A stretch of DNA of 64,000 nt from Dillenia suffruticosa (Eukaryota; Streptophyta; Magnoliopsida; Dilleniales; Dilleniaceae): assembly GCA_033439265.1 (NCBI GenBank), contig JAVTVX010000013.1, forward strand, positions 3,250,501 through 3,314,500, read 5' to 3'. This document shows, piece by piece, positions 1 through 64,000 of the stretch; within the stretch, counting starts at the first letter, position 1, and each line of letters opens with the position of its first letter. Both the position numbers and the translations under genes were made by a program. The notes under the pieces are model-generated. The model had not been told where the DNA came from, did no database searches, and saw only the letters and a program-made list of their open reading frames with translations.

Positions 1-843
1 TTTTTTCCCTCTCTTTATTTTCTTATTATTTATTAGTATTATTTTAATTTACAACAAAATAAAAGCTAAAAGCAGATATTACAAATTTCAATCCAAATAC
101 GTTGAGAATATTCTAAGACCCATAATGGGCAATATTCCTTTTACAATAATTCTCTCTCCTTTGTCGTGTACGTTCCTATTTAGCATATGCCATGCCATTT
201 TTTTCTGGAACACAACCTTGAATCCCTGGGAATGAATCGTACAAAGTTTCTAATCACAACATAAGCCCAGAATACTATCAACTAAATTATTTAAAATCAA
301 AATTTTGATTGTTTGTCACGTGATAATTGATTTTTTCTTTTTTTCCCGACCTTATATCAAAAAAATTGAACACAATACATTTTTTGAGGATATCCCATCA
401 TCTCTTTCTTTGAATTATCAAAACTCCAAAAAAAAAAAAAAGACCGCATCGCGTTCTTAGTGATCAAGAGAGAACACATTTAGAAGCAGCTACACAAATT
501 CCTTGATATTTGATATCACGTTAAGGCAATTAAGTTTTAAAATAATAATTATGAGTGAAATTGAATATTTATAAGTAACCCCAAAAAAAAAAAAAAAGTT
601 TTGTAATACTACGTTATGACATTGCTCCCCTTTCACTCCCTCCATTCTTTTTACCAAACCCAAAACAGGGAAATCTTTCCGACCACTATGCATCTTCTAA
701 ACCAAGTATCTAACTTCCAGGGCATGGCCAATTTTTTCCCAGAAGGCAAAGGAAAAGAAATCAAGAAGAGAAAAGTTAAAAAGGATGAGATAATGAAGCA
801 GCCTTTGATTAATGACTACAACAGAGGTTAGGTTAAGAATGAG
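1..843. other. AT-rich intergenic DNA left of element A
   Basis: No supported gene. The stretch is AT-rich with short A and T runs (for example near 428-442 and 583-597). The short open frames here have no family signature, no intron structure and homopolymer-encoded residues, so I do not call them. The last ten bases (834-843, TAAGAATGAG) are the left copy of the target-site duplication of the adjoining palindromic element. Confidence 0.7.
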
Positions 844-1743
844 GAGTCATGTACCAAAATAACCTAAAAAAAAAAATATTTTTTAAAATAACTCCACTCG
901 AAAAATATTTCCCCAAATAACCCAAATTTATCGGGAGTTAGAGACGCGACACACTGTATCGCGTTTTCAACCCGCGACAACCCGGAGAGAGAGGAGAGAG
1001 AGAGAGAAGAGAGAGAGAGGAGTCCGCGAGGGAGGGAGAGAGGGGAGGAGAGCGGCGGGGGGGTCCGCCGGGGGGAGGGGGCTGGCGGCGGGCGGCGGAG
1101 GGGGGAAGGAGAGAGAGAGAAGGAGGCTGCGGGGGGCAGAGGGGGGAAGGAGAGAGAGAGGGGAGGGGGGGAAGAAGAGAGAGAGGGAGGGCCGCGGGGG
1201 GCGGAGGGGGGAGGGAGAGAGAGAGGGAGGCTGCGGGGGGGGGAGGGAGAGAGAGAGAGGGAGGGCCGCGGGGGGTGGAGGGGGGAGGAGAGAGACACAG
1301 CGGCTCTCCTCCCCCCTCCGCGGCTCTCCCTCTCTCTCTCCTTCCCCCCCTCCACCGCCCGCCGCCAGCCCCCCTCCCCTCTCTCTCTCTCCTTCCCCCC
1401 TCCGCCCCCCCGCGGCCCTCCCTCTCTCTCTCCCTCCCCCCCTCCGCCCCCCCCGCGGCCCTCCCCCTCTCTCTCCTTCCCCCCTCCGCCGCCCGCCGCC
1501 AGCCTCCTCCCCCTGGCGGACCCCCCGCTGCTCTCCTCCCCTCTCTCCCTCCCCCCGCGGACTCCTCTCTCTCTCTCTTCTCTCTCTCTCTCCTCTCTCT
1601 CTCTGGATTGTCGCGGGTCGAAGACGCGACACAGTGTGTCGCGTCTCCAACTCTCGATAAATTTGAGTTATTTGGGGAAATATTTTTCGGGTGGGGTTGT
1701 TTTAAAAAATATTTTTTTTTGGGGTTATTTTGGTACATGGCTC
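844..1743. mobile_element. Palindromic (foldback) MULE-like element A, 900 bp
   Basis: The two halves are inverted copies of each other over almost the whole length. The left end GAGTCATGTACCAAAATAAC matches the reverse complement of the right end (GAGCCATGTACC...) and similarity continues through an AT-rich outer part and a GACGCG...CGCGTC motif into a GC-rich core. The left arm core (about 985-1300) is nearly all G and A; the right arm core (about 1310-1605) is nearly all C and T. The element is flanked by the perfect 10 bp direct repeat TAAGAATGAG (834-843 and 1744-1753). Length of the duplication and long terminal inverted repeats fit a Mutator-like, non-autonomous element. It has no transposase. 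Its long Pro/Ser/Arg-rich open frames on both strands are artefacts of the repeat. Family assignment is inference; the structure and duplication are directly visible. Confidence 0.85.
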
Positions 1744-3716
1744 TAAGAATGAGACTCCCGAGGCCTTTTGCTTTACAAAAGTTCACGGTTCTCACGCAAG
1801 ATTCCAAAGTAAAAAAAGGGGTGATCATGTGCATTCATGCATTATTTTCGGTAGAAAGAGAACATGCTACTCTACTGACTAGAGAGGCTTGTACTATTAA
1901 ACTCGTGAAACAATCGATTTTTCAATATATCAATATATTAAGATGGAGATTTTATACGGAAAATTAAAAAAGAAAGAAATATATGTATACATATAGACGG
2001 CCACAACCAAAAGATCTAAAAAGTAAGAAATGAATGTTCGATAGCAAATGCAAATGCGGCAAGGAATGCATTATTAGTAATGGGTCCTTACGGAAAATAG
2101 TTAATTGAGGTTCAGGCTTGTTGTATAAGTTTCCAACCCTGTATAGCCCATGAGTTAGGGAAGTAGGGATGCTATGACAAACTTAGGATAGGGAGCTTCA
2201 AGAGCCATCGACCCAACAGGTAAATGACTGAATGATTAGTCCATTTAAGTCATCTTTGATATTAGTAGCGGTTTAGCTTTACAACAAAGCAACTAATTAG
2301 AAAATCTATGAAATAAATAGTTTACGTACCAAAAATTAAATATTTAACCATGGTGCGAGTTTTAATATGAACAAAATGTTTAATATATAAAACCCATAAG
2401 CATAAGCACAATGTTTCTATATAGATATACCAAATAATTTTCTTACTTTTTCATTTTTATTAGAGGGAAAAAAAGAAAGGGGCAAAAGCTCTTCCTAATG
2501 GGAAGCAAGAGCTCCCCTAAATTGAATAAGATGATTTTTGAATCGAATTAATTAAAATATAATTTTGAATAAAAATGAGATTATCCAGTACACAAAATAC
2601 TCCCTGACTTAGTGCGAAAGTAAAAAGAGAGTGAACGTATATATACGTAATCTTATACTTTCCTTAATTCTGAATATTAAAAAAAAAAATCTTACGGAGA
2701 TGTTTTCTTCTCTAGATTCATGGTCAAATAAGCACTTGATGTCTAGATCAGACCTAAAGGTCCGACCAATGTGGACTTTGTGAGATACCATGCAATGTTA
2801 ATGTTCACTCCCATGTTTGTGTCCTAAAATTGACTTACTCTCACATGAATAACGCACTTATGAACCTTACCTACCACGAAGATTCAAATCCATGGGCACC
2901 AGTTCTATGCTTTCCAAAACGGCTGCCAACAACCCACAGCCCTAATGGGACACTTGATAGAATTAGAATGTCATGCCTCAGGGGACAGACAAAATGTTTC
3001 TTAAAAGATTTTGGGTCCCTTGAATCGCATGTGGACCAACCCCACATTGTCCTTTCTCTTTTACTAGTGGGTAGTCAAGTTTTGTTGTCACGTCTTCTAT
3101 ACTTGCCCTGCAGTTTCCTTTTTTTTTTGCTGCTTTTTCCATTTTTGCAATGCTATTTTTGTCCACAAAAATAACATATAAGTTATTTATTACTGTAGTG
3201 CAAGAGTGTCGAGTCATGAAGTTAAGGAACGAGACCCTGAACAAGTTCAAGACATTAAAAAAAATGATTGCTAATCACTTAATTACCTTTTGATTGTAAT
3301 GTTCATTTAACTTATAAAAAGTCTATAATAATTGATTTATTATATTGTCATCAAATATATATAAAAAAAAATATGTAATTAATGTAAATTAACCGAAGTT
3401 GAAAATATGGTTTGTCTAAAAGGTTGGTTTATGAAATTCTAGACTACAAATAACCAAAAGAAGCTTTGTCAAATGTTGATTCATAGCTCTAATAATTTTG
3501 CAATTAGTCAAAATTTTGACTAAACCATAAACAAAAACCGATTGATATTTCTCTTTCTGGGCAATGTTATGCCAAAATTAATCGTTGAGGATCCCAAACT
3601 TCCCCCCGCAAATAATAATAATGATGGTGACGATGATGATGAAATAAAATAACCCAAAAAGGTGTTCATTATGCCTTCAACAAGGGAAAGGGATGAGCCT
3701 ATATATATATTTTTTT

Positions 3717-3890
3717 TTCGCTGATCAATATTTAAAATTCATCCGATTAATTTGATCTCTAAATATTATAAGGTTCATTGAATATTGAATTTTTTAAATT
3801 TTATTTTTTTATTCTCATGAATCGAACCCAATATTTATAATTAAGAAAGTACAGCGTTCTATCTCTACACTCATCGGAGTTTGATCGGGG
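3717..3890 (-). repeat. Possible tRNA-derived SINE fragment
   Basis: On the minus strand there is GGGTTCGATTCATGAG, close to the RNA polymerase III B box (GGTTCGANNCC), near a stretch reading TGTAGAGATAGAACGCTG that vaguely resembles the 5' part of a tRNA. The rest is AT-rich. The motifs are suggestive only, and no target duplication was identified. Confidence 0.25.
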
Positions 3891-6800
3891 TATAATCCAA
3901 TTTGGACATGCTTTTCTCTTTTCTAGTTGCGGAAAATATAAAATTAGGCTACCACAACAATGAGGTCGGTCTTCTTTTAATTGTCTTCAATACCACCACT
4001 ACATATCTAGTCATATATGCGGTTCACTTTAAGCTAATGTTGTGTGGAAAACAAAGAATTTTCATGACTATCATTTGCAAATGTGATTCACGTTGAGCAG
4101 ATGTTTGTTAGATGATGAAAATTTTGTTGTGCTAAATTAGTGCGCATGAAATTTTATTTTCTTATTTTTTCTAACCATCGTTTCATTTTTTTCGGTACAG
4201 ATTTATTCATTCCTATTAGATCTCATGTTTCTACAAAATCCATAACTATCATTTTTCACTTTCAATACAATCTCTCAATATTAATTCATTGATGGTGAAT
4301 GCATCCCCCAAATTCTTCAATTTATTTGTTTGGACACTAAATTGTAAAAACTAGAATTAACTTTTTCCAACGTTTTGTAAGTCTAATAATAGTTAATCGA
4401 GATTCTAAATTCAAATTTGAGAAATATAGAAACAGAGTGTTAGGAGAAATGTCTTCTAAATTAGCTCATAGTATTCAAACCAGATTAATCAAATAAACTG
4501 AATATTGATCGGTCAAGAAAAAAAAAAAACAGAGAAAAAAACTAAACTAAACTTTAGTATTTTATAAACTAAATTGTCACTTTGAATATAATTCTAGCAT
4601 TTACTATGCTAAAAATATTTGTCATTCACCGGTATTAGCAATTAAATGAAAAATGAATTTTTCAATAATTAAAATAATTTAGTTTGAAAATTTATAAAAA
4701 AAACTTCAAATATTCAAATAAAAAAGTTACATACAATTGGTCGAATGATATAATCGAATTAAAAAAAAAGTCAAGTTACTAGTAAAAAGTCTTAATCAGT
4801 AGTAATTAACTAAGTTATTTTTGAAAAAAACTGATCCACGTGTTATTTAAAAGACACGGTTTAAAATAGAGAATATACTTGAATAAATTTAAATCCGGAA
4901 AAGTCAGAGTATCCAATTCTAACTTTAGCATGCATACCATTTTAGTTCATTTGTAACTGTACAGTTTTATTAATGACCTTAATCAATCAAGTGAAATGGA
5001 AAATAAATAATTTCAAAGGCGAAGAATAATCGATTAACTGTGGGCAGAGGCATGTTGGTGAACAAAGTAAAATATTTTTTGTGTGTGATTATTTTATTTT
5101 CGTACATATACATATTATTTATAATAGATATAATATTCATTATTTATACCTATAATATTACTCAAAAGAAGTGGCGGCTAAGATCATCGTTAGGAAAAAT
5201 GGAAGACCTAAACATTTGAAAATAATAAAGAAAATGGTTTGGGATGGCCTATTGACTTTCAAAAAGGGTCAAAGAAACAGATGGATGGATAAGGAAAGGA
5301 ATGTAAGGGTCAAAGAATCAACAGATATCAGTATCGAGAGTTAAAGGGAGGAAATGATACAAGTTAAATTATAAGTTATTAATATTAATATCGAGAGTAC
5401 ATATATCATAAATAAACCGAAAATATATGATTAAAGAAAAAAAAAAGACAAATCCCTTTAAGAATGTTTGATAAATAATAAAAAATAATTAACATCCATC
5501 TATGTTTTGAAATCAACTGTATATGAAATTTAAAATAAATCACAATAAAAAAAAGAAAAATATTATTTAATACTTTCCTTCCAATATAACTCTCCTTCAT
5601 CCTTAAAATAAATTTGATAAAATAATTAATGTTGTGACGTAATTTTATTAATGATGAAATCCTCTCAAAATGAAATTTGATAATTCGTTATAAATAATTT
5701 ATCAAATTTAGTATTAATTTATTAATAGAGTATAGATCAATTGATACTATTTTTTCTTTTATAGTCTCGAATTCAAATATATTTTTCGTATAAAAAAATT
5801 AGTTTTAATTTTATTGGCCAATAGATTTTCAGATCGGTTGACTTTTTAGGGATTTTGTCTACTAGAATTGGTCCGATTGTCTTTTACTATTATTATTTTT
5901 TCATACTTTATTTGAGTAGAATTAATTGGAATTTATGAGAAGATGGTCCAAGGAAAGGGTCTAAGGGGCACATTGAGGGAGGTCACAGACAGGGTTTAAA
6001 AGGTCTGCTGGATTCAGTTTCCCTTTATTTATAAAATATATAAATAAGTAAATAAAGGCTTTACTTCCATTCCAGCTTTATCAAATCACAATTTGGACAC
6101 CACCAAATTAACAAATCCCGAAACTCTTCTCCTTCCGGTGCCCACTTTCATCTCACCTTTAATTTTAATGGCCCGGATTATCTTTCTTATTAATATATTT
6201 ATGTTATATCCATCGATTTAACATTTTAATTCTAACTTTTTTTAATTAAAAAGGAACTCAAATTTGGAAAGAAAATAAATGAAACAGAATTAATTCTAAT
6301 AAATTAAGTTTATTATAATAAATTCATTGAGATACTTTTATGTAAAAGTTAATTTATATGATTTAGTTAAGATTTTATTCTTGTAACAAATTTATATAAA
6401 AATTAGGGTTTTCACACTTAAAGAAGCCCATACTTATATTTTATGTTACACAAAAACGGAAATAGGAAAACTAAATAACTATGAAACGATTCGAAAAAAT
6501 AACGTTTTATAAAAATACAACGAACGGAAATATGGACAAATGTATAAATATAAAAAAATAAAAATTTTTATGAAAATATTAATTATTTTATCAAAATAAT
6601 AGAATAATCATATTTTATTATAAAAATTCAAAATGATCAAATATATAATTATTAATCATAAGATAAATAATATAAACAATAAAAATCATAATTAAATATA
6701 TAAATAATTCATTAATATGGAAAAATATGTAAATATAGAAAATATAATAATTTTTGTATAGATATTAGTTAATTTAGTGTGTTGAAATGTTTTGAAAATG

Positions 6801-7202
6801 GAAAAATGTTAGTATTGAGAAATTTTTGTGTATCATAACTTATATTTAATATCGATTTAATAAAAACAACGGAGTTTGGTCAGTTAGTTCTACTTTACTT
6901 TCAAGGTATTTTGAATTTAAAATTTAAAATTTAATCTATTTTGAATTAATTTCGTAATAAAAAAGAATCCTATACAAATTGTAACTTAATTATAAAAATT
7001 TTCACTTGCTATAAAATATTTATTTTGAATTTAAACAACTCACTCGTATGCTTTCTAAGATGTATAATAGAGAATATTAGAGATGAAATACGATGACGAC
7101 AACAACAATAATAATAATTTGAACCATAATCATTCGTTGTTTTAATAAAACATTATAATATATCTGATGTATTTTGAAAAGTAATTGTTATAAATATAAA
7201 AA

Positions 7203-7897
7203 TAATAGTTAAGAATATATAAACAAATAAAATCAAATTAATTATTAATTTATTTTTATACATACTATTTTTATAATTAATTTGATTTTGATATATCATA
7301 AATATTTTATAATATTCCATCAAATTAAATATGATATAATGAAAATTATTTAATTTTAAAAGAGATGATATGTATATGTTGACGTGGTAATATATGTATA
7401 TTGACATAGCTGAAAATGTGACGCTGACTGTAAAATTCGTAATATTAACCTGATAATTTGTGACCAATCAAAGAAGAACACGTGTAAAGATTGAGAGAGA
7501 CTGGTGAACAATTAAAAATATGTCGTTTTGAATCGTTTTCGATGTTTGAACAGTATGATCTAACATATCAAACCAATGATCTTCAAGTGGCACATGAGAG
7601 CACATGGGAGAGTTTTTATCTATGTCAAGCAACATGTCTTATAAACATGTTGGTTTAATTTTGTTATAAAATATTTAAAATATTTGAATATAGCTCAAAT
7701 ATCACATGACAAATGAAAAGCAATATAAAATAATGTGAACTTTAATAATTTATTATTTCAATTGTATATTATAATATATTAGATTTATATAGAAAATTCA
7801 TTATTACAAATATAGAAACAAATAAAGTCAAATATTCTCAAAATCAAGTCAATTCTAATACGTAATATTTTTAATAATTAATTTGATTTTGATAAAT
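7203..7897. repeat. Diverged direct repeat of about 100 bp, copies 600 bp apart
   Basis: Both copies (about 7203-7304 and 7800-7897) contain AAACAAATAAA followed 50-60 bases later by AATTAATTTGATTTTGATA. This could be a local duplication or the remains of a short LTR-type element; no coding remnant lies between the copies. Confidence 0.35.
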
Positions 7898-8069
7898 AAA
7901 ATATATTTCTTAACTAAGTTAGCGGTCCACGTGTTTTAAATTAATGAACCTCTTCCCACATTCAAAAACTCCTTGCAGGAACATAGGGTAGCCATCTTTG
8001 GACTAAATAATACGAAAAAGGTCAGGATTAAATGTAATAAATCCGTGGAATTTTAAAATAAAACTTACC

Positions 8070-8072
<3 letters not shown>

Positions 8073-8101
<29 letters not shown>
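8073..8101. repeat. (TA)n microsatellite
   Basis: Uninterrupted TA dinucleotide run of about 14 units in AT-rich intergenic DNA. Confidence 0.9.
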
Positions 8102-8103
<2 letters not shown>

Positions 8104-9242
8104 CCTCGCCAAATCAAATACCAATCATAATTTCTCGAGACCCTAAAAAGACTAACCCTAAAAGTAGTACTTGATTCTTCCCAGGTGAAGTTTAAAAACT
8201 CTTACAATGTTGAAGGGTAAATTTATGAATAAATGGAAGAAAAAAAGGGCATTGCTATTTTTTTTTTCTTGTAACACAAATAATAAAAATTTATAAGTTT
8301 AGAATTTGTATCCAATCTTACCTTAAAACAGGCTTTTATCAGAAACTAACTGTGAGACCTCGAATGTAATGCAAGTAGCTTTTGTGTCGAACTGCAACTT
8401 CCCTATCACAATGTTAATGTTAATTATTATGAACTATATCTATTATAATCTTTTAAATTATTATATTTTATTTTGTAATTGAAAAATACAATAAATGCAA
8501 TAAAAATAAAATGGAGTAATAGCATTGAGAAGAGCATAAGGATCAACAAGGATTTGCCTGAGCTTCACTAAGATTTGGTGAAATTCAGACCCCAAAACTC
8601 TCTTAGAATATGCATTTCCATTTTTATTTGGCAAGGATCACAAAAGTTATATATGGCAAGTTCTCTTCTAAAGAAAAAACCCTTGTTAAGGAAAGCTTTT
8701 TTGTGCGGAAAACATCCTAAATTTAGGAGACACTCTATGCAAATGTCATGAAAAAATTCAACCTAATTTTAATCGAATTTAATTGAAACTAACGTAATTA
8801 CCATGTATCAATAATTTATTAAAAAAGATTGAATTTTTTTTTGTAAAGCGGGTTTCTTTAAGGAAAAATGACTTTCCAAATAATTTTTCTTGTTCTCTAA
8901 TATTTGTAAATATGAAAAAAAAATAGTTAGAACATATTTTCTGAGCAATAAATAAGGTTTTAAAAAATTAAATTATTAGAAAACTTGTTAAGAAGGCTTT
9001 TTTCATTACCAATTCTATATATATTTTTTTTATAATCCCAAATCTCAATCAGCATAAGATAATAAAATTTAATAATTTATTCAAAAAAAGAATATTTTGA
9101 TAATTCTTTACTGAGCTGTAGCCTAAATTGTATCTCATTTCTAAAATTCTTGAGCAAACAAACAAAGCTTTTGACTTTGCGAATGACAAAATTGTCCAAT
9201 AAAAAGGACACCAGAAACACCCAGGTCTAAACTAGGAAACAA

Positions 9243-9243
9243 T

Positions 9244-9274
<31 letters not shown>

Positions 9275-9472
9275 CGAGCGTGCGAGCTTATAGAGTCCAA
9301 ACTCCGAAGCTCACAAGAAACACAATACCCAAAGAGACAGACACACGACCAGCCCCAGGCAAAGGAAGACAGCTCTCCGGTCTCCGCTTTTAAAACGCAT
9401 TCCATTTCATGTTACGCATTTACACCCCCAATACATTAGAGAGAGGGAGAGAGGGAGAGAGGGAGAGAGAGA
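9243..9472. repeat. (GA)n tracts in the leader of the K+ channel gene
   Basis: Two GA-rich tracts (9243-9271 and about 9439-9472) lie in the probable 5' untranslated region, 80-300 bases before the AKT1-type start codon. GA/CT tracts are common in plant leaders. An ATG at 9242 immediately before the first tract opens a 65-codon frame that ends at 9439, before the main start. Confidence 0.75.
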
Positions 9473-9550
9473 AAACCCTTTCTCAGTTTTGTTCAGGAGA
9501 GAGAAATCTATACCGGGTCTGTTTTAGATTGAAGAAAAAATTATTCAAAT

Positions 9551-12500
9551 ATGTTTAACACAGGCGGGTTTTTTAGGGTATCAATGTGTGGTCAAGAACA
9601 GATTGAACAGATTTCAAGAGATGGAAGTCATTACAGTCTTTCAAACGCTGTTCTTCCTTCACTTGGTGCCAGAAGTAATCGCAGAGTTCAGCTAAGAAGA
9701 TTCATTATTTCGCCACATGATCGTCGTTACAGGTTTTTGCTTGCCCTGTTTTTTTATTATTATTTGTTCTTGAAATTGAAAATTTTGGGTATTTGTGATT
9801 GTTATTTTTATTTACTTCGATGAATATTTTCTTTCTTTTGAGAATTCCGGGTATTTATTTGCCTCCCCTTTTTCTTATTTTTGTCTTCCGGTTTGTTTTG
9901 TTCTTGAAATATAAAATTTTGGGCTTTTTATTATTTGGAAATTTTTGTTTGCATTGACTTCTGGTAAATTTTGTTAGTTTCTGTGCATCTTTATATTTTC
10001 TGGTTGTTTGGTAAGGAATAACATGATACTGGATCTTGCAATGCCTTTTGATGAGAGAAGACGAGGATTAAGTTTAATTCTTTTTTTGATTTTACTCTAG
10101 TGTGGGTCTTCTGTTACCAAGTTCTCTAGTTGAATTTTACTCTCACAACCCTCCCCATTACTAAATCTATCTCTCCCCTTTTCAGAAATAATGTATATAT
10201 GTTTTTTTATTTTTTGTTTCAACTTTTTGTCTATCTTTCTCTCTCGCGCACCTTTTTTTGATATAGTTTTGTGATTCTTTCAAATTTTGATTTGTAATAG
10301 CGAGTCAAATCCAGTTAGAAGGATTAAAAAAAAATCCTTGATAGCTCTTTTTGTTTATTTATTCTTTTTTAAGCTTAGCCTTGGATGCTTGAATTTATTT
10401 TACCTCCTTTTTTTTTTCATGTGAGGATACTTAAATGAACAAAAGTCAACCCATGAAGCCGGTTCAAACATATATTTTAATGATTTCTCTGATTAAATTA
10501 CCAATTGTATTATTGCTCTATATTGAATTTTTGCGTTGGCATGATTTGAGGGGATGCATTAGGTTTGATTGGTCTAAGAGATTAAGATGTTTCACTTTTA
10601 CCTTCCTTATTACAATTACAGTTGTTTTCTTGCTCAATATCTGCATACTTCTTGATTTTTCAGGTTTTGGGAGACTTTCCTAGTTGTACTGGTACTCTAC
10701 ACAGCTTGGGTGTCTCCATTTGAATTTGGCTTCCTTGAAAAACCAGCAGGACCACTTGCCATTGTTGACAATGTTGTCAATGGATTCTTTGCTATTGACA
10801 TTATTGCTACATTCTTTGTTGCTTATCTTGACAGAACTACATACCTTCTTATTGATGAACCGAAGAAAATTGCTTGGAAGTATGTTAGTTCTGGGTTTGC
10901 GTTTGATGTTATATCCACAATTCCTTCTGAACTTGCCCAAAAAATGTCCCCTGCACCTTTCCAAACTTACGGATTATTCAACATGCTTCGTCTTTGGCGT
11001 CTTCGACGTGTTAGTGCCCTATTTGCTAGGTAACGTTTCTTATGAAATATTTACAATTACTTGATTTTGCCCTAGTTGCTTCATCGGAATGATTTGTTTT
11101 TCAGATTGGAGAAAGATAGAAATTTTAACTACTTTTGGGTTCGTTGTGCAAAACTTATTTGTGTAAGTGACTAGTACTTGTGAGAAGTTTGAGTTATTTT
11201 TTTTTTTTTTTTTTTTTTTTTCCCCCCCCCCCCCCCCCCCGGAAATGAGTCATATTATGGAGCTCTATGTTATATCTGCAGGTGACCCTTTTCGCAGTTC
11301 ACTGTGCTGGATGCTTCTATTATCTTCTAGCTGCTCATTACCATGACCCGAAGAAAACATGGATAGGAGCATCAATGAACAATTTCCTTGAGCAGAGATT
11401 GTGGATTCGGTATGTGACAGCAATGTATTGGTCGATCACTACCTTAACCACTGTTGGATATGGAGATCTGCATGCTGAAAATACCCGAGAAATGATATTT
11501 GACATCTTTTATATGCTCTTTAACCTTGGATTGACAGCATATCTTATTGGTAATATGACCAACTTGGTCGTCCATGGAACAAGTCGAACAAGAAGATTTG
11601 TAAGTATATATCTTCTAATTGTCCTCACTTATTTGTGTAGATTAAGATATGCATAGTTGAGGAAAATAATGAGAGAACTATTGGTAGGTTTGATCCATGT
11701 TGTCTTCATTAGAGAAGCTGGTTGCTAGCTTAAAATTAGCTGTTAGAGGTAGAGAATTCTAGGGTTTATACACCACATCCTAAGAGGTGGAGTTAGCCGA
11801 TTGGGACTTAACAGTCTTGATTCTTTTCTTGTCCTTAATCTACAGAGAGATACAATCCAAGCAGCTTCGAGTTTTGCTCATAGGAACCAACTCCCATTGA
11901 GACTCCAAGATCAAATGCTTGCTCACTTGTGTTTGAAGTTCAGGACTGATTCAGAGGGTCTGCAGCAGCAAGAGACTCTTGATTCTCTTCCTAAAGCCAT
12001 TAGATCAAGCATTTCGCATTTTCTTTTCTACTCGCTCATGGATAAGGTCTACTTGTTTCGTGGGGTGTCCAACGATTTGCTTTTCCAGCTGGTATTTTCT
12101 TCATGTATTTTTCTTCACTTGACTGATCTGCTATTTCAACCACAAAATTTCTTAAGTTGCATTTCGCATTGTCCTAACCCTGAAGGTCTCTGAGATGAAA
12201 CCCGAGTATTTTCCTCCCAAAGAAGACGTAATTCTTCAGAATGAGGCACCCACAGACTTCTACATACTAGTTACTGGCTCTGTGGTAATCACTGAATTCC
12301 CTTCACTAGTAGCTATTTTCTGGTGATTTGCTGCTTCTGATATTTCTCATATGTTGCAGGAACTCCTTGTTCTCAAAAACGGAACAGAACAAGTAGTTGG
12401 AGAAGCCAAAACTAGTGATGTCTGTGGTGAAATTGGGGTGCTTTGTTATAGACCTCAGTTATTCACGGTGCGAACCAAAAGATTGAGCCAGTTACTGCGA

Positions 12501-14795
12501 CTAAACCGCACTACATTCTTGAATATTGTTCAGGCCAATGTAGGAGATGGGACCATTATAATGAACAATCTTCTTCAGGTTTCTAATCTTAAGCTCGGTA
12601 AACAAAAGATCGTCTTCTCTTTCAATTAGTCCGGAGTGAGTCTAATCTTTAGTTGTTTCATATGTATGGTGGGGCAGCATCTCAAGGACCTCAAGGATCC
12701 AATAATGGAAGGCATTTTGTTGGAGACAGAGAACATGCTTACTCATGGTAGAATGGACCTACCTTTGAGTTTATGCTTCGCAGCACTTAGAGGAGATGAC
12801 CTCTTGTTGCATCAATTATTGAAACGTGGTCTGGATGCAAATGAATCTGACAATACTGGAAGGACTGCCCTGGTCCGTGACTTTTGTTTTTTTGTTTTTT
12901 TAATTTTTGATACAATTTTAAAAGTTAACGGAGCACGGCCTAATTCTTTTTTTTTCTCTCTCTCTCTCTCCTTTTCTTTTTCCATTGCTTTGGAAAAACA
13001 GCATATAGCAGCTTCCAAAGGGAGTGTGGACTGTGTTCTCCTCCTTCTAGATTATGGGGCTGACCCTAATAGTAGAGGTAACTTCTTGCTTTTAAGTTGT
13101 CTTCTTCCAATTTTTCAAAATCGTGGTCAGTACATGTTTCTTTTGTATATTTCTCACGTAGGTCATTGATGTCTTCCAAGTAACACTTTGGTATTTCTTT
13201 CTTGTCTATAGGTTTATGATAGCAACTCGTCTTCTCATATCTTAGGAGTTGATTTTGATGTTGAACTTTTATATATAATTCTTGTCTTTGTTGTATTTGC
13301 TGACAGAGCAACCCTACCATGGTCATATAGTTTACAAAACTTTGTTCTTCCTGTTTATAATATTTGTCAATAATTACACATAATTATTGCTTTCATGAAC
13401 AGATGACAGTTGTTCAGATTGGGATGATTGAAATATCAAAATGAAAATTGTGGAAATTGATAGAGGGGGACACATCACCTTGAGCTTTCAACATCAATTA
13501 GAAAAATATATAATGACCTAATTAATTTTATATAGAAGTCTAGGGCAATTTATCAGCCTTTTAAATGCTAATCAACCCTTGCCTTCATATTGTTCGCTTG
13601 CCCACATGTAGTATATTTATTCAAGTTTATACAACATAATTGTGCTTGTATATGTATGTATAGATGATAAGGATGATACAGTGTCCCCTTGTCAACTATC
13701 TTATGGACTTTATGCCGATTTACATAATTGAGATTTTCATGCTTCTGATTTATTTTATGTGCCACCCTTTGATATTGGATCTGCTATTCAACTTCCTGTA
13801 CCCTTTGCTTTTCCCCAAATTTTTGGAGCCTAAATTTCTGATTGTCTTGGCATAATATTTTTTATTTTCTCCATGCAGACTCTGAAGGGAGTGTGCCACT
13901 ATGGGAAGCCATTTTGGGAAGCCATGAAAAGGTGATCAAACTGCTGATAGAAAATGGGGCTGATATAAGTTCCGGGAATGTGGGTCATTTTGCCTGCACT
14001 GCTGCCGAGCAAAACAACTTGGGCTTGCTCAAGGAAATTGTTCATCATGGAGGAGATATAACATGTCCTAATAGCAATGGCATGACTGCTCTTCATGTTG
14101 CAGTGAGTGAAGGCAACGCAGAAATAGTTCAGTACCTTCTAAACCAAGGCGCAGAAATAGATAAACCTGACATCCATGGATGGACTCCCAGAGACCTAGC
14201 AGACCAACAAGGGCACGATGACATAAAAGAACTTTTCCAATCATGCAAAGAACCTAAAACTCAATCTGTCATTTCCATTCCTGAGCTGCAACGTGGGATC
14301 CATTTCCTTGGTAGATTCACAAGTGAGCCAACAATCTGTCATGTGCCTCATGAAGCCTCGTCACCAGCTGTTGATGCCTCTTGGAGTCACAACCGTCCTA
14401 GGCGTAGGATTATTAACTTCCACAACTCACTCTTTGGCATTATGTCTGCTGCTCATAGAGGGGATAAAGATTCACTCTTGTCAGTAAATCAGACAAGTAT
14501 TTCAGTCAATGGCAGAGTTTACCCTCCTAGAGTGACTATTGGCTGTCCTGAGAAGGGAGAAGTTACAGGCAAACTTGTGCTACTTCCTACTACCTTTGAC
14601 GAGTTGCTTGGCATTGGCAAGCAGAAATTTGGCATTGTGCCCAGTAAAGTTCTAAGCAGAGAGGGCGCTGAAATTGATGATATAGTGTTGATCAGAGATG
14701 GTGACCATCTTATTTTTGTTAGTGATGGTGGAAGAGAAGAACAAAGAAACCATGATAAGGGAGATTGTGGGATTAATGGTTGTGGGGCTGGATAA
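9551..14795 (+). CDS. AKT1: Shaker-type inward-rectifier K+ channel, AKT1-like
   Basis: Predicted 891-residue plasma-membrane channel for K+ uptake. Coding exons: 9551-9732, 10664-11029, 11105-11162, 11282-11599, 11846-12091, 12186-12284, 12360-12578, 12678-12872, 13002-13077 and 13879-14795; all junctions keep frame. The N-terminus ([15 protein letters not shown]) and S1-S6 core are AKT1-like; S4 is [14 protein letters not shown], and the pore reads [12 protein letters not shown] with the K+-selectivity GYGD near residues 261-264. A cyclic-nucleotide-binding-like domain follows ([20 protein letters not shown] onward), then ankyrin repeats (about 525-700, e.g. GRTALHIAASKG) and a C-terminal KHA domain (about 800-880, ending RDGDHLIF). 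Arabidopsis AKT1 is slightly shorter (about 857). The family is activated by CBL1/9-CIPK23 through the ankyrin region. ATG 9551 was chosen because it restores the usual length before CGQ; ATG 9584 is an alternative. Confidence 0.95.
11197..11240 (+). repeat. Homopolymer pair T25-C19 in AKT1 intron 3
   Basis: An uninterrupted run of 25 T is followed directly by 19 C inside the 119-base intron 3 (11163-11281), about 40 bases before the acceptor. It enlarges the polypyrimidine tract of this intron. Exact lengths are unreliable in any assembly. Confidence 0.85.
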
Positions 14796-14937
14796 GTTTT
14801 AACACGTTTTGAGCCATGTTGAGGCAAATGCAGAATGAAGAACTGATTCTGCTTCCCTGGATTGGGTTGAACCAGAAAGGCAAAGCTATCCGTGTTCTCT
14901 TCTCCATATGGGAGTCTTAAGGTAGAGATTTTTCCCC

Positions 14938-14978
<41 letters not shown>

Positions 14979-15270
14979 AAATAGAAAATGAAAAAGTGGT
15001 GGCAAAAGGGTCTCCGCTTGAGAAAAGTTAATGTGATGGCAAGTTGTACCATTCTACAAAATCAAAATTTGCAAGCTTTGAGAGTATTAAATTCGAAGCA
15101 TCTTATATCATATAATATATACTTTACATTTTTTTTCTCCACCCTTTTTTGTTGCTACAGCAAATATAGTATAAAGTCATTCATATGACTGAAAAGATCC
15201 TTATGATAAAGTAAAAGAAACACCCCCAGTTTTAATAAACACAGCCAAAATAAGCCTGTTTTGCTAAAAT
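14796..15270. other. 3' flank of AKT1-like gene with (CT)n tract
   Basis: Probable 3' untranslated region and downstream DNA. It carries a CT tract at about 14940-14973 and AT-rich sequence after 15060. No further gene is visible. Confidence 0.6.
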
Positions 15271-15274
15271 TCTT

Positions 15275-16580
15275 AGGTAGTGTTTAGGAGGGGAAAAAAA
15301 AAAAAAAAGAAGGTTTAAAGTTTATTCACTAACCATTTACTCCATTTTTTCCATGCTTTATATGTGAAATTTAATTAAGTATATTATAAAGGGGGTAAAT
15401 GCACACCCATCTCTGGAGTGATTAAAAGTATTACGCTAACCCAAAGTAAAATAATAAACCAAAATTAATGTCATTTGTTTTAAAGGGAAAAACAATTTTT
15501 TTTTTGAGCGAAAACTTAAAATAAATGGATGTAGTAAGAGCAAATTCAAATAAATTGTTTTTTTTAGAGAGTTAAAACTAATATATTTAGTTTTAAAGAG
15601 AAAATTTAATTAAGAGCGAAAATATAAATTATATTATTTTGAAAAAGAGAAAATTAATATGTTCAGTATTTGAAAAGAAAAAAAATTAAATTAGATTATT
15701 CATTTTAGATAAAGAAAAATCGGTAAGTATAGTTTCAGCGATAGAAAATTGAAACTGGGTTATCTTTTAGAGAGAGAAAATTAATATATATATATTTTAT
15801 TTTTTGGCAAAAGAGAGAAAATTGTTAGGTTTTAGAGGGGTATAGTTTACCCATGTCTTCAAAAAATTATGTAATTTATATTTTAGGTAGCTTTTGGTAT
15901 GAGATAAAGTGTTAGAGAGAAAAGGTTGAAGGGGAATGAATATATAGTTAATATTTTTTCATTCTACGTGTGTTTGATATGCACATTAATATTTTAGTAA
16001 TTTTTACTCCTATATAATTTGCCTATAGTTTTTCTCTTTTTTTAATTGAACTTATACAAATTATATCTATTTAAAACTAAATACATTAATTTTCTTTCTC
16101 TAAAAAAAAATAATTTGCTATATTTTCTCTCTCTAAACATATTTGCTTTAAATTCTCTCTCTAAAAAATAAAATTCAATTTTATTTCTTTTAAAACTAAC
16201 AATATTAATTTTCTCTCGACAAAAAAATCTATTTAATTTATATTTTCTCTCTCTAAATATATTTATTTAGATTTTCTCTAAAAAATTATTTAAATTATTT
16301 TAAATATTGTCTCTTTAAACACATTGATTTTAAATTTTATCTTTCTAGAAATCTAAATTAAAATTTTCTCTCTCTAAAATTAAATTCATTATTTTTACTC
16401 TATAAAAATCAATTTAATTTCTATTTTTTTTATTTTAAGTTTTCTTTTTCTAAAAAACAAATTTAAGTTAAGAACATTATTTTTCTTTCCTTAAATACAT
16501 TTTGTGACTTTGTAAATTTTTAAACATTTTATAAGATATTTTAAAATACTTTTCAGCCAAACATCGCCAACGTAACATTT
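15275..16580. repeat. Large AT-rich inverted repeat made of AGAGAGAAAATTAATAT-like units
   Basis: The left part (about 15480-15850) repeats variants of TTTTAGAGAGAGAAAATTAA at intervals of roughly 50-80 bases. The right part (about 16030-16480) repeats the reverse complement (TTAATTTTCTCTCTCTAAA). Together they can form an imperfect foldback around a less repetitive centre (about 15860-16030). Ends resembling hAT/MITE termini occur: AGTGTTTAGGAGG near 15280, TAGCTTTTGGTATGAG near 15890, and the oppositely oriented CAGCCAAACATCGCC near 16556. The limits and family are uncertain; one nested or two adjacent MITEs are both possible. Confidence 0.5.
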
Positions 16581-17306
16581 TTTCAAAAATTTTTTTATTA
16601 GTTAGGACGTACATAAAGTTAGAGTTACACAATTAGAGTACCTGTTCTCTATTATTATCAGGACTCAAACTTGCTACGCAACTATAAGATTATTTGTGTT
16701 TCTATTTTTGCATCATAAAATTTGACAATGATGAATTTTCTTGTCGTCAAAATATTTTAAAATAATATAATTAATGTTTAGTGACTTCTAATTTAAAAAA
16801 TAGTTTCTGGGTCAAATAAAAATATTTTATGAGAAATAAATATTTTTATTAAGAAATAGATGGTATTTCTTGCTTAACATTTTTAATGAATTTTTTCTAA
16901 AACAAATTATTTCAAAGCATTATTCAACATTGGTGAACTAACCAATCATGGATAAAAGGATTTTACTTCACAATGTAATTATTATTTTTCAAATCAAATC
17001 ATGCACATAATTATTAATTTTTGTTTTTTTATGTTAGAAAAATAATCTAACAGGACGAATAAAAATTTTAATTTATTAAAAAGTTTTAATAAATTGATAA
17101 TCTTGATTTTTTAATATAGATGTTAAAATTTTATTTGATAATTATTTTTTATATATAAAATAATAAAATAATTATAGTGGTTAAAGAAAGATTAAATAAG
17201 ATTGTTAACTTACGTTTCGCGTACCGTAGCCGTTTTTGTCACGTAGAGCCGAATCAAATTGTGATTTTTATTTTAATCAAGCGAGTCGAATTACAATGTT
17301 GATAGT
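16581..17306. other. AT-rich spacer before CDC27/HOBBIT
   Basis: No gene seen. AT-rich sequence with homopolymer runs. It passes into the promoter region of the next gene from about 17220. Confidence 0.6.
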
Positions 17307-17350
17307 CACGTGACTTGTATTTCAAATTAATTGGATGGGGTTAACACGTG
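17307..17350 (+). promoter_or_regulatory. Two CACGTG G-box motifs upstream of CDC27/HOBBIT
   Basis: CACGTG occurs at 17307-17312 and 17345-17350, 120-165 bases before the start codon. The G-box is a known bZIP/bHLH binding core in plant promoters. Whether these sites lie upstream of the transcription start or are used is not shown by the sequence. Confidence 0.4.
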
Positions 17351-17472
17351 CCCACACGCACTGATTTCAAATCCAAGAAAAGCCCCAAAATCAAGAAAGA
17401 AAAAGAAACCATATAAGCGAAAACAAAAACCAAAACCCTCTCTCTCTCTCAATCAAATTCGACGGTGCAGCC

Positions 17473-17578
17473 ATGGAAGCCATACTCGTTGATTGCGTGC
17501 AGAGTAGTCTCCGCCATTTCATGAATCGAAACGCCATTTTCCTTTGCGAACGTCTATGTGCCGAGTTTCCCTCCGAAG

Positions 17579-17617
<39 letters not shown>

Positions 17618-20600
17618 GCTTACTGCTTCACTTATCTTCACTCAATCAATTGATGTACTTGATCTGCGACTTTCTGTTGCATTTCGTGTGAAATTTCGTG
17701 ATTTGAGTCTTGGCAGTTGACATGTTATGCTCTTCCTAATGTTTCTTGAATAACATGTTTTCCTGATTTCTTTCTGGCATTTTTGTAATCCCTTGCTTTT
17801 TTCGTTCTTTGAATTGCTCGGAAATCTTTGAGGTCGTATGTTGAGCCCAGTGTCTGATGAAGGTTTTAGAATTATTTTATATTATTTTGAGATTTTAATG
17901 TCAGGGATATTTTAGAAGTGAAGAGAATTTCCAAAATATTCAACAGGTATATTACTATATTGGCGTTGGCAATTCAAAATCAGTAATACAGGGCTGGAAA
18001 TTGTTTGTCAATTGGGATGTTTTTTGGCGGATAGATGATGAAGGTTAAGCATTATAGATTAGTGGGCATTGTGAAGATTTGGGGCTGTTGAGTGAACATC
18101 AAAAGTAGATTCAGTGGTTGTCTGTTTCTTAGGGTTTTGTCCGTGTCCTCTGAACTGTTCAGATTAAGTTTTGGTTTTCTATGATCTGGGGACTGTTTAG
18201 GAATCTATAAATGTTGGAATTTGGATAAATATATCTCCAGAAGAGCGATTTGGAGGATGTAGTGCTCTTTGGTTTGTACTCTGAATTTGCTATCGTTTAA
18301 CACCAGTATGGCTATACTGTAAGATATATTGCTCTTCTGTTTGTAGTCTGAAATATAGCTTGGGAGATCACAAAAATCCCTTTTTCTCACCCACCAAAAA
18401 AATTCCCATTTGCATTAAAGCATATATAATTTCACTCCAAAATAGCCCCTGTCCTTGTAGAAATGTCTCAAAAGTCTCTGTGTACTCCAGAACATGCTTT
18501 TGTTTAGAATTGGATGCTAGCAGAAAGCTTGAATGCCCCACCAGATCTCCTTCATTCCTCTGTCTCCAATTGCCAGCAGACTTCTCAAAGCCCTCTTCCT
18601 GAAGTCACATGGTCTGAAAATGAAACTGACTGACCACACTGTATTTCTCTTATAGTTGACAAAATTGTATACAATGCTGTCAAAGGTGGTCAAGGCGCTA
18701 GCTCAGCACTTCACGAGGCCTCAAGTGGCCTTTTACACCCAGGTGCTATGCATCAATTCAATAAGTGAGTCAAGCACCTCATTAAAATTAACTCTTCATA
18801 CTGTCAAGGCTGTCTTTTTTTCTTCCCTTCTAATTTTTATTTTCTGCTTTGTACTTTTTTCCCCCCTTTTTCAAGTTTGTTGTGTCTTTTATTCATTTCA
18901 ATATCTTTCCTCACTTCTTCTTTTGGTGGATCCGGTGTCTCACAGTCCTGCTGTAGGCCTTTGTTAGCATTAAAATTTCCTTGCACTTCATTTTCAGTAA
19001 CAAGATCAGGGATCTAGACTTCCTAAAATGTGCTTGCAACATTCATTTTAGATCCTGAGCACAGAGGAAAACAAGATTTGATCATTTTCACCCTATATGA
19101 AATACGGTATTCCTAAACACCTCTTTCCATGCTTCAGTTGCAAAGTCCAAGGATTTGCTCTCCACAGTCATGACCACTGCAGGTTCCTCATAATCATTTT
19201 TCTCAGCTTCTGTACAGCAGCTAGTTTTTATAATTTCTTAAAATAAAAAGGATCTCCTAGACTTGAAAATTTGTTTCTTCCTTGTGATTTCAGTTACCAA
19301 ACTTAGATATCTAATTTGCTAACCTAAAAATGTTGCATGCTCTAGGATTGTGGTGGTGGGAGAAATTGGTATGACTGGTGAAGACAAACTAAGCAATTCC
19401 ATGTAAGAACATATGCCATGCAAATTTGTTTTGGTTGTAAACAATTTGTTGAAGACTTGACTATGAAATAGTTTTAGTACATATCATCTCCGTTTAGTCT
19501 TTCAATGGCCTAGATTCTATCTTGTATTAGTAGTAGGGTTGGATTTTTGAGATGGCATGTGGATACGACGAGAGAATAATGTGAACATTGTGGATTTGGG
19601 TCAACATGACATAATTGGTTTGACACCGTCATTCATGGATAAAGAGTTTGTACCTCTTATTTAAGTTAACACTTGGTTAATATGATCAATACAACACCAA
19701 AACTAACATGTTGGGAGTAGCCGTCCTTATAAAAATGTTATTTAGTTAATTATTTGATTCGCACATAAGTCAATTATCATAAACTAACCTTGAAATTAAT
19801 TACTTAATACAATTTGTTTACAATTGAACTAAGTTGCTAAATATGAATGCTTGAAAGGATGGCATGCTTAAGACATGACACAATTATTGAAAGCACATTT
19901 AATATATAATAGACATGTATTGACATCTCTATATAGATGACACAAATAAAATTTATGCTGTTATTATGATTGGCCAGATAAGGTATACTTCTGAGACTAA
20001 AATAGTTATTAAATATGACAATGGTTTTCTGTCAAGAAATGTCCAGTTTCGACTTATATTTTACTCATAGAAGGCAGGATGATGCTGATTCACACCAAAT
20101 ATTTCTTATTACCTACTTTTTCTCAATCTCAAGAAGGTAAAAAGCTATGATTTGACACTAGGTGATTGTAAAATATATTTTGATACGAATTTCCACCTTG
20201 ATATCGGTTTTAACATGGATGGCTATACTACTAGACTTACCAAACATGCGCTTTGTAAATAAAGATGACCATGAACATAATTTCCAGGGAAAATGTAAAA
20301 GGGTAGCAAGAGTTTGCCATTGGCCCTAAGACTAATGGAAGGGCCTGCTGATGTGTTAATTTGGTGCAAGGAGAGACGGTTCTGAGTTCTCTCCCCCTTT
20401 GGTAGTCTCTCCCCCTTAGGTGGTGTTTCTTTTTTCTCATTGTCCGTCCTGATTGGTTTCTCAGTTTGCCTTTAGTAACCAAGTTACTTCACCCTTTTTC
20501 TAATCTTTTCTATGCATTTTTAATTTCCTTTTCTGTTTGCAAGAATTAGATTCCTTCAGCCCTTGGCTTCATATTAAATGGACATATTATTGTTTTTTAC

Positions 20601-23600
20601 TTCAGCAAAGAAAGTGAGAAACAAAGTTGAACCTTTGCATGATAGTATAGTTGCTTACCACTCTACTCAAGATCTAGCAGCTTTTTCTTAATAAATGGAG
20701 GTAAGGCTGTGCCCATCCTGCACCCCACAGGCCTAATGGGGGTGCTTTAAGCACTAGGTGAACTTTAGAAGAAGTTAGGCTGCAACCCTGTCCATTTACA
20801 GGTGGACAAAGTTACATGTGTACCATGAAGTCAACTGTTTCTTGAAACTGACATTGGTTTTATTGTGAAGGTAAAATAAATCCCTTGAAGCTGATCATGA
20901 AATTTGATTATAGTGAGAAATGCGCCTTTGTTGTGCAAAGACCAAAGATAAACTTTGGATGTCAAGTCCATAATAAGATAAACTTTGGATGTCAAGTCCA
21001 TAATCATGACTCTACATTGCATGCATGATTTTGGTGATGACATCTTTCCTTTCTTCAAAGATAATGGACAAAAAGAAATTAGTTTTTCCCTGCTCATTGA
21101 AAACTAAATGACTACAATGTAATAGGCTGGTAGTGGGCCTATCATGCCCTTCTGGGTGAGTAGCATTTAGGAACATTATCAGCTTTTGGGATCAGAAACA
21201 TTTTGACATAATTGGATATTTAAACATGATGTCAGCAATATCAATTTGAATTGAACAAAATAGTAATGTGGTTGATATTCTGTATTTTGATGAGTTTGCA
21301 CTCATCATTGAAGGTTACTAGTTCTATATTTTACAATACCTCTTTGCATTGGCTTTCAAGGAATACGCCCCCCTTCTTTTTGGACAGTTGATTACTTGCT
21401 GCTCTCTGTGTGATCGGTGTGAGACTGAATCATTAATAAGTTTAATGCTTCAATGCATTAATCGCAGATAAATTTGCAATTATTAGCCCGATGCTACTTG
21501 CACAATAATCAAGCTTACTCTGCATATCATATTTTGAAAGGTATGAAGCAATTATTGTAGCAAGGTTTTATTTTCATAATGATCTCCTACCTATATAAAT
21601 GAATATTTCCTTCTTTGTTTTTCTCACTTTTCCCTTCCATTTAACTCCGTATATGAAGGTGCACAAATGCCTCAGTCCCGCTACTTGTTTGCAATATCAT
21701 GCTTTCAGATGGATCTTCTCATTGAAGCTGAAGCGGCTTTGTGTCCTGCTCATGAACCTAGTGCAGAGGTGCTAAATAATTGCCTGTTTACAAAGATAAT
21801 CTAACTTTCAATATTATTTTTCATATTCTTGCTGGCAATTTTGAAGGATAAATGTTGTTGAAGATACTTATGCTTATTTAATCATTGTAAACTGCATTGC
21901 GTCCCTCATTGATGTTGCCAATATTTGTAATCACTTGTGTAGATGTGTTTTGTCACGGTTGTGGACATTCTGTTAATGGTGCATTGCTTGATGTGTAGGT
22001 GCCAAATGGTGCAGCTGGTCATTACCTTCTTGGGCTTATTTACAGGTCACTAGCATGTCAACTTCTAATGTTCTTTTGTCTAGTCTGAATTCCATGCATC
22101 ATTTATTTCTTATAAATTGAGGTTGTAATTTGTTGTCAATCTCTCGGTATCTCCTCATGAAATTACTGCTGGAATCGTACACGTGCTTAATCGTTATACC
22201 TGAGCCAAGTTAATTGAACAGTCTATGAGTGTTAGTTACTTTAAGCCTAATTGATGTTGTCTCCCTCATCTTTCTCTCCACATCAAGTGCTGCTTTTCAA
22301 CAAAGTGTCCATGATTCAGCATTTGCTTTGCCCTTCCAAAAATCATTTTGTACCTGATATATAATTCTTTGGATAAAAATTAGCATATGTTGATACTTTA
22401 TTTTTATTTTGCATGAAAAAGATCTCATATCACAAACAATTTTTCTAGATATTGTATTGGAATTTCGGAACTTTATAATTATGTACTTAATAATCTTCTA
22501 TTATAGAAGTTAGAAAGAGAATTTTTTATGCAACATAAACATAATTTGTATTTCAAAATGCTGATTATGATCTTTTGTGCACAAATTTCTTGTAATAATT
22601 TAGACATCTTGGTTGTCATTTATTTGAATTTACCTATTTTCAGATATACTGATCGAAGAAAAAGTGCAATTCAACACTTTAAGCAAGCTCTGGAGTTGGA
22701 TCCATTACTGTGGGCTGCTTATGAGGAGTTGTGTATTCTAGGTAAATAGTTATTCTCTTCTTTGCTTATCCTTATACTTTTCTCCTGAAGGTATAACTTC
22801 AACACTGTCCAATCATTTTGAACTTTTGCTCTCTCTATGGTTCTTCTTTTGTTTTCCTCTTTCTGGACGGGCTATAGTGTGGGGTGGGTGAGTTGGGTTT
22901 AAGCTTGAGTTCCCATGTCTGATTTGGACTTGTGGAAAATGAATTTGACAAGGCCAAAGTTTTAATTGGATGGTGGTCATAACATTTCTTTATCTAGTGA
23001 CTGCCTTGGGACATTCAAATAGATTTAATGTTATTCTCAGGCATTTTTTATTTTTATTTTTTAAAAAAAAAAACTTATCAGAACCTTAGGCATCTTAATT
23101 TATTTTTTTTTATGATATCATTGCCATAGTGATATTGACGTTGTTAGTTCAAAATTACCTGAGAAGATAACAGGCTTGAGCCATGCTTATGTCCATGAGA
23201 AGAGGGTTTCTTTGCAAACCTATTGTTTGCGGATGATTGAATGCATGCAAACCTATACTAAGAGGCTGAGCCTTGGGGTGATACTAAGAGCATGTTTGGC
23301 AGAGTTTTTTTTCTTCTTATCTTCTCCTTTTTAAGGCGAAACAAAAATTAATACATTTTGAAATAAAGTTAAAACTTTGGAATAATCAGATGAGAGATGG
23401 AGAGAGAATATCTAAATTTGGATATATTTGAAATATGTAAAATTTCAAATTTTAAATAGAATCCCAAAATTAGGTGATATGATCATATTTGAAATTTTAT
23501 ATCATTCAAATGAGGATATAAATGGAATAAAAAAAAATAATTCCGAAAAAATTGGCATATGAAGAAAAAAGGAGAAGAAAAAGCTCCTCTTAGGAGCTTC

Positions 23601-26600
23601 TCCTTTAAAGCTCCTTTTTTTATTTTTCTTTATTAAAAAAAGGCTACTTTTGAGAGAAGAATTTTTATTTGACTAAACTTCTCCTTATAAGGAGAAAAGA
23701 AGTTGAAAAAAGCGCTGCCAAACGGGCACTCTGTTTGCTCCATTTTGGTTTGGTCATGGACAATATATCTTCTTGTAGAGTAAGGTTGTGTACATTTACC
23801 CTTCCAAATCCACAATGGAGCTGCTGGCTAGTCTGCACCAAATAGTTGGACTATAAAGGTATACAGTAGGTTATTGGAACTGGTATATAATACTATTTGT
23901 GCATGAGCGTATTAGTTGAATAGACCTGCTATGGTTTAAGAGTATGTTTGCTCCCCTGTTGTCTCATGTATAAATTCAGAACCTATGAGGTGCTAATATT
24001 TTAGTTTTCTATCTTTTCTTTTATCCTCAACAATGAGCTGGATGTCAATAGGATTCTTGCCTCTAGTTGTCATACATCTAACCTTGACTAAATGTGAAGC
24101 AATGACCCGTTGCAGCAGCATATCGGATAGAGTCATTGGTGATTAATGCAATCACGATTTTAGTTCCATTCATTATTTTTGCGGTCTTATTTTGATTTTG
24201 TGCAACTTCTCTGTAACTATTGGCATCTAACAATCTGAGGTATTGAGTTGCTGAGATTTAGCTTACTTTCATTTTTTGGCTGAAGCAACCTTCTTCTTGG
24301 CCTCTGTATACATCCTTGGATTATCCATCAAATTCACAATCAATATTTTAGGTGTCAGTTGGCTAATATTATTATCTTGTAAATGAGTGCTAAACTGTTG
24401 CTTCATTCTATTGTGTTGGCCATGATTTATTGCCTCCACCTGAAAACAAAATTACATTTCCAGGTGCCGCAGAGGAAGCAGTTGTGGTTTTTGGTGAAGC
24501 AGCTGCATTTTCAATTCAGAAACAGCACCTAACTCAGGGATTGGCATCCCAAAACCTGCAAACGTCTGGCGAGGATCATAATTTAGGTTCAGATAGGAAC
24601 TTTGGGTCAGAAGATATGAGTCCGAGACAGTTGAAACATATGCATAGTAATAACCCTCGAGATATTTCTGCAAATTATAATGAAGTAACTGCAGCAGTAA
24701 CTGCTAGCCATACTGTGAATGGTGGTTCATCTAACTTGTCATTCTATAATACTCCTTCACCAATGGCCACACAGGTAAGATTATGTCTGCGACATCTCCT
24801 ATTTGAACCTCCAGTTTTTGTACTAGGCTATAACTAAGAGATGATTTTTCATGGAACAAATTCTTGTTTTTCAATTTCTGGCAAAGCTTAAACTTCTGCA
24901 TCCACTTTGGTATGCGCTCAATCTGTTTCAGTAGTCCAAAGAACTGATAACTTGCCCCTTTCATTGAGGCGAGTGGAGATTCAGGCATGTTCAGTGTTGA
25001 GGGGTAATGCTTTAATAATAGATTAGTATGGAATTGATATTTCTGTGCGCCTTTATGCATCTTCTAAAGCCAGTAAAATATTTTACTTGTTATTCAATCA
25101 CCATGGATTCTGCTTGGTTATAATTTTACAAGTAGAACTTTGTCCTTTCTGTGTGTTGGAGTAGAAGCGGGCTTGAGTGCTCAAAGCATTCAAGGTGTGG
25201 GGCACCATTCATAAGATAGGATGAATCTTATGATTAAGGACATAGGCAGGGATCAGCAAGGGGAGAGATGATAGATTGCTTCATTTGATAAATACTCCTG
25301 ATCTCAATATTTCTATATGGGTCAAGATTTGGTCCTTTTCCCTGTTTTTAGTCTTTTGCATGTGAAGTATTTAATACTTTTTTTCCCACCCTCTGGGTGC
25401 TTTTTCCTTTTCTTGTAACAAAATGTTAATTTTACAAGTTGGATACCCTTCTATTGACCTTTGTTGTTAGTGCTAGTGTATGTTGTGCATTATGCTTTTT
25501 CCTCCTCCAAAACTGTAGAGATCTGTCTTTGTGCAGATGTCAGCTGTTGCTCCTCCACCTTTGTGTAGAAATGTGCAGCCAAACCCTACTGTGCCCAATG
25601 CTGATAGCTCTCCCAGGTCAATTGTGAATTCTACTATTCAAGCTCCTCGAAGGAAGTTTGTTGATGAAGGAAAATTACGAAAGGTAATTGATGTCAATTT
25701 AAAATTACATTGGATATCACATGTGATGTTTATTTCAAACTTTTCAATAATTCAACATTCAAATATCTGTTTCATTATTTGAAAAAAAAAGAAGCATGGA
25801 CTAGTTACATTATATATCATTTTGTGAGCCCTGTGACATTCTTAATATTTGAGACAAAAGTTCATGGATTATAATTTACATCCTTTTCCCAGCTTTTTAT
25901 AAATCACTATTGTATTTCTTTGTGTATCTTTACTGTTTTCTGGTTTTAGCTTCTTTTGTTGTTTTACATGTAGTTTAAACTCATTTCTGGTTTGTGGTAG
26001 ACATTCTGACTAGTTTACTTTCCGGTAGCATCATTGCATCTATTTAATTCAATTAAACTCTTGCAAATGTTTTATCTCTGCAGTTTGGCATTTGGCATGC
26101 ATGATGTGTCTTATTTGTGCATCTTCCATGTATTGCATTATTTTGCTGCTTTGAGTTTTGGTTGCAGTACCATGTGTTCATGGTACTAGCTTCTTCGGCA
26201 TCTGTCCATTAACTTTCTGTAACTTGCATTGTGTGTTTTGCATCGCTTATGTGCTGGACAATCTATAAATGTCTTATTTTCCCATGGTTGCTAGATTTCT
26301 GGGAGGTTATTTTCTGATTCTGGCCCTCGACGAAGTTCACGACTAGCTGGAGAGGCAGCTACAAATGCAAATGTCAATGCGACAACAGTTGCTGGAAATG
26401 GAACCAGCAACTCTTCTAAATATCTTGGCAGCTCGAAGTTGAGTTCTGTTGGATTACGTTCTGTGACAGTTCGTAAGGGACAGTCCTGGGCTACTGAAAG
26501 TTTTGATGAAGGTGATAGATCTTCCTTATGTCACCACAACAACAAACCGAGCCTTAAACCCAATAATTTGGGGTCGGCCATTTGAGATACAAATTATGAT

Positions 26601-29600
26601 AAAAAAGAAAGAAATAAATAAAAAATAAATACAAAAATAAAAATAAATACAAAGGAGAATAAAAATAAATATATATATATATATATATATCCAAAAAATG
26701 TCACCAAAAAAATAAAAATGTTATATTTTGAAGACAGAAATGACTCATGTCATGAAATCTAGTTGTTTCTGAAGAAGCAATAATTAGTTTCACCCTTCCT
26801 GCATTTCCTGATGCCTTCAATTTGATTGTCTGATTAAATTGCTTGTAATAAGGTACTTGCTCATGCCAGGACTGATGCCATATTAAGGTTTGGCTTATCT
26901 TTGTCTATTCATCTGTACACACTTACGATAATTTGATTAACCGTCTAAATTATTAAGGCTTGTTCAAATAACAAATGATTGTGTCTATAAATAAGATTGG
27001 TGTTGTTTTTAGTTTGTTCGTGTTTTTGGACGTTATGGTCTATGGTTTAACCAATGCAAATGACAATTATGTTGTTGTATCTTACTGTTATTTGGTTGTG
27101 ATGTAATAATTTGCACCTGTCACAGCACTATCCCCAAGGTAATATTCTACTTGTTGCTCATTGCTGATAGAGACTAATATAAAGAATATGCGCCTACCAT
27201 GTTAATCTCATACAGGGACGCGGCATGAGACTTTTGATGATTCTCGATTGAGTACGGGAGCAGCAGCTTCAGGTTCATCTCCCTCATGTGATAATAGGTC
27301 CCGTGACCAAGATGGGATGACCATGTCATATTCTGGGGACATCACTAATAACTTGCGAGCCATAAGTGGTGCCTCAGAGGTGTTGGGTCTCTTAAGAACT
27401 CTTGGGGAGGCCTATAGACTTGCCTGCCTGTATCGGTGCCAGGTACTGTGTTTATGAATATAAGATGGTGCTCTGTGAGCTTCACTTATCTTTTTTAACT
27501 CTCATGCTTTGAACAGGAAGCAATGGATGTCTATCTGAAACTTCCAGCCAAGCATTACAATACAGGATGGGTTCTTTCCCAGGTGACATTATTGTTAACT
27601 TTATCTTGTTTGATCCATCTGGAACTTGATAAAATGATCATATTTCTAAGAATCCTGTGCTTTGATCAACAAATGAATTCAATGAGGACTGCCATACTAT
27701 AATATTATTACAACAGTCTGGTTAGTTACAGTTCTGCTGTATGAAGGGAAAATGGTTAAGCAAAATGTTGCTTTGCACTTTATTTTCTATGCCATTTAAA
27801 TGAGATAGAGCATTATAACCAGTATTTCTTGACTTAGTGGTACTCAGATTGTTGTTTCTTCTTCCTGATGCCAAGTTGACAATCTTCCGCTCTCTCTCTC
27901 TTGGCATGATGTATACAAGCATCTACATGTGCCTGGACAGTGTCCAAGCTCTGAAAGGTATCTCCTTCTGTTAGTGTATAATGTGCAATGCTCCAAAAAT
28001 GAGGATTAGATTTAGAATAGTGCTTCTAGATTTCAGCTTATTATGACTCTCGACTCTTGGATCCCACCTAGTTAACATGTACCACTCTTGATGCTCAACA
28101 TGCAAAAGCAGCTTAAGACTCGTCAAAGGCAATGTGTACTGTAGTGGTGAGATAGAGAAAGCCTGACCATGGTTCTATGCAGATTTCTGAGACCTACCCT
28201 CTTCAGCTGCATATAGATCCCAGCTTAGATGAGCATGTGCTAATAAAGGCGGCATGCATGTTGACTGATGCTTAGAAGGTCACTGGTGCTTTCACATGTG
28301 ACACCATTAAGCGCTTTGCACATGACAGGACATGAGTGTGCATGTATGGACCAGGCTTCTTTCAGGGTGAAGCAGCCACATCTCATAAGAGCTTACCTTC
28401 TCCTGAGGGCTCGTCCTTTATAAATATTATCTCAAGTACTTACGGTTTGGTAATTCCAATCACTTGGATCTGCTCTTTAGTGGTCCATTATTTGCCTGCC
28501 CAACAGCACTTCCCTTGGAGCTAAATCTAGGTCCACCTGATTTAAACTTTCTTTTGTTTTACTGGCTCCTCTAGGGTCCTAGGTTACCAAGCCTTTTGTT
28601 CCATTTGTATCTCATCCACGTTATTACTAAGGGCCTGTTTGGGAAACCTCAACTTGCCTTAGCTTAGCTCAACCCTGTCTTTATTTTGTTTTATTGTTCT
28701 TGTAATGTTTTTCAGTGAAATATTTTGTGGGAAGTATATAGTTTTGCATTTAGAAGTCAAGGTTCTTTATAGTAGAGAAAATTATTATTACATATCAGTA
28801 ACTTGTTGCATTGAAGATCTCAATCTAACCTCAGTTTGGGCCTAGCCTCAACTTTTCTAAATGGACCCTTAAGTATTCTTGCTTGACATATGACACCTCA
28901 TTGAAGTATTCTTAAATTATTAATGTAGCAATTATAGGACTGTTGGATTTGCATATTTAAAGCTCAGAACTTCTGGATGACCTTTTCTATCAAGATTTTT
29001 ATTATCACTGATTTTAGATATTCTTTACTCTCTATGCATCATAACCTTTAGTCATGATTGCAGGTTGGAAAAGCATATTTTGAACTAGTTGATTATTTAG
29101 AAGCAGGCCGTGCCTTCAGTCTTTCCCGTCAGGCATCTCCTTACAGTTTAGAAGGAATGGACATCTATTCTACGGTTCTCTATGTGAGCTCTCTTCGCTG
29201 CTGCTTGGTTGCTTTTTGCTGTTTCTGATTTATGTGCCACCAAACTTTCTATGAGCAAATATATTGTGCAAATTCTCATCCTACTCTCTTTGAGATAAAA
29301 GCTTCCTTTGTCACTTTTTCCTTTTTTTTATTCACTGTTGTCTGGCAGTTTTGGCCAATGTCTCTACCTGTGTTCATAACAGAGTTTGGAGCAGTACTAT
29401 TTTGCAGGATGAATATTCTATTCTTTGTTGTTTGATGAAACAACCTACATAATAACGTTCAGTTATAACTTGAGATATTATGTTTCCTTAGCTGACTGCT
29501 CATTTCCAGAACACTACATTCATATGCTATGCATGCCTAGAATATACTGGCCAAATTGGCAGATGCCAGAACTTTTTTTTACCATTACAGACTTTGAATA

Positions 29601-31833
29601 CTTGAATAATTAAGATGTGCTTTGATGTGGAGTTGCAGATTTCTGATGCTTTTGCTATTTTAAGTGTGCATTAGTGACCTTTAATGCCAGAAAAACTTTA
29701 TTGGCTATTACATTCAAATTGTATAGTTTGTTTACTGGTTGGAGAAATTTGTGAGGAAAAGCAATTTAAAACGTGAAGCACATTTTATATGCATTAAAAT
29801 CCCCTATTTCATTGGCATATCCTAATCTGGGCGTATTCTATTTTTAAAAGCTTGATGTCTGTGATTTGTAGCAATATCCATGCTTCATGCTTGGTTGGAG
29901 TATCACACCTTTGAAAATTTTTTTGTTGTCGTTTGTATATTCTCTCCTGGACTTTTCATCATGATGTCCAAAAATTTGTAGGAAATTTGGTGTGTATTTA
30001 TCAAACTGACTCACTGAGATCATCTGCAGCTATTTACTCTACTTTGAAACTTAGATGCTTATGGAAAATTTTCATTTGTCTTCAACTTCAAGCATGAGGA
30101 ATAGTTTTTCTCACCACTAATTATTCTCTTTGTGTGCTCTCGGTTTGTAGTTTTTTTCTTAAAATCTTTCATTCTTCTTCTGCAGCACTTGAAGGAAGAT
30201 ATGAAGCTAAGTTACCTGGCTCAGGAACTGATAGCTACCGACCGCTTAGCACCTCAATCATGGTAGCTCCAACTAACTTTTTTATGTACAATACAGTGTG
30301 CCACAAGTTTTGTTTTATAGTGCAGCATTTTGGCTGACTTTTATGAGCTACATTTTGGCTCATTCATTATTTTATCATGTTTGACCAGTTCATATCCTTA
30401 GCTAGTTTGCCACAGGAGATAATTTGACATTCTGCTCTGAACTTGGGTTTTTTTCTATCTCCATTGTTGGGGAAGGACTTTGGCTCTTTTCTCATTCTTG
30501 TGGCCCGGAAATTGTTATTTCAGACATGGGCATGTATTTGCAATAGAAGGCCAGACATTTCAGTGAGGTTTGAAAAGCAAAAGAGCCATGATTTGCATCG
30601 ACCATAGTGACAGGGATCTTGACTCCTATCCACCCTACCAATTGAGTGAAAAATACTTGTTTGTGTTAACCATTTATCATGCTACTTTTTACCCTACCTG
30701 TTTAATAGTTCTTCCTAACATGGCTGCAGCATCCACAAAGGTGTCAAATATTCTAGAGATCTGATTGGGCTATTTTTGTGCTAACATGCAACCAAGCCAT
30801 GAAGCCCTTTTGTGGTTAATGCATCTGTGTGCTGTTCCTTTTCTTATCCATCATGAGTATTAGAATGTTATATATGGCTTGCTATTGAATCAAATATGCA
30901 GGTGTGCCATGGGGAATTGCTTCAGCTTGCAGAAAGACCATGAAACCGCTCTGAAAAATTTCCAGCGCGCTGTACTGCTTAGTTCAAGATTTGCTTATGC
31001 GCATACACTTTGTGGTCACGAGTATGCCAAGCAAACTATTGTGTTAAATTAACTTGGAATTTTTTTCCATTGAAAATATTATTTGATTGGGAATTCAACT
31101 GTTTCTACAGATATGTAGCCTTGGAAGATTTTGAGAATGGAATAAAGAGCTATCATAGTGCGCTGAGAGTCGACAGTAGACATTACAATGCTTGGTATGG
31201 ACTTGGAATGGTCTACCTTCGACAAGAGAAATTTGAGTTCTCTGAGCATCACTTCCGAATGGCTTTCCGAATTAATTCTCGATCCTCTGTCATCATGTCT
31301 TATCTTGGAACAGCTTTGCATGCCTTACGGGTAGATTTTCTTTCTTAAATTTTAGAATTGTCTTTAGCCAGTTTCCCTTCCCTTTATTAAGTTTTTTTGT
31401 TTCTCTTGATCAACAGAGACCTCTGGAAGCTTTAGTAATGATGGATAAGGCCATCTTGGCAGATAAGAAAAATCCTCTCCCTATGTATCAGAAGGCCAAC
31501 ATATTGGTGACCCTTGAAAAATATGACGAAGCCTTGAGGGTCTTAGAGGAACTTAAAGAATTTTCTCCTGGTGAAAGCAGTGTATACGCATTGATGGGCA
31601 GAATATATAAGCTGCAAAACTTGCATGAGAAGGCCATGCTTCATTATGGACATGCTTTGGACTTGAAACCTTCTGCAACTGATGTTGCTACCATTAAGGT
31701 GAAAACATATGCTCCGAATCTTCCTTTTCCATGTATGGTAGCTTTAGCTCATCTTTAGTTGCTAATCTCTTATTATGAACAGGCTGCCATTGAAAAGTTG
31801 CTTGTGCCAGATGAATTAGAAGACAGTTTGTAG
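17473..31833 (+). CDS. HBT: Anaphase-promoting complex subunit 3 (CDC27B/HOBBIT)
   Basis: Predicted 756-residue TPR subunit of the APC/C ubiquitin ligase, which targets cyclins and other cell-cycle proteins in the nucleus. Sixteen coding exons, all in frame: 17473-17577, 21468-21540, 21659-21768, 21999-22045, 22644-22741, 24464-24774, 25537-25683, 26295-26511, 27216-27442, 27517-27582, 29064-29183, 30186-30262, 30902-31021, 31111-31330, 31417-31698, 31783-31833. The N-terminus MEAILVDCVQSSLRHF and N-terminal TPRs (ATDRRKSA..LDPLLWAAYEEL-like block, exons 4-5) match plant CDC27B. A Ser-rich linker (exons 6-9, with QAPRRKFVDEGKLRK) precedes an array of TPRs from about residue 460 to 735, for example HYNAWYGLGMVYLRQEKFEF. 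Length is close to Arabidopsis HOBBIT (about 744). Introns are unusually long (intron 1 is 3.9 kb) and hold several repeats. Confidence 0.95.
20695..20762 (+). repeat. SINE-like fragment (Au-SINE type)
   Basis: The stretch from GGAGGTAAGGCTGTGCCCAT through TGCACCCCACAGGCCTAATG to AAGCACTAGG follows the body of plant Au-type SINEs as I recall them (AGGTAAGGCTGCGTACA... then GTGCACTGGG). It lies in HOBBIT intron 1 and is diverged. No tail or target duplication was recognised. Confidence 0.45.
20945..21004 (+). repeat. 30 bp tandem duplication
   Basis: The unit containing GATAAACTTTGGATGTCAAG occurs twice with a period of exactly 30 bases and no mismatch over the core. It is a recent duplication inside HOBBIT intron 1. 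Confidence 0.85.
23288..23731. mobile_element. MITE with long terminal inverted repeats in HOBBIT intron 5
   Basis: The left end GAGCATGTTTGGCAGAG and following TCTTCTTATCTTCTCCTTTT match the reverse complement of the right end, which reads GAGTGCCCGTTTGGCAGCG followed by a similar TTCTTTTCTCCTTATAAGG block. The inverted repeat is about 40 bases at each end. Inside there is a smaller AGGAGAAG/CTTCTCCT hairpin near 23570-23615. The GTTTGGCA end fits hAT-like MITEs, but I could not find a clean 8 bp duplication, so the family is open. Confidence 0.7.
26535..26690 (+). repeat. SINE 3'-end motif followed by A-rich and (AT)n tail
   Basis: ACAACAACAAACCGAGCCTT then AAACCCAATAATTTGGGGTC and GGCCATTTGAGATAC closely follow the module widespread in plant SINEs (CCTTAATCCCA..TTGGGGTCGGCTA). 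It starts about 20 bases after the donor of HOBBIT exon 8. A-rich sequence and an (AT)n run (about 26671-26690) follow. Confidence 0.55.
28631..28868. mobile_element. Tourist/PIF-Harbinger-like MITE candidate in HOBBIT intron 10
   Basis: The left end TAA-GGGCCTGTTTGGGAAACC then TCAAC corresponds to the reverse complement of the right end (TTA-AGGGTCCATTTAGAAAAG then TTGAGG), giving a 238 bp element. GGGCCTGTTTGG next to a TAA/TTA trinucleotide is typical of Tourist MITEs. The flanking trinucleotides are TAA and TTA, so the 3 bp duplication is imperfect. Confidence 0.55.
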
Positions 31834-32281
31834 ATTTTGCCGCTGGAGCAAAGGGCGCTGTTTTGTGCTGTAACATTGTCATCTTGAAAACCTATTGGCC
31901 CACGAGTTCGGACCTGCCTGTGCCATCGACCGCAAAAGAAAAATGCCCGGATTTTCTGGAGGCCTTTATCGATTGTTATAGGTGCCTCCTAACAGGCATA
32001 GTTAATCATGTAACATTAAGTTAGCAATTTTGTAGTTGTTATAGTTGCAGTGAATAGAAGAGAAAGCAATGTAACATGGGTAGAGAAAACTGTCTGACTA
32101 TTGTATTACTATGCCTATAAATGGGCTTGTATCATTGGCTATAATGTTTTATACAATTTATTCGATTTTTTTCCTGATTGGCCACTGTTAACAGTTAAAT
32201 AATTTTTTTTCGTATAACCAAATTTTTTTCCCTTTTTTCCCTTCATAGTGTTTTTAAAGTATTTACAAGTTCGTAGGAAGG

Positions 32282-32368
<87 letters not shown>

Positions 32369-33017
32369 AGTTAATTTTAAACCTGGATATTTCTTATAAA
32401 ATTTATTTCTTATTAGTTATTTTTATTGTAAATTTCTTTAATATTCTAAGTGGGCGTGAGAATTGTGTTCTGAATAAAAAATTTAAATTTTTAAATATTT
32501 TAATCAACTTTGGGCACCGTCACTTCGGAATAAGTTCATCGAAAGTGATAAATCATAATTGCAAAATTAACAAATGGATTGCCAGCAAGGCCATCTTTGG
32601 CTTTGACATTGATGTATCCTTCAACATCTGCAAATTAAAAGTTCTTTCGAAGTATTTAAGGTTGGACAGGCACTATAGATCAAGGAAAAAATGCTGCCGG
32701 AAAGCAGAAAACAGCCTTATCTGGGTTTTCATCTCCTTGGTACCTTCTGATTCTCAATTATGAACGGAAACTCTTACCTTAATAACAAAGATGTACACAG
32801 TAAGTATGTAAGAAGGGTGATATACAAAATCTTTTTAATTTATGTTTACTTTCAAAAATGCTGAAAATGAGAGAAAGAAAATTTCCTTTTTCCTTTTACA
32901 AAGAAAATCGCATTTAAGAAACTGTCTCGAATATGATTTCTTTAACATGAAAAGTTCCCTTATAGTCTTTACCAAAAAAAAAAAAAAAAAAAATTCCCTT
33001 AGTCTTCTGGGCAAAGC
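31834..33017. other. 3' flank of HOBBIT and spacer before element B
   Basis: Probable 3' untranslated region to about 32160, then a long (TC)n tract and AT-rich DNA. No gene is supported. On the minus strand 32536-32627 there is a short exon-like open stretch preceded by TTTGCAG, described in the findings. Confidence 0.6.
32284..32366 (+). repeat. (TC)n microsatellite of about 41 units
   Basis: Uninterrupted TC repeat of about 83 bases, 450 bases after the HOBBIT stop codon. It is the longest simple repeat in the window. The Ser-Leu open frame across it is an artefact. Confidence 0.95.
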
Positions 33018-33026
33018 ATGGTCCCA

Positions 33027-34106
33027 GAGACATGTACTGAAATAATAAAAAAAAAGATTTTTTAAAACAACCCTAGACGAAAAAAGTTTCTCCACATAAC
33101 CCAAATTTGTAGGGAGTTAGAGACGCGATACATTGTGTCGCGTCTTCAACCCGCAACAGTCTAGAGAGAGAGAGAGGAGTCCGCGGGGGAGGGAGAGAGG
33201 GGAGGAGAGCGGCAGGGGGAGGGAGGAGCGCGGCTGGGGGCGGCGGGGGGAAGGAGAGAGAGGAGAGGACTGCGGCGGGGTGCGGAGGGGGGAGGGAGGG
33301 AGAGAGGGAGGGGGAGTGCCGAGGAGGGGGGAGGGAGGGAGAGAAAGAGGGGAGGGCGGCGGGGGGTCCGCCGTGGGAGGGAGGGAGGGAGAGAGAGAAA
33401 GAGGGGAGGGGTTGGCGGCGGGCGGCGGGCGGCGGGCGGCGGAGGGGGGAAGGAGAGAGAGAGGGGAGAGGCACGGCGGGGTGCGGAGGGGGGAGGGAGG
33501 GAGAGAGAGAGGGAGAGCCGCGGGGGGGGCGGAGGGCCGCGGGGTGCCGAGGGGGTAGGGAGAGAGAGGAGGGCCGCGGGGCCGGAGGGGGGAGGAGAGC
33601 CGCTGTGTCTCTCTCCTCTCCCTCCGCCCCCCCGCGGCTCTCCCTCTCTCCCTTCCCCCTCCGCCCCCGTTGTGTCTCTCTCCTCCCCCCTCCGCCCCCC
33701 GCGACCCTCCCTCTCTCCCTCCCCCCTCCGCCTCCGCTGTGTTGCTCTTCTCCCCCCTCTGCCCCCCCGCGGCCCTCCCTCTCTCTCTCCCTCCCCTCTC
33801 CGCACCCCGCCGCGCCCCTCCCCCTCTCTCTCCTTCCCCCCTTCGCCGCCCTCCGCCAGCTGCGGTCCTCCCCTCTCTCTCCTTCCCCCCGCAGCCCCCT
33901 GCCGCGCTCCTCCCTCCCCCTCCGCCCCCGCTGCTCTCCTCCCCTCTCTCTCTCTCTGGACTGTCGCGGGTTGAAAATGCGACATAGTGTGTCGCGTCTC
34001 CGACCCCTCCGACCCCCAACAAATTTGAGTTATTTAGAGAAATTTTTTTCGACACGAGTTGTTTTAAAAAATTTATTTTTTTCTGGATCATTTTGGTACA
34101 TGTCTC
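33027..34106. mobile_element. Palindromic (foldback) MULE-like element B, 1080 bp
   Basis: Second copy of the family of element A. The left end reads GAGACATGTACTGAAATAAT and the right end, reverse-complemented, GAGACATGTACCAAAATGAT. AT-rich outer arms are followed by GACGCG...CGCGTC motifs (33122-33144 and, decayed on one side, 33976-33998). The left core is purine-rich (about 33163-33600) and the right core pyrimidine-rich (about 33610-33960). A 9 bp direct repeat with one mismatch flanks it: ATGGTCCCA (33018-33026) and GTGGTCCCA (34107-34115). There is no transposase. Long Pro/Ser/Arg-rich frames on both strands are repeat artefacts. Confidence 0.85.
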
Positions 34107-34141
34107 GTGGTCCCATTGCCCTTATTTGTGCACTTTTGTAC

Positions 34142-34817
34142 CGATTCATTTACGGAAATGACTTCAAAAAAAATGAAAATTCCTAAAAACACCTCCCACG
34201 AATAAAATTCCAAAAGTGAACCAAATTTATCGAGTGTTGCAAACTCGACCAACATATTCGAGTCTTCAACACTTGACCAACAGTTTGTCAAGTGTCGAAG
34301 ACTCGACAATCCGCGGTCGAAATCCTAACCCTAAGATTTCTTCCAAAGTGAGCCTTATTTCCTCATCTTCACCGCCACATGATGCCTACACTGGCCGCCA
34401 TTTCCAGAAACAGTTCCTGCCCATGTTAAATTTTTTTTGCAGAGGTTTAATTTTGCAAGTTAGAGAGAGAGAGAGAGAGGAAGGTTGACGACCAGTTATT
34501 CTCAAACTTCATTGAATTCCATACAGCAACTTCTGCTTCTTCGTCGTCTTCTTCTCCTTCTTCGTCTGTTCTTGTTGCTGATCTTCTTCATCTGCACTTC
34601 CAGAAACAGTCCCTGCCCACATCTCCACCCCCGGCTCACCTCCTTTCCTCAAAACTTGTTTGTCGAAGGTTGAAGACTCGACTATGTAGGTCGAATCTTT
34701 AACACTCAACAAACCTAGATCACTGTTAGAATTTTTTTTTTTTTTTTTTTTTTCTTTCGCGGGAGGCCCTTTTAGGAATTTTTTTTTTTTTTTTGAAGTG
34801 ATTTTCGTACGAGACTC
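34142..34817. mobile_element. Element C, diverged relative of elements A and B
   Basis: The left end (TTTACGGAAATGACTTC..., AATTCCTAAAA, CCTCCCACGAA) matches the reverse complement of the right end (GTACGAAAATCACTTC..., AATTCCTAAAA, CCTCCCGCGAA). Inside each arm lie TCGAGTCTTCAA-type motifs. The inner left arm CCAAATTTATCGAGTGTTG aligns with CCCAAATTTATCGGGAGTTA of element A, so it is a sibling with CTCGA in place of CGCGA. Candidate 9 bp duplication with one mismatch: CTTTTGTAC (34133-34141) and CTTTTGCAC (34818-34826). The middle carries CT-rich sequence and a diverged direct repeat containing TTCCAGAAACAG (near 34400 and 34598). Confidence 0.65.
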
Positions 34818-34826
34818 CTTTTGCAC

Positions 34827-35907
34827 ACTTGGCTGTTTTGTGCTGTTCGAGTCTATGCCCCCTTTTCCAACCAAAAAGAAAGTGAAAGTGCAAATTTAGA
34901 TTATCTCCAAAAAAGGAAAATGATCAATTTCAGGCACGTGGAAATTCATGAATGTAAGCCTCCTCTAAAAATTATTTTTCTCACAAAATTTTCTCTTCAG
35001 ACAAACACAATATAGTCCCAGCAGTAATCTTTCCAAATGAAATCTAATAATTTTCCCTCTGATAAAATGTGACGTATGGCATTTTCCAAAACCAACTCTC
35101 TGTGCTTGCTGCTTTGAAAGCTTTTTCTTGAAATGCACACCGGGACAGGTTCAAAATTTGGTACATGAAAAGGCATGTATGGTATGTATGCTTTTGAGGT
35201 ATTCTAAAGTACCTCAATTTTGGCACATTCTACTCTCATTTTTTTTTTTTTGGGTTTTGTCTGGAGGGGTTGAAGTCCAAGAACAAACAAGAAGGAACCA
35301 GATGCCTAAGACTCGAGGAATACAACCCCTACAAGATACAAAACACCATTAGGGGTGTGACCATACATAAAAGATTCGGCCACCCTCTGAACCATGACAG
35401 GAACTGGCGCACAGACGATCCGCCACTTTCATGCGTCATAGGTTCCAATTGGAACTAACATAGCCAAGATCTTGAATTTGCAATCATAGAGAGGGAGAAA
35501 CTTCATTACGCATGCAAATCTGCATTGGCAATCATCATCCATCTACCAAAGCTTGGTGGTGGTCATATCAAGTGAGTATCTACCAAATTGGAATATTCCA
35601 CAATATCACCCTTTTTTCCTCCAAAAGAAAGGCTGATGGAAACATAGAAGCAAATTATACCGGCATTAGAGATAATTATAAACAGCTTATTTGGATTCAT
35701 TTTGTTCTGTCAGCAGCTCAACGTAGTGAGAGCTTTCAATAAACAATTGTGCAGAAGCTTTTCTATCTGAACCCTTCACATGGCAAACTTGCCTAGTAAG
35801 CAGTTACAACTATCAGACGAAATCTCAAGTTACTCGCCTTCAACCCCCATTGCAGGTGCCCAACTTGCTCTCTTATTGACACTATGACTTCAGCTCTTCA
35901 CGTTATG
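34827..35907. other. Spacer and 3' flank of the RINGv gene
   Basis: No gene seen. The part next to 35908 is the probable 3' untranslated region of the minus-strand RINGv gene. Short open frames here are not supported by codon pattern, introns or recognisable domains. Confidence 0.55.
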
Positions 35908-38900
35908 TTACAAAAGCTTGAGTGATTTCAGACGTTGCTCATGCTCAGGATCCAGTTTTGGCAGGGTATAATTGCCATGTAGATCCTCCACAATATACTC
36001 CTGCAGCACAACGCTTAGAATAAATAGCCATTCCAGCACAAAGTAACTGGATTAACCTAGACTGTTTCAGAAATGGATAGTAGCACTAATTTCACCTTTG
36101 TTAGTTCCCTCTTGGTGAGTATATGGTAATGTCTCTGCCAGATCCTTTGAATGGCCATAGTTGCAGCAAGGAAGCCATAGGCAATGCCAAGAATGGCAAA
36201 TGTGACAACAAAAACAATGACAAGGGCAAAACATGCTTCCACAGATGCAGGGAAACAATCCAAGATTCCCCACCCATAACAGCAATTCTGGCAGCCGGCA
36301 ATACGAGGGTCATTACTATTTACAGAGGAGCAGTGTAGTATAAGCCCAAAAAATCCAAGCAGAACAAAGAAGGATAGGACTCCTGGAAAAGTGAATATAC
36401 ACAGTCAAAAAGTCGAACATGCTGTTACTTAAGTAAGAAATAGCCTGAATTTGTCTATTTTATTCAATCAATCAAAAAACTTCTGTAGCCCATACAACGG
36501 AAGAGAAAAGGGAGAGGATTTAACAGCATAATATATCCATTTGAAAGTTGTCCTTCATCATACACCATGAAATACGAACATCTGATTTCTACAAGGACCC
36601 ATATAACCAATTAAATGTAAATTTTAGGAATGGAGACATTCCTACACCGAACAACAAAGAAAATTTTGCTGACGAACTAACTAGTAGACCAAATGGAACC
36701 TACATGTGCAGACAATAGGTCCTGCCCAAACTCCAAACAGAAGATTCAAAGAAAAGAAACCATGGCCAGACCAGGAAAGCTTCCACCCTTACTGGTTAAC
36801 TAAAATGTTGAAATTAATTGGTTCATTCTCTTTTCATATTAAGCTAACATTGTGCTAATAAACCAGAAGTCACTTATTGTGAGATCAATAATCCTCTCAT
36901 AGATTGCCCAACAGGAGTCTTTCACCTAATTAATTATGAATTAAAACAATGTGTATGAATTACTAACTATTGTTAATTCAGCAAAATAGGTAGAGACAAA
37001 TCTAGTAAAGCTATATTACTTATAAACTACTATACCATAATCTTATATGTCCTTTCCAATACTTCATAAATGCTGAAACTCCTATGTTCTACGTTTTCCA
37101 AAATAATAACAAAAATTCAAAGAAAGTTTCAAAAATTTTACCTATACAATAGTAAAATGGGATAGGATGCTTTGACAATATACGGTCCCAACTATCACTA
37201 AACGAATTCCGGAAGGCTCCATCTTTGTCCATGATGTATGCAAACCCACCAATTGCAGCTATAACCTTGGGGGGGCAAAAAAAGAAGAAGCAATCATTCC
37301 AATGTTAAAAAGATGAAAATAACTTAACATCAGAAACCACTAAGAAGCATACTGAACATAATCTAATAACAATATAGAAGAGGAGCACATGCAATATTAA
37401 GTATTAACAAGCAAGAATGAAAAACACCCTGTACATTTTGACATTTAGTTTGGAAATCAATCAAGTAAAAATAAGAATCTGGATAAAACCAAAGATCTCA
37501 ACTTCCCCCCCCCAACCCAAACATGCGGAGCAGGTCTCTTAGGTGTCCACAGAAAGAGGAAAATGAGATGCCTTGTGCCTCATAATAAGAATGCATTTTC
37601 AAAAGGGAGTCCAAGGAAAAATCACCATAGACAGCTTCCAAAGAACAAACAGATACGACAGGTGGACGGCAAGTGGCAGATCATTAACATCGTAACAATA
37701 TGCAAGAAGACGAGAAGATATTATCCATCCCAATAAAATAGTTCATGCTCAAAATCCAACATCGTTCATCCAGACCTTTTTCTTTCATGAGCTCACATAA
37801 TAATCTCTTTGGGACCAACAATAAGCAGGAAGATATATGAACTTTGAACCATAATATGCCCACAAAAATGGATAAGCAGGCACATGAGCCCCTGCATAGG
37901 CTCACATATGCAAATCTTGCATCTACATGAGATATTTCATTGTTTTTGTGTCCCAAGCAATTTAACAGAGAAAACAACAAATAGAAGTGAGAAAACAACA
38001 AATAGAAGTAGGAAACTTGCTATCAAGGGCATTCCTGAATTCACTGGGTAATCAAGTCAGATACACTGGTTGGCATCTCAATATATGCAGAAGAATTATG
38101 AGAAGCAATCTACACTTCATGATTGACAGAAGGGAACTATGAGAACCAAAGCACTAGCCATTGCAATATTATGCTTCAAAGGCTATAACTATTTCTCTGA
38201 CTACAAGACTTCCAACTCAAACTGCCTTGTAGCAAATTACCAGGGGGAACTACATGAACACTTATTCTTAATAAGAATTTTATGCAAGGCTATCCTCACC
38301 AGAATGAAACATAAATGGAACTGGTTAAAAGCATCCTCGATGAGGAAGATGAGAAGATCAAAACTCTTCCATATTGTTAAGGCTCTGGCATCATAAAAAC
38401 ACAAGCATAGGACTTACATGATTGCAAACATAGAGGTCCAATAGTTGGTCAACTCAAATATTACATTTGGTTTAATGCAGGAAGTCCAAAATACATTTTG
38501 TTCAATCATGAGTACAGTCACGGAAACTACGATTCGACAAGCTGAAGTTACCAAATAACAAGTGCAGATTACCAGCCAAGCACAAGAGACCAACTCTCAA
38601 ACAAAAATTTCTAGTTGGGTTCAATTGAATTTGAAGAAATAATGGAAATAAAGTTTAGAGAGACTTCTTTTAGCATTACAAGATAAACTGTCATGGTACT
38701 CTACTTTAAATCAGTGACCCCAAAACTGATTTACTTGCTAAAAAGTGAAAGTTAGAAGCTCAAGCAATAAATACCAGCAATTCCAAACATGTTATTGATA
38801 CACAAAGGTTCTGCCGAAAAAAAGCATAAATTATGTCAAAAGAACAAAGGAAAATTTCTACTCACAGTTTGTACAGCCAGAAACACAAGCAGAACATCCC

Positions 38901-40124
38901 TTGCAACAAAAAGTCTGAATTTTATTTTGCGCCAGGAGTTGACCTCAAATAGTTCAACCCTTAAATGATATTGGGCTTTGCAAGTTGTGCAATGTGAAAA
39001 TGCAAACCCTTCCTGATTTTTTTTTTAAAAGATATAAAATGGGGTAAGCAAAAGCCAAAGGGATTCCTTAAATTCACCTAACTACCAGGTGATAAAACAT
39101 TAACTTATTTTAATTTGATAAACAGTATAAGCAATGCGTCAGCATTATGATTTATATAAAAGTTAGTATTTTATCAAATGAGAAAAATACTTGCCTTAAC
39201 AGATCGCCAGTGATCAAGACACGATCGATGGACAAACTGCTGGGTGCCTTTGCACATGCATGGAGATATCAATTCATCATCTGCAAAGAGTAACTCCATG
39301 TTAAAGTCAATCACAAAAGTGACATTGTATGCACGTGGACTCCCATAGCTTAGTTCATAAATTCGATTATCCTTGTCAATCCAAACGTGTCTATCAGCAA
39401 AACCAGTACATGCAGACCTCTTCAACAAATGGAGAGATCTTTAACCATCCAAAAATGATTCAAATTACAAATAAAGATGAAATTTTTACACATCTGAAAT
39501 ACCCACACTCTATCAACCTTCCAGAGCAAGCAATCAACAAATTTTTTTATCCTACTATGCAGAACAAGTTGATGAAAACCAAACCAAGTTTATGTCTGTG
39601 CTACATGGTTTCATGTGCAAAAAAAGAATTTAACATCATTATGTCCAAGAACAGGAAAAGGCAAATCGTTTAACATCCTAAAGATTTAGAATTCAACATA
39701 GAGATCACAAGTCGGAGAGAGTAAATTTCATTGGAAGTCGACGAAATATGTAAGAAAATTGATCACAAGTTCTTTCATTAGTTCAAATCATAACAAAGTT
39801 GTCTCAGACAAAACCAAGTTGTTCGTACTACCCAAAACGAAACCTTGTCAGCAATACCATCATAAATTTTTTTGTACAGAATGCAAATTCCATGATTGGA
39901 AAGAAAAAAAGAATCAACAAAGACGGGGCAATTATACCATCTTCGCCATCGCACTCGAGACAAATACGACAACAAGGGATGGAACCACCTTCAACGTCGT
40001 CGCTTTCGTTCTTTATTTCAGTAGAACTAGGGGTGGAAGGACCCGACTGATTCTCAAGAAGAGGATCGGAGTCGCTAGGGTTTCGTCCATCTGATTTTAG
40101 CTCTAGCTGCACTTCTCCCACCAT
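35908..40124 (-). CDS. RING-variant (RINGv/MARCH-type) membrane E3 ubiquitin ligase
   Basis: Predicted 307-residue protein that should recruit an E2 at a membrane. Exons in transcript order: 40124-39938, 39280-39195, 39012-38866, 37265-37142, 36382-36096, 36000-35908; frame is kept throughout. The RINGv (C4HC3) ligands are visible: C52-C55, C70-C72, H80-C83 and C99-C102, with HRSCLDHWRSVKEGFAFSHC. Three hydrophobic segments follow: about residues 120-145 (VLLVFLAVQTVIAAIGG), 180-200 (GVLSFFVLLGFFGLIL) and 230-260 (ACFALVIVFVVTFAILGIAYG). A probable intron in the 5' leader spans 40139-40248. Intron 2 (39013-39194) has a GC donor (AAG|GCAAGT). Start ATG 40124 lies 15 bases after the leader acceptor; an in-frame upstream start would read through that intron. 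Specific substrate unknown. Confidence 0.9.
37968..38009 (+). repeat. 21 bp perfect tandem duplication
   Basis: The unit GAGAAAACAACAAATAGAAG plus T occurs twice head to tail inside intron 3 of the RINGv gene. Confidence 0.85.
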
Positions 40125-40138
40125 CGAAATTCCAAACC

Positions 40139-40248
40139 CTAGAACAATCACACAAAAAAAGTAAATAATCAAAATCAAAATCGCAACCAATCGAAAGTGC
40201 AAAATTGATTAGCTGAAGAGTCAATGTCCAAATTCAAGTTGAGCTTAC
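40139..40248 (-). other. Probable 5'-leader intron of the RINGv gene
   Basis: On the minus strand CTT|GTAAGC (donor at 40248) and GTTCTAG|GGTTTGG (acceptor at 40139) frame a 110-base intron ending 15 bases before the chosen start codon. The splice sites match consensus. Transcript data are needed to confirm it. Confidence 0.55.
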
Positions 40249-41475
40249 AAGTTAGAAAATTAAATCGATAAACGGAGAGAGAGAAAGAGAGGGTGAAGAC
40301 GACGAAAGAGTTCGGGTCGGACAAGGGGGGGAGGGTTGTTATCTGATTCCCCTTTGGTCGGTGGCAGAGTTGTTCCTGTTTGCATCACATTCGGTTACCG
40401 GTAAACGAACCAATGTTTGGTCGTGGTATGGTTTTTTCCGCCTTCTATTTTTAAAGTGGATTTTTTTTTTTATAATTATTTAAATCTAGAATCATCATAT
40501 TAAAAAAAAATTATACTACTAGATTATTCCCTTAAAAACATGAATTCTTGATCAAATTCCAATTAATTAATTTTTTTTGAATCCGATCGATTAATCTAAT
40601 TTGAGTATTATAAAATCTTCTATAAAGGTTTGATTCTCTCAAATCCTATTTTTCTATTTTTCTATTTCATAATTCAAATTTAAAATTTATGATTAAAAAA
40701 TATAACATTAAAACGATATATCCATAATAGTATGATAGTATTGATTTTTTTTTATTTGCGATTGCACAAATGAAGACGTAATTTGTGGAGCCACCGTTTG
40801 AGCTCAAGCGGTAGAATTTTTCTATTTCTATATTTTTTTTCTCAATTTGAATTCGCTTGACTATATCTTCTGATTAAAAAAAGAAAAAAAAAACCCGCCG
40901 TTTGCGGGCGTGGCAGTGAGTTGAAGCCCATGGGTCCAGAGTTTTCGATTTTGTCCGAAGCACTATGGATTGAGAATAAATCCCCTTTATTCATTGAGCC
41001 AGCCCATGGTAACCGATGATGGTTTGGGAAAGCGAAACGTGACGCTTTTCCGAGGTTGTGTTTTCTTTACCTCCGGGGAAGAGACGAGAATATATTTTTT
41101 TCTTTTATCATATTTATTTAAAATTATATTTTAATTAATCTGAATTAAATATTTATAAAATTTTATTTAAAGATCTTTCGAGATAATTTTTTTTTATTTT
41201 TAAATTTTTAATCTAATATTTAATTAAAAAATTTAATATCTCATTTAAATATATTAATTATTTATTGAAAGAAAAAATGATAATATAAAATAGTAATATG
41301 ATTTCATTTTCCATTTTTCCCCCTTCCATGGTATCTTCCGGTATTTAAGCGCACGCAAGAAAGCTTGGTTCGACAAAGCTAGGTGGAATCTTAGGTAAAA
41401 CAACCATAGATTAACGTATATGATCCTCTCAGTTGATTAAGGTGGGAATCATTCAAGGGAATTATTGGATACACA
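40249..41475. other. Intergenic DNA between the RINGv gene and the small candidate gene
   Basis: AT-rich DNA containing the upstream region of the minus-strand RINGv gene. Motifs near 40820 (GAGCTCAAGCGGTAG) resemble a pol III A box, as seen in SINE remnants. TATTTAAG at about 41342 could be a TATA-like site for the candidate gene that follows. No coding region seen. Confidence 0.5.
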
Positions 41476-42979
41476 ATGGAAGAAGAAAGGTTCCAATCCA
41501 TGGCAGAAAAGAACCAGGTAACTACACCAACTAACGTGGAAGAGAAGTGTGAATTGCCTGACCATAATCACGCTTTGGAATATTCTAAAAGTGACTATAG
41601 AAAACAAAATTGTAATTACCACGCTCTCTTCCAACTTGGTTTTGGTTTTGTAAAGCTCCATCCAACCATATCAAATCCTACTTCTTCGCATACAAATCAC
41701 ACCCTGTAGTCAATAACTATGAATTATCAACTTCATTTCCCAATAATAAAAATTAAAAGAATAAATGAAAGAAAATATTGATGAGAGTCAAAACAGTCTA
41801 GAAAAATAAGGAGATGAGACTAACAAAAAGAATCTCCTCATTTTTCTCCACAAAATATAAAATAATTATTTTATATTTTTTGAGAAAATAATTATTTTAA
41901 ACACAAAATTTCCAAACATTTAAAAAGGGACGCGATGAATTTCAAAATAATTATTATTTAAAAACTGTGTTAATTTTTTCTATTTCAAAAAAAAAAAAAA
42001 TCATTTGTATTTTATAATTTAATGCCATAAATAAAGAAAGCATTCAAAAATTGATTTTTTTTTGGCGGGGGGCAAAGCCTAGATATTACGCACAATTTCA
42101 AAAAGGACGCAAATCCAACAATGCTCACTTTTTCTTTTTTGGTTTTTTTGTGGTAAGCTTATGAAATGCATGTTTTCAATTTTAATAGAAAAGATACCTC
42201 ACGGCACACCGGTCACTACCACCACCAACTAATTTAAAGGTCAGGTGTGAAAGGTATCATAAAAGCTTAGGTCAAATTTTCCTGATAACCAGAAACCTAT
42301 GAATGTGTATTAAAAAACAATTTCTGATACAAAGACGAGACACATCTGTAATCTCATAATTTCCAATTTACTCATAATACTATAATAGTAGTCTGAGAAC
42401 CAAGCACTTAAACGAGGGGAGAAATCCTTTGATCATCCATCTCAGGGAAAAAAAAGAGTCCAGGCAATGCACCACTTCTGTCGGCAAGAGAAAGGGAAAT
42501 CTCTTATACAGTAACATAGGGATCATTGGATATTTTTCTTTTCCCAACTTTAATTTTTTTTAACTCAAATTTCAATTTTTATTTTCTAATAAAAATTAAA
42601 AACTATGTTTATTTCTCAAAATTTCTCCTCATTTTTTCAACTTGAATATAGTAATACTCTTCTTTTAATAGTCACATGCTCCACTCCACCCCCACCAAAA
42701 AGGGAAAAAGTAAAAGAGGGTACACACATTAACAAATAAGTTTTTTTTCCCCAGGTTCCAGAGGTGGGTATGGTCCATAGGACGATGGCCGAAAAAGGGT
42801 TAATTTGGAGACTGGATCAAAAGAAGGTTATCATCTTCAAGATAGAAATAACAGGCATGGTCTATGATATGCATGGTAGAACTCCAAACTTTAATGATCC
42901 CGTGAACCAGGTCGAGACATTGACGAGGCCATTGAAATTACAAAGAGCAACGTTTGACCTTGAGCCTAAGAAGTTTTAG
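41476..42979 (+). CDS. Weak candidate: small two-exon protein of 88 residues
   Basis: An ATG at 41476 (MEEERFQSMAEKNQ) ends at a good donor CAG|GTAACT (41517). A strong acceptor TTTTTTTTCCCCAG at 42754 resumes the same frame and runs to a TAG at 42979. A TATA-like TATTTAAG lies about 130 bases upstream of the ATG. I do not recognise the protein. The second exon reads GRKRVN-like in another frame, so it may be a decayed remnant of a different gene. Treat as a hypothesis only. Confidence 0.2.
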
Positions 42980-43077
42980 AATTACACAAACTTGACTATC
43001 TCTAGACTGTGAAATACAGTAAAAAAGCAATTTGTATGCCAAGGTGTCACAGTCAAATATGCAGTACAAAAGGAAAT

Positions 43078-48110
<5,033 letters not shown>

Positions 48111-50155
48111 TGATTGAGGGATTCGACGGATCAGAGAGGATTTGAGTTTTACTTCCAAGTATGTAATGTCGCGAGTCGGTGTTTTCGCCTTGGAATGTGA
48201 TTTCGATATTTATTTATGGGACCTTGCTTCCATTTTTTTAATAGTGTTTTTTTTCTTTTCTTTTTTTTTTTTTCGTTATCTTGTGTGACAAGAATGGGCA
48301 AAATCCACGACCTTACTTGAACAGGATCTGTTCCATTTGCGCGTACCTCAGAATGGGCAAAGTCCGAATGGGAAAATTCGGATTTTTATCCGGGTGGGCG
48401 GATCTTTTAGTAGCATCTAAATCCTGATCCGGTGGGCCAGAATTATTTTTTTTTCATTTGTTGATGTCTAAACTTGTAAATTGTTATTAATTAATTTATT
48501 AATACATATTTTGTCTTTATTATGGTATTAATTTTAGACTCAAAAAATTATATATATATAATTTAAATAAATAAATATAAAAATATATAAAGAGTGAAAA
48601 TACGTAAAAATTATAAAAATAAATAAATCTTAATTTTGATTTTATAGTATTAATTTTTAAAGGAAATGTTGATTTTAGTTTAATTATACGATAAATAGTT
48701 ATCAAATTTTACAAAGAAAGAAGGCAATAGAGAATTCAAAATTTGTTTAAAATGGTGAGACGATGGAGAAAAGGAATGGTTGAGAACTAATACAGGGAAG
48801 AGGAACCAAATTCCGTGGATTTGGAGGGTTTGGAATCCGAATCTCGTTCGGATTTGGGATTCTAAACCCGAAGCCCAGAATCCCAAAGGCGGCAGCGATT
48901 TTAAAATCCTCTCTCCACCGCGACGCTCGACACGATCGATAAAGCGATTCTCTGAACAGAAACCCTAGATATTCTTCACCAATAAAACCTTACCTAACTC
49001 TCTACCAACCTTCTCCCTCTATCAGATTTCGCACTGGGCTTAGGATTTGTTCTTGTTTTATTGACGACGGATTCTACGCAGACATTGATCCTTGTTTTGC
49101 GGTGAAGTAGGTTGCAGGGTTCGATTCTCGTCTTTCTTGCAAATTTTGTTCGTTGGATTGATTTCTAATGTTTGATTATATTAATCTTTACATGCTTTGT
49201 TTTTGTTGTTGTTGCTTCTGCTGTTGTTGTTTCTTTGGACTTGCGAAATCGAGTAGCAGCTTTAGATTGAGAGAGAGAGAGCGCATTTGACGGTACACAT
49301 TAGAGAGAGCGCATTTGACAGTACATATTAGAAGGCGCTAAATCGATGTTTTAGTGACTTCTGCATAGTTTTAGTTCTCCATAAGGATTAGTTTTTAAGC
49401 TTTTCATGTTTTATTTATCAAAAAAACTACTTGATTCTTGTTCTGTTGTTAACTTTTGGTGGTATTAAGGTTCAAGCTAACCAACCAGAACCTTTTGAGG
49501 TGCTGTTTGATTCAATTAAATATGGGTTAGTATGGCTCTAGCTCAAAAGTAGAGCAGAGTGGGTGTGAGGATCAACTTTGGTGCATATGACTTAACATGC
49601 TTTAAAGTACTTCTGTCGAGAATCTTTTTGGGGCTATTGGAGGATTAGTTATCTACTAGAATTCAACTCAGGCAAAACTTAATGGCAAATTACTTCGGAT
49701 CACTTGAAGAAATCCACTTTTTCAAGTAATTTGTTCCACACAGGACTAGGGAGGGTAGCAACACCGATCGCACCCGTCTCCCTTTTTGACCAGCAAAAAT
49801 AAAAGAAAGAAAATATCAACAATTGAGTTAGCACATCAGGTTTCACCACATTTCTTTGAGTTCTCTCTAGTCATTCTCTAGTTCTTGAAGCGTCTTCAAC
49901 TTGTATGTTGCCACTTTGTTTGAAAGGGCATGAAGTATTTTTTTTTTTTTTTAGGGCAGGGAGACATAATTGAACAATCTTAGTCTATTTCCCCTCATCT
50001 TATGCAGAATTGGGCACTTTCTTTTTTTTTTTTGCATTAGTTTCTAGTGTAGCATATTTGCATTGCTGTGCTGTGTAGTTAAGTTTTTTCTTGCTGGTGT
50101 ATGTTAAGCTTTTAATTATTTTTGTGCTTGACTTGCAGGCTATTCAGCTTGATTA
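48111..50155. other. Divergent promoter region of RPT6 and ClpC, with ClpC leader
   Basis: RPT6 starts leftwards at 48110 and ClpC rightwards at 50156. Four TGGGC cores (48295, 48354, 48395, 48433) lie in the RPT6 side. The ClpC leader probably begins near 48900-49080, contains AAACCCTAG (48960 area), and has a large intron ending at the acceptor CTTGCAG (50138); the donor near 49108-49112 is ambiguous. A 28 bp tandem repeat built on GCGCATTTGAC (49281 and 49309) lies in that intron. Confidence 0.5.
49277..49332 (+). repeat. 28 bp tandem repeat in the ClpC leader intron
   Basis: GAGAGCGCATTTGACGGTAC and GAGAGCGCATTTGACAGTAC occur with a period of 28 bases, two copies with few mismatches. Confidence 0.8.
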
Positions 50156-53100
50156 ATGGCTAGAGTTCTCGGTGCAAATATCCCAACCAGAGTTGGTATA
50201 AGTCATGATCATATTCAAGGATCTGGGAGGGAAAAAAACACTGTCAAAATGTTTTCTAGCATTCAGGCACCTCGACTAAGATTAAAAGACTTCTCAGGAT
50301 TGCGATCAACCAATGCTTTAGATGATTTCCTAAAATCTCGTAATGATTTTCATTCTAAGGTGGCATCTGCAATTTCTGTCCGGCAAGGAAAAGCCAGCCG
50401 AGGTGTAGTTAAAGCAATCTTTGAGCGCTTCACCGAAAAGGCAATAAAAGTTATCATGCTTGCACAAGAGGAGGCACGTCGCCTTAGTCACAATTTTGTT
50501 GGCACAGAGCAGATACTGTTGGGTCTTATTGGTGAGGGCACAGGCATTGCTGCTAAGGTTCTCAAATCGTTGGGAATTAATTTAAAGGATGCACGAATTG
50601 AGGTGGAGAAGATCATTGGGAGGGGTAGTGGTTTCGTTGCTGTGGAGATTCCATTTACAGCCCGTGCAAAACGTGTCTTGGAGTTGTCACTAGAGGAAGC
50701 TCGCCAACTTGGTAATACAAATCCCATTCTCAACCTACACCTGCACAAACTTTATCGCTTGAGATGGTGTCTCAGTGATTTCTTTCTACTTGTTTCCTTC
50801 AAGTATTCTGCTTTTATTGAAGCTTGTCATAGTTCTCTTTATTCTGGTTAGGGAATGCTTGCTCCTAAGTCATAAATCAGATAGGATCAAACACATTGCC
50901 AGCATGTAGAGTTGAAGAATTTTTAGGAGGGACAGACATAAAAAGGATAGATCCGTGCGAACATATTCCTAAAACTGAATCACAAGAAATTTGGGATGTG
51001 TGGGAGGTCTTGTTGCCTAAGCGCAATACCGCGTAGATTGATGATATTTATCAACCTTTTATGAGGAGATAGGATCAAACGTTGCTAATTTATGTGCATA
51101 ATGAGTATGTGATGCAGATGCTACCCATTTTCTTCAAATGAAGTGACTTTTACCATCCACCTGTGATGATGGGTTGCCTATTTTGGTCACGTATTAGAGC
51201 TTTTTTTCCCCACTCCTATTTCTACTTCTTCCCTCTTTGGGATATGTGTATAGCATTTAATGTGTATACTTTCTTGAATATAACAGGCCACAACTATATT
51301 GGATCTGAGCACTTGCTTCTAGGATTGCTTCGTGAGGGTGAAGGTGTAGCAGCCAGTGTTCTTGAGAATTTAGGTGCTGACCCTAGTAACATTCGTACAC
51401 AGGCAAGTAGTATCAGAGCTTTCTAATGGAAATCTTTGGTCTTAACATAGTTTTACTGAATTCATCAAAATGATAGGTTATCCGTATGGTCGGTGAGAGC
51501 ACTGAGGCTGTCGGTGCTAGTGTTGGTGGAAAAAACAGTGGCAATAAGATGCTGACACTGGAAGAATATGGTACTGATCTGACAAAACTAGCAGAAGAGG
51601 TATTCTCTAATGTCTTTACTATTCTGTGAGCTGTGCAATTCGTAGCAGGAAATTGTTAATTTTATTTTCTTTGTTTTTTTCAGGGTCAGTTGGACCCTGT
51701 AGTGGGAAGACAGCCGCAAATTGAACGTGTCATCCAAATTTTGGGTCGGAGAACTAAAAATAATCCCTGCCTTATTGGGGAACCTGGAGTTGGGAAGACA
51801 GCAATTGCTGAAGGTCTTGCTCAACGAATTGCTGATGGTAATGTCCCAGAAACAATCGAAGGGAAGAAGGTTTGTACTCAATATTGTGCATAAAATTTGT
51901 GGGTGTATTAAAACTTTTAATAGTGACAGGGATTTGAAAACAAATGGAATGTTTTCTAGTAGCTGATATCTGGGTTTTGGATAATGGGTTATAGTCTGCG
52001 AGTCACTTCTACTATATGCCATAACCACTAGAATGGAAGCTGTATTGTTGGAGTTCCAACCCCCCATGGAGTTGTTTTATGGAGAACATGGATTCATATG
52101 TGTGGCTGTGATTCATATTATGGTTTTTATCTTACACAGCTGTGCGGTTGATGTGAATATGTTGTATCATTGTTTTTTATTGTTGGGAGATTATAGGCAA
52201 GTCCATCAACAGCATGTTATGTTAAGGATGCTACTATTCTAAAATAAGCTTATTTAGTTGACTATGTTTGGAAAAAAAATGAACATCAATATTAGTCATT
52301 ATCATGTTATAAACTAAAAGTTTATGGTTTCATTTTCTTATGTGATGTAGGTTATAACTCTAGATATGGGTCTTCTTGTTGCTGGCACAAAATATCGTGG
52401 AGAATTTGAGGAAAGGCTAAAGAAGCTAATGGAAGAGATCAAACAGAGTGATGATATTATACTCTTTATTGATGAGGTTCATACTTTAATTGGAGCAGGA
52501 GCAGCAGAGGGGGCAATTGATGCTGCAAACATCTTAAAACCAGCTCTCGCAAGAGGAGAGCTGCAGGTAAATTTGTTTGACATAAGCAGATATTCTCTGT
52601 TATGGACAATACTTGATCCGTGGCTATGGCAATGTTACTTGGATGGGAGATGCCACAATATCTTTTCTTAGAACCCTGTCATCTTGGTCTTCAAATTTTC
52701 AGCAAGTTGGTGCCTCTTAAAAATGCAAAATGAAAGAAGAACACCGAGGAGGTGAAGTAGCTATAAAAAAACAAAATGCTTTGAACTATCCAAATTGTTC
52801 CGAAAGAATGACAAGAAAGTGAAAGGGAGAGCATTGAGTTTCTGAGATTGATAATTTTCAATGTGAATGGTGGTTATATAATGAGGTTTCATCATCCAAT
52901 GTTTGTTAATTGTTACTTGTGGCAGTGATAATTAATTCACTCAATAAAATGGCCAACTTTGTTGCTTAGGGCTTTCAAGAACTATACTATTACTGATTGT
53001 AGTAGGGTCTTTTGTGATAAGCCTCTTTTTCCTAGTCTCTTGTCATGGGGAAATTGTTGTGTCCTGAGAGTTCCATCCGAGCCTACAGATGCATGGAGCT

Positions 53101-56068
53101 CTTGTGGCTTTGTGCATTTACTATTCTCTCATAACTGGGTTGTAAACTCTGGAACCTTCCTGCAAGTTTTTAACTTAAAGCCATTTAGGCCCCAATTGTT
53201 AAATGTTTTAAAGTAATGATATTGAGTACTACTAAGTTTCTTGTGGGCTCTCTAGCCTTAGAACTTGCCTGCAAGTTTTTTACTTAAAGCCAGTTAGGCT
53301 CCAAGCATTAGATGTTTAAGGTGAGGGTGTTGTACTGCTAATATTCTTGTGGGTTTTCTAGCCTCGGAACATGTCTTATGTCCTATTAATCTTCTTGAGG
53401 GTGCTTTAGTCCTGTATGTGTCATGTGTCCTGGAAGTTTTGTGCTAGGCTGCACAGTGATATTAAAGTTTGAGGGCCAATATTTGAGTTTCTTCAATTAG
53501 TACTCTATCAAATCAAGGTCTACCTAAATATTTTCTTTTGCTACCTTATTCTTCCTATTGTGGCCCTTGTCTTCCTAAAACCTTCTATGATCAAAAAATT
53601 TCTCTGAGACTCTTACTGTTTACAGTTAGAATGAAGTCCTTTTTTTCTGGTTACTTGTTAGTTCAGTTGCTTATGGTATCAAGTTTTTGTACACATACTG
53701 GCAGGCAGCTTTATATGCTTCTCTACTTGTTAGCCTCCTCTTGTGGATCTGAGTAATAGCCTCCTAATTGGTACCCTCAATGAGACCTAAATAGCCATGA
53801 TGATTTCAGTATTTATTGGTTCAATGTTTGTGTTTATTGTACTGGTCAGTGTGAATATCTGTCTATGTTTATTTTGATTGCTATCAGAATTAATTACATT
53901 TGGTTTTTGAATTCAGGCTTCTGGAAATGATATGGTCAAACATCTTGTCATGTAATCTAGGTGACTTCATCTTGCAATTTTAATTGATTAGAGGCTAAAT
54001 TATTGATCTTCAAAATTTCTTTGATGATTCAGTGTATTGGGGCTACAACACTAGATGAATACAGACAGCACATCGAAAAAGACCCTGCCTTGGAAAGGCG
54101 ATTTCAGCCGGTCAAAGTTCCTGAACCAACTGTGGATGAAGCTGTACAAATTTTGAAGGGACTGCGAGAGAGGTATGAGATACACCATAAGCTTCAGTAT
54201 ACAGATGGAGCCATAGAAACTGCAGCTCACTTGTCTCACCAGTATATCAGGTACACAAAGAAAGCTGCTGCCCGGTAGTCATACCAGTTTCATGTTTCAT
54301 TTTCATTCCATGATATTTAATAAAAGCTGATCCTTGGGTAATAAATGAAGGGGAAAAAATGATAATAGCGAGGAGTCATATTCAAATATCTGTAAGCTGC
54401 ATGATATCCATTTAAATGTGAATCACATTGGCCAGCCTTATTCTACAATCCGTGACTAAATTTTTAATCGTGTTTGTTTTTTCTTCTATTATTTCTCTTG
54501 ACTGTGTATTCTAATGGAATTTCTGTGTTGTGCATTTCAGTGATCGTTTTCTGCCTGATAAAGCAATTGATTTAATTGATGAAGCAGGTTCTCGAGTTCG
54601 CCTTCGTCATGCCCAGGTATGAGCTCTTGGTAATGACAGTTCCTTTCTTTTAGCTTCTTGTCCTGAATTCTATTGAGTTAATGGTTCCTTCTTTGTAGCT
54701 TCCTGATGAAGCCAAAGAGCTTGAGAAAGAGTTGAGGCAGATCACGAAAGAGAAGAATGAAGCAGTTCGTAGCCAAGAGTTTGAGAAGGTAATTGTTGTG
54801 AGGTGAATTGAAGAGATATTTATCACGCTTTTCCTTACATATCATATTCTTTTGCTTTCATCAATATGCTTATACGGTAATTTGTATAGGCTCAAGAATT
54901 ACGTGATCGGGAGATGGACCTAAAGGCTGAGATCTCTGTTTTGATAGATAAAGGCAAGGAGATGAGCAAGGCCGAGACTGAGGCAGGCAATATAGGTCCA
55001 GTTGTTACAGAAGTTGACATTCAGCACATTGTTGCTTCTTGGACTGGTATCCCCGTGGATAAAGTGTCAATTGATGAATCTGACCGCCTCCTTAAAATGG
55101 AGGAGACTCTTCACAAGAGAGTCATTGGACAGGATGAAGCAGTCAGAGCCATCAGCCGTGCCGTTCGCCGTGCTCGTGTTGGGCTCAAAAGCCCTAATAG
55201 GCCAATTGCTAGCTTCATTTTTTCTGGTCCAACTGGTGTGGGAAAATCTGAGTTAGCTAAGGCACTTGCTACTTACTACTTTGGTTCTGAAGAATCCATG
55301 ATCAGGCTTGATATGAGTGAATTCATGGAGAGGCATACAGTTGCGAAGCTGATAGGTTCTCCACCTGGCTATGTTGGTTACACTGAAGGGGGCCAGCTGA
55401 CTGAGGCTGTTCGGCGCCGTCCTTATACAGTAGTACTCTTTGATGAGATCGAGAAGGCACATCCTGATGTCTTCAATTTGATGCTTCAGATACTTGAAGA
55501 TGGCAGGTTAACAGACAGCAAGGGTAGAACTGTGGACTTCAAGAACACTCTCTTAATTATGACCTCAAATGTTGGAAGCAGTGTGATTGAGAAGGGAGGT
55601 CGTCGAATAGGATTTGATCTTGACTATGATGAAAAGGATAGCAGTTATAATAGAATCAAGACCTTGGTTATAGAGGAGTTGAAGCAATACTTCAAGCCCG
55701 AGTTCTTGAACAGATTGGATGATATGATTGTTTTCCGTCAGCTCACTAAGCTTGAGGTGAGGGAGATAGCTGAGATAATGCTAAAGGAGGTTGTTCAGAG
55801 GCTTAAAGGTAGAGAGATAGAGCTTCAGGTGACGGAGAGATTCAAGGATAGAGTGGTTGATGAAGGCTACAACCCAAGTTATGGAGCTAGGCCTTTGAGG
55901 AGGGCCATCATGAGGCTTTTGGAGGACAGTATGGCGGAGAAAATGCTTGCTGGAGAGATCAAAGATGGAGATTCAGTCATTGTGGATGTAGATTCAGATG
56001 GTATGGTGACTGTGCTCAGTGGTAGTGGTAGTGCTCCTGAATCACTAGCGGCAGCATTTGTAGTCTAA
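50156..56068 (+). CDS. CLPC: Plastid Hsp100/ClpC-type ATP-dependent chaperone
   Basis: Predicted 919-residue stromal chaperone that feeds substrates to the Clp protease and works in protein import. Exons: 50156-50711, 51287-51402, 51477-51599, 51684-51869, 52351-52566, 54033-54250, 54541-54616, 54699-54788, 54890-56068; frame is kept. About 85 N-terminal residues look like a transit peptide and the mature part begins near [11 protein letters not shown] (89 on). Two Clp-N repeats follow, then AAA-1 with GEPGVGKT (297-304) and LFIDEVHT (D368-E369), a short UVR/M-type coiled coil (exons 8-9), and AAA-2 with GPTGVGKS (640-647) and [12 protein letters not shown] (D712-E713). The ClpP-docking GRRIGF loop is present. 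Intron 2 (51403-51476) uses a GC donor (CAG|GCAAGT). The C-terminal tail is somewhat shorter than Arabidopsis ClpC1 (about 929 residues in all). Confidence 0.96.
52567..54032 (+). other. 1.5 kb intron 5 of ClpC with a degenerate tandem repeat
   Basis: The intron contains units of about 106-109 bases (see the repeat entry). I see no gene inside. Confidence 0.6.
53147..53395 (+). repeat. Degenerate tandem repeat, period about 106-109 bp
   Basis: CCTGCAAGTTTTTAACTTAA (53159) recurs as CCTGCAAGTTTTTTACTTAA (53268). TTCTTGTGGGCTCTCTAGCC (53238) recurs as TTCTTGTGGGTTTTCTAGCC (53344). About two and a half copies lie in ClpC intron 5. Confidence 0.75.
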
Positions 56069-57870
56069 AAGCAATTTTTTGGGGTTATTCTATTTTATTT
56101 TTGTTGTACTAGTAGAAAAGGGCTTTGTATAATGTATTTTTTTTGCTAATTGTGAACATTTAAACATCTTCATTTATCAATACAGCAGGCTAATGCCCTA
56201 AAATATTCTTCCTCCCGATAAAACTTGCTTATCCAATACTTAATGGTGATGTTGCACTGTGGTTGTTACCTACTCATTGGCAAAATTTTCCTTGGACGAG
56301 CCCGATGCCTCTTGATTTTTCAAATGAACAACAAACGGCATTTTTATTGTTAAAAAAAAAAAAAAAAATCAAATTTCTGTTTGGATTCCTAATTTTTTCC
56401 TCTTCAACCGAAATCGTGATCATGTGTTTTTAGGTTCATGACATTTGTACCACTATGACGTCTTGGTACAGACTAATTAGTTTATAATTTTAAATACACA
56501 TTCTTCTCTAAGTAAAAAAAAAAAATCATATTCAATGTTCAGTAGGTAAAATTTATGATTATAATTTTAAAATATATTAAAATTTATATAATAAAAATTT
56601 TGTGTGATTGCATAAGTGTGATATTGCTTTAGTTAACCAATTATCCGTTGGTTTGGTAGAATATGACGTTAAATCTCTTAATCAACATCTTAAATTCGAC
56701 TCGTGATTTGGGTATAGAGTAGATTACGTTGGGAGGATAGTCCCCTAAATAGGTCAAAATTTTAAATTGAATTAATCGAAATATGATTTTAAATATCGAT
56801 TAATATTGTATCAACAAAAAATTTTGCTTTGGTTATCCCTTGTCCATTTAAGTGATGGTATGGTGTCTCACTTGAACCACAGTATCAGTACTAGATACGA
56901 TCAGATCAAGGTAGAACTAGGAATAAAATATTGAGATAATTTTTTTCTTAAATTAAATTTAATAATATTTAAATCAGATTAATTAAAATATAATTTTAAA
57001 TATCGATATGATATTAAAAAAAAAAAAATCACAAAAGTTATTGAGACGTAATGTGCACGTCGCTTCAAGCGCGAAACACTGAAATTGATATGGAATCTTT
57101 TTTTTTATTTTTTTGGTCCCCAATGATATGGGATCTTTCATTTCGCGAAGAAAGCGAAAGAGATTGATATGGGATCTATTTTTTTTTATTTTTTTTGGGT
57201 GAAAATTGGGATAGAGAAGCAAGTACCACTCCATTGTTGCGAACGGCAAGTACTTCAAAGGCCCAACACGGTCACATGGGCCGAATACTAAAGAATCACT
57301 TTGTGTGAGGTCCATTAATGAGAGGAAGCAGGTACAAGGCAACAAAATCCAGAGAGTGAGCCCAAATGCTCTCCTTTATAGATCCCTTGTCTTCCCAATT
57401 ACCTTCTTGCGCCTAGCCCCCTTCGTTTGCTCTGCTCTGTGTAACATCCCTCTTTTTGTCCCTTTCTCTCTCTCTCTCTCTCTCTCTCCCCCTCTCTCTG
57501 ACTGCATTTTTCTCTTTTTATCTTCTTATATGTTAACTCGTCTAATTCTCTCTCAGAGCCTATAAAAGCACGAAGGAGGGTTAGGAGGTGAGGATATTCA
57601 AAATCAACCGATTCACATTAACTCGATCACAATTTTCGAAACCCTAAAATAATCTCCCAAAAATTTCTCACCTGTGTTAAAGTACCGCCAATTTCTCTTT
57701 GTACAAATACAAAAAAAATAGTGTTTCTCTTGTTGTAATTAGTTGATCTCTCAATCGAATACCTTATTCTTGATTTCCGCAAAAGTTTTGTAATTTAGGG
57801 TTGGGGATTGTTTGTCCAAAAATTAGGGATTAGATTACAAAATTTTCGTGTTTAGTTGAAAAGGTTCTTG
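56069..57870. other. ClpC 3' flank and upstream region of the WD40 gene
   Basis: Probable ClpC 3' untranslated region to about 56200, then AT-rich spacer. A local duplication of about 78 bases (57084 and 57162, sharing TTGATATGG..ATCT and a T-rich run) lies near 57080-57200. A CT tract is at 57470-57490 and a telo-box AAACCCTAAA at 57639-57648, probably in the leader of the next gene. Confidence 0.55.
57639..57648 (+). promoter_or_regulatory. Telo-box AAACCCTAAA upstream of the WD40 gene
   Basis: A perfect telo-box core lies 220 bases before the start codon, next to a CT tract. Placement is typical for plant housekeeping genes; function is inferred. Confidence 0.4.
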
Positions 57871-60800
57871 ATGGAAAAGAAAAGAGTTGCGGTTCCACTA
57901 GTCTGTCATGGGCATTCAAGGCCTGTTGTGGATCTGTTCTACAGTCCAATTACTCCAGATGGGTTCTTTCTCATCAGTGCTAGCAAGGGTATAATTCTTC
58001 AATCTTTCCAAGATTTGATCTTTCGTTGGTTGATTATTATGGTTGATCATTAACTGTTGTTGGTATTTCCTTAATTCTGATTTTTTTTTGCTAACTATGA
58101 GACAGATAATATTCTTGATTCATGGTAGGCCTAATGTATTTATGTTGAAAATGCTATCATCCTAGAATTATTCCAGTATATTCTCTGTGTCAATACTGCT
58201 TTTTCTTGGAATATGGGTTCAGATTTCTTGTTAATTTCTTAGTAATAGTTTGTACATGTTATTCTTTTGATTGGATTATTAGTAGCTTGTAATTCTTGCT
58301 GCAGATTTTGTTCGAGTTTGCATTTGATGAACTCTGTTTTATAAATGATATATCTTTTTGCCTTTAAGATTCTAGTCCCATGCTCAGAAATGGAGAAACT
58401 GGAGACTGGATAGGAACATTTGAGGGACATAAAGGTGCTGTATGGAGTTGCTGCTTGGACACTAATGCTTTACGTGCGGCTTCTGCTTCTGCAGATTTTA
58501 CTGCGTAAGTAAAAAGATTCAATAATCATATAAACTTTTGATCAATGGTGTGTGCCTGTTTGATAATATTTCATGAGAACTCTAATGAGTGACTTCAGTA
58601 GCTTAGTAGAATTTTTGCTTCATGAAGGGACCCAACTGGGAAATCGTCCAAATTGTTGTGAATCATCCTAGAAATGTTATGATGGTAATGGAGTGAAAAA
58701 ATTTTGATTGCATAATAGTCTATAATTATCTTTGAAGTTTTCTGCAGACTTCAATGTCATTGACCTAGATTCTCGACATGCTTGAGAATGATTTTGTATT
58801 TATTGCATGTTATTCATTTAGCTGTACCTGATTTCTATTCAACTTCCACAAAGGCATAATACATAGAAGCCATAAAACACAATTTCTCTATTACGAAGAA
58901 ATTTTACAAGAGCAAAAGGAGAAAGAGAAATTAAAGAATTGGCAGTATGATATTCTCTTTGAAAGGAAAGCGAAATTGGAAAAAAGAAAATAAAATGGAG
59001 AGAAAAATATTTTCTTGCCTATCTAATTGATCATCTTTCTGGATGTCCTGCTAGAAGCCCACATCAAGGAAGTAAGAAATTTTAACCTTTTACTTAATGG
59101 CCGTTGAGTTCACTAATAGGTAGTGAGTACATGCTTAGAGTGCAACTAGCTCCTCACTGAAGATGGTAAAGAGCCTTTTGTGATAGTAACCTAGTCATGT
59201 AACAATGCTGGAAATTGACCAAGTGTCTTGCTTGGAATATGTCATGGGGGTGAAGGGATACACTCCTTTTGCTTTTCTTGTGTATAGTCATTACTTGTTT
59301 GGAGTAATGTTTGTATTTAGTGTGTTGAGGTTAGAGTAACAATGTGTCGGTCCCAGATAGATCTAAATTATGTTTCTGAAGCATTCCGTGTAGACTGATG
59401 CTTATTTTGTATATGAAAAATCAAAATCCTCATCTATTTTTGGCACATCCAATAGTATTTTGTATGGTTTGTTAGGTCACTTCAGATCAATTATGAAAGT
59501 CATTGGTTGATGAGATGTCTTTCTCATCTGTTGTGCAACAACAATAATAACTTTCTGGTTATACTTTTCTAAATAGCTATTGATTCAAAGAAACTACATG
59601 TAGGATTCATGGAGCCAAACCTTTCCTTTTATTGGAAGTATCAAAGGGGCAATTTAATTTTTTTTGTGAATCTTCCTGACGAAAATGACATGCAAATTAC
59701 ATTTTGGACAATGGGTCAGTAGAACTTTGAGCAAGCAACCCTGCTTCTAAGATCTTACTTCTCCTCTTGTAGAATAAAATAAATAAGATAGAGAACAAGT
59801 GAAGAGGCTGGGCAGGTGGCGTGAATGATATGCAGATGTATGTCTTTCTACAGTTGTGTTGAATGTGTCGGCTTTGCGTGGGTATGAATGTTTGTTCGGT
59901 GCTACATGCTGAAATCTGAAAGTAAAAGATATAAATATAGAAAGGCAAAAAATGTCTATTAGGATGGCTAACTCATAGAAGCCATATGGCTATCATTTCA
60001 ATTCACAGTAAGCATGCCCCATTTTTAGGTTGAAAAATCCAAGTAGAACGTTGTTATTATTTTATCTTATCTTAGTTCTCTTAAAATTAAAATTTTATAA
60101 ATCTTATATTATAATAATAAATGATTGATGCTTCTTTTCACATGCTGTTGACAAGGACCTACTTAACTAAATGATTTGATGGTCCTTTACATGGGTGGAA
60201 TCATCATTTTATCTAGTAATATGTATTATAAATGGTAAAAACATGTGAAGCCTTGTGGATACTGAGGTGGATGTATATCCTATGTTATTCTAGCTTATTT
60301 TAAGAGATTTGTCTATTTCCTTTGGCTTCTCTATTTAAATTTTGAATTTCTTAATTTTCTTCCATTCTAGCTTGCCTGTTTCCATTTGATTCAACTGGTT
60401 TACTCGAAGAAAACCTATTTTTCCTTTTTCTTTTTTCAGGATCACTACTGAAAAACTATTTAGTCATATGTTTAATTGATTTAACTCATGGTCATTCCCT
60501 AAATTCCTTTGCATTCTTTGCAGTTGGCCACAATTTTGATTGTGTAAATCAGACTATGTTTCTCTGTAGTAAAATATTATTTATAGCCATTACAAATTTC
60601 AAATTAAGAAAGGGTTCACATCTCTTCTGTGGGCCATTTCTTAATTTGTAATTGTTTATTTATTTTTTTGTTTCTTTAGAGAGAAATAATTTCAAACAGA
60701 TGTAGAGTTATTTTTATCGCTGGTGGATGACAGTGCTGGCTGCTGTAGTTCAAACTCATACTTGGAGGCTCCGAGGAGGACCTCCAAATCTGGCCTAGAC

Positions 60801-63800
60801 TTGCCGGAATCTGATATCAGATCCAATGTCTCCTCCATCTACATGGCGGTGGTGGCGGTGGAGTGAGGACGATTTCTTCTTCAAAACTTTTGATGACTGA
60901 GTTGAGATCTATAATATTGATCTACCGGAAACAAAAGAGCCATTCAGAAAATTCTGCGCCCATCAATAACATTAAGTTTATAGTTGTTTGCTCTGGATGT
61001 GTGTACCTGTGAGAGTCTGTGGACCATGCTTTAATTACATATGTGGATCTATCTTCGAAAGTGACTTGACTGTGTGGGGACGCCTAGAGCGGGAATGAGC
61101 TTTGTGCTGGCTTGTGAGTAGATTATATTTCCCTTGGCTGGCAATCAATTGTATTAAATGTTAGAGAAGCTTAATGCTTTGATATGGTAGGTTAAAATTT
61201 CTCTAATGATGTTTGGACTCAAAATTAGCCTTCGCAATTATTACCCTTCTCATTTATACCAAACAAGTAAGCATGATCAGGAGAGGTTACTATCCTAATG
61301 ATTACACTAACTTGAAAAATAACTGGCATTTCTAATGTAAGGGAGAGTTGGGTGATATTTGCACTGTTGTCTCTTTCAGAGTGCTAACACAGATAAATTA
61401 GAGAGACAGATACGAAGGAGGAAACCCTCATCTCCATGGTATACCTTGTGTTTTTGAATGCATGCATAATGAACTAACTTGAGAATAAGATACTTAACGC
61501 CCATTATTGATTATTGTTTGTAAGAATCTAATCGTAGATAACCACAATTTTGTTGATTTGCACGTGGAGAAAGATGAGATTTCTTAGGTGTTTGAATTAG
61601 TAAAATGCAGTTAGCAATTTGTGTGCTGCTTCTTTTCTTCATCTTGTTCATTTAATTATTTTAAGTAAATCATCAAGTCTTCTCACCATATAATGAAGTT
61701 GGGTCTTTATAGTTCCTAAATGTACCTCGGATTCCCCCCTTGCTATTATTCCATGCAGCTATTACTACTAGTGCTTATGATTGGTTTGCATTTGATTTAA
61801 CTATCTCCTACTTTGGACCTTGCTGGCAACTTTGTTTTGCTTGATTCTTTATTTTACAAGGTTGCAATAAAAGTATCTTACCAGTAATAGTAGTTGGGAT
61901 TCATTACTTTGTTTAATTGATGTTATGTCCTATTTGATGTAGCTTAGACAATGGGATATTTGGTCTTCTGACTGTTGAATGGGTCATCAGTGTGATGCAT
62001 TGTAATTTTTACCTGCTATACTCTAGTTAATCTCTTAAAAATATTGTTCTTTAGGCATAGAGTTCATTTAGTTCTTGCGATATCCTGCTTTCATGCAGTC
62101 TAACACCTTTTCTTGGGTTTCCCTGAATAACTTTCAGGAAGATATGGGATGCCTTAACTGGGGATGAGCTGCACTCTTTTGAGCACAAACACATAGTTCG
62201 GGCCTGTGCTTTTTCAGAGGTAGATTGAAAACCCTTGTGTTGGTTTCTTTGGTCTTGTTACATCATTTAAGGCAGCTAGATTATGCAAATATGTGGATAA
62301 GAGAGACTATGGGCTTGTAGCTAAAGGGAGTATTGATGACTTGTTCATCACCTTGCTACATTATGGCTTCTCTCTTAATATTGGCACTAGTAAACATTGG
62401 TATTAGCAATTGGTGCCAAAATGCCTTCATTGAATTTCAATATAACATATGGAAACCGGAAATCATGCTGATATGCCACAGAAGGTCAACATAACACATG
62501 GATATAAAACATGATATTCTTTGAGAAATGATGAGATAATTCAAAAATCCGACAACTGAATCATCTCTTTCATGGGATAAAATTATTTTTTCACTTCTTT
62601 GTGGTCTCACGCTTGTGGAATTTATAAGGGGGTATACCTTAGAAGAGTTGAAGAGAGATTGAGGAGTAGTTGTGTCTTAGCCCTTTGTTTTCCTTTTTGC
62701 TTTTGTTTTTCTTGTCTCTTTCAAGGAATTTTTGTCCTTAAAAGTTTTTGTACATTGTTTCCTTCTTTTAATGTAATTCTTTTTTTTCTATTAATACATA
62801 AATAAATAAATAACACGTGGATATTGTTAACTTTTTTCTTATTATTAATTCTGTTCTAGAGGAAAAATTGGAGAGTCAACCATAGGAGTTTTAGGAATGT
62901 TTGTAATTTTGTTGATTAAACTACAGGATACTCATCTTCTTCTTACTGGGGGAGTAGAGAAAATTCTTCGGATCTATGATTTGAATTGTCCAGATGCACC
63001 TCCAAGGGAAGTAGACAAATCTCCTGGCACTGTTAGAACAGTTGCATGGCTTCACAGTGATCAGACCATATTAAGCTCTTGTACCGATATGGGAGGCGTC
63101 AGGTATACAGTTGTAGAAATACTTATGTTGAGCTATCGTGCGTTGTTGCTCTGAAATATCCATTACATGATTGTTTGCTAAAAATTTTACTACTTAAATC
63201 TTTCTGTCCATGGATGGTTTTAACTGTTACTCAGAGGATCCAAGGTGTATTGTTGGTTGTCTGCTCAAGTAGTATGAGGCAGTTTTCCCCAGCAATCGCC
63301 AGGGGTTAAACTCCAAATAGCTGCCCCCCTTCCCTCTGCCCCTCTTATTCAAGCTAAGTCATGCTTTGTATTCCAAAGGTGTTAACCCTATATTAAACCA
63401 AAAAAATAAAAAAGCATTAGTTTTATTATTGTAATTCAGTTTGTGGTTTCAGAAGGGTACAGAGTTTTGGAATGGCTATGTGAATATGAAGTTATTCACA
63501 TTTTGATTTGTTTACAAATCTCTCATGAAAAATTCAATATTTGTATGCTATGTTCCTTGTTAACTCTACAGTTTAAACTTGAGGTGGACAAGATATTATA
63601 TTCATTTCCGCTAGATCATGCTTTGCATGTTTGTGTGGCAGTGGCATGCGAGGGTTCACATCCTGACTACCCCCAGTTTCATGACTTTACTATCCAAAAA
63701 TAAAAAAGCTTTTTGCTAACCTTACTTATACAACTGAGTTTACAGATTATGGGATATCAGAAGTGGGAAGATGGTCCAAGCACTTGAGACGAAGTCATCT

Positions 63801-64000
63801 GTGACGAGCGCTGAAGTGAGTCAGGATGGCCGTTACATTACAACTGCAGATGGGTCTACAGTGAAGTTCTGGGATGCAAATCAGTAAGTAATTTTCATTA
63901 GTTTGTGTTAAGTCGGAATGACTGCTTATCTTACAATATCTTATCGCTGGTGTTTTAGCTTTGGATTAGTAAAAAGCTTCAACATGCCTTGCACGGTAGA
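57871..64000 (+). CDS. WD40-repeat protein, STRAP-like (partial, runs off the window)
   Basis: Visible exons: 57871-57988, 58369-58504, 62138-62219, 62927-63102, 63746-63883 and 63959 to the window end, about 230 residues in frame. The protein starts [20 protein letters not shown] and has successive WD40 units: [20 protein letters not shown], a [13 protein letters not shown] blade, [12 protein letters not shown], and STVKFWDAN. The order and the opening [13 protein letters not shown] match plant homologues of serine/threonine kinase receptor-associated protein (STRAP). Plant members are scaffold proteins of not fully settled role. ATG 57871 was taken; a TTG 15 bases upstream is not a likely start. 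Intron 2 (58505-62137) is 3.6 kb. The C-terminal third is outside the window. Confidence 0.9.
58505..62137 (+). other. 3.6 kb intron 2 of the STRAP-like gene
   Basis: Mostly AT-rich. A locally GC-richer patch at about 60700-60860 contains a 48-codon minus-strand open frame with ordinary-looking amino-acid composition (see findings). A short hairpin built on AAATTAAGAAA/TTTCTTAATTT lies at about 60600-60650. I see nothing else with gene structure. Confidence 0.6.

Follow-up and report, generated by a model that had tools for sequence, protein, structure and literature searches.

Within a 64,000-nucleotide stretch of the Dillenia suffruticosa genome (hereafter, the window), a palindromic element designated B raises the question of whether it is a genuine transposon copy and, if so, which machinery moves it. 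An earlier note had assigned B to the same palindromic family as a second element of the window, A, leaving the superfamily unnamed and a neighbouring relative, C, unmentioned. The coordinates, tips and flanks that it gave for B are borne out (Table 1). The evidence discussed below indicates that B very probably belongs to a foldback family of non-autonomous Mutator-like elements (MULEs), with MULE transposase from other elements as its presumed mobiliser.

Table 1. Positions of elements A, B and C and of their parts in the window.
Feature	Positions	Strand	Description
Element B	33027..34106	.	1080 bp; tips GAGACATGTAC.../...GTACATGTCTC
B left target duplication	33018..33026	.	ATGGTCCCA; 8/9 vs right copy
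B right target duplication	34107..34115	.	GTGGTCCCA
B left outer arm	33027..33165	+	
B left subterminal palindrome	33122..33144	+	GACGCGATACATTGTGTCGCGTC; 21/23 to family word
B purine-rich half core	33166..33604	+	85% purine; diverged tandem units
B pyrimidine-rich half core	33605..33956	+	13% purine
B right outer arm	33957..34106	-	
B right subterminal palindrome	33976..33998	-	minus-strand GACGCGACACACTATGTCGCATT; 20/23 to family word
Element A	844..1743	.	900 bp; B's family
A left target duplication	834..843	.	TAAGAATGAG; 10/10 vs right copy
A right target duplication	1744..1753	.	TAAGAATGAG
A left subterminal palindrome	943..965	+	21/23 to family word
A right subterminal palindrome	1623..1645	-	23/23 to family word
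Element C	34143..34817	.	675 bp; diverged relative, different core

Elements A and B can be aligned end to end, and each is an inverted repeat over most of its own length. They have the purine-to-pyrimidine core in common, as had been claimed, with left half cores of 85-90% purine and right half cores of 13%. Because this core is of low complexity, the likeness of the two elements is judged on their arms alone. Without the GA/CT core, the arms of A and B differ at 16.3-17.6% (0.163-0.176) of 129-132 sites, and blastn identities between them are 77.6-82.8%. This pairwise comparison places B in the palindromic family of A and excludes a likeness limited to the GA/CT core. The duplication flanking A is 10 bp and exact. 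That of B has the 9 bp ascribed to it, with one mismatch, so the duplication stands but is not a perfect one. Among 200,000 pairs of positions drawn at random from the window, a match of 8/9 or better occurs at a frequency of 0.000265 and a 10/10 match at 0.000015. Both the flanks and the duplications of A and B differ, in agreement with the proposal that they are two independent insertions.

Element C begins 36 bp to the right of B and has inverted ends on the A/B plan; the left arm of A also matches 34143-34270 and 34785-34817 within it. Its flanks agree at 8/10 positions at zero offset, or by eye at 8/9 if the left end is shifted by one base, and it holds an inverted duplication of 49 bp. 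As a query, C yields 79 matches in the 40 scored of 50 candidates, the best being 81% over 42-539 of its 675 bases. Elsewhere in the window, a further inverted repeat pair lies at 15496-15601 and 16066-16171 (106 nt, 74% complementary, 464 nt apart). Exon-like frames are also present at 10656-14792 (potassium-channel core, KHA and ankyrin), 30983-31755 (TPR repeats) and 50153-56065 (Clp ATPase), domains that are in keeping with a plant genome.

The family extends well beyond the window. The genome searched comprises 596 Mb in 37 contigs, and B as a query gives 117 matches in the 40 scored of 903 candidate places, with palindrome strands and pieces counted apart. Across the whole genome, the tip CATGTACCAAAATAACCCC occurs 63+61 times with at most two mismatches, against 5+4 for its reversed control, and the 23-bp arm palindrome GACGCGACACACTGTGTCGCGTC occurs 397+392 times at the same tolerance, against 0+0. 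Each count is far above its control, and a lack of further genomic copies, which would have counted against the family, is thus excluded. Since GACGCGACACACTGTGTCGCGTC is nearly its own complement, one site can be counted on both strands, and the true number of sites lies between about 395 and 789. At two sites per element, the family would comprise roughly 200-400 elements. The palindrome has no match in viral contigs, and neither the tip nor the palindrome word was found in the literature. The 17-base tip occurs at 11 places in bacterial genomes; these are taken as chance rather than as family copies, with just 17-28 matching bases at the word among the blast matches listed (all 11 with the left arm of A, part of them with its right arm).

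Target duplications bear on transposition. Forty loci, A among them, were fetched, and their tips were set by alignment without regard to the flanks. The 34 loci with usable tips at both ends, together with B and C, give 36 elements; L032, L049, L051, L052, L055 and L056, in which one or both tips were poorly placed, were excluded. By eye, the excluded L052 has flanks CTGTTCTCG/CTGTTCTTG. With at most one mismatch, 16 of the 36 elements have a 9-bp duplication and 13 a 10-bp duplication, 29/36 in total, at equivalent ends. Two of the 36 show a 5-bp match, and none shows one of 6, 7, 8, 11, 12 or 13 bp. These counts support the view of the earlier note that the ends called for A are true transposition ends. 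At this standard, no duplication is present in seven of the 36 (L024, L029, L034, L036, L039, L043 and C). The flanks of L026 and L030 are 97-98% alike, which marks them as one insertion later duplicated along with its surroundings; taken as one, they leave duplications in 28/35. It is highly improbable that B is a never-transposed purine/pyrimidine satellite or local hairpin, with a likeness to A that stems from low-complexity cores or segment duplication: the core is indeed of low complexity and packed with diverged tandem units, and L026/L030 do lie in a duplicated segment, but the arms are homologous outside the core, A and B differ in flanks and duplications, most elements carry duplications at equivalent ends, and L026/L030 are the sole pair with matching flanks among the 34 fetched loci compared.

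The members of this family share a characteristic anatomy. The 35 elements other than C span 729-1324 bp (median 1071), a size that argues against MITEs, which are small elements of a few hundred base pairs. All but one of the 35 are rich in purines in the left inner half and in pyrimidines in the right (34 of 35). Both half cores are filled with diverged tandem units, and their mean self-similarity peaks weakly (0.485-0.501, at lags of mostly 38-49 bases, against an average of 0.471). Folded as single-stranded DNA, A reaches -478.4 kcal/mol, compared with -196.4 +/- 6.9 for 20 shuffles; B folded as RNA gives a single, stand-alone value of -826.7. G-quadruplex-type runs number 4 and 2 per strand in A, 5 and 3 in B, and 1 and 1 in the remaining window. 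Long open frames cross the A and B cores in several reading frames on both strands (864-1967 and 33073-34186). These frames are probably artefacts of the low-complexity sequence, although gene finders could mistake them for genes, and B apparently codes for no protein of its own.

These features determine how B is classified. Its family shows inverted repeats built of internal repeats, a hairpin fold and little unique DNA between the arms, as in foldback elements. A and B have long terminal inverted repeats, and the 9- or 10-bp duplications fall within the range of 8-11 bp given for MULEs (PMC6446971). With elements that code for MULE transposase, the family has its ends, and its ends alone, in common. 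Together, the duplications and these common ends identify B as a non-autonomous, foldback-type MULE.

If a single master with two settled arms had produced the family, left arms would be expected to group with left arms. Instead, in 407 of the 465 pairs formed by 31 elements, each element's two arms cluster with one another (405 under an alternative gap rule); when arms were paired at random 300 times, this number averaged 151.9 and peaked at 262. Omitted from this test were C, the duplicate L030 and three hybrids (L053, L057 and L058). In the same 31 elements, the arms of one element are a median distance of 0.151 (15.1%) apart. Yet in the set of 36 elements, the nearest relative of a left arm is its own partner in only 3. 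Our reading is that the arms were homogenised in source elements and then decayed independently. The arms give no support for a CpG-methylation signature, as C-to-T or G-to-A changes affect 190 of 1514 CpG positions (12.5%) and 370 of 2861 other C/G positions (12.9%). Each hybrid joins one family arm to another arm ending in GGGTTAT(A/G)TTCC or similar, and is flanked by a duplication without mismatch (9 bp in L053 and L057, 10 bp in L058). Three hybrids with clean duplications indicate that the machinery tolerates unlike arms.

Candidates for this machinery are present in the same genome. Of 737 candidate places for the MULE transposase domain, 150 were scored and 20 of these fetched. Inverted ends with A/B-like tips, 6.3-8.4 kb apart, enclose nine of the 20: L060, L061, L063, L064, L068, L069 and L072, as well as L062 and L070, which have other palindromes. 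The remaining 11 have no such ends around the domain. By eye, 9-bp duplications flank L060, L062 and L069 (exact) and L063 and L072 (one mismatch), and 10-bp duplications flank L061, L064, L068 and L070. The best matches between A/B-family arms and MULE ends are 71-82% over 94-140 bp; judged by sequence, the ends of the A/B family are homologous to those of the transposase-coding elements. The protein of L061 combines the domains MULE, DBD_Tnp_Mut and SWIM, and a separate frame of this element encodes a plant mobile domain. Among the proteins scanned, the plant mobile domain is also found in L063 and L070, and DBD_Tnp_Mut falls slightly under the cut-off in L062 and L070. These MULE copies are mutually 94-97% alike across long stretches and are thus comparatively young. 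At L074:273-1057, close to a degraded MULE domain, two tips resembling those of the family (GAGTCATGTTTCG / GAGTCATGTTCCG) enclose a small GA-rich interior.

Shared ends, duplications, many copies and outer-arm homology to the ends of transposase-coding elements are direct observations. The mobiliser itself would be either the transposase clade observed here or a lost closer relative. Chances are roughly equal that the family was moved by an autonomous element of its own, now lost or unread, rather than by the MULEs seen here. The A/B palindromes are unlike those of the two MULE families, the A/B copies are old by their arm distances compared with the closely similar MULE copies, and one narrow pattern, in which the A/B palindrome is joined to the MULE continuation, matched at 2 places, each of which continues as in the palindromic family. 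Neither this pattern nor the 20 of 150 scored MULE places that were read revealed an element that codes for transposase and carries the A/B palindrome. On the other side, the tips and outer arm are homologous to MULE ends, the two groups show the same mix of 9- and 10-bp duplications, and the three hybrids each carry one foreign arm between clean duplications. A 4.1-kb member, L080, has the family tips and a perfect CAATTTTAG duplication; its interior is 87% alike to L079 over 1657 bases (2060-3704), and by eye alone no transposase was recognised in its open frames. Direct derivation of B by deletion from the plant-mobile-domain MULE is rejected, as the palindromes differ and the ends are 71-82% alike rather than near-identical.

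Under the preferred reading of B as a non-autonomous foldback MULE, a MULE transposase from other elements would recognise the arms through the tip plus the subterminal region and would cut at GAG.../...CTC. The element would then be joined to a target whose strands are cut 9 or 10 bp apart, and repair of the staggered target would leave the flanking duplications. Copying of one palindrome arm onto the other, we infer, would keep the arms alike, and the grouping of own arms favours this reading. Counting against it are the seven of 36 elements that lack a clear duplication, the 11 of 20 MULE places that lack such ends, the small number of left arms (3 of 36) nearest to their own partner and the failure of the narrow search to reveal a transposase-coding element with the A/B palindrome.

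The subterminal region itself contains palindromes. In 20 of 24 ends, one to five short palindromes with arms of about 9 pairs or more were found, against averages of 0-0.3 in dinucleotide shuffles; four ends (the right arms of B, L053, L057 and L058) have none under this filter. The palindromes start about 85-120 bp from the tip in A/B, C and two MULE families. For the A/B family, 63 of 70 arms were used, the other 7 having too weak a palindrome; their majority sequence, TTTGTCGGGAGTTGGAGACGCGACACACTGTGTCGCGTCTTCAACCCGCGACAAA, forms a palindrome of 55 bp in which two mismatches are nearly fixed. Visually, this sequence is similar to the MULE palindrome TTTGTCGCGGGTTGAACCCGCGACAAA with a second palindrome inserted mid-way. 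Palindromes of the A/B family are unlike those of the two MULE families. Stems differ among related families yet remain paired.

Whether both halves of a palindrome change together was compared with shuffles. The nine MULEs supply 34 palindromes, 15 of them distinct, which were selected by a pattern fixing four bases per side. In this set, 98.7% of cells are paired against 89.9% when shuffled, 17 cells changed on both sides against 6.7 expected, and the covariation score is 0.306 against 0.135 +/- 0.025 (each 0 of 500 shuffles). Two of the five measures are not above shuffles, namely double-change pairs (337 of 500) and pair types (478 of 500). Moreover, most of the contrast is between two families and hence represents few events. 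In the six arms of A, B and C, 84.8% of cells are paired against 78.4% in shuffles (8 of 500), double-change pairs are at the shuffle level (2 against 1.7; 286 of 500), and the covariation score is not clearly higher (52 of 500). Stem changes within the A/B family are mostly one-sided, and compensating changes inside its palindrome are therefore unsupported.

Two explanations of the palindromes can be weighed. They could be functionless, made and renewed, like the whole palindrome, by hairpin-mediated template switching or gene conversion, an account to which we give an even chance. Inversion at several scales (the whole element, the 55-bp block and the 49-bp inverted duplication of C), the one-sided stem changes and the likeness of an element's own arms are in its favour; the distance from the tip is nevertheless more regular across families than random repair suggests. 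A more speculative and rather improbable alternative is that the palindromes serve as family-specific docking sites for a dimeric element-encoded protein, either the transposase or the plant mobile domain protein. Both halves would have changed jointly as site and protein co-evolved, and the foldback family would parasitise this code. A comparable logic, not descent, is seen in VANDAL elements of Arabidopsis, in which the MULE-encoded protein VANC has non-coding-DNA target motifs that vary between related elements (PMC5735166). These motifs, described as YAGTATTAC/T, are not 21-mer palindromes, and VANC is a different protein, which makes the parallel an analogy only (PMC5735166). Capture of the plant mobile domain by MULE transposons has been described, with an anti-silencing role proposed as speculation; the reported cases in grasses and Amborella are fusion proteins (PMC5418596), in contrast to the separate open frame beside the transposase here.

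Foldback MULEs are already known in plants and animals, as exemplified by MuTAnT, FARE, Jittery, Muta1 and Tm1. According to its description, MuTAnT of Medicago truncatula is a foldback MULE of 292 bp whose inverted repeats measure 144 bp; it has 218 related copies and a transposase-coding relative, makes 9-nt duplications and inserts into TA microsatellites (PMC4486113). It resembles the B family as a plant foldback MULE with 9-nt duplications and a transposase-coding relative, and differs in its TA-microsatellite insertion, its shorter length and a description that gives no purine/pyrimidine core (PMC4486113). The same source describes long inverted ends for FARE1 of Arabidopsis and Jittery of maize, and counts FARE, a foldback group whose palindromic repeats are long, among the MULEs as now classified (as described in PMC4486113); compared by description rather than by sequence, FARE1 and Jittery are like the B family in their long inverted ends. 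Muta1 of Aedes aegypti is reported as a MULE termed a type 2 foldback element, with subterminal repeats in its TIR, 8- or 9-bp duplications and over 300 non-autonomous derivatives (PMC5225508). It shares with the B family the foldback MULE form, subterminal repeats in the ends and many non-autonomous derivatives. However, the palindrome of Muta1 is the tip motif of 10 bp, and direct repeats of 12 bp make up its subterminal repeats (PMC5225508), unlike the 21-55-bp palindromes within the arms described here. Tm1 of root-knot nematodes, as reported, is a Mutator/foldback family whose inverted repeats are composite and whose duplications span 8-10 bp, most often 9 bp; its members are mostly non-autonomous (PMC3169594). 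These properties are like those of the B family; a 13-15-bp tandem motif, low copy number and an animal host distinguish it (PMC3169594).

In the open-licence literature, judged by title and abstract start, no description of the B family was recognised. Against that literature, the family is a previously undescribed member of the known foldback MULE kind. Its ends are exactly defined, and it is linked to relatives that code for both a transposase and a plant mobile domain protein. Hairpin-forming copies could give rise to small RNAs. The points worth following are the palindromes, with stems that differ between families yet are paired, and the grouping of own arms, which shows that palindromic arms do not evolve independently. 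More broadly, palindromes that occupy a similar place but differ in sequence from family to family point to a testable code by which MULE ends may be recognised.
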